This document shows positions 1 to 64,000 of a stretch of DNA of 64,000 bases, piece after piece (position 1 is the first letter of the stretch; the number at the start of each line of letters is the position of its first letter). The stretch spans positions 2,728,001 through 2,792,000 of the forward strand of contig NZ_CP012371.1 in NCBI RefSeq assembly GCF_000619905.2, written 5' to 3'. The DNA comes from Nitrosospira briensis C-128. GTDB taxonomy: Bacteria; Pseudomonadota; Gammaproteobacteria; Burkholderiales; Nitrosomonadaceae. The notes beneath the pieces are model-generated. The model had not been told where the DNA came from. It worked only from the letters and a program-made list of their open reading frames with translations, and ran no database searches. A program made the translations under genes and the position numbers.

Positions 1-677
1 AGCGCTACCATGCGCTGTTCATCCAGGGCCGCCACGCGGTCGGAAAGGGCAACCAGCGTTTCCACATCATGCGTTGCCATGACGATGGTCAGCGTCAATT
101 CGGTACGCAACGTCTGGATCAGCTTGACGAAACCATCGCTCAGCTCAGGGTCAAGTCCCGCGGTAGGCTCGTCCAGAAACAGCAATTCGGGATCCAGTGC
201 CATGGCCCGTGCCAGCGCGATGCGTTTGATCATGCCGCCGGAAAGCTCGGCAGGCATTCTGATCGCATGTTTTGTGTCGATTTCCACCATTTTAAGTTTG
301 AGCATAACCAGGTTACGTATCATGTCCTCGTCAAGTGTCCGCAGCTCGCGCATGGGCAATGCAATATTGTCATATACCGATAATGCGCTGAATAAGGCGC
401 CTTTCTGAAACAATACCCCGCAGCGGTTGCGCATATATTGCAGCTGTTCGTGCCGTCGACCATGCACGGGCTCGCCAAAAATCCTGACTGTACCTTGCGC
501 GGGTGTTTCCAGGCCCAGCATCTGTCGTATCAAAGCGGTTTTGCCGCTGCCGGAGCCGCCAACCAGTGTAAGGACCTCGCCGCGACGTACGCACAGGTTA
601 ATGTTTTCATGCACTACATGCGTGCCGAAACGGGTATACAGTCCTTCAACCGCGATAACGTAGTTTCCATTCGTCAT
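1..677 (-). CDS. mlaF: Mla-type ABC transporter ATP-binding protein, 3' end cut by window edge
   Basis: ATPase of the Mla system, which moves phospholipids between the outer and inner membranes. Read on the minus strand from an ATG at 677, the frame stays open to the left edge, so about 225 residues are visible. Walker A (GGSGSGKT) is near residues 40-47, and the signature ELSGGMIKRIALARA and Walker B LLFLDEPTAGLDP follow. The start is 11 bases after the stop of the mlaE-like permease, as expected in an mlaFE(DCB) operon; the remaining genes would lie beyond the left edge. Family assignment is firm; the exact subfamily rests on the permease neighbour. Confidence 0.9.
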   Translation of the reverse strand, partial: MTNGNYVIAVEGLYTRFGTHVVHENINLCVRRGEVLTLVGGSGSGKTALIRQMLGLETPAQGTVRIFGEPVHGRRHEQLQYMRNRCGVLFQKGALFSALSVYDNIALPMRELRTLDEDMIRNLVMLKLKMVEIDTKHAIRMPAELSGGMIKRIALARAMALDPELLFLDEPTAGLDPELSDGFVKLIQTLRTELTLTIVMATHDVETLVALSDRVAALDEQRMVA

Positions 678-688
678 CAATTATCGCC

Positions 689-1825
689 TTACCCTATTCC
701 AACATTGGAAAAAACGACAGCAAAAATCGCATCGATAATAATAACAACGGTAATCGACGTGACGACTGAATTCGTCGTTCCTTCGCCGAGGCTTTCCGTA
801 TTGGATTTGATTCTCAGGCCGAAATGACAGGAGATCAGCGCGATCGCCATGCCGCACACAACGCCTTTGCCCAGCCCCAGCCACAAATTGGCAATGGCCA
901 CCACATCAGGAAGCTTGCTTAAGAAAAACTGATAGCCAAGCCCTAGCTGAATCTCGGCAGCCACCATTCCCCCTATCAAAGCGATGGCGCTCGTCCATAA
1001 CACTACGAGTGGCATCGCGATACCCAGTGCCATGACTTTGGGCAGCACCAGGCGCAGACTGTGAGGTATACCCATCACAGTCAGCGCATCAAGCTCCTCG
1101 GTAACCCTCATGACACCCAGTTGCGCGGTCATGGATGAACCGGAGCGTCCTGCGACCAATATTGCGGCCAGCACCGGGCCGAGCTCGCGAACGATGCTGA
1201 TGCCAAGAATATTGATGATGAATATGTCCGCGCCAAACATCTGCAATTGTTTGGAAGAAAGATAGCTCAGCACGATACCGATGAGAAATCCTACCAGCGC
1301 GGTGATACCCAACGCCTGGGCGCCGGTGCGATACAGGTTCGCGGATATTTCACGCCAGGGGATCCGTGCAGGATGGCGGGTGAGGTAAATCGCGTCCAGC
1401 AATAATCGGCCGGATAGAATGATGAGGCCGGTCAAATGCTCCCACAGCAGAAAAACTGCATTTCCGAGGACTGTGATCGGCCACAGTAAATCGCGCGGCA
1501 CAGGCGCGGGCGGGGCGGGTATTTTTTCCAGTCGATCAAAAAGTCTTTCATGCTCGCGCCGCAACCGCAAATGCCGAGGGCGTCGATTGCCCCAGGCTCG
1601 CCACAGCAGAACCGCACCTGCGTCATCCATTTGCCGGACTCCGGTGAGGTCCCAGCGTAGCTCCGGATCGGCTGCTTCATTGTCAAGTTCGGCGGATAGC
1701 GGCTGCAGCCATTTTCCAAGGGCCGTCAGAGTGCAGTTCCCCGTGAGCATTAAACGCGGCGCGCCATCCTCACCGGTTACGCGGCGCAATACTATCGATG
1801 AATTGCTGCCCTCATTCTCCGGCAT
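689..1825 (-). CDS. mlaE: MlaE-type permease with N-terminal STAS domain
   Basis: Inner-membrane permease of the Mla phospholipid transporter, 378 residues against about 260 for the E. coli protein. The extra N-terminal part (about residues 10-105) looks like a STAS domain, the fold of the separate MlaB subunit. The permease domain follows from about residue 125, with the hydrophobic segments and the family stretch with ELGPVLAAILVAGRSGSS. It is transcribed just ahead of mlaF. The fusion suggests one polypeptide combines the E and B roles, although a separate mlaB outside the window cannot be excluded. Confidence 0.9.
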   Translation of the reverse strand: MPENEGSNSSIVLRRVTGEDGAPRLMLTGNCTLTALGKWLQPLSAELDNEAADPELRWDLTGVRQMDDAGAVLLWRAWGNRRPRHLRLRREHERLFDRLEKIPAPPAPVPRDLLWPITVLGNAVFLLWEHLTGLIILSGRLLLDAIYLTRHPARIPWREISANLYRTGAQALGITALVGFLIGIVLSYLSSKQLQMFGADIFIINILGISIVRELGPVLAAILVAGRSGSSMTAQLGVMRVTEELDALTVMGIPHSLRLVLPKVMALGIAMPLVVLWTSAIALIGGMVAAEIQLGLGYQFFLSKLPDVVAIANLWLGLGKGVVCGMAIALISCHFGLRIKSNTESLGEGTTNSVVTSITVVIIIDAIFAVVFSNVGIG

Positions 1826-2496
1826 GGTGACTGTCCTTGGACAATGCTAATGATAGAATATCGGGCTTGCGCAGCCCTGCTTATTGTTTTCTATTCTAGC
1901 CCTTTGTAAAAGCAAAGCGAATCGTTCGTCTGCATGAATCCGTTATCTGAACTGTGCGGAACTGTGCGAGTTAGCGTCAGTAAAATATTCGAGGTTTTCA
2001 GCCCATTCGCCAGTGCTCATCATGACGTCCAGTCACATTACCACGATACGACGCCAACGCGATAGATGCCGAAAATTCTTACACTAATATTTACACTGTT
2101 CGGATTGTGTGTATAACCCTCTGTTTTATTTTGGCTATAGCATCTGGCATGAAAAATGCTTAGATAGAGCGAGAGATCAAGTCGGTAGGTAATGCGAAGG
2201 TTTGCCGGACTCTGACGAGGCCAGTCAATCTGGCTGGACTTTTTAGCAGCGCAGCAGTAAAGAAGTGAAAAGGGGCAGTTAACAACAATAACAATAATTC
2301 AACAATAATAACAATCGCATAATCAGGGTTTGGAGTGAATTTTAGTAATGAAATCGTACTCTGACTCTGATTATTTTTTTGCCTCATCACTGTCCTGAAG
2401 TGGATAGCATGGCGGAAATATTGTTTTCCGTGTCAGGCCTCGCTTTGGGAGCGAGATACTCAACAGTCCGAAACCCCTTTGACTAAGCAGTCTTCA
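1826..2496. other. Non-coding stretch with AAC/AAT-rich simple sequence
   Basis: No convincing gene. An open frame at 2160-2390 (minus) lacks family features. Positions about 2281-2317 are low-complexity DNA made of AACAAT-like units. The promoter of mlaE should lie in the right-hand part of 1826-2000, but no clear -35/-10 pair was picked out. Confidence 0.5.
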
Positions 2497-2964
2497 TTAA
2501 TGCTGATGATGGGAGGATTGCGTTTCCTGCCCCGTCGAATGCCCCTTCAGGCGAATCTGATAACTGGCGTGGCACGCATTGCACGTTTGCATCGCTTTAC
2601 TCATTTGCCATAGGGTATGCTTGGGATCTTGCATGGACTCTGCGTCAGCAGAGATTTGATCGAAGGCCTTGTGGACCGACATACCCATCTGCATGAATTC
2701 CTTCGGCAATACAGCCTTGAGATGATCCTCGCCTTTATGCGCCATACCGATACCAAGCGAGCGTGCCTCTCGCGCCACCGCGGTCATATCCTCTTTGGAA
2801 AGCGCATCCAGGATATTCTGCGTTCCCGCTAGCAGGGCGCGCATTTCCGTGAGCACGTGGTCTCGTTGATGCTCGGTAAGCGGAAGGATTCGGCGCGTAT
2901 CGACCTCATTTCCCGTTGCAGTAGAGGCGATAAGGATCAGCGTAATGGCAAGAATATTTCTCAA
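2497..2964 (-). CDS. Cytochrome c'-like periplasmic haem protein
   Basis: 155 residues with an N-terminal signal peptide (MRNILAITLILIASTATG) and a single haem-attachment site C-N-A-C-H at residues 128-132, near the C-terminus. A C-terminal CxxCH after a helical domain is the class II (cytochrome c') arrangement. The protein should be exported and carry one covalent c-type haem. Cytochromes c' bind NO and are common in ammonia oxidisers, but the exact role here is not shown. It is monocistronic, with rimO upstream on the same strand separated by about 200 bases. Confidence 0.75.
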   Translation of the reverse strand: MRNILAITLILIASTATGNEVDTRRILPLTEHQRDHVLTEMRALLAGTQNILDALSKEDMTAVAREARSLGIGMAHKGEDHLKAVLPKEFMQMGMSVHKAFDQISADAESMQDPKHTLWQMSKAMQTCNACHASYQIRLKGHSTGQETQSSHHQH

Positions 2965-3172
2965 AATTCATCTCCGGTAACGTATAAGATTCGAACCCGG
3001 CCAATGATGGCCAAGTTTTGTCAGGTTTTTTAACACGCAAAAAACCGATTAACCCGAATTCAAGAACGCGAAGCTTGCGAGGTACGAAAGAGGTACGGAA
3101 AATCCTTTTCGGTTGTAGCGTTCAGTTAACAAATGAGCTGAAAAAACGAGCAGTCAACTGACGGATTCAGAA

Positions 3173-4510
3173 TTATGTATCTACTGCTTTCGCCCGTAAA
3201 TCATGCTCATCGGAGCCGATGATCTCAACCTCCATAAATTCACCGGGCTTCACATTTTTCGCGTTATCGATGTAAACCACGCCATCGATTTCAGGTGCAT
3301 CGGCAGTGCTCCGGGCGACGGCCTTATTTTTTTGCACCTCATCTACCAGCACGGTCATATGTTTTCCGATCTTTTGGGCAAGGCGCGCGGTGCTGATATT
3401 TTCCTGTACCGCCATGAAGCGGGCGCGCCGTTCTTCTTTTATCTCTTCCGGAATATGGCCGGGTAGCGCGTTCGCCACAGCACCCTCCACCGGAGAGTAG
3501 GCAAAGCAGCCGACGCGATCCAGTTGCGCTTCTTCGAGAAACGCCAGAAGCTGTTCGAACTCCTCTTCAGTCTCACCGGGAAAGCCGACAATGAAGGTGC
3601 TGCGCAGTGTGATATCCGGGCATACCTCACGCCACTGCCTGACACGCTCCAGGTTGTTTTCAGCACTGGCAGGACGTTTCATGGCCTTTAAAATGCGCGG
3701 GCTGGCGTGCTGAAACGGTACGTCGAGGTAGGGAAGGATTCTCCCCTCGGCCATCAGAGGGATCACTTCATCGACGTGCGTGTAGGGGTACACGTAATGC
3801 AACCGTACCCAAACGCCAAATTCGCCCAATGCGCGAACCAGTTCGGTCATGCGGGTCTTCAGCGGCCTGCCTTGCCAGAAGCCGGTGCGGTATTTCACAT
3901 CCACGCCATAAGCGCTGGTGTCCTGCGAAATTATCAGTAATTCCTTTACGCCTGCATTGACCAGATTCTCCGCTTCCTGCATGACCTGGTTGATGGGGCG
4001 ACTGACCAGGTCGCCGCGCATGGAAGGAATGATGCAGAAAGTGCAGCGATGATTGCAACCTTCCGATATCTTGACATACGCATAGTGCCTGGGCGTGAGC
4101 TTTATTCCCTGCGGGGGAATCAGGCTGGTGTAAGGATCGTGCGGTTGCGGCAGATGCATGTGTACCGCTGCCATGACTTCCGGCAGAGCATGGGGACCGG
4201 TAACCGCCAGCACCTGTGGATGGGCTTGTTTTACCACCTCGCCGCCGCCTTTGGCGCCGAGGCAGCCGGTGACGATAACTTTGCCATTTTCCGCCAGCGC
4301 CTCGCCGATGGCATCCAGCGATTCTTCTACTGCGCTGTCGATGAAGCCGCAGGTATTGACGACCACCAGATCGGCGTCCTCATACGTAGAGGAAGTTTCA
4401 TAGCCTTCCGCGCGTAGTTGAGTAAGAATTTGCTCGGAATCCACCAGCGCCTTGGGACAACCAAGCGAGACAAAGCCGATTTTGGGGGGAGGTTGCTTGA
4501 GAGCTGCCAT
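3173..4510 (-). CDS. rimO: Ribosomal protein S12 methylthiotransferase
   Basis: Radical SAM enzyme that adds a methylthio group to an aspartate of ribosomal protein S12. The N-terminal MTTase domain starts [17 protein letters not shown], the radical SAM cluster motif C-N-H-R-C-T-F-C follows near residue 155, and a C-terminal TRAM-like region ends the protein. From ATG 4510 the length is 445 residues, close to the 441 of E. coli. An upstream in-frame ATG at 4579 would add 23 hydrophobic residues not expected in the family, so 4510 is preferred. Confidence 0.93.
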
Positions 4511-4619
4511 GTGAGGGATTTCTAAGAATAAATGAAATTCAAGATAAACAGGAAAAACAGTCGGAAGAATTATGTCCACGCCGGAAGGTCGGCATCAAGA
4601 CTTTCCAAGTATTTACAAA

Positions 4620-5426
4620 TTATGCTGGGTGAGTGAAGAGGCTGCCAGCCAGCCAAATGGAGCTGATACCCAGCGTGATGAGTGCGACCTGCTGGACAGT
4701 CGCGCCGATTTCCGGGCGCTTATGCAACCCGGGAATCAAGTCCGACATTGCCACATAAATCATGCTGGCCGAAGCCAGTCCCAGCAGCGAGGGGATGAAG
4801 TGGTTCATGTCTTGCAACATGAAATAGGTCGACAATCCCCCGAGCAAAGTGGCGGCGCTGGAAAAAAGATTAAAGAGAAGTGCCTGCCGGCGAGTATAGC
4901 CCGAATTGAGCAGAATCAGAAAATCACCGGCTTCCTGCGGGATTTCGTGGGCAATGATGGCAATGGATGTAACAATGCCCAATTGCACATCCGCCATAAA
5001 TGCCGCGGCAATGAGTATGCCGTCGACAAAATTGTGAAACGTATCGCCCAGCATGATCATCATACCGCTACGGCCATGATCATGCTGATCAGGGCTCGGT
5101 GCTGCAACGATGGCAGCGCCGGGCAGACGATCATGGGCCTCGCATTCCTCCGCGTGGCAGTGGCGCCACAATACCAGTTTTTCCAGAATGAAGAATAACA
5201 GGATACCGAACAGCACTGTGCCGGTCATCTGCGCCGGATTTTTTGAAAGCTCGAGCGCCTCCGGCAGCGCATTGAGAAAAGCGGCCCCCAGCAGCGCGCC
5301 GATAGCGTATGAGACCAGCATTTGTACCCACGAGGCGCGGGTATTAAGCGTCAGCGCGGCGGCGAACAGCACGCTCAACATACCGCCGAAAAGGCTGGTG
5401 ACTATGATCCAGGCAAGAATGGACAT
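4620..5426 (-). CDS. ZIP family metal transporter
   Basis: 268 residues, about eight membrane segments, inner membrane. The ZIP signature helices are present: HNFVDG in the fourth segment and HEIPQE in the fifth, which form the metal site. A His- and acid-rich loop between segments three and four (with HCHAEECEAHD and DQHDHGRSG) is typical of ZIP proteins that import zinc or other divalent metals. Substrate cannot be decided from sequence. It is a single gene between rimO and pgeF, with about 140 bases upstream. Confidence 0.9.
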   Translation of the reverse strand: MSILAWIIVTSLFGGMLSVLFAAALTLNTRASWVQMLVSYAIGALLGAAFLNALPEALELSKNPAQMTGTVLFGILLFFILEKLVLWRHCHAEECEAHDRLPGAAIVAAPSPDQHDHGRSGMMIMLGDTFHNFVDGILIAAAFMADVQLGIVTSIAIIAHEIPQEAGDFLILLNSGYTRRQALLFNLFSSAATLLGGLSTYFMLQDMNHFIPSLLGLASASMIYVAMSDLIPGLHKRPEIGATVQQVALITLGISSIWLAGSLFTHPA

Positions 5427-5570
5427 TTACTGCGATTCGTGAAAAATGCGGGATTATACGCTTTTGCAAGACGTGAATTCAGGCGTTAGCGCGGTAGGGC
5501 TGCAACGAACCTGCGATGGCATATTCATAATGCCGCTTCAGCCGCGCTTCCTTGGTGCTCCAACGCTGAC

Positions 5571-6314
5571 CTACTGCTCCAGCCAGATCAGTCCCGCCAT
5601 GCGCCCGGTCTTGCCATCGCGACGATAAGAAAAAAATCTCGCCGGGTCGCTGAAAGTGCATTCTCCGCCACCGTAAATTTCCGCCACGCCGGCGTCCGTT
5701 AGTCGCTGTCGCGCCAGCAGGAAAAGATCGGCTAACCATTTGCCATTATTGCGGGAAATGAAGGCGAAAGCGGATGTTTCATCACGTTCGATAAAGGCCT
5801 TGCGTACCTCTTCACCGACCTCGAAATGATCGGGTCCGATTGCCGGGCCGAGCCAGGCCATGAGCGGACTGTTCAACGTACCTATCGCCGATACTGTGCG
5901 TTCGATAATTCCCTCGGCCATTCCGCGCCACCCTGCATGAATTACGGCAACCGTGGTGCCCGCGCGGTCGCACAATAGTACCGGCAGACAATCTGCCACG
6001 AGTACCGCGCAGACAACTCCCGGGCGCCGGCTGAACGCTCCATCGCTCTCACATGAGGATGTGCAATCATGCTCATCAAAGTCTATCGATTCTGTGCCGT
6101 GCACCTGTTTGAGCCATCCGGGTTCGCCTGGCAAAAACCGGCGTAGCAGGGCACGGTTTTGTTTGACGATTAATGGATCATCGCCAACATGATCGCCCAG
6201 GTTGAGGCTGGCATAAGGTGCACTGCTGCCCCCGCCATTACGCGTGGTGAACAGTGCTTTGACATTGCTCGGCGCGGGCCAGCCAGGGGTGATCCAATCG
6301 CTCATACCGCTCAT
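5571..6314 (-). CDS. pgeF: Laccase-domain protein PgeF/YfiH (multicopper-type purine nucleoside or peptidoglycan-editing family)
   Basis: 247 residues of the YfiH/DUF152 family. Conserved stretches are TTRNGGGSSAPYASLNLGDHVGDD near the N-terminus, LVADCLPVLLCD, and AVIHAGWRGMAEGI, which carry the Cys and His residues of the metal site. Members act as purine nucleoside-processing enzymes, and in E. coli the protein prevents wrong amino acids entering peptidoglycan. The start (6314, or the second Met at 6305) lies just after the rluD stop at 6322, so the two are co-transcribed; the same order is found in E. coli. Confidence 0.9.
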   Translation of the reverse strand: MSGMSDWITPGWPAPSNVKALFTTRNGGGSSAPYASLNLGDHVGDDPLIVKQNRALLRRFLPGEPGWLKQVHGTESIDFDEHDCTSSCESDGAFSRRPGVVCAVLVADCLPVLLCDRAGTTVAVIHAGWRGMAEGIIERTVSAIGTLNSPLMAWLGPAIGPDHFEVGEEVRKAFIERDETSAFAFISRNNGKWLADLFLLARQRLTDAGVAEIYGGGECTFSDPARFFSYRRDGKTGRMAGLIWLEQ

Positions 6315-6321
6315 GAATTGA

Positions 6322-7320
6322 TCATTGGTGTTGCCGCAGCCTCAGCAGGAGGCTGCTCATGTCCTCGGGCAATGGCGCGTCCCAGCCCATCCTCATGCCA
6401 CTTTGTGGATGGGTGAGTTCCAGTTTTTGCGCATGCAGTGCCTGCCTCGAAAAACCAATCAGCCGCATGGCCTCGAGAATGCTTTTTTTGGGCTTGCCGC
6501 CATATACGGGGTCTCCCATAAGTGGGTGACCGATGGAGTGCATATGCACGCGAATCTGGTGGGTGCGTCCGGTTTCCAGGCTGCACTGGAGCAAAGTGCT
6601 TTCGTCGAATTTTTCCTGTACGCGGTAATGGGTGCGCGCTTCTTTGCCGCTCGCAATCACAGCCATTTTCGTCCGCTGTACCGGATGCCGTCCTACCGGG
6701 GCATCGACCCATCCCCCCACCGACACCTGGCCCAGCACCAGCGCCAGGTAATTGCGCGTTACAGTATGCTTTTGCAGTTGCCGCACCAGACTGGTCTGGG
6801 CTTCAAGCGTTTTCGCCACGACCAGCAGGCCGCTGGTATCCTTATCCAACCGGTGAACAATGCCGGCGCGGGGTATTGCGGCCAGTTGCGCGGCGTGATG
6901 CAACAGCGCGTTCAGCATGGTTCCCTGCCAATTGCCGCTGCCGGGGTGAACTACCAGCCCGGCTGGCTTGTTGATGACAATCAGTTCGTCATCCTCATAG
7001 GCGATATCCAGCAAGATAGCCTCGGCTGCGTGGCTGGTTTCGATGAAGCAATGCGCTGGCTTGACCTCGATCTTTTCTCCACTCCACACTTTTTGTCTGG
7101 GAATAGCATCTCTACCATCAACGCTGATACGTTTTTCCCGTATCCATGCCTGCAGGCGGTTGCGAGACCAATCAGGCAGCAATTGCGCCAGAACCTGGTC
7201 AAGCCGCGCTCCGGCAAAATGCCGGGGGATTATCAGCTCGATCGTGGTTTCAGTCGATTCAGACCGTATGGGCTTTGCGCTATAATGGCCAAATCCATTT
7301 TTGGTTTCCAAATAACTCAT
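6322..7320 (-). CDS. rluD: 23S rRNA pseudouridine synthase RluD
   Basis: Makes pseudouridines in helix 69 of 23S rRNA. An S4 RNA-binding domain (IPRHFAGARLDQVLAQLLPDW) precedes the catalytic domain with GIVHRLDKDTSGLLVVAKT, where the Asp is the catalytic residue, and ends with ETGRTHQIRVHM. The open frame extends to 7419, but this would overlap bamD. The Met-Met pair at 7323/7320 is the likely start, giving about 332 residues against 326 in E. coli. Its start overlaps the divergent bamD start, a tight arrangement discussed in the findings. Confidence 0.92.
   Translation of the reverse strand: MSYLETKNGFGHYSAKPIRSESTETTIELIIPRHFAGARLDQVLAQLLPDWSRNRLQAWIREKRISVDGRDAIPRQKVWSGEKIEVKPAHCFIETSHAAEAILLDIAYEDDELIVINKPAGLVVHPGSGNWQGTMLNALLHHAAQLAAIPRAGIVHRLDKDTSGLLVVAKTLEAQTSLVRQLQKHTVTRNYLALVLGQVSVGGWVDAPVGRHPVQRTKMAVIASGKEARTHYRVQEKFDESTLLQCSLETGRTHQIRVHMHSIGHPLMGDPVYGGKPKKSILEAMRLIGFSRQALHAQKLELTHPQSGMRMGWDAPLPEDMSSLLLRLRQHQ
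7258..7286 (+). promoter_or_regulatory. Sigma70-like promoter for bamD inside the 5' end of rluD
   Basis: TTCAGA at 7258-7263, a 17-base spacer, and a perfect TATAAT at 7281-7286. The predicted start near 7293 leaves a leader of about 29 bases to the bamD ATG. The promoter lies within the rluD coding sequence on the other strand, as needed because the two genes have no spacer between them. Confidence 0.6.
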
Positions 7321-7321
7321 C

Positions 7322-8122
7322 ATGTCACGTAGTGTAGCTTTATTTCTGGTGTTGCTGCTATCCGCATGCGGGCTGTTGTCCAAAGAGGTGAAGGACTCCA
7401 AGAATTGGTCCGCAAGCAAGTACTACTCTGAAGCAAAGTCGGAATTGAACGAAGGGAATTATGGAGGCGCCATCAAGCTATTCGAAGCGCTGGAGGCACG
7501 TTATCCCTACGGCCGCTTTGCGCAGCAGGCGCAGCTTGAAGTCGCGTATGCCTATTATAAAGATGGCGAACCGGCCACGGCTATTGCGGCTGCCGACCGC
7601 TTTATCAAGCTTCACCCCAATCATACCAATGTCGATTATGCGTATTACCTCAAGGGCCTGTCGAATTTCAACGACGATCTCGGATTGATGGGCATCGTGT
7701 CGGAAAAAATTCTCAATCAGGATATGAGCGAGCGTGATCCGAAAGCGTCACGCGAATCATTTGAAAATTTCAAGGAATTAGTGTCCCGCTATCCCAAAAG
7801 CAAATACGCGGCCGATGCGGTGCAGCGAATGAAGCATCTGGTTAATGTAGTGGCTTTGAATGAAGTCCAGGTGGCACGTTATTACATCAAGCGGGGCGGT
7901 TACGTTGCCGCTGCCAACCGTGCTCAATATGCGCTGAAGGAATACCCGCAGACTCCGGCCACGGAAGAAGCGTTATTCATCATGATGAAATCGTACGATG
8001 CGCTGGGCATGACCGATTTGCGTGACGATGCGCATCGCGTGATGAAAAAAAATTTCCCCGATAGCCGATTCTTCGAGGATTCAACTGGAAAAAGCGCTGA
8101 ACCCTGGTGGAGATTCTGGTAA
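7322..8122 (+). CDS. bamD: Outer membrane assembly lipoprotein BamD
   Basis: Essential lipoprotein of the BAM complex that inserts outer-membrane beta-barrels. 266 residues with a lipoprotein signal whose lipobox LSAC places the lipidated Cys at residue 16. TPR-like helical repeats follow (YSEAKSELNEGNYGGAIKLFEALEARYPYG and similar units). The bamD-rluD-pgeF neighbourhood matches E. coli (yfiO, rluD, yfiH). No strong Shine-Dalgarno is visible before the ATG; the start is fixed by the signal peptide. Confidence 0.95.
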   Translation: MSRSVALFLVLLLSACGLLSKEVKDSKNWSASKYYSEAKSELNEGNYGGAIKLFEALEARYPYGRFAQQAQLEVAYAYYKDGEPATAIAAADRFIKLHPNHTNVDYAYYLKGLSNFNDDLGLMGIVSEKILNQDMSERDPKASRESFENFKELVSRYPKSKYAADAVQRMKHLVNVVALNEVQVARYYIKRGGYVAAANRAQYALKEYPQTPATEEALFIMMKSYDALGMTDLRDDAHRVMKKNFPDSRFFEDSTGKSAEPWWRFW

Positions 8123-8153
8123 TACCAGGCATAGGCGGCAGGCGGGCAGTCCT

Positions 8154-8185
8154 GGATATTTCCTTTAAATCCGACAGGCTGTTAG
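8154..8185 (+). repeat. Relic (right end only) of the interspersed inverted-repeat element, copy A
   Basis: The stretch around TTTCCTTTAAATCCGACAGG followed by CTGTTAG matches the right end of the full element at 36094-36257 with single changes. No left end is present. It lies between the bamD stop and the stop codon of the universal stress protein, so it may now act only as 3' sequence. Confidence 0.6.
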
Positions 8186-8679
8186 CCTAACGGGTTAAAC
8201 GCCACATCCTCCGATGGGCGTTCATGCGCAGCTTCGTCCTGCAAACGAATTGCCAGGACGTCGCATCCGGCATGATGCAGCACACTGCTTGCTGTTGATC
8301 CCAGCAATAAGGCAAGGCCATGACGGCCATGCGACCCCACGACGATTAGATCGATATGCTCCCGCTCGGCAATCCGTACAATCTCCTGTCCAGGCACGCC
8401 CCAAACCATCCATCGACGGGCAGGATCCACATTCAGCTGGTTACCGACCTGCTTCAGCTTGAATTTTTCCGCCTCCAGCAATTCATATGTTGAATATTCA
8501 TCCAGGGCGATTTCGGTTCCATACGCTGTATCGGGCATGGGTATATCATCCAGCACATGAATCATGCTCAATTTGGCGTGGAACAGTGCTGCTAGATGGC
8601 CTGCTTTCCGCGCGACATGGTTTCCGTGCTCCGAAAAATCCACTGCGAGTAAAATATGCCGATAGTTTCCATTATTCAT
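8182..8679 (-). CDS. Universal stress protein, UspA family
   Basis: 165 residues, single Usp domain. It begins with the beta strand HILLAVDFSEHG and ends with the ATP-binding pattern G-x2-G-x9-G-S/T in GSHGRHGLALLLGSTASSV, so it probably binds ATP. Such proteins respond to starvation or stress; partners are unknown. It faces bamD tail to tail, and its stop codon touches a fragment of the interspersed repeat. Confidence 0.88.
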   Translation of the reverse strand: MNNGNYRHILLAVDFSEHGNHVARKAGHLAALFHAKLSMIHVLDDIPMPDTAYGTEIALDEYSTYELLEAEKFKLKQVGNQLNVDPARRWMVWGVPGQEIVRIAEREHIDLIVVGSHGRHGLALLLGSTASSVLHHAGCDVLAIRLQDEAAHERPSEDVAFNPLG

Positions 8680-8800
8680 GGTGCGAGCCGGGGAGAGAGG
8701 AAAACTACATTAAAATTGGTCAAACGGTTGCAATACCCGGAATAGCATGATGCGGATTTGGATTATTGAAAGTATAATTGCTGGTAACCCGAGTAGCTGA

Positions 8801-9484
8801 TCAGCGTGAAGTTCCAGGTTCTTCATAAGCAACGGCTTCGGGGGATTTGATCATCGTTCTTAAAATTTTCCACACATTATCCACAATTTTTTCTTGCGCC
8901 TGGGCACTTGGATGTATCCCGTCTGCCTGAAAAAATTCCCGTTTGTCGCCAAATCCATCCAGCAGGAAAGGCACCAGTTTGAGCCCATGGCGTTTAGCCA
9001 GTTGCGGGTATATATCCTGAAACTTTTGCGTATAGGCTATGCCATAATTAGGCGGCAATTGCATCCCGGCCAGCAGTACCGCGGTTTTATTTCGCAAACA
9101 CGCTTCAATGATGGCTTCGAGATCATCACGGATGGATTCGATAGGCGCCCCTCGCAACCCATCATTGCCACCAAGTTCGATGACTACGATGTCCGGTCGA
9201 TGGGTCTTGATCGCTTGCACGATCCGATTTCGTCCTCCTGCCGCCGTTTCGCCACTGATGCTATTGTTGATCAGCGTTGCCTGCGATTTTGTTTGCAGCT
9301 GCCTCTTCAGCAGACTGACCCATCCCGCATTGTGCGGCAGGCCATAGCCAGCAGACAAGCTGTCCCCAAATACCATGATAGTAGTGGTTCCGGCTGTGGT
9401 CGCAGGCTCCGGCGGTGCTGCCGCGCCTGAGCCAGTAACTCCGATACTTGACAGGATATACAGAATAACCAGGAAATTTTTCAT
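8801..9484 (-). CDS. tesA: TesA-like periplasmic GDSL esterase / lysophospholipase
   Basis: SGNH hydrolase acting as arylesterase, thioesterase or lysophospholipase L1 in the periplasm. From ATG 9484 the protein is 227 residues and starts with a signal peptide (MKNFLVILYILSSIGVTGSG). Block I FGDSLSAGYGL carries the nucleophile Ser, ISGETAAGG and ELGGNDGLRG carry the oxyanion Gly and Asn, and DGIHPSAQAQ carries the Asp-His pair. An upstream in-frame start at 9568 would run into ybbA and loses the signal. It is divergent from ybbA, as in E. coli. Confidence 0.92.
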   Translation of the reverse strand: MKNFLVILYILSSIGVTGSGAAAPPEPATTAGTTTIMVFGDSLSAGYGLPHNAGWVSLLKRQLQTKSQATLINNSISGETAAGGRNRIVQAIKTHRPDIVVIELGGNDGLRGAPIESIRDDLEAIIEACLRNKTAVLLAGMQLPPNYGIAYTQKFQDIYPQLAKRHGLKLVPFLLDGFGDKREFFQADGIHPSAQAQEKIVDNVWKILRTMIKSPEAVAYEEPGTSR

Positions 9485-10169
9485 GACAGATAATTTTATT
9501 GTGCGGCCTATTGTGCAGGCAATCGGGTTGACCAAGCAAGTAAGTACGGGCAGTGAACAGCTTACCATTCTGGAGAATATCCATCTGGAGATAAATGCAG
9601 GTGACTCGGTTGCTGTGGTGGGGGCGTCAGGCTCGGGTAAGTCGACACTACTGGGGCTGCTCGCAGGATTAGATACGCCCTCCAGCGGTAAGGTTCATCT
9701 TTACGGAGAAGATATTTTTTTATTGGATGAAGATGCGCGAGCGGCGCTGCGTGGGCGCATGCTGGGGTTCGTATTCCAGTCATTCCAGTTACTACCTGCC
9801 TTGACCGCAGTTGAAAACGTGATGCTGCCGCTGGAACTGATCGGTACAGGCAATGCAGAGGCTGCCGCGCTGAAGCTGCTTGAACGAGTCGGCCTCGGAA
9901 TGCGTCTGACGCACTACCCCCGGCAACTGTCCGGCGGTGAGCAACAGCGTGTCGCTATTGCACGCGCCTTCGTGACGCAACCGCAATTGTTGCTGGCTGA
10001 TGAGCCGACCGGTAACCTCGATTCCACCACAGGGGCGCAAATCATCGAGCTCATGTTTGAGCTGAACCGCGAGCGTGGCACCACTTTGGTTCTCGTGACG
10101 CATGACGAAGCTATTTCAAGCCGTTGTGCGTGGCGGATACGCCTGGCTGGGGGGAGGGTCGTGGATTGA
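9483..10169 (+). CDS. ybbA: YbbA/LolD-like ABC transporter ATP-binding protein
   Basis: 228 residues of the MacB/LolD ATPase group: Walker A GASGSGKST, Q-loop FVFQSFQLLPALT, signature LSGGEQQRVAIARAF and Walker B LLLADEPTGNLD. In E. coli ybbA is followed by the permease gene ybbP. Here the next gene is an RND adaptor, so the permease partner is missing from its usual place. The ATG at 9483 overlaps the tesA ATG at 9484 on the other strand; an open frame from 9375 would overlap tesA deeply and is not used. Confidence 0.88.
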   Translation: MTDNFIVRPIVQAIGLTKQVSTGSEQLTILENIHLEINAGDSVAVVGASGSGKSTLLGLLAGLDTPSSGKVHLYGEDIFLLDEDARAALRGRMLGFVFQSFQLLPALTAVENVMLPLELIGTGNAEAAALKLLERVGLGMRLTHYPRQLSGGEQQRVAIARAFVTQPQLLLADEPTGNLDSTTGAQIIELMFELNRERGTTLVLVTHDEAISSRCAWRIRLAGGRVVD

Positions 10170-10277
10170 GGGAATGTAGCAGGGCGCATGATTGGCATAG
10201 GGAAACAATAATGGGACTATGGCATACTGCTTCGCTTTTTGCTGCTGGTTCAATTGCAGGTAAGTGAGACATCGCCG

Positions 10278-11471
10278 ATGGAAACTATTGCTCGAACAAA
10301 GCCTGCAAGACCGGCCAGGTCCCGCCGGAAAGTGATGATATCCGGCCTTGTGCTGGCGACATTGATCGCCAGTTCCTGGGTCTGGCGTAACCACGGTGCT
10401 GCGACTGAAGCGAAGAGCAAGCCGGCGGAGGTGACGACTGTAGTGACCGCAGTGGTTGCGCAAAGCGATGTACCGGTGAGACTTACCGCAAACGGCACGG
10501 TATCCGCGCAGCAAACGGTTGTGGTTCGGCCTCAGCTTAGCGCGGTCATTAAGGCAGTGCATATCAAGGAAGGACAATTCGTGCAAAAGGGTGAGACGCT
10601 ATTTTCGCTTGATGCACGTACCGAGGATGCCAATCTCAGCAAGACCGAGGGACAACTCGCAAAAACCAGGGCTGACCTGAGAAATGCCGAGCGCAACCTT
10701 GAACGCCAGCGTGAGCTGTATCGGCAAAACTTCATTTCGCAGGCTGCGCTCGACGTGGCAGAGAATCAGGCTGATGCGATGCGCGGCCAGCTTGCGATTG
10801 ATCAGGCCACCGTGCAGGCTAATCTCGTTGCGCGCGGTTTCAGCGTGATCACTGCGCCCATTGCCGGGCGGACCGGAGCTATCTCTGTTTACCAGGGAAG
10901 TCTGGTGCAGCCGACCGATGCGTTAGTGAGCATCACGCAGATCGATCCGATCAATGTCAATTTTACTTTGCCGGAGCGGGAGCTTGTTCCCCTGCAACAA
11001 GCGCGCGCAAAAGTTGAAGTACCTGTGACTGTGAAACTTGATCCCGCGGGGACGCAGACAAGAACGGGACGGCTCATATTTATTGATAACGCCGTGGATA
11101 CGGCAAGCGGCACAATTGCCCTCAAGGCGGAATTCCCCAATGCGGACAAACATCTGTGGCCCGGCATGTTCGTCACGGTGGCGCTCTCTCCGCGCACATT
11201 GGAGCACGCACTGACGGTTCCGGTCCAGGCGGTGCAGAATGGACCGGAAGGAAAATTCATTTATGTGGTCGGCGGCGATAGCAAGGTGAATTCCATTCCA
11301 ATCAGCGTGGCGCTAGTCCAGGATGGGCTCGCGGTAATAGAAGGGGAAGGCATCGCTCCCGGCACCAGCATTGTCGTGGAAGGCGCACAGAATCTCAGGC
11401 CGGGCGGTCTGGTAGCTGAGGCCGCGGCCAGGAGGTCGGCCATGGTGTCAACCGTTCCACAGGCCAGATGA
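10278..11471 (+). CDS. RND efflux periplasmic adaptor (membrane fusion protein)
   Basis: 397 residues, HlyD/AcrA family. An N-terminal membrane anchor (about residues 18-36) is followed by a lipoyl/barrel-sandwich half (VVRPQLSAVIKAVHIKEGQFVQKGETLFSLD), a coiled-coil hairpin with LAKTRADLRNAERNLERQRELY, the second lipoyl half (FSVITAPIAGRTG), and a beta-barrel domain. It would link the RND pump downstream to an outer-membrane channel. The ATG at 10278 is chosen over a TTG at 10239 that lacks a clear ribosome site. No TolC-like gene is nearby. Confidence 0.92.
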   Translation: METIARTKPARPARSRRKVMISGLVLATLIASSWVWRNHGAATEAKSKPAEVTTVVTAVVAQSDVPVRLTANGTVSAQQTVVVRPQLSAVIKAVHIKEGQFVQKGETLFSLDARTEDANLSKTEGQLAKTRADLRNAERNLERQRELYRQNFISQAALDVAENQADAMRGQLAIDQATVQANLVARGFSVITAPIAGRTGAISVYQGSLVQPTDALVSITQIDPINVNFTLPERELVPLQQARAKVEVPVTVKLDPAGTQTRTGRLIFIDNAVDTASGTIALKAEFPNADKHLWPGMFVTVALSPRTLEHALTVPVQAVQNGPEGKFIYVVGGDSKVNSIPISVALVQDGLAVIEGEGIAPGTSIVVEGAQNLRPGGLVAEAAARRSAMVSTVPQAR

Positions 11472-11530
11472 GCAAGTCAGCGTATAGGAGCTTATCTGGC
11501 CGGCCGTTAAAGCGGGCGCATAAGTAAGTA

Positions 11531-14500
11531 ATGAATCTCTCCGAATTATGTATTCGCCGTCCGATAATGACGGTGCTGTTGTCAGCGTCCGCGGTCGTGG
11601 CCGGCATTATCGCCTACGGTGGCTTATCCATCGCCGCACTGCCGAGTTACGACTCACCCACCATCTCCGTCAGCGCAGTGCTGCCTGGGGCGAGCCCGGA
11701 GACAATGGCCTCGTCGGTGGCGGCTCCGCTCGAGCGTCAATTTGCCACGATCTCCGACCTTTCGGTAATCAGTTCGACGAGTACGCTGGGCAATACCACG
11801 ATCACACTGGAGTTCGACCAGAACCGTGATATCGACAGTGCATCCATAGACGTGCAGGCAGCGCTACTGCGTGCCCAGCGATCGCTTCCAGTTGAAATGA
11901 CCGCCCCGCCGTCCTACCGCAAGATCAATCCGGCTGATTCACCTGTCATTTTTTTGGCCCTGACGTCGCCTTCCATGTCATTGCCGGAGCTGAACAGCTT
12001 TGCTGAGGACCTTATCTCTCCAACGTTGTCGACGCTCGCCGGTGTCGCACAGGTGCAAATCAACGGCCAGAAAAAATATGCTGTGCGCGTGCTCGCGAAC
12101 CCCGAAGCCCTGGCGGTACGCAATTTGACGCTTGATGACATTGCTGCCGCACTGCAAACCGCCAACGCCAATTCTCCGATTGGTACACTGGAGGGGCCGC
12201 GCCAGGCGCTCACCATCCAGGCCAATCGCCAGCTCAGCGATGCGGCTGCATTTGCGAGACTGATTGTTGCGACGTCACCCAATGGAAATCCCGTGAGGCT
12301 TTCGGAAGTCGCGGAGGTTGAAGACAGCGTCCAATCGCTCAAGACAGCAAGCTGGATTAACGGAGAGCGCGCAATTACGCTTTCGGTGCAGCGCCAGCCG
12401 GGCGCTAATACCGTGGCGACTGTCGATGCCGTCAAGGCAGCAATACCCCGATTGGTTGCCCAGATGCCGTCGTCCGTTCAGCTTAAGCTTACCACCGATC
12501 GCTCGGTTTCTATTCGCGATTCCATACATGATGTTCAGGTTACGCTGGCAATCACTATTTTCCTGGTCTTGCTGGTGATTTTCCTGTTTCTGCGCAAGGC
12601 TTCCGCCACCCTGATCCCTGCGTTGTCACTCCCGATTTCCCTGCTGGGAACCGTAGCGATGATGCGCGTGCTCGATTACAGCCTGGACAACATTTCCCTG
12701 TTGGCGATCACCCTTGCGGTCGGGTTAGTGGTGGACGATGCCATCGTGATGCTCGAGAATATCGTTCGCCACATCGAGAAGGGCCTTTCGCCTGTGCAGG
12801 CAGCTTTGCAGGGTTCAAAGGAAGTCAGCTTTACCATCATTTCCATTTCACTCTCGCTGGTTGCCGTCTTTATTCCTATTTTCTTCATGCCCGGCGTGAT
12901 TGGTCTGCTTTTTCATGAGTTTGCCGCTGTTGTGGGAATCGCTGTTCTGATGTCGGCTGTCGTATCGCTTACGTTAGTGCCAGTGATGACCAGCCGCTAC
13001 CTTGCCCGGCACGAAGCCGAAAGTTTCAGCCTGAGATGGACTGAATGGTTCGATCGTGGATTCAATCAAGTTCTGGCGACCTATGAGCGTCTGCTCGATT
13101 TGGCGTTGATATACCGGCGCACGGTGCTGGGCATTGCATTTGGCACCTTCTTCGCCACCGGCGTATTATTCATGGTCTTGCCCAAGGGTTTTTTCCCTAA
13201 TGAGGATATTGGTCAGGCGCTGATCACAGTGGATGCTGTCGAGGATATTTCCTTCCCCGCCATGACCAAGTTGTTGCAACGTACCGGCGAGGTGATCAGC
13301 GCCCATCCCGCGGTCGATACGCTGATTATTTACGCCAGCGAAAGCAATAGCGCGCGGCTGTACATGACGCTCAAGCCGCGCAGCGAACGCTCGTCCATTG
13401 AAAAAATAACGGAAGAGCTGCGGCGGGATGTGCGCGCGATCCCGGGCGTAAACGTATTTATCAACCCCATCCAGAATCTCAGGCTCGGCGGCCGCATGAG
13501 CAAGAGCCGCTATCAATACGTCATGCGTAGCGTTCGAGCCGAGGAACTGCGCGCCGCAGCCGATAGTCTTATTGCACGCATGAGCGAGGATGCCATCTTC
13601 CGGGATGTGACCAGCGATGCGCAACTGAAGGGCCTGGAAGCCAGGGTCAATATCAATCGCGACAAGGTCAATCTGCTGGGCGTGCAAATGGCCGATATCC
13701 GTTCCGCCCTTTATAGCGCCTTCGGTGAACGCCAGGTCTCGACAATCTATACCTCCAGCGATAGCTATCAGGTTATCTTGCAGGTTGCCGCTGAGCATCA
13801 GCTCGACGAGAGCGCTTTCGGCAAAATCTATCTTCGCGCCAAAAATGACATGCTGGTGCCATTATCAAGCGTTGCGACAGTCGAGCGTGAAGTGGGGCCG
13901 ATTGCAATCAATCATGCGGGTCAGCTCGAAGCGATGACGATATCGTTTAACCTGGCTCCCGGCGCATCCCTGGGCGACGCTTCCGCCCATATCGACCAGT
14001 TCAAACACGAGCTGAATCTGCCAGCCAGCATTCTCACCAGTTATGCGGGAGACGCTGCGGCGTTCCAGTCTTCCCAAACGAGCCAGGTGGTCCTGATTGT
14101 CGCTGCATTGCTGGTAATCTACGTGTTGCTTGGTGTGCTATATGAGAGCTATATCCATCCGCTCACGATCCTGTCCGGCTTGCCTTCCGCTGCCGTCGGT
14201 GCGCTGGGGATGTTGTGGCTGTTCAATATGGAACTGTCGATTATCGCCATGATCGGTATCCTGATGCTGATCGGCATCGTCAAGAAGAACGCGATCATGA
14301 TGATCGATTTTGCGCTCGATGCCCAGCGCAACGACGGCCTGAAGCCGTATGAGGCGATCCGGACCGCGTGTCTGCTGCGCTTCCGGCCGATAATGATGAC
14401 TACGCTGGCAGCACTGATGGGCGCGCTTCCTATCGCGCTTGGTTTGGGTGCGGGTGCGGAGTTGCGTCAACCTCTGGGACTTGCCGTGGTAGGAGGCTTG

Positions 14501-14623
14501 CTGTTTTCGCAGGTAATCACGCTTTTCATTACGCCGGTGATCTATCTTTATCTGGACCGTTTTTCCGGCGAAGGACCACTTAAGCTCGATGGGGATCAGG
14601 AATCGGGCATCAGAAAAAATTGA
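11531..14623 (+). CDS. RND multidrug efflux permease, HAE1 (MdtB/MdtC-like)
   Basis: 1030 residues, the usual size for AcrB/MdtC-type proton-driven pumps. The first membrane helix (IRRPIMTVLLSASAVVAGII) is followed by a large periplasmic loop, a helix bundle with LAVGLVVDDAIVMLENI bearing the proton-relay Asp pair, a second loop, and the C-terminal bundle with GIVKKNAIMMIDFA. The sequence around residues 20-60 resembles MdtB/MdtC, but only one pump gene is present. It starts 59 bases after the adaptor gene, so the two form one operon. Substrates are unknown. Confidence 0.93.
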   Translation: MNLSELCIRRPIMTVLLSASAVVAGIIAYGGLSIAALPSYDSPTISVSAVLPGASPETMASSVAAPLERQFATISDLSVISSTSTLGNTTITLEFDQNRDIDSASIDVQAALLRAQRSLPVEMTAPPSYRKINPADSPVIFLALTSPSMSLPELNSFAEDLISPTLSTLAGVAQVQINGQKKYAVRVLANPEALAVRNLTLDDIAAALQTANANSPIGTLEGPRQALTIQANRQLSDAAAFARLIVATSPNGNPVRLSEVAEVEDSVQSLKTASWINGERAITLSVQRQPGANTVATVDAVKAAIPRLVAQMPSSVQLKLTTDRSVSIRDSIHDVQVTLAITIFLVLLVIFLFLRKASATLIPALSLPISLLGTVAMMRVLDYSLDNISLLAITLAVGLVVDDAIVMLENIVRHIEKGLSPVQAALQGSKEVSFTIISISLSLVAVFIPIFFMPGVIGLLFHEFAAVVGIAVLMSAVVSLTLVPVMTSRYLARHEAESFSLRWTEWFDRGFNQVLATYERLLDLALIYRRTVLGIAFGTFFATGVLFMVLPKGFFPNEDIGQALITVDAVEDISFPAMTKLLQRTGEVISAHPAVDTLIIYASESNSARLYMTLKPRSERSSIEKITEELRRDVRAIPGVNVFINPIQNLRLGGRMSKSRYQYVMRSVRAEELRAAADSLIARMSEDAIFRDVTSDAQLKGLEARVNINRDKVNLLGVQMADIRSALYSAFGERQVSTIYTSSDSYQVILQVAAEHQLDESAFGKIYLRAKNDMLVPLSSVATVEREVGPIAINHAGQLEAMTISFNLAPGASLGDASAHIDQFKHELNLPASILTSYAGDAAAFQSSQTSQVVLIVAALLVIYVLLGVLYESYIHPLTILSGLPSAAVGALGMLWLFNMELSIIAMIGILMLIGIVKKNAIMMIDFALDAQRNDGLKPYEAIRTACLLRFRPIMMTTLAALMGALPIALGLGAGAELRQPLGLAVVGGLLFSQVITLFITPVIYLYLDRFSGEGPLKLDGDQESGIRKN

Positions 14624-14629
14624 TGACGA

Positions 14630-15949
14630 TCATGGCGAAACACGCGGCTTCTTGAAGTTATTTACTACAATTTGACCGCCGGACATAACGAGATCAGGAT
14701 ATTCCAAGATTTTCAGGTTATGAGCAGGATCTCCCCGGACTGCAATGATATCCGCGGGCGCATCCTTTTGCAGTGTACCCAGCAGCGGTAAACCCAGATG
14801 CTGGCCTGCTTTCGAAGTCGCAGCGCGCAACACGTCCATTACGCCCAGCTTCGCCATTTGCATCATGTACATAAGCTCTTGCGCATCGATACCCCTCGGA
14901 ATATCCGGATGCGCAACCTCGGCGCCGTATAAAAGTTCTCCTCCAAGCGCTGCCCAGTTGCGGGCATTACCTGCAATCCCGGAACATTTCGATAGCGTAT
15001 CCAGCGTACCGACTATTTTTACATTCTGCGCCACTGCCTGCTTTAGCAGCGATTCGGGAATAACGTTACATGGCATGTGAGCCCACTCGTCAACACCTGC
15101 ATTGATTGCAATTTGCGCGCCTGTTACCTCAGCAATATGTGCCGTCACTTGACGATTGTTTTTATGTGCTTCATCCACGATCGCTCTGACGATATTTTCC
15201 GGTAGCAGTGGCCATGCATGTTTTGCATGGGAAGAATCATGCGCATGTGGATGCCGGGCCTCTGCATGTTCGATAACCGCTGGATCATGATGACCATGAC
15301 TGGAATCATGGCCGTGACTGGAATGGCCGTGACCGGAGGACCACGGAGCGCCCGCTTCACCGCCGGGTTCCAGCGCGATTTTGATCACGACAGCGCCCCC
15401 CCTGATAAGATCGCGGACGGTTGCGCGTGCTTCTTCTTCCGTTGAAACCGCTGTTGCGATGTTGGTATCTCCCAACATCGGGATAGGGTAGCCGTTCGGT
15501 GCGGTAATTATTGGTCCGGAGGTGAGTACACGTAAAGCGCCATCTCCGCCATATGGCTTATGTAGGGGCCCGCCGACGTCCCGGATGGTCGTAATGCCAT
15601 GCTTCAGGACAGTATCGGCCGGAATATTTTGAAATGAAAGATGCGCATGCAGTTCGATAAAGCCGGGTAGTATCGTTGAATCGCCCAGATCGATGACCCT
15701 CACATGACTGGACTCAAGTGATTCACGCGTATCAATTCGTGCAACTCGCCCATTTATCACTAATACCGACGTGTTGGTTCTGATGTTATAGCCATCGAAA
15801 ACTCTTGCTGCGTGCAGCAGAACAGATTCGTGCTCCGTTTTCTCGGCGACGGCTCCAGACGAAACAGAGATTGTCAGGATCAGCAATAAACAGGACATCA
15901 TGTGGCTGATCAAGCGGAAGCGCATGTATTTCATCATTTCATATCCCAT
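14630..15949 (-). CDS. Secreted amidohydrolase with a histidine-rich insertion
   Basis: From ATG 15949, placed 10 bases after the upstream stop and behind an AAGGA ribosome site, the protein is 439 residues. A signal peptide is followed by a metal-dependent hydrolase of the amidohydrolase/imidazolonepropionase type: IELHAHLSF near residue 100 (metal His-x-His), a Lys in VVIKIALEP that may be carbamylated, and later metal His residues in VTAHIAEVTG and DEWAHMP. Between about residues 200 and 243 lies an insertion rich in Gly-His and Ser-His units. It may bind metal such as copper, zinc or nickel. It is the last gene of the sulfur-transfer cluster. Substrate unknown. Confidence 0.8.
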   Translation of the reverse strand: MGYEMMKYMRFRLISHMMSCLLLILTISVSSGAVAEKTEHESVLLHAARVFDGYNIRTNTSVLVINGRVARIDTRESLESSHVRVIDLGDSTILPGFIELHAHLSFQNIPADTVLKHGITTIRDVGGPLHKPYGGDGALRVLTSGPIITAPNGYPIPMLGDTNIATAVSTEEEARATVRDLIRGGAVVIKIALEPGGEAGAPWSSGHGHSSHGHDSSHGHHDPAVIEHAEARHPHAHDSSHAKHAWPLLPENIVRAIVDEAHKNNRQVTAHIAEVTGAQIAINAGVDEWAHMPCNVIPESLLKQAVAQNVKIVGTLDTLSKCSGIAGNARNWAALGGELLYGAEVAHPDIPRGIDAQELMYMMQMAKLGVMDVLRAATSKAGQHLGLPLLGTLQKDAPADIIAVRGDPAHNLKILEYPDLVMSGGQIVVNNFKKPRVSP

Positions 15950-15959
15950 TTCAGATCCT

Positions 15960-17069
15960 TTAACAGTGGTTCGGTTCGATGGCGCCAATAAGCACGCAGA
16001 GTGCCGCCATGAGAAAAAAGCTGCCCCAGGCCGACTCGACCAGCGCATCCTTTCCTTCATTGGTTTTGTAACAGCAGCCCCAGAATTTTCCCGGCGCGGT
16101 CCTGCGTGAAATTGTTTTACTTTCGTCAAGACCCGTGAAATATCGGCTGCGAACGATTGCAGCGATCTGCTGATGGGCATGAATGCGCCATGAAGTGCCA
16201 TCCGGTACGATATCAGCCAGCGACAGCATTGCCAGAGACGCGATCACGGTAGACGATGGATCGGAAAGACCCAAGGGATTGTCGAGCCGGTTTGGAGGCA
16301 GAGGTTCCAGACGAGAACGCTTCCAATATTCACAGGCAGACTGGGCATGGGTCAAGTAAGGTTCTCCCCATCGCGCCGCCGCCCGGCTCAATCCCAACAT
16401 GGCCCAAGCCTGACCACGAGACCACATGCCTGCTCGATCGGAGGGACAAAAACGCTCTTGTTCAAAATGTGCGACGGAATGAAATACGCCATCATCTGCA
16501 TGACATGCCGTCAATATCGTATTTGCATGACATTGCGAGATGTGTGCGTAATCATCACGATCACTGTGGCCGAGAAGCTGCGTTAAGGAAGCAAAGGTAT
16601 CCGTCGTAATGAGTTTGTTTCCGTCTTTTCCGCCGCCCATACCGGTACCAAGGGGTATGCAATTTATTTCCGGATCATAGGAAGCCGCAAGTGCGGCGAT
16701 GGCTTCTCCTGTAAGCTTGTGTGCATTGGTATCGTCAAACCAGAGCGCTCCCAGGGATGCGCCATACCAAAAAATCAGGCTTCGATTAACGGAATCGACG
16801 CTGATTTTCGAGGATAAGCGCTGACAGATATCCGATGCTTTGCGTTGATCCGCGGTTGATCCGGTTAGTCGCGATCGCAACCACCACCATGCCCCCCAGA
16901 ATCCTCCGGTCCAGGAACCCCCCGGGGAGACAATCCAGCGATCAGTATGTCCCGGTGAATAAAGGGGAAAGCCGCCCATAACGTGAGAGTCAATGATCTC
17001 CATACGGTGCATCATCAATTCAAGCGCATTTATCAATTCTTTACGGCTTAATAGCGGTTCGTAAGCCAT
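15960..17069 (-). CDS. Glycoside hydrolase family 88 / unsaturated glucuronyl hydrolase-like protein
   Basis: 369 residues from ATG 17069, which avoids overlap with the MFS gene ending at 17102. The sequence shows the helical (alpha/alpha)6 repeat pattern with GGSWTGGFWGAWWW, LGTGMGGGKDGNKLITTDT and the motif MWSRGQAWAMLGLSRA, shared with GH88/GH105 enzymes that hydrolyse unsaturated uronic acid sugars. No signal peptide is apparent from this start. Finding it between an MFS transporter and an amidohydrolase in a sulfur-carrier cluster is unexpected, so it may act on the cluster's product rather than on polysaccharide. Fold assignment is better supported than activity. Confidence 0.65.
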   Translation of the reverse strand: MAYEPLLSRKELINALELMMHRMEIIDSHVMGGFPLYSPGHTDRWIVSPGGSWTGGFWGAWWWLRSRLTGSTADQRKASDICQRLSSKISVDSVNRSLIFWYGASLGALWFDDTNAHKLTGEAIAALAASYDPEINCIPLGTGMGGGKDGNKLITTDTFASLTQLLGHSDRDDYAHISQCHANTILTACHADDGVFHSVAHFEQERFCPSDRAGMWSRGQAWAMLGLSRAAARWGEPYLTHAQSACEYWKRSRLEPLPPNRLDNPLGLSDPSSTVIASLAMLSLADIVPDGTSWRIHAHQQIAAIVRSRYFTGLDESKTISRRTAPGKFWGCCYKTNEGKDALVESAWGSFFLMAALCVLIGAIEPNHC

Positions 17070-17101
17070 ATCGGTACTACCGGATTCCGGTTGATGAAGG
17101 A

Positions 17102-18307
17102 TCAGCAAGTGGGTGCCTGTACTTTGCGGCGACGGGCGGACGCCAATACCAAAGATAGGGCGCATGCGAGTAAAAGGGAGCTAACCTGCATGCTCCAGCC
17201 AAGCGGCAAGCCGGTGGAATAATTGGACAAGGCACCGTAAAGCGGCGGGCCCAGCGCGAAACCGCCGAAGAAAGCAGCCGAAACGAGGCCAGACGCGGCA
17301 CTTACAGGACCAAAAGCTGGATCTCTGATCAGCATGCTCATTGCGATCGCGTTAGTGCCTACCGCGGTGAGCCCCATGCCCGCTGCACCAACCCACAGCC
17401 ACCAAAGCTTTGCCGGCCCCGCTTGCATCGTCGCCATCACCGCGCAAGCCGCAATAGCGATCAGTACGAGTAAAAGTAGCGACTCGTCTGCAAGTTTTGC
17501 GCCCATCGGAGTCAATACCATGCGCGAGATTATTCCCATTACACCGAAAACGGCGATCAAGGTGCCGGCCATGGATAGCGGCATGCCTTGCTGGGTAGCG
17601 AAGGTAGGCAAGAATGTGACGAAGGCGGAGAGCGATATGCCCACGCAGAACTGAATGCCCATCAGCCGCAGCAGCAGCGAATTCGGTGGCAAAAACATGA
17701 ATCTCCTGCCCGTCCTTGCATGTATTTTAGGGGTGACGAAAGGTGCCGTTATCCCGAACAATATTGCCGCCGGCACAATCATGCCTAATGCGACACGCCA
17801 GCCATACTGGATTGCGATGCCGGGAAGCACCAGGCCGGCGAAAAGGGCCGCGACCTGAACGCCGGATTGCTTGAGTCCTACGACCTGTGCTCTTTTTTCC
17901 GGCGGAACCTGCTGCGCGATCAATAAATTCGTGACCGGATTTGCAAGGGCCTGGGCGATGCCGCAAACAGCGGCGGCCGCGACCAAGCCATAAAAATTTT
18001 CAACCGATGCCATCAGCGTAAAAGCCGATGCGATGGTGAAGAAAAGCGCTATCAATGCATAACGTGAACCAATACGGTCTACGAAAATTCCCGCCCATAG
18101 CGACAAAATTGCTGCCAGGCCAAATGAGCTCATTACCAGATAACCCAGTAATGCGGGCTCAAAGCGCAAGTCATGGCCAATGAGGGGCCCAAGCGTGCTG
18201 ATGGCATATAAAATCAGCATTGGCAAGGTCATCGCGAACACCAGGACTACTCGAAGCCAAATGCCCGCAATGCTTGCATGACGAGCGTCGCGGGTCGTTA
18301 CCGACAT
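17102..18307 (-). CDS. Major facilitator superfamily transporter
   Basis: 401 residues from ATG 18307, which has an AAGGTG ribosome site just upstream; an earlier start at 18373 is possible. About 12 membrane segments, with the MFS loop between segments 2 and 3 (GIFVDRIGSRYAL). It is an inner-membrane carrier, plausibly the exporter of the product made by the adjoining ligase, dehydrogenase and sulfur-carrier genes, or an importer of its metal complex. Comparable clusters for thiocarboxylate siderophores carry an MFS gene. Direction of transport cannot be read from sequence. Confidence 0.85.
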   Translation of the reverse strand: MSVTTRDARHASIAGIWLRVVLVFAMTLPMLILYAISTLGPLIGHDLRFEPALLGYLVMSSFGLAAILSLWAGIFVDRIGSRYALIALFFTIASAFTLMASVENFYGLVAAAAVCGIAQALANPVTNLLIAQQVPPEKRAQVVGLKQSGVQVAALFAGLVLPGIAIQYGWRVALGMIVPAAILFGITAPFVTPKIHARTGRRFMFLPPNSLLLRLMGIQFCVGISLSAFVTFLPTFATQQGMPLSMAGTLIAVFGVMGIISRMVLTPMGAKLADESLLLLVLIAIAACAVMATMQAGPAKLWWLWVGAAGMGLTAVGTNAIAMSMLIRDPAFGPVSAASGLVSAAFFGGFALGPPLYGALSNYSTGLPLGWSMQVSSLLLACALSLVLASARRRKVQAPTC

Positions 18308-18439
18308 GGTTCGCACCTTGCGCTGCCGAATGGATATCGACCCCCATATGCTGATACAAGCGGGTAATGACACTCACGCTGCATGCTGCACCCGCACAGT
18401 AAGTCGCTGGAGAAATTTGACGGATTTACCAAGATTGAA

Positions 18440-19642
18440 TCAGGCAAAATGATATGCGCCCTCTTCTTTATATAAATTGATGAGTCGGCGGCCCACGGAA
18501 CTGATAAGCGACTCGTCTGTACCGTCAAGAATGCGTGACGTGCGTGCGATTCTATAAATACCGGAAAGCGGGGTCAGATCACTGATGCCTTCAGCACCGT
18601 GAATCTGTACCGCCGAGTCCGATGCGATGCACAAAGCTTGTGATGCTGCTATTTTGGCGACATTGATCTCGACATTATTTGAACGTTGGGCGTCGACGCC
18701 TCTCGCGGCGACCCGAATCAGTTCACGCGCACTCGCAATAGCCTGATACGCGTTGACAATATGTTGGCGCACCAGCTGTTTCTCAGGTAATCGAGCGGAT
18801 CTGCCACGCTCCGAATTGATTCGAGCCCCCATCAAATCGAAACATCGCTGTGCCAGCCCCACCCAGTTCATCGCACGAAGCAATCTGCCGATGCTCAGCC
18901 GCTGCCCCATTAATTCGATACCGCTGCCGCAGGCTCCCAACAGATTATGCTCAGGGACCTGTACGTCGCTAAAAGAAATCTCGCCTTGATCCAGAGAGCG
19001 GCCCATCATGGTGATCCTGCGTTCGATCCTGAATCCCGGCGAATCAGTCGGGACGATAATCATCGATAGCGCTTTGCCGAGTGCGATGTCTTCCCCGTCA
19101 GTACGTGCCAGCACAGTGATGAATGTCGCCCGGTCCGTATTGCTGACAAACCATTTTCTGCCATTGATAGTCCAGCTCCCGTTTGACAGATATGCGTATG
19201 TCGTTATCAGGCCGGGAAAGGACCCGCCATGCCCCGGTTCCGTCATGCCGTAACTGGGGACGGCTTTCCCGAGGGCCATGGGTTCGAGGAAGCGCTTGCA
19301 GACTTCATCGGTTCCGAATTTCAGGAGCATATGCGCATCAAGCGCGGAGTGGTTGCCGAAGATTGCCGGGGAGAATTCCGTTCGTCCCTCCTGTTCAGCA
19401 ACGATCAGGTAGTCTTCAAGTGAAGCTATTTTTCCACCATGCGAGAGCGGATAAAATAAACCCCATAGTCCGGCATGCCTTGCCTTTTCAGTCAGTTCCG
19501 ATTGCAGCCGGGTTGACCCTTCGCCATCTTGAGCCAATCGTGATTCGTTCGGGATAATCATTTCATCGACAAACTTTCTCACCTTGCTCGACAGCGCTCT
19601 CGCCGACTCCGTATGAGTTGATTTTTCACGTGCGCTCAACAT
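18440..19642 (-). CDS. Acyl-CoA dehydrogenase family flavoprotein
   Basis: 400 residues with the usual three parts: an N-terminal helical domain, a middle beta domain with YGMTEPGHGGS and WFVSNTDRATF, and a C-terminal helical domain with AIASARELIRVAARG and IHGAEGISDLTPLSGIYR. FAD-dependent oxidation of an acyl-CoA thioester is the family activity. It overlaps the preceding ligase gene by 7 bases, pointing to coupled translation and a shared pathway: activation of an acid, then desaturation or oxidation. The usual catalytic Glu was not pinned down by eye. Confidence 0.88.
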   Translation of the reverse strand: MLSAREKSTHTESARALSSKVRKFVDEMIIPNESRLAQDGEGSTRLQSELTEKARHAGLWGLFYPLSHGGKIASLEDYLIVAEQEGRTEFSPAIFGNHSALDAHMLLKFGTDEVCKRFLEPMALGKAVPSYGMTEPGHGGSFPGLITTYAYLSNGSWTINGRKWFVSNTDRATFITVLARTDGEDIALGKALSMIIVPTDSPGFRIERRITMMGRSLDQGEISFSDVQVPEHNLLGACGSGIELMGQRLSIGRLLRAMNWVGLAQRCFDLMGARINSERGRSARLPEKQLVRQHIVNAYQAIASARELIRVAARGVDAQRSNNVEINVAKIAASQALCIASDSAVQIHGAEGISDLTPLSGIYRIARTSRILDGTDESLISSVGRRLINLYKEEGAYHFA

Positions 19643-21309
19643 TGGTTCGTTCCATGAGTAACGCCCGGGTCAGCAATAGGCCGGGTAAATTCTATTTCCG
19701 CGGTCAACTGTTTTTTATCGATCTTTCCCGCTGGGCTGAGCGGTAACTGCCGGTAATAGCGCAAGTATTCCGGAAGCTTGGCGGTCTCCAGACCCTGGTT
19801 GCACAAGTAGCGGGTGAATTGCGACAGCGAGGGACGTTCTGCTCCATCCCGCAATGCGAGGCAGAGGCAAACGCGGTGCCCCAGGTCCGGATCGGCAACC
19901 GGTATACAGGCAGCGCTCACGACAGCCGGATGGGAAACGGCGATGTTTTCGATTTGTGCAGGACTGATATTGACGCCGCCGCGAATAATGATGTCTTTTT
20001 TACGCCCCGAAAGCACCAGATACCCGTCATCGTCAATAAGTCCCAGGTCTCCGGTATAAACCCATCCATCCTTGTCTCGATATAGGGCGTCCAGATCGGG
20101 AGCATTGACATATTGCATTGGGCTTATCGGCCCCCTGGCTGTGATTTCCCCCACGCAACCCTGCGGAACTTCCTGTTTCTGGTCATCCACTATCCGGATG
20201 GAACAAACGTCGGGTTGAGGCCGGCCCGCCTTGAAAAAAACGGTTTCCAGATCGTCATCAAGCGTGGTGTGGCAATTAACGCCGTCCGCTGAACCGTATA
20301 GGCTGATAAAACCACATCCAAACGCCTCGGTACAGCGGCGAATCGAGGCGGAATCGATTTTCGCGCCACCGCTGATGATGGCGATCAGGCTGGAAGTATC
20401 GGTTTTCGATAATGCCGGGTCGGCGGCGATGCGCTGAAACATTGTCGGAACCCCAAATATATAGGTAGGCTTCAGTTCCGCAATAGTTTGAATGGCAGCC
20501 GCGACATCGAATTGCCGCATGACGACAACGGATCCGCCAAGCCAGGATAAAATACCGAATGTCGCGGTTGAACCAAATGCCGTGCCTAGCGGCATCAGGT
20601 AAAGGCCTCTGAAAGAACTGCCGTCAGGATGTATGTGTTGTAGAAAGCGTCCTCGTCCACCAGCCAGCGCGTTGTGAGAATAAGCAATCCATTTTGGCTC
20701 GGATTCCGTCCCGGATGAGATCAGGAAGCGAACGGGCGAATCGGGGGAAATCGTCGGCAACTTATCAGTTTCAATGGGCTCGGCTAGAAATAGATCATCC
20801 AGCGTGTGCCAGCCTTCCCGGGTGACTTTACCGTCAACGATGAGAATACGAAGTGACAGCAGGGTGGGGCGCAGCGATTCGATAAGTTCGCACAGGTCGA
20901 TCTTGGCATATTGCCCTTCGATAATAATTACACGTGCATCACACCTTCTCAGCAAAGACTGGATATCGAGGCGACCGCGACCGAGCGGGAAGGGCGCTAC
21001 GATCGCACCCAGCGCGGCAGCGGCGAGATCGATGGCACAGCTATGCCAGGTGTTGTGGAGCTGGTACGCAACGACATCTCCGGGAACGATTCCGAGCGCC
21101 TTGAAACTTGCAGCAAGGCGAAGCACCTTGTTCGATAACCCTTCGTATGTGATGGTGTGGTCGAGGGACATCACCGCCGGGGTGTCGGGATGCTGCCTCA
21201 CATGCTCGCGGAACAACTCGTACAACGATTTATTGGGATAGGTTCCATTCCGGGCCCACAGGCTGCGAACCTCGGCAGGAACCAGATCCGTGATCCCGGA
21301 ATGGTTCAT
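19636..21309 (-). CDS. Acyl-adenylating ligase (acyl-CoA synthetase / AMP-ligase)
   Basis: 557 residues, ANL superfamily. ATP-binding loop FLISSGTESEPKWIAYSH, A5-like GFISLYGSADGVNCH, A7 VYTGDLGLIDDDGYL, A8 GRKKDIIIRGGVNISP and the catalytic Lys in SPAGKIDKKQL are all present. It should activate a carboxylic acid as the adenylate, then load CoA or pass it to the sulfur carrier. Its ATG overlaps the stop of the CaiB-like gene (ATGA), so translation is coupled. In thioquinolobactin-type pathways an AMP-ligase activates the acid that receives sulfur. Confidence 0.9.
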   Translation of the reverse strand: MNHSGITDLVPAEVRSLWARNGTYPNKSLYELFREHVRQHPDTPAVMSLDHTITYEGLSNKVLRLAASFKALGIVPGDVVAYQLHNTWHSCAIDLAAAALGAIVAPFPLGRGRLDIQSLLRRCDARVIIIEGQYAKIDLCELIESLRPTLLSLRILIVDGKVTREGWHTLDDLFLAEPIETDKLPTISPDSPVRFLISSGTESEPKWIAYSHNALAGGRGRFLQHIHPDGSSFRGLYLMPLGTAFGSTATFGILSWLGGSVVVMRQFDVAAAIQTIAELKPTYIFGVPTMFQRIAADPALSKTDTSSLIAIISGGAKIDSASIRRCTEAFGCGFISLYGSADGVNCHTTLDDDLETVFFKAGRPQPDVCSIRIVDDQKQEVPQGCVGEITARGPISPMQYVNAPDLDALYRDKDGWVYTGDLGLIDDDGYLVLSGRKKDIIIRGGVNISPAQIENIAVSHPAVVSAACIPVADPDLGHRVCLCLALRDGAERPSLSQFTRYLCNQGLETAKLPEYLRYYRQLPLSPAGKIDKKQLTAEIEFTRPIADPGVTHGTNQC

Positions 21310-23207
21310 TTGAAGCTCCAGGGGGAGTTGACTTTCGTATAAGCACCGGGGGTCAGGGTCGACTGCAGATGTGCCATGGTTTGCAGGTCTGCAAGGTCTT
21401 CAATGACAACGGCTGAGGGGACGCCTGCATGTTCAAGGATACCTGCCCACTCATCCGCCGTTCTTGAAAGGAACCAGTCGCTCAAGCAATCCTGAAAATT
21501 GTCTTCTTCAATAACGATAGCGGCACCCAGGGCTTCGGCTAATCGCACCGCAGTCTTTAAATCGCGACATTCAACCGCAATTTCCCCCCGTTTAGTGGCA
21601 TAGATGGCGTCAATAATGCTTTTTGAAGCTGGACCGGAGTTCGGCAACGCATATAGGCGCTGAAAATCATCCGCACACAGAAGCGTTGCCGCGCTCATTA
21701 ACGATGACGTGACCTTCGCGCTCATATTATTCATACATCGATTGAGCAGCGCGATAGTGATCCCTTGTGCTGCAACAACGCCTCCGAGCACATCGAGTAT
21801 CGTAAATAAGGACCCGCCACGCGTATCGGAGGTTTCCGCGATCTTTTTGGCAATCCCGGAGTAGGCTTGCGCCATGAAGTCTGTGCCGGGCATCTGGCTG
21901 GAGGGAGAATGTGTCGCGCTGTCCGTTGCCCAACCGCCGGCATAGGCGTAAATCAGGGATGGATTGGTTGCAGCCAGATCTTCATGGTCGAGATTTAACA
22001 GTACCGCTTTGCCAGGTGCCCAGTTATGCAGAAAGACGTCGGCACGTTGCACCAGTTCCTTGACTTCTGTTTGTCCCGCCAGGGATTTGATATCGACTTC
22101 TCGAATAGTTTTAAAACGGTTGAGCGCATCGAATCGTGCTGAACAATCACCTGCCATTGGTGGCATGCCTCGCAGAGGGTCTCCGCCCGGTGGCTCTATC
22201 CGGATGACCTCCGCGCCCAGCAGCGCCAGCAGGTGCCCGGCAAGAGGGCCCTGGATCCGCCGGCACGATTCGATGACGGTGAGCCCGCTTAACGGTAAAT
22301 TACCCGTGGAACGACTTGACCATCCGTCCCATCCGTTCTTGAGACGCGTCTCGAAAAGGAACTCCCACGGGCCTTGAAGCCATACATGCCGGCTGTCTTC
22401 GTCCTGGGCTCTGTCATTTATGGATCGCACGGGACAAATAGCCATACCGGTTCTGGCACATATCTGGGAGATGCGGTGATACGTAATGTTTGATATAGCG
22501 TTGAATAACTCATCAGGCAGAGGGGAAATGGCTTTGGCATATCGCAGCAAAAAAGCAGTCCATCCTTTGCCGGCGACTGTTGAACTTACACCGATCTCGG
22601 ACCAGAATTTTTGCCAAGGCCCGGCGTCAAGTGTTTCAAGTTCAAAGATGACGCCATCCAGCGAAATGAAAGGGAGACAGGCCGACTGTGGGACATGGCT
22701 TGGCCTTGGGCTCTCGTGAGACTCTGAAGCCGTTGCACCCGCGATATATTGCCCCATGCTTAACAGGGCTGCGGACGCCATCGAGACGTCACTGTTCGAT
22801 ACCGAAAGGCCGCGTAGTTGGCCAATGGAAGCGCTAATCCCGCCCTGAAGCGCCAAAGCGGCGGTCAGGGTGGAAATGTAATTCAACCCCAGCGGTTGGG
22901 ATCCACCGCTGGCCCGCCCATGGACGGACATCAATCCGCAAGCTGCCTGCATTATATTTTCTGTCACAGAAGCTTGTTTGGAGCTATCACCCCATCTGGT
23001 TACATTACATGTTATGGGTGTGGTATGCGGAGTCTTGAATTCAAAAGAAAGCGCTGCATTGTTCGAGCAATTTTCGGTTGTCTCGATTTTCATGCCCAGC
23101 GCACCGGACTGGTAAAGAAGTGAGGACGCTATCTCGGCAAAATCCGGGGCAGCGCTTTTTAGCGGGCCCGTTATTGCACAACTGGTTAATGGGCGATTCA
23201 TACTCAT
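21306..23207 (-). CDS. CaiB/BaiF-type (class III) CoA-transferase, two-part protein
   Basis: 633 residues, longer than the usual 380-430. The C-terminal part (from about residue 300) is a recognisable class III CoA-transferase: LSGLTVIESCRRIQGPLAGHLLALLGAEVIRIEPPGGDPLRG, DVFLHNWAPGKAVLL and GTDFMAQAYSGIAKKIAE, which should contain the catalytic Asp. The N-terminal 300 residues resemble a second, degenerate CaiB-like unit. It starts 25 bases after the sulfur-carrier gene and overlaps the ligase. It may move CoA between acids, or have been recruited to act on the thiocarboxylate intermediate; this is inference. Confidence 0.8.
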   Translation of the reverse strand: MSMNRPLTSCAITGPLKSAAPDFAEIASSLLYQSGALGMKIETTENCSNNAALSFEFKTPHTTPITCNVTRWGDSSKQASVTENIMQAACGLMSVHGRASGGSQPLGLNYISTLTAALALQGGISASIGQLRGLSVSNSDVSMASAALLSMGQYIAGATASESHESPRPSHVPQSACLPFISLDGVIFELETLDAGPWQKFWSEIGVSSTVAGKGWTAFLLRYAKAISPLPDELFNAISNITYHRISQICARTGMAICPVRSINDRAQDEDSRHVWLQGPWEFLFETRLKNGWDGWSSRSTGNLPLSGLTVIESCRRIQGPLAGHLLALLGAEVIRIEPPGGDPLRGMPPMAGDCSARFDALNRFKTIREVDIKSLAGQTEVKELVQRADVFLHNWAPGKAVLLNLDHEDLAATNPSLIYAYAGGWATDSATHSPSSQMPGTDFMAQAYSGIAKKIAETSDTRGGSLFTILDVLGGVVAAQGITIALLNRCMNNMSAKVTSSLMSAATLLCADDFQRLYALPNSGPASKSIIDAIYATKRGEIAVECRDLKTAVRLAEALGAAIVIEEDNFQDCLSDWFLSRTADEWAGILEHAGVPSAVVIEDLADLQTMAHLQSTLTPGAYTKVNSPWSFK

Positions 23208-23232
23208 TCCTCATGTGTGGAGCAAGGCCGGT

Positions 23233-23508
23233 TCAGCACCCACCGGCAACCGCAGGCAAAATGGTTAACGAGTCGCCGTCGCTCAGGCTGGTTGAAAGGC
23301 CGTTGGCAAAACGAATGTCATCGTCGTTCACGTATATATTGATGAAGCGGTGTGCCTTTCCTCCGGCGATCAGTTTCTCTTTGACGCCGGGATACCGCTG
23401 CTCCATATGTTCGATAACTTCGAGTACGCTGAAACCGGTAATTGTGAGACGTTTTTGATTGTCGGTAAGTGGCCTTAATATGGTTGGGATATTTACGGTG
23501 ATTTGCAT
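23233..23508 (-). CDS. ThiS/MoaD-like sulfur carrier protein with Gly-Gly-Cys tail
   Basis: 91 residues with the beta-grasp pattern of MoaD/CysO: MQITVNIPTILRPLT, a central helix SVLEVIEHMEQRYPG, IYVNDDDIRFANGL and LSDGDSLTILPAVAGGC. Sulfur carriers need a bare Gly-Gly end for adenylation and thiocarboxylation. Here one Cys follows the Gly-Gly at residues 89-91, so a protease is needed first. The JAMM genes next door are the obvious candidates. The ribosome site AAAGGA lies upstream of the ATG. A short inverted-repeat element separates it from the JAMM genes. Confidence 0.88.
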   Translation of the reverse strand: MQITVNIPTILRPLTDNQKRLTITGFSVLEVIEHMEQRYPGVKEKLIAGGKAHRFINIYVNDDDIRFANGLSTSLSDGDSLTILPAVAGGC

Positions 23509-23613
23509 GCTTTTTCCTTTTTCTGATTTTATGATTTTGAAGAAACGGCAATTGGATGTGGTGCGGCTGGATGTTGCCTTTCAGCATTGAAATTAAAGCG
23601 TATTGCGGAACTT

Positions 23614-23714
23614 GGCAGCCTGTCGGACTTAAAGTAAATCGGCTGCAAAAGCGTCTGGGCGGTTTATATTTCGCCGCTTTTTCGTTGCGATTCTTTCAAG
23701 TCCGACAGGCTGCC
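23614..23714 (-). repeat. Interspersed inverted-repeat element, copy B
   Basis: 101 bp with perfect 17-base terminal inverted repeats, GGCAGCCTGTCGGACTT at 23614-23630 and its complement at 23698-23714. In reverse orientation it matches copies C and D. Compared with D it lacks the segment between two direct CGAAAAAG repeats, as expected from a deletion between them. It sits between the sulfur-carrier and JAMM genes. Confidence 0.85.
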
Positions 23715-23725
23715 AGGCAGGTTGC

Positions 23726-24169
23726 TCAAGCCACCATTGCCAGTTCCCATTCCGATTTATATGAATCCAGCATTCTGACCCGCTCCTCGGTCACCATGCC
23801 GTCACAAATCCGGAAACTGCGAATTTCGTCCCCGTAAATGGGATTTGTTGGAATGATGACGTAATGGGACCGAAGTTCGGCTGCAAACTTGACGTCGGTT
23901 CGGCTTGGATAGGCCTGCGTATCAGTGTGGGAGTGATAGATAACGATAGGTTCTTCGTCCCGCGCCTCCATTTCTCTCCAGACCTGCAATTGCTGATTGG
24001 GGTCGAACTTGAAAAATACCGCCGACCGAGCCGCGTTACGCATCGGGATCAGGCGCAATGGAAGATTGCATCCCTGGGGACCAGCGATGATTCCACAGGT
24101 CTCGATGGGGTGATCTTTATGTGCTTGAGCAATCATTGCCTCAACGAGTTTGGTGTGTATGGTCAGCAT
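23726..24169 (-). CDS. JAMM/MPN+ metalloprotease, copy 1 (downstream copy)
   Basis: 147 residues of the JAB/JAMM zinc protease family. Glu23 and the motif H79-S-H81-x7-S89-x2-D92 match the JAMM signature exactly, so it should be catalytically active. Bacterial relatives either trim extra residues from a sulfur carrier's C-terminus (QbsD for thioquinolobactin) or release an amino acid from it (Mec with CysO). With the neighbouring carrier ending in Gly-Gly-Cys, trimming of the Cys is the likely job. The protein is identical to copy 2. Ribosome site GGAGG lies 10 bases before the ATG. Confidence 0.9.
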   Translation of the reverse strand: MLTIHTKLVEAMIAQAHKDHPIETCGIIAGPQGCNLPLRLIPMRNAARSAVFFKFDPNQQLQVWREMEARDEEPIVIYHSHTDTQAYPSRTDVKFAAELRSHYVIIPTNPIYGDEIRSFRICDGMVTEERVRMLDSYKSEWELAMVA

Positions 24170-24256
24170 ATTTTTTTAACCTCCATGACATTGTTTATTC
24201 AGGCAGCGGGAAAACACGAGGATTGGTTATTCCAGGCAGGCTGCCAGGCAGGTTGC

Positions 24257-24700
24257 TCAAGCCACCATTGCCAGTTCCCATTCCGATTTATATGAATCCA
24301 GCATTCTGACCCGCTCCTCGGTCACCATGCCGTCACAAATCCGGAAACTGCGAATTTCGTCCCCGTAAATGGGATTTGTTGGAATGATGACGTAATGGGA
24401 CCGAAGTTCGGCTGCAAACTTGACGTCGGTTCGGCTTGGATAGGCCTGCGTATCAGTGTGGGAGTGATAGATAACGATAGGTTCTTCGTCCCGCGCCTCC
24501 ATTTCTCTCCAGACCTGCAATTGCTGATTGGGGTCGAACTTGAAAAATACCGCCGACCGAGCCGCGTTACGCATCGGGATCAGGCGCAATGGAAGATTGC
24601 ATCCCTGGGGACCAGCGATGATTCCACAGGTCTCGATGGGGTGATCTTTATGTGCTTGAGCAATCATTGCCTCAACGAGTTTGGTGTGTATGGTCAGCAT
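24257..24700 (-). CDS. JAMM/MPN+ metalloprotease, copy 2 (upstream copy)
   Basis: Identical in all 147 residues to the copy at 23726-24169, with the same upstream ribosome site, as part of the perfect tandem repeat. It lies closer to the ThiF-rhodanese gene. Identity shows the duplication is recent or kept uniform by recombination. Either copy would suffice for the activity, so the second may raise dosage or be a transient state. An assembly artefact is also possible. Confidence 0.9.
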   Translation of the reverse strand: MLTIHTKLVEAMIAQAHKDHPIETCGIIAGPQGCNLPLRLIPMRNAARSAVFFKFDPNQQLQVWREMEARDEEPIVIYHSHTDTQAYPSRTDVKFAAELRSHYVIIPTNPIYGDEIRSFRICDGMVTEERVRMLDSYKSEWELAMVA

Positions 24701-24867
24701 ATTTTTTTAACCTCCATGACATTGTTTATTCAGGCAGCGGGAAAACACGAGGATTGGTTATTCCAGGCTTGGGCCCGAAATCCGGTCTAAAACCAATAAC
24801 GATTTGTTTTGTTTATGGTTTGGATACCAGCCTGGGGTAGCGGTCAGCCCCTCTGCTGGCCGCTCGG

Positions 24868-26040
24868 CTAATAACTGGGCAACGACTGATCGACGTCCCT
24901 GATCCACGCTAGAATTCCACCGTCCAGGCTTTTGACGTTGGTGAAGCCTTGCTTTTTCATCTCCACGAGAACATCTCTCGAACGGATGCCCATTTTGCAA
25001 TGCACTACGATGAAATCCTCTTTGTTGAGCTGAGATAAAACCTCTTCGGTCATGATTTTATTTTTGGGAATGTGGTTGGCGCCTTTTATGCGGACAATGT
25101 TCCATTCTTCGATTCCACGAACATCGATGAGCCGCATATCCTTACCGCTGTCCTGCATCTTCTTGAGTTCCAGCGGACTGATTATGAAGGGGTTCGTCAT
25201 GTTTTCCGTGGCTACCGGCTTCACTCCGCAAAATTCCTGGTAATCCATTAATCCGGTTATAGGCGTTCTCGCAGGTGCGCGCTGCAAGGGAATAAACCTG
25301 TATGTCATGTCCAGGGCGTCATAGACAGCGAGTCTTCCAAGCAGGGTTTCGCCTAAGCCGGTGATCAATTTAATGGCTTCTGTCGCCATGATCGCGCCGA
25401 TCGAGGCACAGAGAATGCCTAACACGCCACCTTCGGCACATGAGGGCGCCATCTCCGATGGGGGTGGCTCGGGGTACAGATCACGATAGTTCAAGCCCAC
25501 TCCATCCGGCGCATCCTCCCAGAAGACGGAGGCCTGTCCTTCGAATCGAAAAATGGATCCCCATACATATGGTTTTTTCGCAAGCACGCAGGCATCGTTG
25601 ACAAGATACCGGGTAGAAAAATTATCCGTCCCATCTACAACCAGGTCGTACCCTGAAATTATCTCAACGGCATTTGTCACTTCAAGGCGTTCGTTATGGA
25701 GCTGGACATGAATATGGGGGTTTAACTCGTTAACCGAGTCTTTCGCACTCCTGGACTTGAGCCTGCCGATATCCGATTGCCCATGAATGATTTGCCTTTG
25801 CAAATTGGATTCGTCGACGACATCGAAGTCGATGATTCCCAGTGTTCCGACGCCGGCTGCCGCGAGATACAGCAGCACGGGTGACCCTAAACCACCGGCA
25901 CCTATCACTAAAACTTTACTGTTCTTGAGGCGTTTTTGTCCTTCCACGCCGACATCTGGGATCAGCAGATGGCGGCTGTACCGTGAAACTTCATCTCTGG
26001 TTAATTCTTCCGAAGGGTGTACTAATGGTAGTAATTGCAT
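24868..26040 (-). CDS. MoeZ-type ThiF/E1-like adenylyltransferase with C-terminal rhodanese domain
   Basis: 390 residues from ATG 26040, which has GTGGAGG upstream; an ATG at 26094 is less likely. The N-terminal E1-like domain has the nucleotide loop GAGGLG (residues 47-52), DGTDNFSTRY, and a Cys in PSCAEGG near residue 200. The C-terminal rhodanese domain has its active Cys at residue 348 in HCKMGIRSRD. There is no CxxC zinc pair, as in mycobacterial MoeZ. It should adenylate the trimmed carrier and transfer sulfur to make the thiocarboxylate. It is adjacent to the JAMM genes. Confidence 0.92.
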   Translation of the reverse strand: MQLLPLVHPSEELTRDEVSRYSRHLLIPDVGVEGQKRLKNSKVLVIGAGGLGSPVLLYLAAAGVGTLGIIDFDVVDESNLQRQIIHGQSDIGRLKSRSAKDSVNELNPHIHVQLHNERLEVTNAVEIISGYDLVVDGTDNFSTRYLVNDACVLAKKPYVWGSIFRFEGQASVFWEDAPDGVGLNYRDLYPEPPPSEMAPSCAEGGVLGILCASIGAIMATEAIKLITGLGETLLGRLAVYDALDMTYRFIPLQRAPARTPITGLMDYQEFCGVKPVATENMTNPFIISPLELKKMQDSGKDMRLIDVRGIEEWNIVRIKGANHIPKNKIMTEEVLSQLNKEDFIVVHCKMGIRSRDVLVEMKKQGFTNVKSLDGGILAWIRDVDQSLPSY

Positions 26041-26117
26041 AAAAACCTCCACGTTTAATTCACGAAGCTCATCACCAACATTCGACAGGTTCAACAGGAA
26101 TCCATTACTCTTGCCAT

Positions 26118-28055
26118 TCAGAAGCTTGCGGAAAAGCCGATCTGCCCCCAGCGCCCCGGCATCGGATACCCTGGACGATAGGCGTAACGGGCATCCAGAA
26201 GATTTTCCATAGCCACGAAAATTTCGCCTCTTTTGCCAAGCTGCGGCAACTGGTAAGAGACGCGGGCATTCATGATCGCAAATGAATGAACGCTCTCGCT
26301 GTTGACAGCTCCCGCCGCACGCGGCCGATTGAGCGCCAGTACGCTTGATTGGTACTGGGTGTCGACTGTCAGGCGAATGGGCCCCATTTGCCCATTCAAG
26401 CCGGCCGTGACGGCTCTCTTTGGCGTATACGGCAAATTATCGATGCTGGGATCAAGCAATGTCATTCCACCAAAAACCGTCCAGTTGGCCGTAATGTTTT
26501 GTCGAATCGCAACTTCAGTGCCGCGTATGGTATAGGTACCCAGATTCAGAAACTGCGGCGGTGGCGGAACGTTGGGCGGGAAGCCGAAGATGTAGCGGTT
26601 TTTTACCTGATCGGCAAATACGCTGACATCAATCTGTGTTGTTTCGAAAGGATTCAGCTTGAAGCCGACTTCGGCGTGATCGAGCTCTTCCGCGGCAAGC
26701 TGTCTCCAGCTTTGCCCCAGTGCGGGTATCACGGAGGAAAGTACGGGGGCCTCCAATCCCGGATAATTGATGCCGCGCGATACATTGCCGAAGAGGGTGA
26801 TCCAGTCTGATATCAGAGAGAGACCCGCATGTGGCGACGTCTTTGTCCGGAACATATTGTGGTCATAGACCCGGATGCCAACCGCCGGCACAAGCGACCA
26901 GCCTTTACCCAGCTCTATCGTTTGGCTCAACGCCATGTAAGGGGACGTGACGCGGAAAGCGGGTGCATTAAAACTATCCTGCGGCGCCGGGGCTACTCTA
27001 TTGAATCGCGCATTGCCCGAAATCCAGTCGCTGTCCAGTCCGGCAACAATGGCGCTGCCCTTCCATAGAGAGAATTGCTCCTTCCAGCGCACGCCTATCG
27101 TTTCGAAATTGGTGAGCGTATCTCCATCCAGGCCGGACTGATGCAGCCAGTTACCTTCTCCCTTGCTGTAATAAAAACGTAAGTCACCGCGCCAGTCATT
27201 GTGACGATGCGATATAAAAGCGGAGACCAATCCTGCCTGGGTGTTGTATTGCGGTGCCACGGCGGGTCTCGGCAACCGGTTATCGCCTGGATCGCGCGCG
27301 GTGTTGGTGACAAAAAGAAAGCTTGTGCCAACCGACCAGTTTGCACCCAGCCGCATGCCGATGCGGCCCATCACATTATTCAGTTCGCCGCTCGCATTGA
27401 GTCGCTGGCCATCCGACTGGGCGTGACCTTGCGCCAGCATGAAATCCACATCACCTTTGCGGCCAACCAGATCCGCTTGCTCGATAAAGGTATTGAAATA
27501 GCCTCCGGAAATCCTTGCGCCTGCCTGTATGCCATCCTCGGTTGCGCGCTTGGTTTCCAGATTGATCGACGCAAAGTTATTACCGTTGATTTGAGGTTGG
27601 GGGCTTTTGTAGACGGTAATGGATTGCATGCCATTGACCGGCAACAGATCGAGCAATGGATGGTTCCAGACGCCCATGTAAAATGGAACGCCGTCAATGT
27701 AAGTCTTGATTTCACTGCCGGGCCGGCTGACACCCATTCCGCGTATAAAGACCGCGCCGCCTTGATCGCCACCAAAAGCACCCACCGGGTTGTACCGTGA
27801 TATTTGCACCCCTGGGGTGCGGCGCAGCGCGGCCGCGAGATCGAACGCATTCTGATCGCGAAGCTGGCTTTCGGTGACCACCGCGGATGTGCTTGAAAAC
27901 GGATCGATGCGCACGCGATCAATGATTGGATTGGACGTCACAACGACGGGAGTCAGCGCGGTAGTTGAGGATTGCGTCGTAGTCTGTGCCATCGTAAACC
28001 CTGAAAAACTTATTGTTATGAATGTTATGGTCGATGCAATCTTTCTCATTCTCAT
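26118..28055 (-). CDS. TonB-dependent outer membrane receptor
   Basis: 645 residues. A signal peptide (to about residue 23) is followed by a possible TonB box (LTPVVVTSNP), a plug domain with LAAALRRTPGVQISRYNP and GAVFIRGMGVSRPG, and a 22-strand-type barrel ending in a C-terminal Phe (WGQIGFSASF). It takes up a metal chelate, cofactor or other scarce ligand using energy from TonB. As first gene of the minus-strand cluster it is the natural candidate receptor for the cluster's product or its metal complex. No cobalamin riboswitch box was found upstream. Confidence 0.92.
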   Translation of the reverse strand: MRMRKIASTITFITISFSGFTMAQTTTQSSTTALTPVVVTSNPIIDRVRIDPFSSTSAVVTESQLRDQNAFDLAAALRRTPGVQISRYNPVGAFGGDQGGAVFIRGMGVSRPGSEIKTYIDGVPFYMGVWNHPLLDLLPVNGMQSITVYKSPQPQINGNNFASINLETKRATEDGIQAGARISGGYFNTFIEQADLVGRKGDVDFMLAQGHAQSDGQRLNASGELNNVMGRIGMRLGANWSVGTSFLFVTNTARDPGDNRLPRPAVAPQYNTQAGLVSAFISHRHNDWRGDLRFYYSKGEGNWLHQSGLDGDTLTNFETIGVRWKEQFSLWKGSAIVAGLDSDWISGNARFNRVAPAPQDSFNAPAFRVTSPYMALSQTIELGKGWSLVPAVGIRVYDHNMFRTKTSPHAGLSLISDWITLFGNVSRGINYPGLEAPVLSSVIPALGQSWRQLAAEELDHAEVGFKLNPFETTQIDVSVFADQVKNRYIFGFPPNVPPPPQFLNLGTYTIRGTEVAIRQNITANWTVFGGMTLLDPSIDNLPYTPKRAVTAGLNGQMGPIRLTVDTQYQSSVLALNRPRAAGAVNSESVHSFAIMNARVSYQLPQLGKRGEIFVAMENLLDARYAYRPGYPMPGRWGQIGFSASF

Positions 28056-28075
28056 TTTTATTCTTTTTCTTGAAT

Positions 28076-28128
28076 GGCTGCGTCAAAAGCCGCAGCCAGC
28101 TAATGTCATTACCATATCCTGTAATGAC
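28076..28128 (-). promoter_or_regulatory. Two inverted repeats upstream of the TonB receptor
   Basis: Reading away from the gene, GGCTGCG (28076-28082) pairs with CGCAGCC (28091-28097), a perfect 7-bp hairpin with an 8-base loop. Next, GTCATTAC (28105-28112) and GTAATGAC (28121-28128) form a perfect 8-bp inverted repeat around an 8-base spacer. The second has the geometry of an operator for a dimeric regulator; the first would lie in the mRNA leader. Not a recognised Fur box. Confidence 0.45.
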
Positions 28129-28787
28129 TCATAGTATGTCATCGTCATCAATTGGAATGTACTTTTCGCGGTGCCAGAAAAACAGCTTACGGCGGCGAGG
28201 CCGAGAAGCGCCATATGCCGGGCTGATCCCAGCCTCCCGGAGCGCTACCGCAAAACGCTCATATGCGTGCTGATGGGAAATGTAAAACAAATTTATGAAA
28301 TTAGGAATGTGGCATATTGTCGCATGTGGCATATTGCCGCACTTGCTGGCGACATGCGTTCTAGCGCTATGCTTTACTCAAAAATTTCAAATGGGTATTA
28401 CCGGGAATAGCCGTGGCCAAGAGTGACTTTATGGGTTTGGGATGTCCTGGCAGCCTCTCGGACTTGAAGAATCGCAGCGAAAAAGTGACTGGGTGAGGAT
28501 ATGGACCGGCCAGACGCTTTTGCAGCCGATTTCCTTTAAGTCCGAGAGGCTGCTAGAAGCAGGGGAGTGCGATCCCGCTTGGGAATGAATCAGCGGATTG
28601 GGTCAGTGGGCCGAATTTTTGGGATTTTTGTGAATCAGCCGGAGTGAAGCGATGTTCGTCACGTCGTTACTAAAGATCATATGGCATAAGGGACGCGCTC
28701 GGGTATCATGCGCGCCCTATGATTCCGCTCGAGCGTATGACCTTCAATCTCGACGCTTGATCTTTTTCTTTATCGCCAGCTGCAGCG
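28129..28787. other. Intergenic region between the TonB receptor and metG
   Basis: About 660 bases with no supported gene. It contains repeat element C at 28450-28553. The short open frames here have no family features. The promoter of the minus-strand receptor cluster should lie in the left part, but no good -35/-10 pair was identified. Confidence 0.5.
28450..28553 (+). repeat. Interspersed inverted-repeat element, copy C
   Basis: 104 bp, terminal repeats CAGCCTCTCGGACTT and the complement AAGTCCGAGAGGCTG. Against the other copies both ends carry a matching change (CTGT to CTCT on the left, ACAG to AGAG on the right), so pairing of the ends is kept. The centre is shorter than in copy D. It lies between the TonB receptor and metG. 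Confidence 0.85.
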
Positions 28788-30980
28788 CTATTTTATTTTC
28801 ATTCCCGGCCGTGCGCCTTCATCGGGAGAGAGAAGATAAGGCCCATCGCCATCACCCGCGGCCAGCACCATCCCTTCGGATATGCCGAATTTCATCTTGC
28901 GTGGCGCAAGGTTGGCTACCATGACAGTCAGGCGGCCTGTGAGCTGTTCAGGATCGTAGGCGGATTTTATCCCTGCGAAGACGGTACGCTGTTCTGCTCC
29001 GATATCCAGCGTGAGCTTCAATAGTTTATCCGCGCCTTCTACGTGTTCGGCATTGATGATTTTCGCCACCCTGAGGTCGATCTTGCCGAAATCATCAATT
29101 GTAATCGATGCCGCTGCGGTGCTTTTGATACCCGTTCCATTCGTTGCAGGGATGGAGGGAGCGACTGGGCTTTTTTCCACCGCTTGCACAGTTTGTGTGG
29201 TTTGTGGCTGTACTGTTGGCTTCAGGCTTTCTTTATTGGCATCGATAAGCATTTCGATCTGTTTGGCGTCGAGGCGAGTCATCAGATGTTTGTAGTCGTT
29301 GATCCGGTGCCCGTCCGCTAACAGTCTGTTCTGCGAATTTGCATCCTTCCAGATGAGAGGGTTTATCCCCAGAAATTGCTCCGCTTGTGCGGCAAGTTTC
29401 GGCAGGACCGGTTTCAGGTAAACGGTGAGAATGCGGAACATGTTCAACGCAACACTGCACACCTCATGCAATTCTCGGTCGTTTTCATCATTTTTTGCCA
29501 GAAGCCATGGCTTCGTTCGATCCACGTATTGATTGGCAACGTCCGCTGCCAGCATTATTTCCTTTATGGCTTTGCCGAATTCCCTGCGATCATAAAAATT
29601 CGCAATGGAGATATGACGCCCCAGGAACGTATCCCCTTCGCCAAGCTGGCAGAAAAGAAACTGATTGAACCATTTTCGGTTCGCTTCGGAGATAGTGTGT
29701 GTAAGCCTCCCATCGAATTTCTTGGTGATAAATCCGGCGCATCTACTGGCTATATTGATGTATTTGCCTACCAGGTCGCTGTTGACCCGCGCGATGAAAT
29801 CATCGAAATTGAGATCGATATCTTCCATGCTGTCGTTGAGCTTGGCAGCGTAATAATAGCGTAGCCATTCTGGATTCAAGCCCTGTTTCAGATAGCTGTC
29901 CGCAGTAATGAACGTCCCACGCGACTTCGACATTTTTTGCCCGTTGACGGTAAGGAATCCATGAGCATAAATCTGGGTAGGCGTGCGATAACCCGAGAAT
30001 TCCAGCATCGCGGGCCAAAACAGCGCGTGAAAGTAGAGAATATCCTTACCGATAAAATGCACCATTTCGGTGTTGCCGCCGGGCCGAAGAAATTCATCGA
30101 TCTCGGCTTGAGATTTTTGCTTCTGTTTGAAGTAATTTTCGAAGCTGCCGAAGTAGCCGACGGGTGCATCCAGCCAGACATAGAAGAATTTCTTGCCGGC
30201 GGTACCGGGTATCGGAAAGCCGAAATAGGGCGCATCGCGGGAAATATCCCAGTCCGTCAAGCCCGCTGAAAGCCATTCATTCATCTTGTTGGCAGCTTCG
30301 GGTTGGAGTCGTGGCTTCATTTCGGGGTTGGCGCCGGACTGGCTCGAAAATGATTCAAAAACCCAACCATTGAGGAAAGCCTTGCAACGGGGATCCGAAA
30401 GCTTGAAGAAGTGATGTTTGGAAGCGCGGCGTTCCGGTTTTGCTCCCGAAACGGCGGAGTAAGGATCGATCAAATCGGTTGGCGAATATGTGGCCCCGCA
30501 TGCCTCGCACGAATCGCCGTATTGCTCCTTGGCATGGCAATTCGGGCATTCTCCCTTGATATACCGGTCCGGTAAAAACATCCGCTTCACCGGATCATAA
30601 AACTGCTCGACGGAGCGCTTGACGATCAGATCCTTTGCTTCGAGCTGACGATAGATATCCTCGCAAAATGCCTGGTTCTCGGGCGCATCCGTGGTGTAAT
30701 AATTGTCAAAATCAACATGAAAGCCATCAAAATCGGCCTTATGCTCTTGCCATACGCGGTCTATCAGCTGCTTGGGCGTAATGCCTTCCTGTTCGGCGCG
30801 CAGCATGATCGGCGTGCCGTGAGTGTCGTCGGCACACACGTAATGTACCTCGTGGCCTTGCATTTTCTGGAAACGGACCCAGATGTCGGTCTGAATGTAT
30901 TCCACCAGATGCCCGAGATGGATGCTGCCGTTAGCATAGGGTAGCGCTGAAGTAACCAGAATTTTTCGCTTGTTCATCAA
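28788..30980 (-). CDS. metG: Methionyl-tRNA synthetase with C-terminal tRNA-binding domain
   Basis: 730 residues. Class I signature [18 protein letters not shown] near the N-terminus, zinc-binding Cys clusters ([18 protein letters not shown]) and the KMSKS loop ([11 protein letters not shown]). The C-terminal part (from about residue 620) is the EMAP/Trbp111-like domain used for dimerisation and tRNA binding, linked by a Thr/Pro/Val-rich segment. Two adjacent Met codons (30980, 30977) can serve as start. Divergent from mrp with a spacer of about 250 bases. Confidence 0.95.
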
Positions 30981-31040
30981 TTGCCTATAGAGATTGCACC
31001 AAACGTGATTGTAACAAACTGTAAGCCCGGCAACCTGTTG

Positions 31041-31090
31041 AACTGAAGGAAACAGTTGTTTATTGACCAGGGCGGAGTGAGCCCTGTTTT
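31041..31090 (+). promoter_or_regulatory. Hairpins in the mrp leader, the second terminator-like
   Basis: AACTG(aaggaaa)CAGTT is followed by CAGGGC (31068-31073), a 7-base loop, GCCCTG (31081-31086) and TTTTCTT. The second has the form of an intrinsic terminator on the plus strand, about 140 bases before the mrp start, between two divergent genes where no plus-strand gene would need terminating. Attenuation of mrp is possible; function is unproven. Confidence 0.35.
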
Positions 31091-31229
31091 CTTCAAGCCA
31101 TAAGAATTGGTTCCGGTCGGTTCTGCATGACGGGTGGACGCTTTATCTTCATCTCGGCAGACTCTCGACCTGGATATTTGTTAATATTCGAAGTCATCAT
31201 TTGTGCCGCAGATAAAGGAGTATGCAGAC

Positions 31230-32318
31230 GTGCCTATCACGGAACAGCAAATACAGTCTGTCCTCAGGGAAATTATCGACCTCAGCACGGGTAAGGATTA
31301 CGTAACCGGCAATGAAGCACGTAATATCAAAATAGAGGGCGATAACGTCTCGCTTGATATCGTGCTGGGTTACCCGGCAAAAAGCGTGGTGGAAAGTATA
31401 CGCAAGCAGACGGTTGACAAGCTCAAAAGTATTCCCGGTATTGGTAACGTGCATGTCGACGTCACGAGCAAGATCGTAGCTCATAGCGTGCAGCGTGGCG
31501 TAAAGCTCATTCCGGGGGTCAAGAATATCATCGCGGTAGCGTCCGGAAAGGGTGGGGTGGGCAAGTCTGCCACGGCGGTCAATCTGGCACTGGCGCTTGC
31601 CGCGGAGGGCGCTTCCGTCGGCATCCTCGACGCCGACATTTACGGCCCTTCGCAGCCCCAGATGCTGGGTATTGCCGGCCGTCCCGAATCCCTCGACGGC
31701 AAGACCATGGAACCGATGAAGGCACATGGCATTCAGGCCATATCAATCGGTTTTTTGATTGACGTTGAAACGCCGATGGTGTGGCGCGGACCGATGGTTA
31801 CGCAAGCGTTGCAACAGTTGTTGAACGATACCCGGTGGAAAGATGTGGATTATCTTATCGTGGACATGCCGCCGGGAACCGGCGACATCCAGTTGACGCT
31901 TGCGCAGAAAGTACCGGTTACGGGCGCTGTCATCGTTACCACCCCTCAGGATATTGCGTTGCTCGATGCACGCAAAGGACTGAAGATGTTCCAGAAAGTG
32001 GGTATTCCCATTATCGGAATTGTCGAGAATATGAGTACTCACATCTGTTCAAAATGCGGTCACGAGGAGCATATTTTCGGCGCCGGTGGTGGGGAGAAAA
32101 TGTGCAAGGATTATGAGGTCGAATTTCTTGGGTCCTTGCCGCTCGACATAAAAATCCGCGAACATACCGACTCCGGTACCCCGACGGTTGTCGCGGATCC
32201 GGGCGGGAAAATAGCGGGGACTTATCGCAGCATTGCGCGCCGCATCGCAGTCAAGGTCGATGAATTATCGCTGGATCATTCAGCGCTGTTTGCGAAGATC
32301 GTAATCGAGGATACCTGA
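31230..32318 (+). CDS. mrp: Mrp/ApbC-type iron-sulfur cluster carrier ATPase
   Basis: 362 residues from a GTG at 31230, chosen because AAAGGAG lies 9 bases upstream; another GTG at 31203 is less likely. An N-terminal MIP18/DUF59 domain (to about residue 85) precedes the P-loop NTPase: deviant Walker A ASGKGGVGKSATAVNLA, DADIYGPSQP, and the CxxC in HICSKCGHEE that binds the bridging Fe-S cluster. It carries Fe-S clusters to target proteins in the cytoplasm. The dcd gene follows after 100 bases. Confidence 0.93.
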   Translation: MPITEQQIQSVLREIIDLSTGKDYVTGNEARNIKIEGDNVSLDIVLGYPAKSVVESIRKQTVDKLKSIPGIGNVHVDVTSKIVAHSVQRGVKLIPGVKNIIAVASGKGGVGKSATAVNLALALAAEGASVGILDADIYGPSQPQMLGIAGRPESLDGKTMEPMKAHGIQAISIGFLIDVETPMVWRGPMVTQALQQLLNDTRWKDVDYLIVDMPPGTGDIQLTLAQKVPVTGAVIVTTPQDIALLDARKGLKMFQKVGIPIIGIVENMSTHICSKCGHEEHIFGAGGGEKMCKDYEVEFLGSLPLDIKIREHTDSGTPTVVADPGGKIAGTYRSIARRIAVKVDELSLDHSALFAKIVIEDT

Positions 32319-32419
32319 TTACCCAGGAAAACCAACGAAATGGATGAGGGCGCGCGTCTGCGTACGCTCATCCCATTCCCGACTGACATTCTCCCGGCAT
32401 TCTCTTCTTCTTTTTAAAA

Positions 32420-32986
32420 ATGACCATAAAGTCGGATAAGTGGATTCGCCGCATGGCGGCGGAACACCGCATGATCGAGCCCTTCGAGCCCAATCAGGTC
32501 AAGCACGCCAATGGCCATCGGATCGTTTCATACGGGACATCAAGTTACGGCTACGATATCCGTTGCTCGGATGAATTCAAGCTGTTTACCAATATAAACT
32601 CCGTTATTGTCGACCCCAAGAATTTTGATTCGAATTCTTTTGTCGACGTGAAGGGCGACGTTTGCCTTATCCCGCCCAATTCCTTTGCACTCGCGCGCAC
32701 CGTTGAGTATTTCCGCATCCCGCGCAATGTGCTTACCATCTGCCTCGGCAAATCCACTTATGCGCGTTGCGGCATTATTGTCAACGTCACCCCATTTGAG
32801 CCGGAGTGGGAAGGTTATGTCACACTGGAATTTTCCAACACGACACCGCTTCCCGCAAAGATTTATGCGAATGAGGGAGTGGCTCAGGTGATCTTCTTCG
32901 AGTCCGATGAAGTATGCGAGGTTTCGTATAAAGATCGGGGTGGAAAATATCAGGGGCAGCATGGTGTGACGCTACCGAAAATCTGA
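32420..32986 (+). CDS. dcd: dCTP deaminase
   Basis: 188 residues, the standard length. Converts dCTP to dUTP for dTMP synthesis. Conserved blocks: [78 protein letters not shown] with the catalytic Glu, and the nucleotide-binding tail [13 protein letters not shown]. It functions with the thyA-folA pair 2.2 kb away, though in a separate unit. The start at the ATG follows a T-rich stretch without a strong ribosome site. Confidence 0.95.
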
Positions 32987-33237
32987 TTTTTTGCAGCAAT
33001 GGCCGCACCTCGGCCAATTGTCCGATACCTGCAATAAATGCAGCAGGGGTCGATCAACCCGCTTTATGCCCGATGTGTCCCATAAAAATCGCAAGTCTTT
33101 GTTATAAATAAATATTTAACCCTGATGTGGCGTGTGAATTCTCTCCTGGCGCCGTCAATTATGACGAGTTGCCAAGGTGGTTCTTTTGCGACCATTCCCG
33201 ATGGGTATATGATTTTTTTTCGAGCCGAAAAAAACGC

Positions 33238-33265
33238 TTGATTCCAGCGGAATGAAGTTTATAAT
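33238..33265 (+). promoter_or_regulatory. Promoter of the leader peptide-ornithine decarboxylase unit
   Basis: TTGATT at 33238-33243, a 16-base spacer and a perfect TATAAT at 33260-33265. Transcription would start near 33272, about 35 bases before the leader ORF. It is one of the best sigma70-like promoters in the window. Confidence 0.65.
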
Positions 33266-33306
33266 CCGCTTTTTTACGAATGTGTAATCAGGAATAGGAG
33301 GTCATC

Positions 33307-33372
33307 ATGAAAAGCAAAGCAAACTACTTCGTCCCGGCTGACCTGGTAAATATTCATACTCCCGTCACGTAG
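33307..33372 (+). CDS. 21-residue leader ORF upstream of ornithine decarboxylase
   Basis: ATG at 33307, stop TAG at 33370-33372, 21 residues (MKSKANYFVPADLVNIHTPV and a final Thr). It has a perfect AGGAGG ribosome site at 33296-33301 with 5-base spacing, stronger than that of the main gene, and sits between a good promoter and the decarboxylase start 24 bases later. A short stem GTCTT(33374-33378)/AAGAC(33388-33392) places the decarboxylase ribosome site in its loop. Translation of the leader could open or cover that site. It shows no obvious likeness to the SpeFL leader of E. coli. Confidence 0.6.
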   Translation: MKSKANYFVPADLVNIHTPVT

Positions 33373-33396
33373 CGTCTTTAAAGAAGGAAGACTCTC

Positions 33397-34572
33397 ATGC
33401 AAATGCGTACCACGGCCCTACGGCGCAAAGTAGACGCCGAAGAAATATTCGACACCCATCCCGAAGTCAGACTGGATTTTGAACATGTCCAGGCAGCCTT
33501 GAAAAAAGGCTACAGCAAGCCGTTTCTGCTGGTTGACAGCCATATTGTCCGCACTAAAGCCCGCCGATTCAAAACTGCCATGCCACAGGTGCAGCCGCAC
33601 TATGCGGTGAAGGCGAATCCGGATCCGCGCGTACTCAGCGCCCTGATCGAGGAAGGCGTCGGGTTTGAAATCGCCTCTATCTCGGAACTGGATCTTCTGC
33701 TCAGCCTGGGTGTTCCCGCTGCGGAAATTTATTACAGTAATCCGATGAAGTCGCGCGCCTATCTGGAATATGCGGCATCAAAAGGTGTGGAATGGTATGT
33801 GCTGGATAGTGTCGAGGAACTACGCAAGATTGTGAGCGTCAAGCCTGACGCGAAGATGTATCTGCGCATAGACACGCCGAACATCGGCAGCGATTGGCCA
33901 CTGGCCGGCAAATTCGGTACGCACGCCGCCGAGATCAAGGGCATCATCAATGAAGCGGTAAAACTCAAGGCCGATCTTGCGGGCGTGACTTTCCATGTCG
34001 GTTCACAATGCCGTAATCCGCAGAATTGGCGAGTGGGCATCGAGCGGGCCAAAAAGGTTTTTGCGGACATGCGCCGGGTTGGCTTATCGCCCCGTCTGCT
34101 CAATATCGGCGGCGGCTATCCCGTTCGTCATATCAAGCCCATCCCGTCAATAGAGATAATAGGTGACGTGGTGAATGCAGCCATCGCGGATCTGCCGAAG
34201 GAAATTCGTATCATGGCCGAGCCGGGGCGTTATCTGGTATCCGATGCAGCTTATTTTGTTTGCCGCGTGGTAGGCACAGCCACCCGCAATGGTAAGCGCT
34301 GGATGTACTGGGACGCGGGTATGTTTGGCGGCGTGATCGAAGTCACCGAAGGTCTACGCTATGAAATTCTTTCTGACCGCAGCGGGCACGACATTCCATG
34401 GTGTGTCGCCGGGCCGACCTGTGACTCGGTGGATATTCTGATGCGTGATGAAATGCTGCCGGAAGATATCCAGGAAGGGGATTTCATCTATATTCCCAAC
34501 GCCGGTGCTTACACGACTGCCTACGCCAGCAATTTCAATGGTTTTCCACTACCGGATGTGGTTGTTCTCTAA
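33397..34572 (+). CDS. Ornithine/diaminopimelate-type PLP decarboxylase (fold III), probable ornithine decarboxylase
   Basis: 391 residues, alanine-racemase-fold decarboxylase of the eukaryotic ODC type. PLP Lys lies in QPHYAVKANPDPRVL; ISELDLLLSLGV, TFHVGSQCRNP, LLNIGGGYPV and EPGRYLVSDAAYF form the PLP site, and AGPTCDSVDILMRD holds the active-site Cys and Asp of the partner subunit. The likely reaction is ornithine to putrescine; lysine activity cannot be excluded. Ribosome site GAAGGAAG. A 21-codon leader ORF precedes it and a strong two-way terminator follows. Confidence 0.88.
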   Translation: MQMRTTALRRKVDAEEIFDTHPEVRLDFEHVQAALKKGYSKPFLLVDSHIVRTKARRFKTAMPQVQPHYAVKANPDPRVLSALIEEGVGFEIASISELDLLLSLGVPAAEIYYSNPMKSRAYLEYAASKGVEWYVLDSVEELRKIVSVKPDAKMYLRIDTPNIGSDWPLAGKFGTHAAEIKGIINEAVKLKADLAGVTFHVGSQCRNPQNWRVGIERAKKVFADMRRVGLSPRLLNIGGGYPVRHIKPIPSIEIIGDVVNAAIADLPKEIRIMAEPGRYLVSDAAYFVCRVVGTATRNGKRWMYWDAGMFGGVIEVTEGLRYEILSDRSGHDIPWCVAGPTCDSVDILMRDEMLPEDIQEGDFIYIPNAGAYTTAYASNFNGFPLPDVVVL

Positions 34573-34588
34573 CTACTGATTGTCGGGT

Positions 34589-34628
34589 AAACAATGACGG
34601 GACCCAACGAGTGGTCCCGTCATTGTTT
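34589..34628. terminator. Bidirectional intrinsic terminator between odc and folA
   Basis: A perfect 16-bp stem, AAACAATGACGGGACC at 34589-34604 and its complement at 34613-34628, around an 8-base loop. The A/T-rich stem ends serve as the U-tract in both directions. It ends the decarboxylase transcript on the plus strand and the thyA-folA transcript on the minus strand. The folA stop codon (34620-34622) lies inside the stem. Confidence 0.8.
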
Positions 34629-35195
34629 CAGCATCATCCAGTCATAACCGCCGGGCAAAGTTCCCTTGCCTGTTTTTCGGTCAAATACCACAAAATGGTA
34701 TTCCAGGCCGTTGTCATCCCAGCGGTATTTCTCCCGAGACGTTTCCTTCCATTCTTCGTGATTGAATTCAGGAAATAGCACGTCGCCATCGAAATCCCTC
34801 TGAATTTCTGTAATATACAATCGGTCGCACAGCGGCAACATTTGCTGGAATATTTTGGCCCCGCCGATAACAAAGATTTCCGTATCACCTGTCGTTACAG
34901 GCTTATCTTCGTTTCCTTTGTCATCGTGGCAGGCTCTCAACGCTTCAGCTATTGAATGCACCACGATAGCGCCCTGAATTTCGTACCCGGTTTGGCTTGT
35001 AACAATGATACAGGTGCGCCCAGGCAGAGGTTTGCCGATGGATTCATAGGTTTTGCGCCCCATGATAATGGGATGCCCCATGGTAAGCGTCTTGAAGCGC
35101 TTCAGATCGGGCGGCAACCGCCACGGCATTTCGTTGTTCTTGCCGATGACTCGGTTCTGTGCCATTGCCACCAAAGCGGAGAGTCGAACGCTCAT
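34620..35195 (-). CDS. folA: Dihydrofolate reductase
   Basis: 191 residues. Reduces dihydrofolate to tetrahydrofolate. Conserved: [31 protein letters not shown] with the substrate-binding acid, [20 protein letters not shown], and [14 protein letters not shown] for NADPH binding. A linker with [11 protein letters not shown] makes it longer than the 159-residue E. coli enzyme. It overlaps thyA by 4 bases (ATGA), so translation is coupled; the pair regenerates the folate consumed by thymidylate synthesis. Confidence 0.95.
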
Positions 35196-35986
35196 ACCGC
35201 GACTGGCGCCCTGATGGCCGGATAAGGGTCATAACCTTCCAGCATAAAATCCTCATACCTGAAATCAAGAATGCTATTGACCGCCGTATTCAATTTCATT
35301 ACGGGCAGAAGCCTCGGCTTCCGGTTTAATTGTTCCCGGGCTTGTGTCAAATGGTTGAGGTAAAGGTGCGCATCCCCCAAGGTGTGCACGAAATCACCGG
35401 GTTTTAGATTGCAGACTTGCGCTACCATCAAGGTCAGCAGAGCGTACGACGCAATATTGAATGGCACACCGAGGAAGATATCCGCGCTACGCTGATAAAG
35501 CTGGCAGGAGAGCATGCCGTCAGCCACGTAGAACTGAAACAAGGCATGGCACGGCGCCAATCTCATCTCAGGCAGTTCACCCACGTTCCAGGAAGAAACA
35601 AGCATGCGCCGCGAATCAGGGGTACGCCTGATCTGCTCGATCACCTGCGTAAGCTGATCGATATGGCCTCCGCCCTCGATCGGCCAGGATCGCCACTGGC
35701 GGCCGTATATCGGGCCCAGATCGCCATTCTCGTCAGCCCACTCGTTCCAGATGGAAACGCCGTTGTCGTTGAGGTACCGGATGTTCGTATCGCCGCGCAA
35801 AAACCACAACAGTTCATAAATGATGGACTTCAAATGACATTTCTTGGTCGTCACCAGCGGAAAGCCTTCCGATAACGCAAAGCGCATCTGGTGACCAAAT
35901 ACGGAAAGCGTGCCCGTACCCGTGCGGTCCGATTTCTTGTGTCCGTGCTCGAGCACGTGCTGCATGAGTTCAAGATATTGGCGCAT
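35192..35986 (-). CDS. thyA: Thymidylate synthase
   Basis: 264 residues, the same length as E. coli ThyA. Makes dTMP from dUMP with methylene-tetrahydrofolate. Key stretches: [33 protein letters not shown], the catalytic Cys in [37 protein letters not shown] and [10 protein letters not shown]. First gene of the thyA-folA operon on the minus strand. Upstream lies repeat element D, about 110 bases from the start codon. Confidence 0.96.
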
Positions 35987-36093
35987 TACGGGCGAACGAT
36001 AGAACGGTGGGAATGATAGGAGAAAGTCCGGATCAACGGAACCTGCATAGAGAATTCAAGAGAATTCCCTGTATTATAATAGCATTCATACCT

Positions 36094-36257
36094 AGCAGCC
36101 TGTCGGACTTGAAGAATCGCAGCGAAAAAGTGACTGGGTGAGGGCAGATTTTGGGGATTTTGAAGACCAATAGTTATTCTATTGGTCGAAAAAGCAGCGA
36201 AATATGAACCCGCCAGACGCTTTTGCAGCCGATTTCCTTTGAGTCCGACAGGCTGCT
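36094..36257 (+). repeat. Interspersed inverted-repeat element, copy D (longest copy)
   Basis: 164 bp with ends AGCAGCCTGTCGGACTT and GAGTCCGACAGGCTGCT. Inside it has two direct CGAAAAAG repeats and a perfect hairpin GACCAATAG(36165-36173)/CTATTGGTC(36179-36187). Copies B and C look like internal deletions of this form. It carries no coding frame. It lies between the divergent thyA and the M17 aminopeptidase gene and may contribute to the upstream region of either. Confidence 0.85.
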
Positions 36258-36293
36258 GCTAGTATCGCTTATAACTTATTTCGAGGACAGCCA

Positions 36294-37763
36294 ATGCTTG
36301 CATCATTGACACAAAACGCTTCATCCATAAGCTCGTCTACCAAGGCAACGCATATTCTGGTCGTACTGGCGCAGTCCGCCCCATCGGATAAGCTTCGGAA
36401 TAAGCCTGATTTTTTGGGGAAAAACGTACTGGAAACTTTATTATCACGTCGAAAAATACAGTTGGGGGAGATCACGGGTAATCCAGTGGCGGCCAATATC
36501 GAGAGCGGTTCTTTATGCGTTTGGGTGGCGGTGGATTTGAGCAAATCTGTATTCGAGCAGCAAACATCCATACGCAAAGCCGTGCAATTATTGCTGGAGG
36601 AAACCCCTGCGGAAATAAATATTGCGGTCTATGGCGATGATGGCCAAAGGCGCGCTTTCGCGCACCTGGCGATATATGCGGCCTGGATTAATGGCCCGGT
36701 GCTGCCCTCCCGGAAAACGGACAAAAAAAACACGCGGCGGCGGCCGCTCGCCAGAATTGTCGTGCACGGATATAAGGAAGCGGATAATTTTGCGCTATTA
36801 GCCGCCAAAGCGGAAGGTAATCTGCTTACGCGTGAACTTACGATACTGCCACCCAACGAATTAACGCCGGAGCTCTATCGCAGGCATGTCAAGAAGCTCG
36901 CTGGCACCGAAGGCTGGAAGTATCAGGAATTCGATGTCAAGGCGCTGCGTAAAATGGGTGCCGGGGCGTTTGTTGCCGTGGCGCAGGGTAGCGATCCCGA
37001 AGATGCCGCCATCGTGCATTTGCAACGACGCGTGAAGAAGGCGAACAAAACCGTGGCGCTGGTAGGAAAAGGCATCTGCTTTGATACCGGTGGCCATAAT
37101 CTGAAGCCTGCCCGCCACATGCACGGCATGCATGAGGATATGAATGGTTCGGCAGTTGCGTTGGGGATTTTATTGGCTGCAACTCGCGCCAATCTGTTGG
37201 TGAATATCGATTGCTGGCTCGCCATTGCTCAAAATCACATCAGCCCGCATGCCTACAAACAGAACGACGTCATAACGACCCTGAATGGCACCACTGTCGA
37301 GATTATCCATACCGATGCAGAAGGACGGCTGGTCCTGGCGGACACGCTGACTCTGGCGGCAAGACAGAAGCCTGATGTGATGATCGATTTTGCGACACTG
37401 ACCGGGAGCATGCACGTCGCACTCGGATCGCATTATAGTGGCGTTTTCAGTAATCGGGAGGATCTGGTACAGAAAGCATTAACCGCCGGAAAAGCGACGG
37501 GCGAGCGAATCTGGGCATTTCCGATGGATGCCGACTACGATGCGGAACTGGAAAGCAAAATTGCCGATATCAAGCAGTGCTCGTTGGAGGGAGAGGCCGA
37601 TCATATTCTCGCCGCCCGCTTCCTCAACCGGTTCGTGGACGATGTACCCTGGCTGCACATGGATCTATCCGCCAGCAATAGCAAAAGTGGATTGGGCGCT
37701 GTAGGAAGCGACGTCACCGGCTTTGGGGTGGCATGGGGGGTCGAGATGCTCGGAAATCCCTGA
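36294..37763 (+). CDS. Leucyl aminopeptidase family protein (peptidase M17)
   Basis: 489 residues. The C-terminal catalytic domain has the metal site segment GKGICFDTGGHNLKP, MHEDMNGSAVALG and the M17 signature region IIHTDAEGRLVLADTL (usual form NTDAEGRL), followed by DFATLTGSMHVALG. The N-terminal regulatory domain is less conserved. It removes N-terminal residues from peptides in the cytoplasm; the differences from canonical PepA (Cys after GKGI, HTD for NTD, HED region) mark a divergent subgroup. Ribosome site GAGG lies before the ATG. Convergent with the quinone oxidoreductase gene. Confidence 0.85.
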   Translation: MLASLTQNASSISSSTKATHILVVLAQSAPSDKLRNKPDFLGKNVLETLLSRRKIQLGEITGNPVAANIESGSLCVWVAVDLSKSVFEQQTSIRKAVQLLLEETPAEINIAVYGDDGQRRAFAHLAIYAAWINGPVLPSRKTDKKNTRRRPLARIVVHGYKEADNFALLAAKAEGNLLTRELTILPPNELTPELYRRHVKKLAGTEGWKYQEFDVKALRKMGAGAFVAVAQGSDPEDAAIVHLQRRVKKANKTVALVGKGICFDTGGHNLKPARHMHGMHEDMNGSAVALGILLAATRANLLVNIDCWLAIAQNHISPHAYKQNDVITTLNGTTVEIIHTDAEGRLVLADTLTLAARQKPDVMIDFATLTGSMHVALGSHYSGVFSNREDLVQKALTAGKATGERIWAFPMDADYDAELESKIADIKQCSLEGEADHILAARFLNRFVDDVPWLHMDLSASNSKSGLGAVGSDVTGFGVAWGVEMLGNP

Positions 37764-37837
37764 ACAGGTTCTCCAGTAAACTCCCGGAGCGCGTTCATAG
37801 CTAGGTCAATGCATCTCTGGCTGAATCTGCTGGTTGT

Positions 37838-38839
37838 TCAAACAATCTGCAGTACTATCTTGCCGTGGGTATGCCCCGCTTCAATGCGCCGGTGTGCTTC
37901 AGCTGCCTGGTCCAGCGGTAGCACCTGATCAATATGAACCTTGAGCAGGCCTTGCTCAATCAGTTTTGCGCCGCGCTCGAGTATGCGCGTCTGCGCGACA
38001 CGTGCCAGGTGCAAGCCGAAGTAAAGCGGGGTGGTTATCTGTACGTAACCGATGCTCAGGTTGCGTAGCCGTGCGATATTGGTGTGCGCGATGTCGCAAG
38101 TAGTCGAGAGCAGTGTTACTACGCTGCCGTACACGCGGGCTGCGGCGAACGATTTGCAAAAAGTTTCGCCACCCACCGTATCCAATACCAATCCCACGCC
38201 CAGCCCAGCCGTCCAGTTTAACGCCACTTCACCAAAATCCTGCCGGGTATAGTCTATCGCCAGATCGGCACCTAGCGATCGCACAAACTCGGCCTTCTGC
38301 GGACTCGAAATGGTAGTGGCAACACGTGCGTTACAAAGGTGAGCTAGCTGTATCGCAATATGGCCGACGCCGCCTGCACCCGCATGAATCAGCGCTGACT
38401 GGTCTTCCCTCAGATCGCCGCGGTCTATCAATGCTTCCCATGCCGTAATCAGTGCCACCGGTACCGCGGCAGCCTCCAGCATGGTCAGATTCTCCGGTTT
38501 CAATGCGAGATAATCTTCCTGCACAACCGTGTATTCGGCATAGGTTCCCGGTGCGCCGCCCAGGCCGTTGTGAAAAAAAAACACTTCATCCCCCGGGCGC
38601 ACGCGACTGACTGAGCTACCTACCGCTTCTACCACTCCTGCACCATCGCCGCCCAGAATCGAAGGCAGTTTATCCGGGTAATAAATGTTGAGCTTGCGCA
38701 CCTTGGCGTCTATCGGGTTTACGCCCGCAGCGTGCAATTTTACCAGCACGCTGGATGTATCGGTGAGTGTGGGTATGGGTATATCGGCCGATATCAGCAC
38801 ATCCGGTGCACCTGGCGCACTCATCAGCACGGCCCTCAT
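37838..38839 (-). CDS. Zinc-independent quinone oxidoreductase (MDR superfamily)
   Basis: 333 residues from ATG 38839, with AAGAGGAAA upstream. Medium-chain dehydrogenase/reductase: GroES-like N-terminal domain (VLVKLHAAGVNPIDAKVR, GGDGAGVVEAVGSSV), NADPH loop AGAGGVGHIAIQLAHL, and the tail GKIVLQIV. The Cys/His zinc ligands of alcohol dehydrogenases are absent, as in quinone reductase/zeta-crystallin types. The ATG overlaps the stop of a small upstream ORF (ATGA), suggesting coupling. Substrate unknown. Confidence 0.88.
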   Translation of the reverse strand: MRAVLMSAPGAPDVLISADIPIPTLTDTSSVLVKLHAAGVNPIDAKVRKLNIYYPDKLPSILGGDGAGVVEAVGSSVSRVRPGDEVFFFHNGLGGAPGTYAEYTVVQEDYLALKPENLTMLEAAAVPVALITAWEALIDRGDLREDQSALIHAGAGGVGHIAIQLAHLCNARVATTISSPQKAEFVRSLGADLAIDYTRQDFGEVALNWTAGLGVGLVLDTVGGETFCKSFAAARVYGSVVTLLSTTCDIAHTNIARLRNLSIGYVQITTPLYFGLHLARVAQTRILERGAKLIEQGLLKVHIDQVLPLDQAAEAHRRIEAGHTHGKIVLQIV

Positions 38840-39024
38840 GTTTTTCCTCTTTTCCTGGTCCAGGCATAGCGGATAAATCGTTGCCACCGGGTGAGCGATT
38901 GCGCGGATTTATCCTGAGCGATTTCCCGTTGATCACGAGTTGTGCTTAGCTTTACCTGTGTATGAATCTGGCGCAAGGTCAAACCACCAGGGCCTGTTAT
39001 CTTGTCGGGATCAGGTTTTTCCAT
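38836..39024 (-). CDS. Small hypothetical protein coupled to the quinone oxidoreductase
   Basis: 62 residues starting [20 protein letters not shown] at ATG 39024, basic at the C-terminus ([11 protein letters not shown]). No domain recognised. Its TGA overlaps the ATG of the quinone oxidoreductase, and its start lies 78 bases from the divergent aroC start, which argues that it is a real translated gene. A longer frame from 39159 would overlap aroC. Function unknown. Confidence 0.5.
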
Positions 39025-39102
39025 GATCGAATTATGCGGGTGAAAATGGCGAAATACGAGGGATATGTTAAACTCGAAGCGTCGATCTGGCGAGAAAATA
39101 AA

Positions 39103-40275
39103 ATGTCCGGCAATACCCTTGGCAAGCTTTTTTGCGTTACTTCTTTTGGCGAATCGCATGGTCCCGCGATAGGTTGCGTCGTCGACGGCTGCCCGCCAGG
39201 GATGGAGTTATCCGCCGAGCATATCCAGCAGGATCTGGACCGGCGCAAGCCTGGTACCTCACGCCACGTGACCCAGCGGCGGGAATCGGACACAGTCGAG
39301 ATTCTCTCCGGGGTGTTCGAGGGCAAGACCACGGGTACCCCGATTGCGTTGCTGATTCGAAACGAGGACCAGCGCAGCAAGGATTACAGCAAAATCATGG
39401 ATACCTTTCGGCCAGGGCATGCGGACTACGTTTATTGGCAAAAATACGGGATACGCGATTACCGAGGCGGTGGACGCGCCTCTGCCCGCGAAACTGCGGT
39501 AAGGGTTGCGGCAGGGGCGATTGCAAGGAAATGGCTGTACACGAGATATGGCACGGTAATACGCGGATTCATGGCGCAGTTGGGCCCCCTGGAAATTCCG
39601 TTCAAACGATGGGATGAGGTTGGGCAAAATCCATTTTTTGCCGCTGATCCCGATCGGGTACCCAGCCTGGAAGAATTCATGGATAAGCTGCGCAAATCCG
39701 GCGACTCCGTCGGTGCGAAGATCTGTGTCGTGGCGGAAGGTGTGCCGGTAGGCTGGGGAGAGCCAGTATATGATCGCCTGGATGCGGAAATCGCTTACGC
39801 CATGATGAGCATCAATGCGGTAAAAGGTGTCGAAATCGGCGCCGGGTTTGCCGCCGTGGCCCAGAGGGGAACCGAACACTCTGACGAGATTACTCCCGGC
39901 GGATTCTTGAGCAACAATTCGGGTGGTATAGTGGGCGGGATTTCTACCGGCCAGGAAATCGTTGTGAATATCGCCGTCAAACCGACCTCCAGCATCCGCC
40001 TGGGACGACGCTCGGTGGATAAGGCCGGGAATCCGGCCCTGGTGGAAACTCATGGCAGGCACGATCCCTGTGTAGGTATTCGTGCCACACCCATCGCGGA
40101 GGCAATGCTGGCACTGGTGCTGATGGATCACGCCTTGCGCCATCGCGCGCAAAATGCGGATGTAACGTGCGAAACGCCAAAAATTCCCGGTAAAATCGAT
40201 TTTGAAGAAGCCAGTTCAACCAACGCCGAGTTAAAACCGGAATTGACGGAAAACCCCGACCCTGAAGAAGCTTGA
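39103..40275 (+). CDS. aroC: Chorismate synthase
   Basis: 390 residues from ATG 39103 ([10 protein letters not shown]). Last step of the shikimate pathway, EPSP to chorismate, FMN-dependent. Conserved: [65 protein letters not shown] and [15 protein letters not shown]-terminal tail of about 25 acidic residues (from [11 protein letters not shown]) exceeds the usual 361-366 length. An open frame from 38962 is upstream extension only. Confidence 0.95.
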
Positions 40276-40460
40276 GATGGGTTACGCGGGTCAGCTGTTT
40301 CTCTTCATCGCCCCACGATCCAGCAATAATCCTGTCTATCGGATCCGGCGCTCGTAATGCTCTGCATGTGCCCTGAACCGGCCACTGCTTGATCCTTTGC
40401 CGTTGCTCCAGCGTTGTATTTCTCGAAGCGAGGCTGAACACGAAAGAATGCAAGCTACGC

Positions 40461-43370
40461 CTATAAAAATTCCTTGAACGGTGAATCATGCGCGGGGATC
40501 GGCGTTCCTATGAAAAAGCCTTGCGCGTAATCTATATGCATTTTCTCCAGAAGGGACAAAGTCGCTGCGTTCTCCACGAACTCGGCCGTTGTTTTCTTCC
40601 CGAATCCCCGTGCCACATCGCATAGCGCTTTTACCAGTATCTGGTCGTCGGGGCTATCCGCCAGATTGCGTATAAACGAACCGTCGATTTTCACCACATC
40701 GATGGGAAGCTGCCGTATGTAATAGAACGAAGAGAAGCCGACGCCGAAATCATCCAGTGTAAAGCTGCAGCCGAGTTTTCTAATCGTTTCCATGAGCTCT
40801 CGCGCTGCGGACAAATCTTCTAACGCCGCCGTCTCGGTTATCTCAAACATGAAGTTTGAAGGATCCGCGTCATATTGAGTGAAAGCTTCCTCCAGGATCG
40901 ATAGCAATTCGGGATCATGAAATGCATGAGCTGAAAGGTTTATCGAAAAACGGACACGCAGCCCGTTGTGTTGAATTTCCGCCGCTTGAGCAATGGATTT
41001 CCGTAAAACCATATGATCGATGGCATGGATAAGGCCGGTTTGCTCTGCTGCCGGTATAAAATATTGAGGAGCAAGCACGGTTCCATTATCGTCAAGCATG
41101 CGTAGCAGCACTTCGTAATGGTCAACGGTCTTGTTCGCGATATGCATGATGGGCTGGAAATAGAACAAGAATCGTTCATTCAAAAGCGCATACTCGATCT
41201 TTTCTTTCCAATATACGAGGGTATGCATGCGCTCCCGGGTCTTTTCCTCGTTTGAAAACAGATGCCAACCGCCTCGTCCCGCTTCTTTGGCCTGATACAT
41301 GGCGAGATCCGCCGCCGCCAATAGGTCGTGGACGTTATTTCCATGCTCGGGAAAAACTGCAATACCAACGCTGGCCGACGCCTTATGGCTTCGGCCGTTT
41401 ATGGTGATCTTTCCCTGATTCAGGCAAACAAGAACATTTTTTGCGACTTCTATTGCTCCCTCTGCCGTGGTTTGAGGCAGTATCACTGCAAACTCATCGC
41501 CGCCCAGACGCCCGAGTATGTCTACGCTGCGTACGCTGCCATGCAACATGTGCGCGATCATTTTCAGCAAAGCATCGCCCGCCTGGTGTCCGCTCGTATC
41601 GTTTATATACTTGAACTGATCCAGGTCAAAGAATAGCAGCGCGCCCGAATGTTCATAGCGTGCTGCCAGATTCAGCATTTGCTCCAGTTCTTCCTGAAAA
41701 CGGCGCCGGTTATATAAGTTGGTGAGGGGATCATGGTCGGCCAGCCATGCCAGTCGGCTTTCTGTGCGTTTATGCTCGGTCATATCGAGCCCTACCGAGA
41801 GCATTGCCGGGTCATTCTCGGTATGTCGAGTCAGGCGGGAATGCAACCAGAGAATATGCCGTGTCGATTTATCCCTGCACAGGACGTTGGCTTCATGACG
41901 CAATTGGTCTCTTTGGTCAGAGCGTACCTCCTCAAGGTAGGCGGGAAGATCGCGCATATCTCCATCGGACGTGAGGAGATTGATGAACGGTGTTCCCTGC
42001 AGCTCCTTTTCCATATATTGGATAAGCGTTTCGCCGTAAGCATTTAGTGTGAGAATTTCGCCGCTGGCGTTTTGCGTCATTACAATGACTTGCGCGATGT
42101 CGAGCAGATTTGTGATGAAATCCCGTTCCTTGCTTAATTCATTCATTTTCCTCGCCAATATCTGAGTCCGATCGGCGACTTGGTCTTCAAGTTTCTCCAG
42201 TTGATAGGATAGGGCCACAGCTGTTTCGTCGAGCATGCCAATTTCATCTTTCAGCCATGGTTTCTGGCCGTCGGTATGAAGCTCCGACCTGAAATTCTTG
42301 AAGCTGCTCCGGGCCAGAAGTGGCAAAGTGAAGGCGATATGTTTGAGCCGCGATAATGGCCTGCTGAGAATGAAAAATAATAACAGCTCGGAAAGCATAA
42401 GCCCCACCACCCCGATGATTATGTTCTGCTGTGTTGAACTTTGGATGGTATGCATGGTGGAGGTAATATCAGTGACGACAATAAACTGGGCCTTATCGAG
42501 CTCATCTATTTTGTTCACGGAAAGCGGTTTGATTTGCAGATATTGGTTATCCCAAGCAATCTGAACGCCGTTTTCCAGGTGGCTGAAGTCGGGATACTGC
42601 GCCGCGACTTTAGTGAGAATTGCAGTATTCATTTCTTTGCTGTGTGCGGCAATCCGAACATTCCAGCCGGGAATTATCATCTCGGCGCCCTTCCTGTCAC
42701 TGTCGTGCTCTCTGATAAGCAAGCCGATATCAGCGCCGGAAACATTCTTGAATCCCAGGACGGCATCGATCAGAGGCGCACCGATGATGACAACGCCGAC
42801 ACTCTTGCCCTCCACCAGCAGAGGTACCACCACGAACTGGGTGCATTCTTTCTGGCAGTTCAGAGAGCTGATAGGCTGTTCTCGCACTTTCACTTCACGA
42901 ATCCAATTCAGCATTACGCCTTCATGAGTGTCGGATTCCGGAATACCCCAGCTTGCCAATAACTGATCGGAGTTATCGTAAAAACGTATCAGTTCGATAC
43001 CCTTATTAAGCTGCAATGATGCCCAATATGGATCGAATGTTTCGGCGATATTTTTTCCATTGGCCGCCAGCAGGTCTGGTCCCATTCCTTCCAGGAAAGG
43101 AAGCAATTCAGCAAGCTGATGCAGATCTTTCGAGATCTGATCTATCAAACCTTCAACTTCACTGGCATAACGCTTGTGCTGCGCGCGTCTTTGAGACTCA
43201 AAATCGCTCATCAGGCTCAAATAAGTGATTCCAGTGAATGAAACTACGATAAAGACCAATATCAAACTGCTCAGCAGCAGAACTTTCCATTTCAGGCTCA
43301 GAAACCCAGGCGGCGCGCAGCGTGCCGTGCCGTCGGGCTGAGCCTTGTTCATATGGAAATTATGCTCCAT
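40461..43370 (-). CDS. Membrane sensor with PAS, GGDEF and EAL domains
   Basis: 969 residues from ATG 43370, 10 bases after the porin stop. A membrane helix (about residues 27-50), a periplasmic sensor region of the double-CACHE type with SSLNCQKECTQFVVVPLLV, a second helix (IIIGVVGLMLSELLLFF), a HAMP-like linker, a PAS domain near residue 420, GGDEF intact in LGRLGGDEFAVILP near 620, and an EAL domain with EVLLR near 750, DDFGVGFSSFYYIRQLPIDVVKID and QGFFIGTPIP. Both cyclic-di-GMP synthesis and breakdown look possible. It forms an apparent operon with a porin and a PstS-like protein. Confidence 0.92.
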   Translation of the reverse strand: MEHNFHMNKAQPDGTARCAPPGFLSLKWKVLLLSSLILVFIVVSFTGITYLSLMSDFESQRRAQHKRYASEVEGLIDQISKDLHQLAELLPFLEGMGPDLLAANGKNIAETFDPYWASLQLNKGIELIRFYDNSDQLLASWGIPESDTHEGVMLNWIREVKVREQPISSLNCQKECTQFVVVPLLVEGKSVGVVIIGAPLIDAVLGFKNVSGADIGLLIREHDSDRKGAEMIIPGWNVRIAAHSKEMNTAILTKVAAQYPDFSHLENGVQIAWDNQYLQIKPLSVNKIDELDKAQFIVVTDITSTMHTIQSSTQQNIIIGVVGLMLSELLLFFILSRPLSRLKHIAFTLPLLARSSFKNFRSELHTDGQKPWLKDEIGMLDETAVALSYQLEKLEDQVADRTQILARKMNELSKERDFITNLLDIAQVIVMTQNASGEILTLNAYGETLIQYMEKELQGTPFINLLTSDGDMRDLPAYLEEVRSDQRDQLRHEANVLCRDKSTRHILWLHSRLTRHTENDPAMLSVGLDMTEHKRTESRLAWLADHDPLTNLYNRRRFQEELEQMLNLAARYEHSGALLFFDLDQFKYINDTSGHQAGDALLKMIAHMLHGSVRSVDILGRLGGDEFAVILPQTTAEGAIEVAKNVLVCLNQGKITINGRSHKASASVGIAVFPEHGNNVHDLLAAADLAMYQAKEAGRGGWHLFSNEEKTRERMHTLVYWKEKIEYALLNERFLFYFQPIMHIANKTVDHYEVLLRMLDDNGTVLAPQYFIPAAEQTGLIHAIDHMVLRKSIAQAAEIQHNGLRVRFSINLSAHAFHDPELLSILEEAFTQYDADPSNFMFEITETAALEDLSAARELMETIRKLGCSFTLDDFGVGFSSFYYIRQLPIDVVKIDGSFIRNLADSPDDQILVKALCDVARGFGKKTTAEFVENAATLSLLEKMHIDYAQGFFIGTPIPAHDSPFKEFL

Positions 43371-43380
43371 CAAGTTATCG

Positions 43381-44613
43381 CTAGAACCTATAGGAACCGA
43401 GGATTGAAAAGAGATTCCAGTTCTGGGACAGATCGCCAGGCACAGGATTGTCAAGAGTGGAGAGCCAACCCGTACCGTTGACCCGGTGATATTCGGCGCG
43501 CAGCATGAACTCAGGTGTGACATTCCAGCGCAGGCCAACTGTTATATCCTTGGCGAAGCGGTTATGTGCAGGGCGTCCGGAAGCCGCAGCCCATTTGTTT
43601 CCACTACGATCGTTCCTGTCGGTATAAAGCACGTCGTATCGAATTACGGCCTCCCATTCAGGAGTGAAACGATATGCACCTTGAAAGTAATAGCTTTCCC
43701 CGTAGAAATCCAATGTGAGTGGCGCTACACCGAAGTTCTTGAATTCGAAATGGCGTAGGGCATATTCGGAAGTGAGGCTCCAACGCTCGGCATTGTATTG
43801 AGCTGAGAAAACGAGCGGCGTAAAGCGGATAGAACCGGCTTGAACTGGATCACTTGCTGTCGGGCTATACCCTATATTGAGTTGCGATCCACTGAATGCT
43901 AAGCGAAATCTACCTTCGTCGAGCTCGTAAACGACACGGCCGGTATAAGACATTTCCGCCACGAATCTGCCGGGTCTGTCCGAACCCAACAAGGCTACCT
44001 CTGCTTCCGCACCTCTGACTAATGGGCGTGCCACCCCTAGCTGAAATGAAATATTTCCGATATCTGAGCGTTGTTCGCCGTATAGATGTGCGCCATCTGC
44101 GGCTAATGCCAGCTTGCGCGTGCGGTCGAAATAAATGGATTGTGGCAGCAGTATGCTTGGCCGCGTGAAGGGTACGTCGCGGGTATCGTTATAGAAGCCG
44201 ATTGGGTTTTTCATCCTGCCCAGGCGTATTCCCAGCTGATTGGTCTCGCCGGAGAACATTGTGTAATCGAGAAAACCGTAATCCAGCCGGATATTGCCGG
44301 GGCTGCCTTTGCCCGCCCAGCGCGACAGCATCTGTGCCGAAAACTGCAGCTTGGGTAGTGGCCTCATCGAAGCGTTCAATCCCAACTCCCTGAAGTCAAA
44401 GCTGCCGTCATCGGAAGCGCTTTTTCCGAAAACGTTGTTGTTGCCGGAGCTCTTCAACCAGCTCTGGCTTGCAAAGCCGTGTATTTGCAGATTTTGCGGC
44501 AACTTTTCAGCTTGCACAGCATAGCTCCACAGCACGCACGGCACGACAGCGAGCCTGATAGCCATCAGGAAACGGTTGTGAGAGCGGCTATTTGATATGG
44601 AGTACATTGACAC
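43381..44613 (-). CDS. Outer membrane porin-like protein
   Basis: About 410 residues with an N-terminal signal peptide (RLAVVPCVLWSYAVQA) and many amphipathic beta strands ending in a C-terminal Phe (FSILGSYRF), the barrel-assembly signal. Start is uncertain: 44613 overlaps the upstream gene by 26 bases, while Met 17 at 44565 leaves a short signal. Lies 10 bases before the GGDEF-EAL gene and just after a PstS-like gene on the same strand. It may admit the ligand sensed by the partners; this is inference. Confidence 0.78.
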   Translation of the reverse strand: MSMYSISNSRSHNRFLMAIRLAVVPCVLWSYAVQAEKLPQNLQIHGFASQSWLKSSGNNNVFGKSASDDGSFDFRELGLNASMRPLPKLQFSAQMLSRWAGKGSPGNIRLDYGFLDYTMFSGETNQLGIRLGRMKNPIGFYNDTRDVPFTRPSILLPQSIYFDRTRKLALAADGAHLYGEQRSDIGNISFQLGVARPLVRGAEAEVALLGSDRPGRFVAEMSYTGRVVYELDEGRFRLAFSGSQLNIGYSPTASDPVQAGSIRFTPLVFSAQYNAERWSLTSEYALRHFEFKNFGVAPLTLDFYGESYYFQGAYRFTPEWEAVIRYDVLYTDRNDRSGNKWAAASGRPAHNRFAKDITVGLRWNVTPEFMLRAEYHRVNGTGWLSTLDNPVPGDLSQNWNLFSILGSYRF

Positions 44614-45037
44614 TACCGTCCATCCTGGATTTAGTTAAATAACCAATTGCTCCAGGCGTGCTGGCGACCTTGGCAAGCATTTCCTGAGGAGAACTTACTG
44701 TATTGGGGGCTTGACCGGTTCCCGAAAATACCAATCGATCCCAGGCGGCGCGAAGCTGGTAGGGAAAGACATTCAGTGCCTCTTTAGCAAAGGTGGCGTG
44801 TAGAGGCGCGTCGTCTGGCATTACGAATATCCGTATGGCCGTGCCGTCCGGCCACTCGTGGAGGCGCATTCCGAAGATGGCGCGCAGGGTGCTCCTGGAA
44901 ATCGTTTTCTCGCTGACTCCGGGGTGAGTCACGATCTCATAGTGATCCGTTGCCCGAGCAATGCTTATAGTGCACAGCATGCTGAGCAGCAGATATAAGA
45001 ACAGGATAAGGCGACCGGTATTTTTTTTAATTGTCAC
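44588..45037 (-). CDS. PstS-like periplasmic phosphate/substrate-binding protein, short form
   Basis: 149 residues with a signal peptide (LILFLYLLLSMLCTISIARA). The body resembles one lobe of phosphate-binding PBP-like proteins: ISRSTLRAIFGMRLHEWPDGTAIRIFVMPDD, and STPGAIGYLTKSRMDG. Much shorter than PstS (about 320). First gene of the unit with the porin and the GGDEF-EAL protein; it may deliver a ligand to the sensor's periplasmic domain. Function is inferred from context only. Confidence 0.75.
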   Translation of the reverse strand: MTIKKNTGRLILFLYLLLSMLCTISIARATDHYEIVTHPGVSEKTISRSTLRAIFGMRLHEWPDGTAIRIFVMPDDAPLHATFAKEALNVFPYQLRAAWDRLVFSGTGQAPNTVSSPQEMLAKVASTPGAIGYLTKSRMDGSVNVLHIK

Positions 45038-45199
45038 GGTTTAAATTATTTATCTGTCATTTATGCCATCGCGCACCACGGCCGGGCTGAAGCCCCCACC
45101 GTTGAGATAGCTGGCGGAATGAAAGAGTGGGCGCAATTGAGAAACGCACCGGGTTGTGATAGAAGTGATTGACTTCTAAGTGATCTCTACGTCTCTACT

Positions 45200-45973
45200 C
45201 TAAAGTCTCGCTATTGACATTTCCAGCGATGATGTTTCGCAGGTATGCTTTAGAGGCCCTAACCGGACGCTGCCGTAATTCGTGATCAATTCCCATATCT
45301 CACTATTGTTTACATAAATGGTTTCCAGCATTTTGATCAAGTCAATGATGTAGGGTCGACGTGGGCCGTGATAGTCTGTTAATGGTCCGATGGCATCAAA
45401 CTGCAGTCCATAGGGAGCTAACAATCTGTTCAATGAAGGATCCATTACCGAAAGACAGTGTGTGATATTGTGTTGAGCGGACATTTGTATGATGCCAACA
45501 ACAAGCGCCAGGATGGGATGAGGAAAGCGCCGTTTATTCCCTTCAACAAGCTCTCTTTGAGGTTTTTTCTCGCTGTCACCTCTGCGTTGGCGAAGCCGTC
45601 GCACGATAAGCAGGCGCGATATTTCGGCTGTATTACGTCGCGGTAACGCATCGACATCAATAAGTGCCGGATCAAATCGGGTATGCTGCTCGATGGGAAA
45701 TGGTTTTTCCACATTCACCGGATCAGGCAATATCAGACGTGCTGTTCCTACATAATCACCAGAGGAACGGTGCTGTAGAAGAATATGAGATGAATGGTCA
45801 TCATAGCTGTCGCGTTCGTACCCTTCCGGATAACAGGACACGTCAAAACCGGGAAGACGCTGCTCAATGCATAACACTTGATAGCGCAGGCGAAATACCT
45901 CACGTAGCAATTCCGGAGAATCGACATGGATAATTTCGAAATATTCGTTGAAAGCGGCCACGACGTCGTTCAT
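45200..45973 (-). CDS. PEP-CTERM/exosortase system-associated acyltransferase
   Basis: 257 residues of the GNAT/autoinducer-synthase-like family found with exosortase systems: FRLRYQVLCIEQRLPG, DDHSSHILLQHRSSGDYVGTARLILPDP, ALPRRNTAEISRLLIVRRLR and MDPSLNRLLAPYGLQFDAIGP. Its presence predicts an exosortase and exopolysaccharide genes elsewhere in the genome, which would fit the PEP-CTERM protein at 63.1 kb. The acyl donor and acceptor are unknown. It is a single gene here; neighbours upstream are non-coding. Confidence 0.85.
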   Translation of the reverse strand: MNDVVAAFNEYFEIIHVDSPELLREVFRLRYQVLCIEQRLPGFDVSCYPEGYERDSYDDHSSHILLQHRSSGDYVGTARLILPDPVNVEKPFPIEQHTRFDPALIDVDALPRRNTAEISRLLIVRRLRQRRGDSEKKPQRELVEGNKRRFPHPILALVVGIIQMSAQHNITHCLSVMDPSLNRLLAPYGLQFDAIGPLTDYHGPRRPYIIDLIKMLETIYVNNSEIWELITNYGSVRLGPLKHTCETSSLEMSIARL

Positions 45974-47280
45974 TTGGAAGGGCCCAGAAGTAACGTCACT
46001 CGCAATCCATTACTTATGGGATTTCTTCGCTGGTCAACTGACAGGAGAAGCCAGGTCAGCCCGCTCGAGTCCCGTTTGCTCGTCTTTCTGGCTGCCGATT
46101 TCATGATGAAGAAGCTTTTGCCAAAGGTTGGAAAGCAAGGGCCGGAATGTGCTTCCTGCGCAAATCGGTCCGCTTCGGGGGCGTCGCTTATCGATGAGTG
46201 TGGGGGAAATAAGCCATGCATATGCATATCGCTCATAAAGGATGGAAAAATTTTTGCCATGTGCGATAGACACTGATTTCGAGTGAGCCGCTATATAGTT
46301 AACGACGAAAATCTGCTTCACTTTATTCCAATGTGAATTGAAAGGAATAAGATTGCCCTTTTCCGTTTTCTCTCGCAGGGTTTCCTACGGCAAAAATTAG
46401 GCCTGTTTTGCAATCGTCATAAGAAAGACGCAGGATCTGGTTTTTAGTGGCATTGCGGCTGTCCTTTGACGATATGAAATAGTGGACGGAATATTCAGGA
46501 CAAGGAACTCGAGGAATGGTGCTTTGCGGCGCGCGGCGGCAAAATCGGGTTATGTCATCACCAATTGCAATTTCGCGCTAAGTCCGGCTATGAATATTCC
46601 GACAGGCTCCATTCGCTGGCTTTAGAGATTGAAGTCCGGTTAAAGCCCTGGATGGCATAGATTTTCTTCTGTTAAAGAGCCATGATTCGGCCATCTATTG
46701 AATGGCAAGTAAGTACGCTATGAGACAATGGATTGGCGTTCATGGATAGCTGTAAGATTTTACAGCTAGAAATTACTTGATCCGGCACAGTTCGGCTGAT
46801 AGAAGCCTGATCAACCCGCTTATCATAAGAAATACAGGGCCGATACAGGATACATACAAGAGAACTATTTCAAGACTGATGCATTTCTGTCACACTGCTG
46901 GTGTTTGCGAGTGGCGATTCACCGCTTGCAATGATTTCGTCAGACGACACAGTTCCGGCAAGTTCAGCGCTTGTTCGAGAAGTGGCGATACTCGCTGCTA
47001 TAATCAAGACCTCGGCATCGCCGTTTATTTAGCGTTTCTGTTTTTGAGTCAGAAGTAGCGTGCTTCCGAATGTCTTCCTTGTCTATTTCAACGTACCGCC
47101 CTTTGCCCTGTTTCCTGATATACGCCGCAATGAAATTCCTGACGGAAAAATGACGGAGCAGGCGGCAAATGGAGTGGATTGAATACCAATACCGCAATAG
47201 TTGAATCAAGTGAAGTGATAGGCGTAACATGCCTGATAGGCAATGAACACGCTGGAGAGAGGGTCTTGAAGAATATAACC
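45974..47280. other. Long gene-poor region
   Basis: 1.3 kb between the acyltransferase and tRNA-Leu without a supported intact gene. It contains a possible gene relic at 46478-46660 and a perfect 9-bp hairpin at 46747-46768 (TAGCTGTAA, loop GATT, TTACAGCTA). The open frames at 45926-46276 (plus) and 46034-46321 (minus) overlap each other and show no family features. Confidence 0.5.
46478..46660 (+). pseudogene. Possible relic of an unidentified gene
   Basis: An open frame of 60 codons with no start codon, ending at a TAG. The translation is rich in plausible secondary structure (DKELEEWCFAARGGKIG, then LHSLALEIEVRLKPW), unlike the surrounding DNA. It may be the 3' end of a decayed gene. I do not recognise the family. 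Confidence 0.25.
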
Positions 47281-47367
47281 TGGTGCCCAGAAGAGGACTC
47301 GAACCTCCACAGTGTTGCCACCGCTAGGACCTGAACCTAGTGCGTCTACCAATTCCGCCATCTGGGC
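47281..47367 (-). tRNA. tRNA-Leu (CAG)
   Basis: 87 bases on the minus strand including the encoded CCA. Acceptor GCCCAGA pairs with TCTGGGC. The anticodon stem CTAGG/CCTAG holds the loop TTCAGGT, anticodon CAG. A long variable arm, as expected for leucine, and the T-loop GGTTCGAGTCC are present. A weak promoter (TTGCGA, 18-base spacer, TATCGT, 47427-47398 on the minus strand) lies upstream in the mRNA leader region of rnr. Confidence 0.95.
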
Positions 47368-47447
47368 AATGCTCGCATCCTGTCCGGAGTGGGACTTACG
47401 ATACAGGGTGCGGGGCAGAGGTCGCAATTTTATAGGAAACCATTGCT

Positions 47448-49643
47448 TTGTCAATTAAGAAGAAACGCAAACTCCGCGATCTTGATCCTCATCTCGAACG
47501 CGAGAAGCTTCAATACGGTCATCCGCTGCCGAGCCGCGAATTCATGCTCCAGATTCTGGAAGAGCATGGCGTTCCCGTGAATGAGAAAGCATTGCAGAGC
47601 CTGCTGGAAATTACGGAAGAAGAAAACGAAATTTTCAGTCGCCGTGTTTCCGCGATGTTACGCGAGGGTCAGATTATGCGTAACCGGAAGGGCGATATCT
47701 GCGTGGTGGACAAGCTCGATCTTATCAAGGGGAGGATCCAGGGGCATGCGGATGGTTTCGGCTTCCTGGTACCCGACGATCGTAGTCCGGATCTGTTTTT
47801 GAGCGCCAAGGAAATGCACAAGGCGCTGCATGGCGATCGTGTGATGGTGCGCGAAATTGGGGTGGATAGGCGTGGACGCAGGGAAGGCACTATTGTGGAG
47901 GTGCTGGAGCGTGCCGTCACTCAACTGGTTGGCCGCTTGCACGCCGATCACGGAATTTTGTTCGTGGAGGCGGAGAACAGGCGCATCAGCCAGGATATTC
48001 TGATCCCGCCGGAAGAATCCATGAACGCCAGGGCGGGCCAGGTGGTGATGGTCGAAATCATCCAGCAGCCCAGCAAGAACGCGCAGCCCATCGGCCGCAT
48101 CGTCGAGATTCTGGGTGAGTATACCGCCCCCGGCATGGAGATCGAAATTGCTCTCCGGAAACACGATTTGCCCCATCAGTTTCCACCAGAAGTGGAAGCG
48201 CGTTCAGTCAGATTCCCCGATAGCGTGCTGGAAGCGGATCTGGCCGGTAGGGAGGATATTCGTCATTTACCGCTGGTGACGATAGATGGGGAAACCGCAC
48301 GCGATTTTGACGACGCGGTGTATTGCGAGCGCGACGGGAAAAGTTACAAGCTATATGTAGCCATTGCGGATGTCAGCCACTACGTTTGTCCCACGGATGC
48401 GCTCGATCGCGAGGCTTTGAATCGAGGCAACTCGGTTTATTTCCCGCGCCGCGTTATTCCGATGTTGCCGGAAGTGCTTTCAAACGGTCTATGTTCGCTT
48501 AACCCGCAGGTGGAGCGTTTGTGCATGGTATGCGAGATGAGCATTGATGCAGCGGGCGATTTTCAGGAGTATCGTTTTTATCCTGCGGTAATGTTTTCGC
48601 AGGCACGGTTGACCTATACCAAGGTAGCGGCGATGCTGGAAAATCCCAAGGGTGAGGATGCCCAGCAATACAAGAGCCTTCTCCCGCACATTCAGTTGCT
48701 CTACAAACTATTCAAGGTATTGTTCAAGGCACGAGGCAAGCGCGGCGCGATCGATTTTGAAACGATTGAAACCCAGATGATTTTCAACGATCAGGGAAAA
48801 ATCGAATGCATTCTTCCCGTGAAGCGTAACGATGCCCATCGGTTGATCGAAGAATGTATGCTGGCGGCGAACGTATGTGCCTCGGATTTCTTGCAGAAAC
48901 ATAAGCAACCCACGCTCTATCGTATCCACGAAGGCCCTACCCCGGAAAAACTGCTTGCCCTGCGTGATTTCCTCAAGGAATTCGGTGTGCAGCTAAGCGG
49001 CGGCGACGAGCCGAGCGCTAAAAATTACGCCAGGACGCTGACCAAGATCAAGGATAGGCCGGATGCACAGCTCTTGCAGACAGTGATGTTGCGATCCTTG
49101 CGCCAGGCGGTTTACAGCCCGGACAACATTGGCCATTTCGGGCTTGCATACGAGTCATATACCCATTTCACTTCACCTATCCGGCGCTATCCCGATCTGC
49201 TGGTGCATCGTGCAATCAAGACAGTATTGAATGGCGGAACGTATTCTCCCGGCGATTGGCATGAACTGGGTGTGCATTGCTCACAGACAGAGCGCCGTGC
49301 AGACGATGCCAGTCGCGATGTAGAGTTGTGGCTTAAATGCTATTACATGCAGGATAGAATAGGCGAGCGCTTTGAAGGCGTGATCAGCGGCGTAACCGGC
49401 TTTGGCCTTTTCGTGGCGCTGGATGGTATTTATGTGGAAGGGCTTGTGCATATTTCGGAATTGCCCAGCGACTATTTCCATTTCGATGCCGGCAAGCACA
49501 TGTTGCTGGGTGAGCGCAGCGGCAAGCGTTATCGCCTCGGCGACCGGCTCAGCGTCAAGCTGGTGCGAGTCGACCTGGAGTCGAGCAAGATCGATTTTGT
49601 CCTGGCCGGAGCCAGTTCGCGCGATACGGGAGATCAGAGTTAA
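47448..49643 (+). CDS. rnr: Ribonuclease R
   Basis: 731 residues. 3'-5' exoribonuclease that degrades structured RNA. An N-terminal helix-turn-helix-like part (YGHPLPSREFMLQILEEHG), cold-shock domains (GRIQGHADGFGFLVPDD), the RNB catalytic core with TIDGETARDFDDAVYCER and IADVSHYV, and a C-terminal S1 domain (GERFEGVISGVTGFGLFVALDGIYVEGLVHISELPSDYF). The likely start is a TTG, since family members begin SxKK...DPHLEREK and the first ATG would remove 32 residues. rlmB follows 97 bases later. Confidence 0.94.
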   Translation: MSIKKKRKLRDLDPHLEREKLQYGHPLPSREFMLQILEEHGVPVNEKALQSLLEITEEENEIFSRRVSAMLREGQIMRNRKGDICVVDKLDLIKGRIQGHADGFGFLVPDDRSPDLFLSAKEMHKALHGDRVMVREIGVDRRGRREGTIVEVLERAVTQLVGRLHADHGILFVEAENRRISQDILIPPEESMNARAGQVVMVEIIQQPSKNAQPIGRIVEILGEYTAPGMEIEIALRKHDLPHQFPPEVEARSVRFPDSVLEADLAGREDIRHLPLVTIDGETARDFDDAVYCERDGKSYKLYVAIADVSHYVCPTDALDREALNRGNSVYFPRRVIPMLPEVLSNGLCSLNPQVERLCMVCEMSIDAAGDFQEYRFYPAVMFSQARLTYTKVAAMLENPKGEDAQQYKSLLPHIQLLYKLFKVLFKARGKRGAIDFETIETQMIFNDQGKIECILPVKRNDAHRLIEECMLAANVCASDFLQKHKQPTLYRIHEGPTPEKLLALRDFLKEFGVQLSGGDEPSAKNYARTLTKIKDRPDAQLLQTVMLRSLRQAVYSPDNIGHFGLAYESYTHFTSPIRRYPDLLVHRAIKTVLNGGTYSPGDWHELGVHCSQTERRADDASRDVELWLKCYYMQDRIGERFEGVISGVTGFGLFVALDGIYVEGLVHISELPSDYFHFDAGKHMLLGERSGKRYRLGDRLSVKLVRVDLESSKIDFVLAGASSRDTGDQS

Positions 49644-49740
49644 CTCAGCGTTAACCCGGAGCGCAGGATAGATTGGGCTCCGATCAGCCGGAGTCGCTAC
49701 ATTCCTGACCCATCCACTTACTCAATTGACCTATTTATAG

Positions 49741-50526
49741 ATGTCCCATATACGCCTTATATTCGGCTTCCACGCTATTACCAGCCGGCTGCGGCAAAAT
49801 CCTGCCAGCATCAAGGAAATTTTTCTCGATGCCGAGCGCCGGGACCAGCGCGCGCGTGACTTGGCGAAGCTTGCCGAAACCCAGGAGGTCCGGTTGATCT
49901 CATGTGATAACACCAGGCTTGCGGCGATGGCCGGTGGTGCGCGCCATCAGGGCGTGGCGGCGAATATAGACGCCTCTCGCAGTTATGTGGATATAGACGA
50001 TGTGCTGGACACGCTGACTGAACCTGCGTTGCTTCTGGTGCTGGACGGCATACAGGACCCGCACAATCTGGGCGCCTGCCTGCGGGTGGCGGATGCCTTT
50101 GGCGTTCATGCCGTGATCGCGCCGAAGGACCGTGCCGTCGGGCTCACCGCCACGGTGCATAAGGTAGCGAGTGGTGCAGCCGATGCCGTGCCGTATGTTT
50201 CCGTGACTAATCTGGCTCGCACGTTGCGGGAGCTGAAACAGCGCGGTATATCGATAATCGGCGCAACGGCCGATTCGGACATCGATCTCAACTCTGTGAA
50301 GCTGGAGGGGCCTGTTGCCTGGGTGCTTGGCGCGGAAGGGAAAGGTATGCGCCGGCTGACGCGCGAGGTCTGTGATCGCCTTGTTGCCATCCCCATGCTG
50401 GGCAGCGTGGAAAGCCTCAACGTTTCTGTCAGCGCCGGCATATGCTTCTTCGAGACTCGCCGGCAGCGCGCTGCGCAGGAAGCCGCCGGGCGGCCCGCTA
50501 TAAAAGCCGCTGCCGCGCCTGCGTGA
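49741..50526 (+). CDS. rlmB: 23S rRNA (guanosine-2'-O-)-methyltransferase RlmB
   Basis: 261 residues, SpoU/TrmH family. Methylates the ribose of G2251 in 23S rRNA. N-terminal substrate-binding domain, then the trefoil-knot SAM domain with [23 protein letters not shown] (Asn/Arg catalytic motif), [17 protein letters not shown] and [18 protein letters not shown]. The rnr-rlmB order matches many proteobacteria. The start ATG at 49741 follows a T-rich stretch without a strong ribosome site. Confidence 0.95.
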
Positions 50527-50570
50527 GACTATCCGAGCTTCATTGATGCCTGTTTAAATGCCTTTGCCAA

Positions 50571-50599
50571 TTGATATTTCTTTCCCGGTTCAGTATAGT
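50571..50599 (+). promoter_or_regulatory. Promoter of the rpsF-priB-rpsR-rplI operon
   Basis: TTGATA at 50571-50576, a 17-base spacer and TATAGT at 50594-50599. The predicted start near 50606 gives a leader of about 60 bases to rpsF. Confidence 0.65.
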
Positions 50600-50666
50600 A
50601 CCCGGTTTTTCAACCCTTGCCTCACCGTGTTCGCATCGCGGGAGGCTCTATCCATGAGGAGATTGC

Positions 50667-51044
50667 ATGCGACATTACGAGATCGTTTTTATCGTCCATC
50701 CTGACCAGAGCGAGCAGGTTCCCGCGATGATCGAGCGTTACCGCGGAATCGTTACTGCGAGAAACGGACAGGTTCACCGCCTGGAAGATTGGGGGCGCCG
50801 CCAGCTCACCTACCTGATCCAGAAGGTTCACAAGGCGCATTACGTGCTGATGAACATTGAATGTGATCAGGAAACACTGGACGAACTGGATCATTCATTT
50901 AAATTCAACGACGCGATATTGCGGCATCTCACCACTAAAATGGGCGGGCCGGTAACGACGCCTTCGCCAATGATGCGCGAAGAAAAACCAAGGTCAGCCG
51001 CCCCCGCAGCGGAGGAGCTTAAAGAAACCACTCTCGCGACGTAG
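50667..51044 (+). CDS. rpsF: 30S ribosomal protein S6
   Basis: 125 residues. [25 protein letters not shown] at the N-terminus, [28 protein letters not shown] in the middle, and a less conserved Pro/Ala-rich tail. It sits in the 30S platform with S18. Ribosome site GAGGAGA before the ATG. First gene of a four-gene ribosomal operon with priB between rpsF and rpsR. Confidence 0.97.
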
Positions 51045-51056
51045 GCCCGGCAATAA

Positions 51057-51353
51057 TTGAACTGCAACCAGACTGTAATTTGCGGAAAGATTATCGAAAT
51101 CGGTAGTTTGCGTTACACACCGGCGGGGGTGGCGGTGACGGAATTCAAGATTAGCCACGTCTCCCGCCAGATCGAAGCAGATAAGCCGCGCCAGGTGGAG
51201 TGCGAAATTTCGGCAGTGGCGCTAGCACAGATGGCTGAAGCCATTGCGGGCATAGCGCCCGATACGCTAGTGAAACTCGCGGGTTTTCTGGCAAAAAAAA
51301 GCCGGATGAGCTTGCAGCTGGTGCTGCATGTGAACAAAGTTGACCTTATTTAA
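51057..51353 (+). CDS. priB: Primosomal replication protein PriB
   Basis: 98 residues, single-stranded DNA-binding OB fold used in replication restart. Starts with a TTG ([35 protein letters not shown]), typical for this family position; no ATG lies in the right place. It is 12 bases after rpsF and followed by rpsR, a gene order seen in beta- and gammaproteobacteria. The C-terminal [11 protein letters not shown] closes the OB fold. Confidence 0.92.
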
Positions 51354-51388
51354 ATTATTCAGGCCCTCATTTCAAGACAGGAAAAATC

Positions 51389-51673
51389 ATGGCTCGTTTT
51401 ATTTCAAGACGTAAAGATGGTAAAGACAAGGACAAGGACAAAAAGGCCAACCGCCCGTTGTTCAAGCGCAGGAAATTCTGCCGGTTTACCGCGGAAGGCA
51501 TTAAAACCGTGGATTATAAGGATGTCGAGTTATTGAAAGATTTCATCAATGAAAACGGCAGGATCATTCCGGCCCGCATTACCGGTACCAAGTCGCGTTA
51601 TCAGCGCCAGCTAAGTATTGCTATTGAGCGCGCGCGCTTTCTCGCGTTGCTTCCTTACACCGATTTGCACTGA
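51389..51673 (+). CDS. rpsR: 30S ribosomal protein S18
   Basis: 94 residues. The conserved core is [43 protein letters not shown], ending [25 protein letters not shown]. The N-terminal [12 protein letters not shown] stretch is a lineage-specific basic/acidic extension. Partner of S6 in the 30S platform. Confidence 0.97.
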
Positions 51674-51684
51674 GGAGCGACGAT

Positions 51685-52140
51685 ATGCAGATCATACTGA
51701 TGGAAAAGATTCTCAATCTCGGCCAGTTGGGTGACGTTGTCAAAGTCAAAAACGGGTATGCACGGAATTTCCTTATTCCGCAAGGCAAGGCAAAGCGGGC
51801 GACGCAGGCAGCCATTGCCGAGTTCGAGGTGAAGCGCGCGGAATTGGAAAAAACCCACGCGGACGTCCTAGCTGCTGCTCAGGCGCGTGCGGAAAAACTG
51901 GACGGATTAATGGTGCAGATTAGCCAGAAGGCCGGCGTTGACGGCAAACTGTTCGGTTCAGTTACCAATGCTGATATCGAGGAGGCATTGAAAGCCCAGG
52001 GCTTCGAGATTGAACGGGCAATGATACGCATGCCGCAAGGTTCATTGAAGCAGGTGGGAGACCATCCCGTCACGATTGCATTGCATAGTGAAGTACTGGC
52101 AAATATTGTTGTCTCCGTTTTGGGCGAAACTACTTCCTGA
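51685..52140 (+). CDS. rplI: 50S ribosomal protein L9
   Basis: 151 residues. The N-terminal domain [36 protein letters not shown] is followed by the long connecting helix and the C-terminal RNA-binding domain with [16 protein letters not shown] and [15 protein letters not shown]. Last gene of the operon; ribosome site GAGGAGCGA upstream. Confidence 0.97.
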
Positions 52141-52212
52141 AAGTACGCCCATCCGCGCCAGGGTACTCCTGCAGGATGGTTCTGAATACCCCTGAATGAT
52201 CCTTTGATTTCA

Positions 52213-52309
52213 AGTCCTGGTTGCCAACTCAGCGTTGACAACCAGGGACTCGACAGCGGATTCCTTCAGAGGTATCCCAAGGGCTGTTTATAGCCCTTTT
52301 CTCGTTTTT
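52213..52309 (+). terminator. Terminator region after rplI
   Basis: Two hairpins. The first pairs AGTCCTGGTTG with CAACCAGGGACT (52213-52250, one bulge). The second is a classical intrinsic terminator: AAGGGCT (52279-52285), loop GTTTAT, AGCCCTT (52292-52298) followed by TTCTCGTTTTT. It ends the ribosomal operon before dnaB. Confidence 0.8.
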
Positions 52310-52372
52310 CCGTATATCCATATCGTACGGATGGTAAAATCTTCCCCTTCCCCGTAACGCCACCCGGATCCC

Positions 52373-53761
52373 ATGGCTCAATTCCGCACCGCAGCCACCA
52401 ACGATCAGTTGCTTGAATCCTACAAAATGCCGCCACATTCGGTTGAGGCGGAGCAGTCTGTACTGGGCGGGTTGATGCTTGATAATTATGCCTGGGATAA
52501 GGTGGCTGACGTCATCACTGAAGAAGATTTTTACCGGCAGGACCATCGGCTCATTTATCGCCACATTTGCAAACTGGTGGAGCATAGCAAACCCGCGGAC
52601 GTGGTGACCGTCGCCGAGTCGCTTGAAATATCAGCTGAGCTGCAAAACGTAGGTGGATTGGCCTATGTAGGTGTGATCGTTCAAAATACGCCCTCCGCAG
52701 CCAATATTCGGCGTTATGCGGAAATCGTGCGCGAACGGGCAGTGATGCGCAGACTGGCTCAGGTCGGCTCGGAGATCTCGGACTCCGCGTATAGTCCCGC
52801 AGGGCGCTCCGCTGCGACCCTGCTGGATGAAGCTGAAGCCAAGGTGTTCGAGATTGCCGAGGCAGGGGCGCGGGGAAAGCAGGGTTTTATCGATATTCAA
52901 CCGCTCCTCAAGCAGGTCGTGGAGCGTATCGAGACACTTTACAATCAGGATAATCCCAGCGATGTGACCGGAATCGCTACCGGATTCCATGACCTCGATC
53001 AGAAGACTTCCGGCTTTCAACCGGGTGACCTGGTTATTGTCGCGGGTAGACCCTCCATGGGCAAAACCGCCTTTTCGCTCAACATTGCCGAGCATGTTTC
53101 GCTGGTACTGGAAAAACCCGTCGCCGTATTCAGTATGGAAATGGGGGGAGCGCAGCTGGCAATGCGCATGCTGGGCTCGGTAGGACGCCTGGATCAGCAC
53201 AAGGTTCGCACCGGCCGCTTGCAGGATGAGGATTGGTCCAAGCTGACGCATGCGCTGGGCAAGCTGAGCGAGGCGCCACTTTTCATCGATGAAAGCGCGG
53301 CACTGAATGCGCTGGAGGTTAGAGCGCGGGCGCGCCGGCTTCATCGCCAGCATGGTGAACTGGGATTAATCGTGGTCGATTATTTGCAGCTGATGTCCTC
53401 AGCCGGTCAAGGCGAGAATCGGGCCACTGAAATTTCCGAGATTTCCCGTTCGCTGAAGGCATTGGCAAAAGAATTGCAAGTACCTGTCGTCGCGCTGTCG
53501 CAATTGAACCGCAGCCTTGAGCAGCGCCCGAACAAGCGCCCCATCATGTCCGACCTGCGCGAATCCGGGGCCATTGAACAGGATGCGGACCTGATTCTTT
53601 TTATCTATCGGGATGAAGTCTATAACCCGGATACGCAAGACAAGGGAATCGCTGAAATCATCATAGGCAAGCAACGGAACGGCCCGATCGGCAAAGTCGA
53701 TCTCACCTTCCTTGGGGAATATACCCGGTTTGAGAGCTGCGCCAAATCCGGGCACTATTGA
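52373..53761 (+). CDS. dnaB: Replicative DNA helicase DnaB
   Basis: 462 residues. N-terminal hub domain (YKMPPHSVEAEQSVLGGLMLDNYAWDKVADVI), then the RecA-like motor with Walker A VAGRPSMGKTAFSLNIA, Walker B LIVVDYLQLM, H3 SRSLKALAKELQVPVVALSQLNRSLEQR and SDLRESGAIEQDADLILF. It unwinds DNA at the replication fork. Downstream of the ribosomal operon as in many proteobacteria. Confidence 0.96.
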   Translation: MAQFRTAATNDQLLESYKMPPHSVEAEQSVLGGLMLDNYAWDKVADVITEEDFYRQDHRLIYRHICKLVEHSKPADVVTVAESLEISAELQNVGGLAYVGVIVQNTPSAANIRRYAEIVRERAVMRRLAQVGSEISDSAYSPAGRSAATLLDEAEAKVFEIAEAGARGKQGFIDIQPLLKQVVERIETLYNQDNPSDVTGIATGFHDLDQKTSGFQPGDLVIVAGRPSMGKTAFSLNIAEHVSLVLEKPVAVFSMEMGGAQLAMRMLGSVGRLDQHKVRTGRLQDEDWSKLTHALGKLSEAPLFIDESAALNALEVRARARRLHRQHGELGLIVVDYLQLMSSAGQGENRATEISEISRSLKALAKELQVPVVALSQLNRSLEQRPNKRPIMSDLRESGAIEQDADLILFIYRDEVYNPDTQDKGIAEIIIGKQRNGPIGKVDLTFLGEYTRFESCAKSGHY

Positions 53762-53892
53762 GAGCCGCTGAATAACGTCTGCGGGCACGCCTGGATTTCA
53801 TTCAGAAACTGCATCGGTAATCCGAGGGGACACAGAGGTACAGGCTGGCTTATTCCGAGCCTTAATCAAGCCAAGCTATACATGCTTGCCAG

Positions 53893-55338
53893 TTACAAGA
53901 CCTCAGTCGCATAATCGGCCAACCTGGAACGTTCACCGCGCTGTAGCGTTACGTGGCCGCTGTGGCTCCATCCCTTGAATCGATCCACCACATAAGTCAA
54001 TCCCGAGCTTCCTTCGGACAAATAAGGTGTATCTATCTGGGCAATATTGCCCAGGCATACCACTTTGGTCGCCGGCCCGGCGCGGGTGATGAGCGTTTTC
54101 ATCTGCTTGGGCGTAAGATTCTGCGCCTCATCAATTATCAGAAACTTATTGATGAAGGTTCGCCCACGCATGAAGTTGAGCGACTTGATCTTGATGCGTG
54201 AGCGGATCAGATCGAGCGTGGCGGCGCGGCCCCATTCTCCCGTGCTGCTGTCCGTTTTGTTGAGGACATCCAAGTTATCTTCCAGCGCGCCCATCCACGG
54301 CGTCATCTTTTCTTCTTCGGTTCCCGGCAGAAAGCCGATATCCTCACCTACCGGCACCGTGACGCGCGTCATGATAATTTCAGAATAAACCTTGTGCTCG
54401 AGCGTCTGCATCAGGCCCGCGGCGAGTGTAAGCAAAGTCTTGCCCGTCCCCGCCTGCCCCAGTAGCGTGACAAAATCCACTTCCGGGTTCATCAGCAAAT
54501 TGAGCGCAAAATTTTGCTCACGATTGCGTGCGGTGATCCCCCACGTGTTATTTTTCTGGTGGGTGTAGTCCTTGAGCGTCTGCAGAACGGCGGTTTTGCC
54601 GCTGTGCTCGGTGACTTTGGCATAGAACGGTTTGTCATGCTCCAGATAAACGAACTGATTGACGATAAAGCTGGCGCATAGCGGGCCTTTGACGCGGTAA
54701 AACGTATGGCCGGATTGCTGCCACGATTCCATTTCCTTGCCGTGTTTGTCCCAGAAATCCGTGGGTAATTCCTGTATCCCGGAAAAGAGGAGATCGGTGT
54801 CTTCCAGGACCTTGTCGTTGAAGTAATCCTCTGCCGCCAACCCCAGCGCCCGCGCCTTGATACGCATGTTGATGTCTTTGGACACCAGCGCAACGCTACG
54901 ATCCGGATAGGTTTCGTGCAAAAATTTCACGACGCCGATGATCTGGTTATCGGCGCTGCCGCTGGCCAACCGCATGGGCAAAACGCTAGTGATCGCCTGC
55001 GTCTGGAGGAACAGTCGTCCGGTTGCGCTCTTGCTGCCGTGCGGCTGCAATGAAATACCTTGATCAATATCGGTTACCGCACTGCTGACGATCTCATCCA
55101 GAAAACGACTGGTCTGGCGCGCGTTACGCGCCACCTCCGACATTCCTTTCTTGTTATTGTCGAGCTCCTCAAGGATTACCATGGGGATATAAATATCGTG
55201 TTCCTGGAAACGGAACAGGCTGGTGGGATCATGCATCAGCACATTGCTGTCGAGTACGAACAACTTGGGGTTGGTTCGCAAACGGGTGATTTTGGTAACG
55301 GGAGAAACTGTAGATGAAGCCGGTTTTCTAGGACTCAT
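53893..55338 (-). CDS. PIN-PhoH family ATPase
   Basis: 481 residues. N-terminal PIN-like nuclease domain (FVLDSNVLMHDPTSLFRFQEHDIYIPMVILEELDNNKKG, DNQIIGVVKFL, ALVSKDINMRIKARALGL) and a C-terminal PhoH ATPase with Walker A LLGQAGTGKTLLTLAAG and FLIIDEAQNLTPKQMKTLITRAG. PhoH2-type proteins couple RNA cleavage to ATP hydrolysis. It overlaps the peroxiredoxin gene upstream by 11 bases. Confidence 0.93.
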   Translation of the reverse strand: MSPRKPASSTVSPVTKITRLRTNPKLFVLDSNVLMHDPTSLFRFQEHDIYIPMVILEELDNNKKGMSEVARNARQTSRFLDEIVSSAVTDIDQGISLQPHGSKSATGRLFLQTQAITSVLPMRLASGSADNQIIGVVKFLHETYPDRSVALVSKDINMRIKARALGLAAEDYFNDKVLEDTDLLFSGIQELPTDFWDKHGKEMESWQQSGHTFYRVKGPLCASFIVNQFVYLEHDKPFYAKVTEHSGKTAVLQTLKDYTHQKNNTWGITARNREQNFALNLLMNPEVDFVTLLGQAGTGKTLLTLAAGLMQTLEHKVYSEIIMTRVTVPVGEDIGFLPGTEEEKMTPWMGALEDNLDVLNKTDSSTGEWGRAATLDLIRSRIKIKSLNFMRGRTFINKFLIIDEAQNLTPKQMKTLITRAGPATKVVCLGNIAQIDTPYLSEGSSGLTYVVDRFKGWSHSGHVTLQRGERSRLADYATEVL

Positions 55339-55804
55339 GACTTTCTCTGCCCAGGTTCTTCACGAATTCCAGTACTTCCTCGACATGGCCATCAATTTTG
55401 ACTTTCCGCCATTCCGCCCGCAGGATCCCGTTTGCATCGATGACGAATGTGCTCCGCTCTATGCCACGAACCTGTTTGCCGTACATATTTTTCATCTTGA
55501 TGACGTCGAACAGCTTGCAAGCGATTTCGTCGCTGTCGCTCAGCAATTCGAAAGGGAATTCCATCTTCGCCTTGAAATTTTCATGCGACTTGATACTGTC
55601 TCGCGAGATACCTACAATATCGCAGCCCAGTTTTTCAAATTCGCCATAAGCGTCGCGGAACTGCTGACCCTCTGTGGTGCATCCTGGCGTGTTGTCTTTC
55701 GGATAAAAATAAATTACGAGGTTTTTTCCGGACACCTCGGACAGGCGGAATACCTTATTGCTGGTGGAAGGAAGCTCAAAATCGGGAACGGGCTGATTTA
55801 GCAT
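55328..55804 (-). CDS. bcp: Peroxiredoxin, BCP/PrxQ type
   Basis: 158 residues from ATG 55804 (MLNQPVPDFELPST). Reduces peroxides. The peroxidatic Cys lies in YPKDNTPGCTTEGQQFRDAY. The second Cys five residues on, present in E. coli BCP, is replaced by Gln, so it is either one-Cys or uses a more distant Cys (LGCDIVG or IACKLFD). Upstream in-frame Met codons (55849, 55897) extend it with no family likeness. Co-transcribed with the PIN-PhoH gene. Confidence 0.88.
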   Translation of the reverse strand: MLNQPVPDFELPSTSNKVFRLSEVSGKNLVIYFYPKDNTPGCTTEGQQFRDAYGEFEKLGCDIVGISRDSIKSHENFKAKMEFPFELLSDSDEIACKLFDVIKMKNMYGKQVRGIERSTFVIDANGILRAEWRKVKIDGHVEEVLEFVKNLGRESHES

Positions 55805-55904
55805 GGAAGAAGGCTCACGGTAAAAAGACTTGTTTGCAGAATTTTTCATTTTGCATGGTAACAAAAAGATGGCATAAAGCAAATGTCGAGGCCGCAAGAC
55901 TTAT

Positions 55905-56366
55905 TCAGCGCATCTTCAATACCTGGGCTCGCGTGGCATCTGCCCAGCAATTGGGCGTTTCAAACAAGCGCACCTGCTCCAGTCTCAGGTGGTTGCCATA
56001 GGTATCCTGATAAGCCGCATCCAGTATCCGGAATGCGGTGAGCACGAGATTTTCCGCCGTGGGTGGCGTATCCAGCACGACTGTTTTATGATCTTCCAGC
56101 GATTGAAGAAATTGCAATAACTTTACGTCTTCGGAATATACCAGGAATGCATGATCCCATTTGTCCACCAGCACGGTGTTGGCAATGCGCTTTACCTCGG
56201 AATAATCCATTACCATCCCTTGTTCGGCGACGCCCGCCTCAGTGATAATGTCCCCGGACAGGGTAATTTCAATAGCGTAGCGATGCCCGTGCAAGTGACG
56301 GCATTTGCTATTATGGGAAGGTATGCGATGGCCGGCATCGAATTCCAGCCTGCGTGTAATTAACAT
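55905..56366 (-). CDS. queD: 6-carboxytetrahydropterin synthase QueD
   Basis: 153 residues. Queuosine/7-deazaguanine pathway enzyme of the PTPS fold. Zinc His residues lie in FDAGHRIPSHNSKCRHLHGHRY with the catalytic Cys before them; WDHAFL and the Glu in LFETPNCWADA complete the site. The ATG at 56366-56364 is directly next to the inverted-repeat element 56366-56761, so its promoter and ribosome site probably lie within that element. Confidence 0.92.
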   Translation of the reverse strand: MLITRRLEFDAGHRIPSHNSKCRHLHGHRYAIEITLSGDIITEAGVAEQGMVMDYSEVKRIANTVLVDKWDHAFLVYSEDVKLLQFLQSLEDHKTVVLDTPPTAENLVLTAFRILDAAYQDTYGNHLRLEQVRLFETPNCWADATRAQVLKMR

Positions 56367-56761
56367 TATCCTAAATCCGGTAGTTGACCGCTCATTTAAT
56401 AGGTTAGTGCTGTGATTAATGACAATATTTCATATTATTTGACGCTCACCTTCCGGGTGAGGGCGCTACGGGGAGAATTGCACAGTTTCTGGGGCACATG
56501 GCTGCGTTGCAACTTCTTGGAATGGAACGGCGCCCCGGAGCGTCGCCCGAGGGGCCCCGCACAGCGGGGATCGGGCAGCGCAGGGGATGATGCCGCGATC
56601 GCGTTCCACACCAAGGGGGCGCCCGCATCCCGCTTCGGGGTCGCACCTTCCTGCGGAAGGCACTGCTCCGCCCTGCGCTGCCGCATTCCGCGTCGTTGCG
56701 CCTTGCCCTGCACCCCAAAAACAGTACACTTCTCTCCGTCCAACTACCGGATTTAGGATTA
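56366..56761. mobile_element. MITE-like inverted-repeat element between queD and a radical SAM gene
   Basis: Two perfect 18-19 base inverted repeats, ATCCTAAATCCGGTAGTTG at 56368-56386 and its complement at 56741-56759, flank about 350 bases. TTA appears directly outside both ends (56366-56368 and 56759-56761), as a 3-bp target duplication would. The interior from about 56450 to 56720 is GC-rich with many inverted repeats and no coding frame of known family. It could be a small non-autonomous transposon or a shared control region of the two divergent genes. Confidence 0.6.
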
Positions 56762-56775
56762 TCGGAATTGTAACA

Positions 56776-57636
56776 TTGCAGCGAACTTCCAAACGATTGC
56801 ATGTCGAGGACCACAGCCGCGATGTCGCGGGGATGACCTACGTCTATCCCGTGGTGTCGCGGCGCGCCGGAGGCGTTTCGATAGGCATCAATCTCAATCC
56901 CAACAATGCATGCAACTGGCGCTGCATTTATTGCCAGGTTCCTGAACTCAAACGCGGAACGGCGCCGGTAATTGATCTGGCCAAGCTCGAGGCGGAATTG
57001 CGCACGTTCCTGCATGAAATCCTGCATGGCAACTTCATGCAGGCACAAGTACCGCCGGAAGCGCGGCGCATCAACGACATCGCATTTTCCGGCAATGGCG
57101 AACCCACCAGTGCCCGGGAGTTTGAACAGGCGGTGGAACTGATCGGACGCGTGAAAGCCGATTACGACCTGCCCGAGGCGCTTAAGCTGGTGTTGATCAC
57201 CAATGGCAGCCTGATCGAGCGGCCTGGCGTACAGGCGGGCTTGCGCCGCATGGCAGCGCTCAACGGCGAGGTCTGGTTCAAGCTGGATAGTGTTACCCGG
57301 GAGGGGAGGCGCTCCATCAACAATACCAGTATGAGCCTGAAGCAGGTTCGTGAAAACCTGGAGCTGGCTGCGTCTTTATGCCCTACCTGGCTGCAAACCT
57401 GCGTGTTTCAAATCGATGGCTTGCCGCCGACTCAGCTGGAATCGGACGCCTATCTAACATTTATAGAGAAATTCCTGCAAGGAGGAGGGCTGCTCAAAGG
57501 GGTATTGCTATATGGGCTTGCACGCCCGTCCCTGCAGCCGGAAGCACCGAGGCTCACAAACATCGGTCAGGCGTGGATGGAGTCATTTTCGACGAAAATC
57601 CGCGCCCTCGGACTCGCTGTCAAGCTGAATCCGTGA
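56776..57636 (+). CDS. Radical SAM protein, COG0731-like
   Basis: 286 residues if started at the TTG 56776; the frame is open upstream to 56587, into the inverted-repeat element, which is not family-like. Core: VEDHSRDVAGMTYVYPVVSR, NPNNACNWRCIYCQVPELKRG with the CxxxCxxC cluster ligands, DIAFSGNGEPTSAREFEQAVELI, and LVLITNGSLIERPGVQ. It belongs with tRNA wyosine-synthetase-like radical SAM proteins of unknown function. It is divergent from queD; a role in deazaguanine or tRNA modification is possible. The start codon is uncertain. Confidence 0.8.
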   Translation: MQRTSKRLHVEDHSRDVAGMTYVYPVVSRRAGGVSIGINLNPNNACNWRCIYCQVPELKRGTAPVIDLAKLEAELRTFLHEILHGNFMQAQVPPEARRINDIAFSGNGEPTSAREFEQAVELIGRVKADYDLPEALKLVLITNGSLIERPGVQAGLRRMAALNGEVWFKLDSVTREGRRSINNTSMSLKQVRENLELAASLCPTWLQTCVFQIDGLPPTQLESDAYLTFIEKFLQGGGLLKGVLLYGLARPSLQPEAPRLTNIGQAWMESFSTKIRALGLAVKLNP

Positions 57637-57731
57637 ATTCCAATTCTCGCCTTCCCGATTCTCACATCGATATTCAATGATATTAACCAAACCGGACCGT
57701 GATGGCTGTACCTTGACGAGTATATTGACCG

Positions 57732-58016
57732 TTACTTTGCCTTGGCTGCTTTCTTCAGACTCTTGTACAAATCGGGATTCTGGCTTTTCAGCAACGCAGC
57801 CACGGCCAGATCATCCTTTTTGATTTTGGTGAGATCGATATGCTCCATATGTACGAGTCGCACGAGCTCTCTTACCGGCCGGGGCATATTCCGCCCGCTT
57901 TCGTAACGGGAGCCTCCACTTTGAGTGACACCGACTTTGCTCCAGAAGTCATGCTGGTTAAGACCCAATTTGCGGCGGATTTCACGAGGATTGGATATTT
58001 CTTCGAAGAGTTTCAT
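57732..58016 (-). CDS. Small HTH (XRE/NadS-type) transcription regulator
   Basis: 94 residues. Helix-turn-helix near residues 10-45 (NPREIRRKLGLNQHDFWSKVGVTQSGGSRYESGR), then LVRLVHMEHIDLTKIKKDDLAVAALLKSQNP and a Lys/Ala-rich tail. This form resembles the antitoxin-like or phage-repressor family, but no toxin gene is next to it. Convergent with the radical SAM gene. Target genes unknown. Confidence 0.75.
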   Translation of the reverse strand: MKLFEEISNPREIRRKLGLNQHDFWSKVGVTQSGGSRYESGRNMPRPVRELVRLVHMEHIDLTKIKKDDLAVAALLKSQNPDLYKSLKKAAKAK

Positions 58017-58613
58017 GGGTCGGCTCTCACAGGTTATGGTAAAAGGTTATTGTTGAGGTTATGTTATAGAATTATTGCACATACATAAATTTAATTCGTT
58101 TTTTTATTCTATGCAAGTATTAAGTGCGTCGGTTTTTCTCCTTGCCAGGCTTTGTCGGACCTTCATACTTATCATTTTGGCATGTTTGGGGAGCCTTGGG
58201 TTACTCTCGGCGCAAGCGTATGGCGCTTCGCGGAGATGAGAGGTGCGAAAGGAAGGGGATACGATGGAGCGAATGGCTAATCCCCTGTCTTCATTAGGGA
58301 ATTGCTGTCGGGCTCACCATAAGTAGCGGTGCAAATTCCAACTGACCTGCATAGCGTAAATGAACGGAGTCACCGTCGTAAACGGCGATCGCGTTGCGAG
58401 TTCCCACGACTGAACGGAAGAAATTGGCGCTTGCTTCCGCCTATCTGGAATTGTTCCAAGTTTTCTTTCCGGTAATGAGGTAAAATCCACGAAATAAAAA
58501 ACTATATTCTCTGAGGCAAACTCTTGTCATCACCGGCTGTAAATTGATCCGGCATATAATCCGGTTTTGCTTGCGGCAAGGTTCGTTATTCCAAACATAG
58601 AAGCCGGGTAATC
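58017..58613. other. Non-coding stretch before lysC
   Basis: About 600 bases without a supported gene. A TATAAT at 58555-58560 lies 53 bases before the lysC GTG, but no good -35 at normal spacing is present; TTGTCA at 58524-58529 is 25 bases away. Part may hold the promoter of the HTH gene. Confidence 0.4.
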
Positions 58614-59843
58614 GTGACACTTATTATTCAAAAATATGGCGGTACATCGGTCGGCAGCACTGAGCGCATCAAGAACGTCGCGCGGCGCATAGCGAAGTTT
58701 CAATCCCGTGGCCACCAGGTCGTGGTTGTGGTTTCAGCAATGAGCGGGGAAACCAATCGTCTTATTGCTTTAGCCAGGGAATTCCAGTCGCATCCCGATC
58801 CGCGTGAACTGGATGTCATGGTGTCGACCGGAGAGCAGGTTTCTGTCGCGCTGCTTTCGATGGCGCTGATGGATATGGGCATCAAAGCAAAGAGCTATAC
58901 CGGGACACAGGTGAGAATACTTACCGACAACGCCCATACTAAAGCGCGGATATTGAAAATCGATGAGGATAAAATACGCAGGGATCTCGATGCAGGGTAT
59001 GTGGTGGCGGTGGCCGGGTTTCAGGGCGTGGATGAAGCCGGCAGTATCACCACTTTGGGCCGCGGCGGGTCCGATACGACGGCGGTTGCACTAGCGGCAG
59101 CACTTGAGGCCGATGAATGCCAGATTTATACCGATGTGGATGGCGTTTATACCACCGATCCGCGCATCGTGCCTGAAGCTCGCAGGCTCAAGACCATTAC
59201 TTTCGAGGAAATGCTTGAAATGGCGAGCCTGGGCTCGAAGGTATTGCAAATTCGTGCCGTCGAATTCGCAGGTAAATACAAGGTTAATTTACGGGTGTTG
59301 TCCAGCTTCGAGGAAGAAGGGGAGGGCACACTGATTACTCTCGAGGAAGAAAAGAACATGGAGCATGCGATTATTTCCGGTATCGCATTTAATCGGGATG
59401 AAGCCAAGATTACCGTGCTGGGTGTGCCGGACCGCCCCGGAATTGCTTATCAGATTCTCGGCCCGGTCGCGGATGCCAATATCGATGTGGATATGATCAT
59501 CCAGAACGTCGGCCACGACGGCCTGACGGATTTTTCGTTTACGATAAACCGCAACGAATTTGCCAGAACCATGAATATCCTGGAGAACCAGGTTCAGGCC
59601 CATATCGGCGCGCGTGGTGTCGTCGGCGGCGAAAGAATAGCCAAGGTATCGGCAGTGGGTGTCGGAATGCGCTCGCATGTCGGTATCGCCAGCAGAATGT
59701 TTCGAGCCCTGGCGGAAGAAGGAATCAATATCCAGATGATTTCCACCTCTGAAATAAAAATCTCGGTGGTGGTGGATGAGAAATACATGGAGCTCGCCGT
59801 ACGCGTGCTGCATAAGGTGTTTGAACTGGATCAGGCGCCATAA
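58614..59843 (+). CDS. lysC: Aspartate kinase
   Basis: 409 residues from a GTG. First step of the lysine, threonine and methionine pathway. Kinase domain: [74 protein letters not shown] and [13 protein letters not shown]. The C-terminal half has two ACT domains ([32 protein letters not shown] and [30 protein letters not shown]), so feedback inhibition is expected. Confidence 0.96.
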
Positions 59844-59896
59844 CCGTTCGAGCAACCGGGTATGCAATTCATGGCGTCAAATACACGCCCCGGCGT

Positions 59897-59925
59897 TTGA
59901 CCGTAGAGTTGTAAACCGCTATCCT
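59897..59925 (+). promoter_or_regulatory. Promoter of tRNA-Ser
   Basis: TTGACC at 59897-59902, a 17-base spacer and TATCCT at 59920-59925, giving a start near 59932 and a short leader before the tRNA at 59960. Confidence 0.6.
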
Positions 59926-59959
59926 AGTGTGGCTTTACGTTTTTTGCTTTGTGCTTTGT

Positions 59960-60052
59960 GGAGAGATGGCCGAGTGGTCGAAGGCGCTCCCCTGCTAAGG
60001 GAGTATAGGCTCAAAAAGCTTATCGAGGGTTCGAATCCCTCTCTCTCCGCCA
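59960..60052 (+). tRNA. tRNA-Ser (GCU)
   Basis: 93 bases including encoded CCA. Acceptor GGAGAGA pairs with TCTCTCC. The anticodon loop CTGCTAA carries GCT; the long variable arm (TATAGGCTCAAAAAGCTTAT) is typical for serine. T-loop GGTTCGAATCC. Confidence 0.96.
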
Positions 60053-60638
60053 TTATAGGCATGCGCTCAATTTTTACGGTTTGCCAGAGCTTCTCCGGTC
60101 GCTGATACTATCGGGCGAGGGCGCTAGAATGAGCGCGGCCATCACTACCGTTGAAGCTACCGGTAGTGAAAATTTTCACTTCGCTCGCTTGAGACATATA
60201 TGCACTTGGGTGGAAAACGCCCAATTTGCTTCGTTTGCCGCGAGCGCTCATCTGTTACCCTCCGCCCTCTAGTTTTATTATCTAACGCGCTTTCAGATGG
60301 CGTGATATGTACATATTTCTAATGATTGTCCCATGAGTTGGATCGTCACCTCACCTGTATATACAATTCAATCGTCGCGGTAGTATCTGCAACTGCTTTA
60401 TTCTTGTTTACCATCTTTTTTGCTGCTAGTCTAAAAAATGGAGTGCCACGTTGTATCCTCGCTCCCGACATTAGAGGGAAGAATAGTATGAGTAATTGTG
60501 CCGCGGTGCTGAGTAACTATTCCAGCGCAGGTTTTATCGGCTGCATGCTTGTACTTTTACCACCAACCGGCGAGGCTCAGTTGGTTCGGTAATGGCGCGG
60601 CTCAATGGAGGTTCATCAATCGATACCCTGATGCTGAC
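60053..60638. other. Gene-poor region with nested palindromes downstream of tRNA-Ser
   Basis: No supported gene. TCACTACCG (60142-60150) and CGGTAGTGA (60161-60169) form a 9-bp inverted repeat, overlapping the 10-bp palindrome CTACCGGTAG (60157-60166) and the 14-bp palindrome GTGAAAATTTTCAC (60166-60179). The first could act as a terminator for the tRNA transcript. The open frame 60326-60592 has no family likeness. Confidence 0.5.
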
Positions 60639-61649
60639 ATGTCTACGCTAAACGTTTCCATGCATGCAATGGTTCTAGAAGGGCCCGGTCAACCGGTTCA
60701 GATGCGCAGCATGCCTCGCCCACAACCAGGCTCTGATGAGCTGCTGGTCAAGATTGCAGCCTGCGCTGTTTGCCGCACTGATTTACATGTGGTTGACGGC
60801 GAACTGCCCGATCCAAAGCTCCCCATTATTCCGGGCCATGAAATTATCGGTCGAGTGGTGGCTTGCGGAACGAATGTCCATAATTTTTCTATCGGTGAAC
60901 GGATCGGCATCCCCTGGCTGGGATGGACCTGCGGCCATTGCCGGTACTGCCGCAGCGGACAGGAGAATTTATGTACTACCGCCAAATTCACGGGTTATCA
61001 GATCGATGGCGGGTATGCCGAGTACACTGTCGCCGACGCGCGTTATTGTTTTCGTATACCCGGCGTTTATAGCGATGTCGAAGCGGCCCCCCTGATGTGT
61101 GCCGGACTCATTGGTTACCGTGCACTCAGGATGACGGAAGATGCGGAACGGGTCGGAATTTATGGATTTGGCGCCGCCGCCCATATCGTGGCCCAGATTC
61201 TGGCTCATCAGCGACGGAAATTGTTTGCATTCACACGTTCTGGGGATATTGTGGCGCAGGATTTTGCCGGGAGGATGGGCGCTGCGTGGACAGGCAACTC
61301 GGACATGATGCCGCCCGAAGCGCTCGATGCGGCTATCATTTTTGCACCGGTCGGCGCGCTGGTGCCTGCCGCATTGCGAGCGGTTCGTCCGGGTGGAATT
61401 GTCGTATGTGGGGGTATCCATATGAGCGACATCCCCAGTTTTCCCTACGATATTCTATGGCGTGAAAAGCGTTTGGTCTCAGTCGCCAATCTCACCCGTC
61501 GAGATGCCGAAGAATTTCTAGCGCTGGCGCCAGAAGTTCCAATCAGGGTAACTACGGAATTGTTGCCGCTCAGCCAGGCGAATACAGCATTAACGAGGCT
61601 GCGTGAAGGGAAGTTAACTGGTGCGGCGGTGCTCATTCCTGAGTCTTAG
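60639..61649 (+). CDS. Zinc-dependent alcohol dehydrogenase family protein
   Basis: 336 residues from ATG 60639. Medium-chain dehydrogenase with catalytic zinc ligands: Cys in AACAVCRTDLHVVDG, His-Glu in PIIPGHEIIGRV, and the structural zinc set CGHCRYCRSGQENLC. NAD(P)-binding fold with VGIYGFGAAAHIVAQIL. The loop is the AdhP/COG1064 type; substrate unknown. Upstream in-frame extension to 60549 is not family-like. DsrE-type gene lies on the opposite strand downstream. Confidence 0.88.
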   Translation: MSTLNVSMHAMVLEGPGQPVQMRSMPRPQPGSDELLVKIAACAVCRTDLHVVDGELPDPKLPIIPGHEIIGRVVACGTNVHNFSIGERIGIPWLGWTCGHCRYCRSGQENLCTTAKFTGYQIDGGYAEYTVADARYCFRIPGVYSDVEAAPLMCAGLIGYRALRMTEDAERVGIYGFGAAAHIVAQILAHQRRKLFAFTRSGDIVAQDFAGRMGAAWTGNSDMMPPEALDAAIIFAPVGALVPAALRAVRPGGIVVCGGIHMSDIPSFPYDILWREKRLVSVANLTRRDAEEFLALAPEVPIRVTTELLPLSQANTALTRLREGKLTGAAVLIPES

Positions 61650-61689
61650 TTTTGTCAGGATGGGTTGCGTTGCCACCGGGTGTATAACA

Positions 61690-62046
61690 TCAGAAAGCGA
61701 TACACTTATCACGCTCGGCCACCGCCTTGATATAGTCTCCCATGTTTTTGATCAGCGCGCCGGATACAAGATCGGGCTCACCAATCTTTCGCGCAACAGC
61801 ACAAGCACCGCACACCCAGATGGGGATACCTGCCGTTTGTATGGCCACTAAAATATCTTTTAACGGCGGCAAATTTACGCCCGTTATGTGATCGCCTATC
61901 CCAGGGCGCGCAAGCGTCACGGCTTCATTCCACAGAAATAGAATTACGTCATGCCCTTGCTCCCGTGCGGCTTTTGCAGCCATGAAAGGCAGGGTTGCCA
62001 TTGTCGGATCGTCGGTTCCGTGACTTCCAGAGATGATGAATTGCAT
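61690..62046 (-). CDS. DsrE/DsrF-like sulfur relay family protein
   Basis: 118 residues. MQFIISGSHGTDDPTMATLPFMAAKAAREQGHDVILFLWNEAVTLA at the N-terminus is the DsrE fold; the region IPIWVCGACAVARKIGE carries the Cys pair that may hold sulfur in transfer. Family members include sulfur-carrying proteins and peroxiredoxin-like proteins. It could link to sulfur supply, but distance from the sulfur-carrier cluster makes that speculation. Single gene. Confidence 0.8.
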   Translation of the reverse strand: MQFIISGSHGTDDPTMATLPFMAAKAAREQGHDVILFLWNEAVTLARPGIGDHITGVNLPPLKDILVAIQTAGIPIWVCGACAVARKIGEPDLVSGALIKNMGDYIKAVAERDKCIAF

Positions 62047-62399
62047 AAAGATATCCTTTTATTCGTAGCGGTTCAAAAACCTTGGGGTCAGGCAGCGTTC
62101 GTTCCGATACTTTAGCACGAGCGTGATCAGGCACAACATACTGTTAAATGAGATTACTGGCGTATTTGTTATCGGCTATCGCTTGATGGCTGCTGTATTT
62201 AGTTTATATAAGCCCCGAGCGTTTCAGGAGCCAACCCCGAATGGGTTTGCGACTCATCAAACTCGGGGTCAGTAAAAAATAGCTTTGACCTGAGGGTATA
62301 CCGCTCTGGTATAATAAATCAGTTCACGCACGTAAATGGAACGGAAATGGAAATATGGCGACGCGAATCGCCAATCTTCCGCGCAAATGATCAGCTTCA
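62047..62399 (+). promoter_or_regulatory. Intergenic region with a tRNA-Arg promoter
   Basis: No gene. TTGACC (62285-62290) and an extended -10 TGG-TATAAT (TATAAT at 62310-62315) with a 19-base spacer point to the tRNA at 62400. Further left, ACCCCGA (62234-62240) pairs with TCGGGGT (62263-62269), with GTTTG/CAAAC inside, an imperfect hairpin of unknown role that may end the DsrE-side or an upstream transcript. Confidence 0.5.
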
Positions 62400-62476
62400 G
62401 CGCCCGTAGCTCAGTTGGATAGAGTACTTGGCTACGAACCAAGGGGTCGTGGGTTCGAATCCTGCCGGGCGCGCCA
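62400..62476 (+). tRNA. tRNA-Arg (ACG)
   Basis: 77 bases including encoded CCA. Acceptor GCGCCCG pairs with CGGGCGC. The anticodon loop CTACGAA carries ACG, read as ICG after deamination. D-loop AGCTCAGTTGGATAGAG and T-loop GGGTTCGAATCC are standard. Confidence 0.96.
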
Positions 62477-62483
62477 TAAAATC

Positions 62484-62519
62484 AATGGGTTAGAGCTACG
62501 CTGCTCTAACCCATTTTTT
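62484..62519 (+). terminator. Intrinsic terminator after tRNA-Arg
   Basis: A perfect 13-bp stem AATGGGTTAGAGC (62484-62496) / GCTCTAACCCATT (62503-62515) with a 6-base loop and a T-rich tail TTTTCTTTG. Confidence 0.85.
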
Positions 62520-62575
62520 CTTTGTATTTCCATGAGCAAACCAAGAAATTGCTGGATTAGCGTTTTGACTATAGT

Positions 62576-62893
62576 TTAAGGACTGTTAAATCCACAGATC
62601 CCTGATTCTAGCTCAGGTCGAGATTCTTTTTCGTGCTTCGATCCTTGCCATAGCTTCAGCATCCCATCCTTCCAAAGCTGTTCATCTGCCTCGATAGGCT
62701 CTCCCTCACGCGGCGCCGCTTTGAGCAGATACTCCCAATTGCGTTTCCGCCCTGCACCGTTCTTCTTCCGTCAACAGGTATGTCAATAATCCAGATCAAC
62801 GATGATATCCAGTTCGTCAGCCTGTTTTTTTCATCCTTACCATCCCGTTCGTAGCAAATCTTCACGGCAATATCCAGAAGCCCAATGCTATTT
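62576..62893 (-). pseudogene. Frameshifted relic of an unidentified gene
   Basis: On the minus strand one frame reads ALGLLDIAVKICYERDGKDE and continues with charged residues; another then reads NWEYLLKAAPREGEPIEADE before QLWKDGMLKLW and a stop at 62576. The pieces are complementary in position and similarly charged, as if one protein had been broken by one or more frameshifts. Start and family are not identifiable. Confidence 0.35.
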
Positions 62894-63135
62894 GCTCTTT
62901 ATCTCCACTACCGCGCCCAGTAGTCTCCAGCAGAGCTGCGTGCAACTTTATTCCATAAAGAATATCGATGGCAGAACGCTCGGCGTAGCTCAACAGAGCT
63001 ATATGCTAGAACCAGTTGGGCTATTTTAATTCTTTGATTAAAGCGCAGAATTACTGCAACTGATCCGAGGGAGTCAGGAACGTACCCTGGGTTCGCCCGG
63101 GATGGTGATTGTCTTAATTCTTCATGGAGAAGCAA
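62894..63135. other. Upstream region of the PEP-CTERM gene
   Basis: No gene seen. GGAG at about 63126 serves as ribosome site for the start at 63136. No confident promoter. Confidence 0.4.
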
Positions 63136-63789
63136 ATGAACATACGAACAAAATCAGTTATCGCGGCCCTGATCTTTGGTGGATCAATTTCCACTGCCTC
63201 CGCATCTGCTGTCATAACTGACATCACCGCGAGCGGATCCGGCTTGGGCTCCTTTTCCTTCCTTGCCAGTTCCACCGATGACAAAGGCCTTGATTTTTCC
63301 AAAGTATTTGACAGTGTCAATCCGATTACGTTGACCTTCACCGTTGCTCACTCTGTTGGCAATGGCGGTTCTTATAACATTATCGAGTCGATCACCAACA
63401 ATACGTCAACTGCTTTTAGCGACTTTCACCTCAGCATTGCGCAACCCACGAATATCCCAGGAAACGGCGTGGTTTTCACCAGCTTCAACTCATCAACCCT
63501 GGGTGGTTTCACGCTCGACTCACCTTCCGTGAATCAACCCTCTCCCTTCAATTCGAGTGGGCCACGCGACCTTAACTTTACCGGAACCCTGGCGGTAGGA
63601 GAGACAGCGAATGCGAGTTTCAGCCTGAAACCGTTCGACCCGGGTACTGGCAACACTTACACCTTTACCATTACCCAGACGCCGACGGTTAGCCCGATTC
63701 CTGAACCGGAAACCTACGCCATGCTGCTTGCAGGGCTTGGGCTGATGGGTGCTATGGTACGGCGCAGAAACATGAAGCACAACGTTTAG
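63136..63789 (+). CDS. PEP-CTERM sorting-domain protein
   Basis: 217 residues. An N-terminal signal peptide (MNIRTKSVIAALIFGGSISTASASA), a Ser/Thr/Asn-rich beta-type middle, and a C-terminal PEP-CTERM domain: IPEPETYAMLLAGLGLMG followed by the basic RRRN. This tail is recognised by exosortase and the protein is attached or released at the surface, often with exopolysaccharide. Start 63136 is chosen over 63124 because of GGAG at 6-base spacing. The function of the body is unknown. Confidence 0.9.
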   Translation: MNIRTKSVIAALIFGGSISTASASAVITDITASGSGLGSFSFLASSTDDKGLDFSKVFDSVNPITLTFTVAHSVGNGGSYNIIESITNNTSTAFSDFHLSIAQPTNIPGNGVVFTSFNSSTLGGFTLDSPSVNQPSPFNSSGPRDLNFTGTLAVGETANASFSLKPFDPGTGNTYTFTITQTPTVSPIPEPETYAMLLAGLGLMGAMVRRRNMKHNV

Positions 63790-64000
63790 TCGGTATCCCC
63801 GCTGTCGTTGAGCTCCGGCACTGGTTCGCAGTGCATGGATTGTTACAACTCAAGATATAACCCTGCACTTTGCAGGATAGTCGCATACAGACCCGCTTCG
63901 GCGGGTTTGATGCTTTCAAGTTGGCCTTCGATCTGACTGAATTGCCCTTCTTGCAGTACGATTATCCAGCAGCCTGTCGGACTTGAATAATCGCAGCGAA
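63790..64000. other. 3' region with hairpins
   Basis: CCTGCA/TGCAGG (about 63862-63876) and ACCCGC-TTCG-GCGGGT (63891-63906) hairpins, the latter with a stable UUCG loop and a short T-rich tail, probably the terminator of the PEP-CTERM gene. Repeat element E begins at 63969. Confidence 0.6.
63969..64000 (+). repeat. Interspersed inverted-repeat element, copy E, cut by window edge
   Basis: AGCAGCCTGTCGGACTT followed by GAATAATCGCAGCGAA matches the left end of copy D with one difference; the rest lies beyond the window. Confidence 0.75.

Follow-up and report, generated by a model that had tools for sequence, protein, structure and literature searches.

We found that the window, the whole 64,000-nucleotide stretch of the Nitrosospira briensis C-128 genome analyzed here, carries on its minus strand (positions 14630 to 28055) a variant of the pdt-type thioacid cluster. 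This pdt-family cluster probably makes a small secreted thiocarboxylic acid, which most likely binds a transition metal. Nitrification is driven by ammonia oxidizers, whose metabolism relies on enzymes containing copper and iron, and to our knowledge little has been established about how they capture metals. Because the thiocarboxylate gene set is conserved and 15 of the 23 genomes examined in the genus have its CoA-transferase, whether these bacteria make their own chelator can be tested directly.

Domain and profile matches confirmed every gene class that a sequence-only reading had named in this block (all genes are on the minus strand). The first gene (26118 to 28055) encodes a 645-amino-acid TonB-dependent receptor with a Plug domain (PF07715, E = 7e-16); the TonB-siderophor subfamily model matched it at E = 6e-26, under the cut-off for that model. 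Next is a MoeZ-type E1-like adenylyltransferase with a rhodanese domain, of the PdtF type (24868 to 26040; we chose the start at 26040, and the longest ORF reaches 26094). Its score of 637 bits against PRK07878 (MoeZ) is just short of the model cut-off of 647 bits. The sulfur-transfer core continues with JAMM/JAB protease copy 1, of the PdtG type (24257 to 24700; PF14464, E = 2e-29), JAMM/JAB protease copy 2 (23726 to 24169), and a MoaD/CysO-like sulfur carrier of the PdtH type that ends in -GGC (23233 to 23508; PF02597, E = 8e-15). It is completed by a two-domain type III CoA-transferase of the PdtI/PtmU4 type (21306 to 23207; two stretches of PF02515) and a 557-amino-acid acyl-CoA synthetase/AMP-ligase of the PdtJ/PtmA3 type (19636 to 21309; PF00501, E = 5e-56), in which a Pfam scan found no methyltransferase domain. 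The remaining genes encode an acyl-CoA dehydrogenase (18440 to 19642; PF00441, PF02770, and PF02771), an MFS transporter that is presumably an exporter (17102 to 18307; PF07690, E = 1e-32), a GH88-fold protein assigned by profile match and predicted fold (15960 to 17069), and an amidohydrolase with a signal-like N terminus and a His-rich loop (14630 to 15934; PF01979, E = 8e-12). Several genes had also been read as overlapping. We found true overlaps of 4 bp between the CoA-transferase and ligase genes and of 7 bp between the ligase and dehydrogenase genes; the larger overlaps arose because the longest ORF had been taken, and we picked likely starts at 18307 (MFS), 17069 (GH88-like), and 15934 (amidohydrolase).

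The two JAMM genes noticed in the sequence are present as an exact tandem duplication. They are identical at 444 of 444 bases and lie inside a 531-bp unit repeated at 23706 to 24768; in the near relative Nsp11, tblastn found a single JAMM place (L024/L058). Their translation reads HSH-x7-S-x2-D, which we take to be the JAMM motif. Asp443 of the CoA-transferase is kept in 52 of the 52 rows that have this column (the tree has 53 rows, including 49 distinct ones, after exclusion of L049 and L059, which are truncated pieces from one MAG). Likewise, the rhodanese cysteine of the MoeZ-type protein is present in 53 of 53 rows. The carrier ends in a bare GG in 38 of the 53 rows of our tail survey, in which L095, L096, and L099 come from the same species as L048, L052, and L051. 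L095 to L110, which are short loci, served only for the tree and this survey.

The sequence-only reading had proposed looking for the same gene order in relatives, and there we found the genes clustered and not scattered. Ten gene types occur together and in the same order in all 14 loci fetched from other genomes of the genus, and for these ten genes dN/dS was 0.04 to 0.27 in three pairs with the window. Because of this ten-gene synteny and these ratios, the block is not a chance assembly; it is a real, conserved unit under purifying selection. Relatives add an alpha/beta hydrolase and, in 13 of 14 cases, an AlgE-like porin that the window lacks. The core was also found in named loci of Nitrosomonas, Rugamonas, Paracidovorax, Rubrivivax, and Kangiellaceae and in loci of methanotroph MAGs. 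We found the CoA-transferase in 35 of 125 Nitrosomonadaceae-level genomes. In the Pseudomonas-like family to which G222 belongs, 12 of 398 genomes have it, and in one of these, G429, it is split in two. A 16S search for a Pseudomonas center for that family found nothing at 1e-140, and a second found G222 (93%). Among 369 class-wide genomes at a strict limit of 1e-35, the CoA-transferase matched only in the window's own genome.

Part of this block might instead be explained as a sulfur-carrier system that serves cysteine synthesis (CysO/Mec/CysM type) or molybdopterin synthesis and just happens to adjoin catabolic genes, and the nearest solved chains to the carrier are 4n6e_B and 3dwg_C, the latter of which we take to be of the CysO type. 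We consider this explanation very improbable. The CoA-transferase and ligase genes stay with the carrier in loci whose contig spans both, and neither a cysteine synthase nor Moco genes were found among the scanned proteins of the block, so the linkage that had been named as refuting a thiocarboxylate cluster did not appear. Elsewhere in the genome, two more ThiF-family and two more ThiS-family genes scored above the cut-off, which leaves the set in the block free for a special role.

The window MoeZ, JAMM, carrier, CoA-transferase, and AMP-ligase genes follow the PdtF-G-H-I-J order of the pdt cluster for pyridine-2,6-dithiocarboxylate (PDTC) in Pseudomonas stutzeri and P. putida (names as given in passages of PMC1779556). 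The cluster had been called undescribed. This is unsupported, because Iyer et al. 2006 (PMC1779556), in their neighborhood class 4a, already listed the five-gene PdtF-J core for Nitrosomonas europaea and Nitrosospira multiformis (Neur and Nmul). The passages on this class do not name the dehydrogenase, MFS transporter, GH88-like protein, porin, or amidohydrolase, and PMC1779556 is the only paper that our search, which may have missed others, found linking the core to ammonia oxidizers. The available excerpts of PMC7374359 and PMC10393863 give no pdt gene functions.

We also compared the block with two other thioacid systems. In the thioplatensimycin cassette, an acyl-CoA synthetase (PtmA3) likewise adjoins a two-domain type III CoA-transferase with a conserved Asp (PtmU4), and the window has the same adjacency, with the 4-bp overlap and with the catalytic Asp in the second CoA-transferase domain. 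In contrast to the ptm carrier, protease, and MoeZ, which sit elsewhere in the genome according to sections of PMC6006322, those of the window are inside the same block. The thioquinolobactin (qbs) system has MoeZ, JAMM, carrier, CoA-transferase, and AMP-ligase in common with the window. However, the ligase of the qbs-like locus L085 has 904 amino acids and a fused methyltransferase, compared with 557 in the window; no tryptophan dioxygenase match was found in the window stretch, and two qbs-like CoA-transferases separate with full support in our tree. The earlier proposal that the block encodes a pathway to a thiocarboxylate, together with an exporter and a receptor, is supported, and the block is nearer to pdt than to qbs.

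We asked how far the likeness to pdt extends. The five core proteins are 43 to 65% identical to those of the pseudomonad clusters G613 and G625. If these clusters belong to the pdt type, then the dehydrogenase, MFS, and GH88-like genes are also common to both. The order in G625 is AraC, methyltransferase, permease, F-J, receptor, PigD-like, PigE-like, dehydrogenase, MFS, and GH88-like, which agrees with the pdt lettering where this is known to us. This shared content would suit a block whose product is PDTC itself, with dipicolinate drawn from lysine synthesis and with the PigD/PigE-like pair and the methyltransferase unneeded for the scaffold. We regard this as unlikely. That G613 and G625 represent the real pdt cluster is presumed from the F-J names. 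Dipicolinate synthase A did not score above the cut-off anywhere in the genome, and neither did PigE in any of the 23 genomes of the genus, where matches below the cut-off span only the aminotransferase part. The PigD/PigE-like pair has no match in the window stretch. Unlike the pdt-like pseudomonad clusters, the ammonia-oxidizer version has no methyltransferase, AraC regulator, or second permease, and it gains the amidohydrolase and, in most relatives, the porin. The AraC regulator and the AmpG/RhtX-like permease, which we presume to be pdt defining, gave no window match with G613 queries (tblastn, 1e-6), nor did the pseudomonad cluster receptor at the same limit in the window stretch.

By analogy with Dong et al. 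2018 and the pdt and qbs literature, we propose the following route for a pdt-type thioacid. The JAMM protease would trim the -GGC end of the carrier to a free Gly-Gly; since GG is already the terminus of most carriers, JAMM retention must in general have some other reason than trimming. MoeZ would adenylate the carrier end and hand over a persulfide sulfur from its rhodanese domain to form carrier-COSH. The AMP-ligase would convert an acid to its CoA thioester, and the acyl-CoA dehydrogenase would oxidize the CoA-bound scaffold. Asp443 of the CoA-transferase would then take the acyl group and pass it to the carrier sulfur, releasing the thioacid. Export would occur via the MFS transporter, plus the AlgE-like porin in relatives, and the TonB receptor would reimport the metal complex. 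As a guess, the scaffold may come from the lysine pathway, either as dihydrodipicolinate or as the hydrated precursor of that acid; the GH88-fold protein would then add or remove water beside a carboxylate, and the dehydrogenase would aromatize the CoA ester.

We consider it likely that the product is a thiocarboxylate and plausible that it acts as a metallophore. The receptor, the MFS transporter, and the porin of the relatives fit a product that is secreted and recaptured. It is possible, although we put it forward tentatively, that Nitrosospira and many Nitrosomonas synthesize and secrete a thiocarboxylate metallophore of their own. The route would be of the pdt type, but the scaffold would be supplied differently and a GH88-fold enzyme would have been repurposed; the compound would be a new natural product that serves the copper or iron needs of ammonia oxidation. 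If so, such a metallophore would exist in a group whose N. europaea is described, in sections of PMC3050691, as having no CAS-detectable siderophore. That CAS-negative result counts against a metallophore and would suit a thiocarboxylate that acts as an antibiotic, a signal, or a redox agent, with the TonB receptor serving immunity or recycling, and thioplatensimycin is an example of a thioacid cassette serving an antibiotic (PMC6006322, in part). The metallophore reading is also weakened by a rough consensus scan of the regions preceding the receptor and MoeZ genes, in which no box of the Fur or Zur type recurs among ammonia oxidizers. In addition, the stretches examined for the Methylococcales MAG and for three Nitrosomonas loci yielded no orthologue of the window receptor. 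In contrast, an orthologous receptor is present in 14 of 14 loci of the genus and beside the core in Rugamonas, Paracidovorax, Rubrivivax, and Kangiellaceae. We therefore give a nonmetallophore product a low probability and prefer the metal-binding thioacid.

The best Fur-like scores before MoeZ exceeded those of 200 shuffles in G613 (16 of 19) and in G625 (13). They were 14 for L086 (p = 0.01) and L057 (p = 0.04) and 13 for L036 (p = 0.015). Lone low p values of this kind are expected by chance with one consensus, single-base shuffles, and dozens of rows. We also considered whether the window receptor might be a CrtA-type copper receptor (PMC12914433). It is shorter, with 645 amino acids against 707 to 911, and it matched one solved receptor only weakly (E = 1e-4). 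We also tested an argument for copper by lineage. It was weakened because the CoA-transferase is rare in the order of the Methylobacter MAG, which we take to be methanotrophs (3 of 251 genomes, all three being the MAGs found before). Of the 11 genomes checked for AmoA/PmoA (PF02461), 3 had a match, namely, those of the window, N. aestuarii, and the Methylobacter MAG; its absence from draft or MAG records, N. europaea included, says little.

The GH88-like gene had been regarded as extra to known clusters. We found that it is not, because pdt-like pseudomonad clusters contain GH88-like genes; 10 of 11 of them carry both this gene and the acyl-CoA dehydrogenase gene. In several lineages, therefore, these two enzymes accompany the making of thioacids, an association relevant to the origin of PDTC-type scaffolds. 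No Pfam model supports the GH88 assignment; the profile match is to unsaturated glucuronyl hydrolase (UGL; E = 6e-17), and the predicted fold (pLDDT, 81) is of the (alpha/alpha)6 type, with TM scores of 0.77 to 0.80 to 1vd5 and 2fv0. Asp157, the equivalent of UGL Asp149, is invariant in 11 rows, and Ser97 sits where UGL has Asp88, so that the Asp pair is incomplete. In the stretches examined for Kangiellaceae, Paracidovorax, and Rubrivivax, we found no GH88-like gene next to the core, and the Rugamonas dehydrogenase is only a 27% relative, which suggests that neither protein is needed everywhere. Asp373 of the dehydrogenase is invariant in the 7 rows of its alignment and, read by eye, lies at what we take to be the place of the Glu base of MCAD. 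The amidohydrolase (alignment of 9 rows) does appear to be extra, as had been proposed; it was not found in the examined stretches of 13 of 13 pseudomonad and Burkholderia rows. Among the loci examined, we saw it only in ammonia oxidizers and in one Methylobacter MAG.

We found that the predicted thiocarboxylate block is a real, conserved, and functional-looking gene cluster and a variant of the pdt (pyridine-2,6-dithiocarboxylate) kind. It lies in a genome of one contig (3.21 Mb) with three amoA-family genes, and its eleven genes run on the minus strand from window position 28055 down to 14630. In order, they encode a TonB receptor, a MoeZ-type E1-rhodanese, two JAMM proteases, a carrier with a -GGC end, a two-domain CoA-transferase, an AMP-ligase, an acyl-CoA dehydrogenase, an MFS transporter, a GH88-fold protein, and an amidohydrolase with a signal-like N terminus. 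metG flanks the cluster upstream. Downstream, a convergent AcrB-type gene (window 11531-14623) ends 6 bp from the amidohydrolase gene; four further genomes, L024 (the same as L058), L040, L041, and L042, also have this neighbor beside the cluster.

A full-length CoA-transferase orthologue was found in 15/23 genus genomes, the window's own included, and the cluster's ten gene types occurred together in identical order in all 14 other genus loci. Over the ten genes in three pairs, each with the window, dN/dS was 0.04 to 0.27, and the GH88-like gene had the highest dN of the ten in every pair. Thirteen of the 14 other loci also carry an AlgE-like porin gene (PF13372, assigned on the L038 member), and nine carry an alpha/beta hydrolase gene between the MFS and GH88-like genes. 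The window and Nitrosospira sp. Nsp11, its nearest named relative among the loci compared, have neither. Since these two are sisters in the CoA-transferase tree (100/100), both genes were probably lost before they split.

Neither the core nor its chemistry is new. Table 1 of Iyer et al. 2006 (PMC1779556) is the source of the names PdtF to PdtJ, and that paper lists Neur and Nmul with these types, classed as siderophore biosynthesis. Dong et al. 2018 (PMC6006322) showed that the acid is activated with CoA by PtmA3 and that its sulfur is then supplied from a carrier through PtmU4. As far as the literature searched shows, what is new is the complete ammonia-oxidizer gene set, its contrasts with the pseudomonad set, and its distribution.

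Among 398 genomes of the G222 family (Pseudomonas-like by 16S), 12 have the CoA-transferase: eleven in pdt-like clusters, one of them (L086) with the gene split over two frames, and one in a qbs-like (thioquinolobactin) cluster, L085. In the latter, a tryptophan dioxygenase is present and the ligase, at 904 aa, includes a methyltransferase domain; Burkholderia multivorans L060 has a dioxygenase match and a 916-aa ligase ORF. All eleven pdt-like clusters have the core, the MFS gene, and a GH88-like gene (33-47% identity to the window's protein). Ten have a dehydrogenase at 49-55%, the exception being G613, where the nearby one is only a 29% relative, and ten have a PigE-like gene in the stretch examined. 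The order in G625 is AraC, methyltransferase, permease, MoeZ, JAMM, carrier, CoA-transferase, ligase, TonB receptor, PigD-like, PigE-like, dehydrogenase, MFS, and GH88-like. In pdt lettering, C, E, and K are the regulator, permease, and receptor. PigD-like and PigE-like genes (prodigiosin MAP pathway) occur in L082, L083, L075, and relatives (G613, G625, G716). In family scans run on G613 proteins, the PigD-like protein scored 620 bits versus a cut-off of 950 and the PigE-like protein 1400 versus 850; the permease fell under cut-off for both AmpG and RhtX/FptX, with AmpG the better match. The PigD-like and PigE-like genes suggest a ThDP-enzyme plus aminotransferase step in the pseudomonad branch.

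A profile search with the GH88-like protein found unsaturated glucuronyl hydrolase (UGL; E 6e-17). UGL catalytic Asp149 is retained, and Asp88, the residue mutated in 2ahf/2fv0, is replaced by Ser; across the alignment, 10/11 rows have Ser there and Rugamonas has Ala. Weaker structural matches included apramycin transaldolase AprG (TM 0.53-0.62), a case of such a fold serving biosynthesis. An altered reaction with a small acid as substrate is plausible.

A contig scan for two exact peptides chosen in the alignment of the genus, and thus biased to close relatives, found 22 loci. These were in ammonia oxidizers (Nitrosospira, Nitrosovibrio, and Nitrosomonas aestuarii, eutropha, and europaea), three methanotroph MAGs, Rugamonas, Paracidovorax, Rubrivivax, and a Kangiellaceae MAG. 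The dehydrogenase near the Rugamonas core is only a 27% relative, and no GH88-like gene was found in the stretch examined in Kangiellaceae, Paracidovorax, or Rubrivivax. In the 53-row CoA-transferase tree, ammonia oxidizers and methanotrophs form a single clade (100/100) with a Methylococcales MAG outermost. A Methylobacter MAG sits at the base of a 19-row group (97/92) that includes the Nitrosospira rows and two genomes from the other ammonia-oxidizer genus. Its contig has lower G+C outside the cluster than inside and a different gene order at the cluster ends, which fits transfer; misbinned MAG contigs may also account for these differences.

The sequence-only reading had considered a chelator plausible. 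Against a metallophore, N. europaea is reported to be incapable of making CAS-detectable siderophore (PMC3050691). Our scan found no recurring Fur- or Zur-like site in ammonia oxidizers, unlike G613 (16/19) and G625 (13/19), where Fur-like sites precede MoeZ, and few genomes of the Methylobacter order have the CoA-transferase (3/251). A copper link is therefore only a possibility.

JAMM was found in synteny loci wherever the contig spans its place. Among 53 carrier rows, both qbs-like ones counted, 38 end in a bare GG and 14 have 1 to 14 residues beyond it. Because most carriers already end in GG, tail trimming is not the reason for JAMM in most of these genomes; removal of carrier-linked adducts is one guess. 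The remaining row, Nitrosospira multiformis Nl18, reads through in frame into the CoA-transferase (L046:9692-11905, also L037 and L018; 737 aa), and we propose this predicted fusion as a natural JAMM substrate. In the window, the JAMM gene is an exact tandem duplicate of a 531-bp unit (23706-24768), which either arose recently or is an artifact of assembly. A REP-like palindrome made up of CAGCCTGTCGGACTT and its complement, two 21-nt arms separated by 61 nt (23613-23715), lies at the edge of the duplication; it recurs in the window as a one-base variant pair (28451-28552) and as lone arms at 36096 and 63970.
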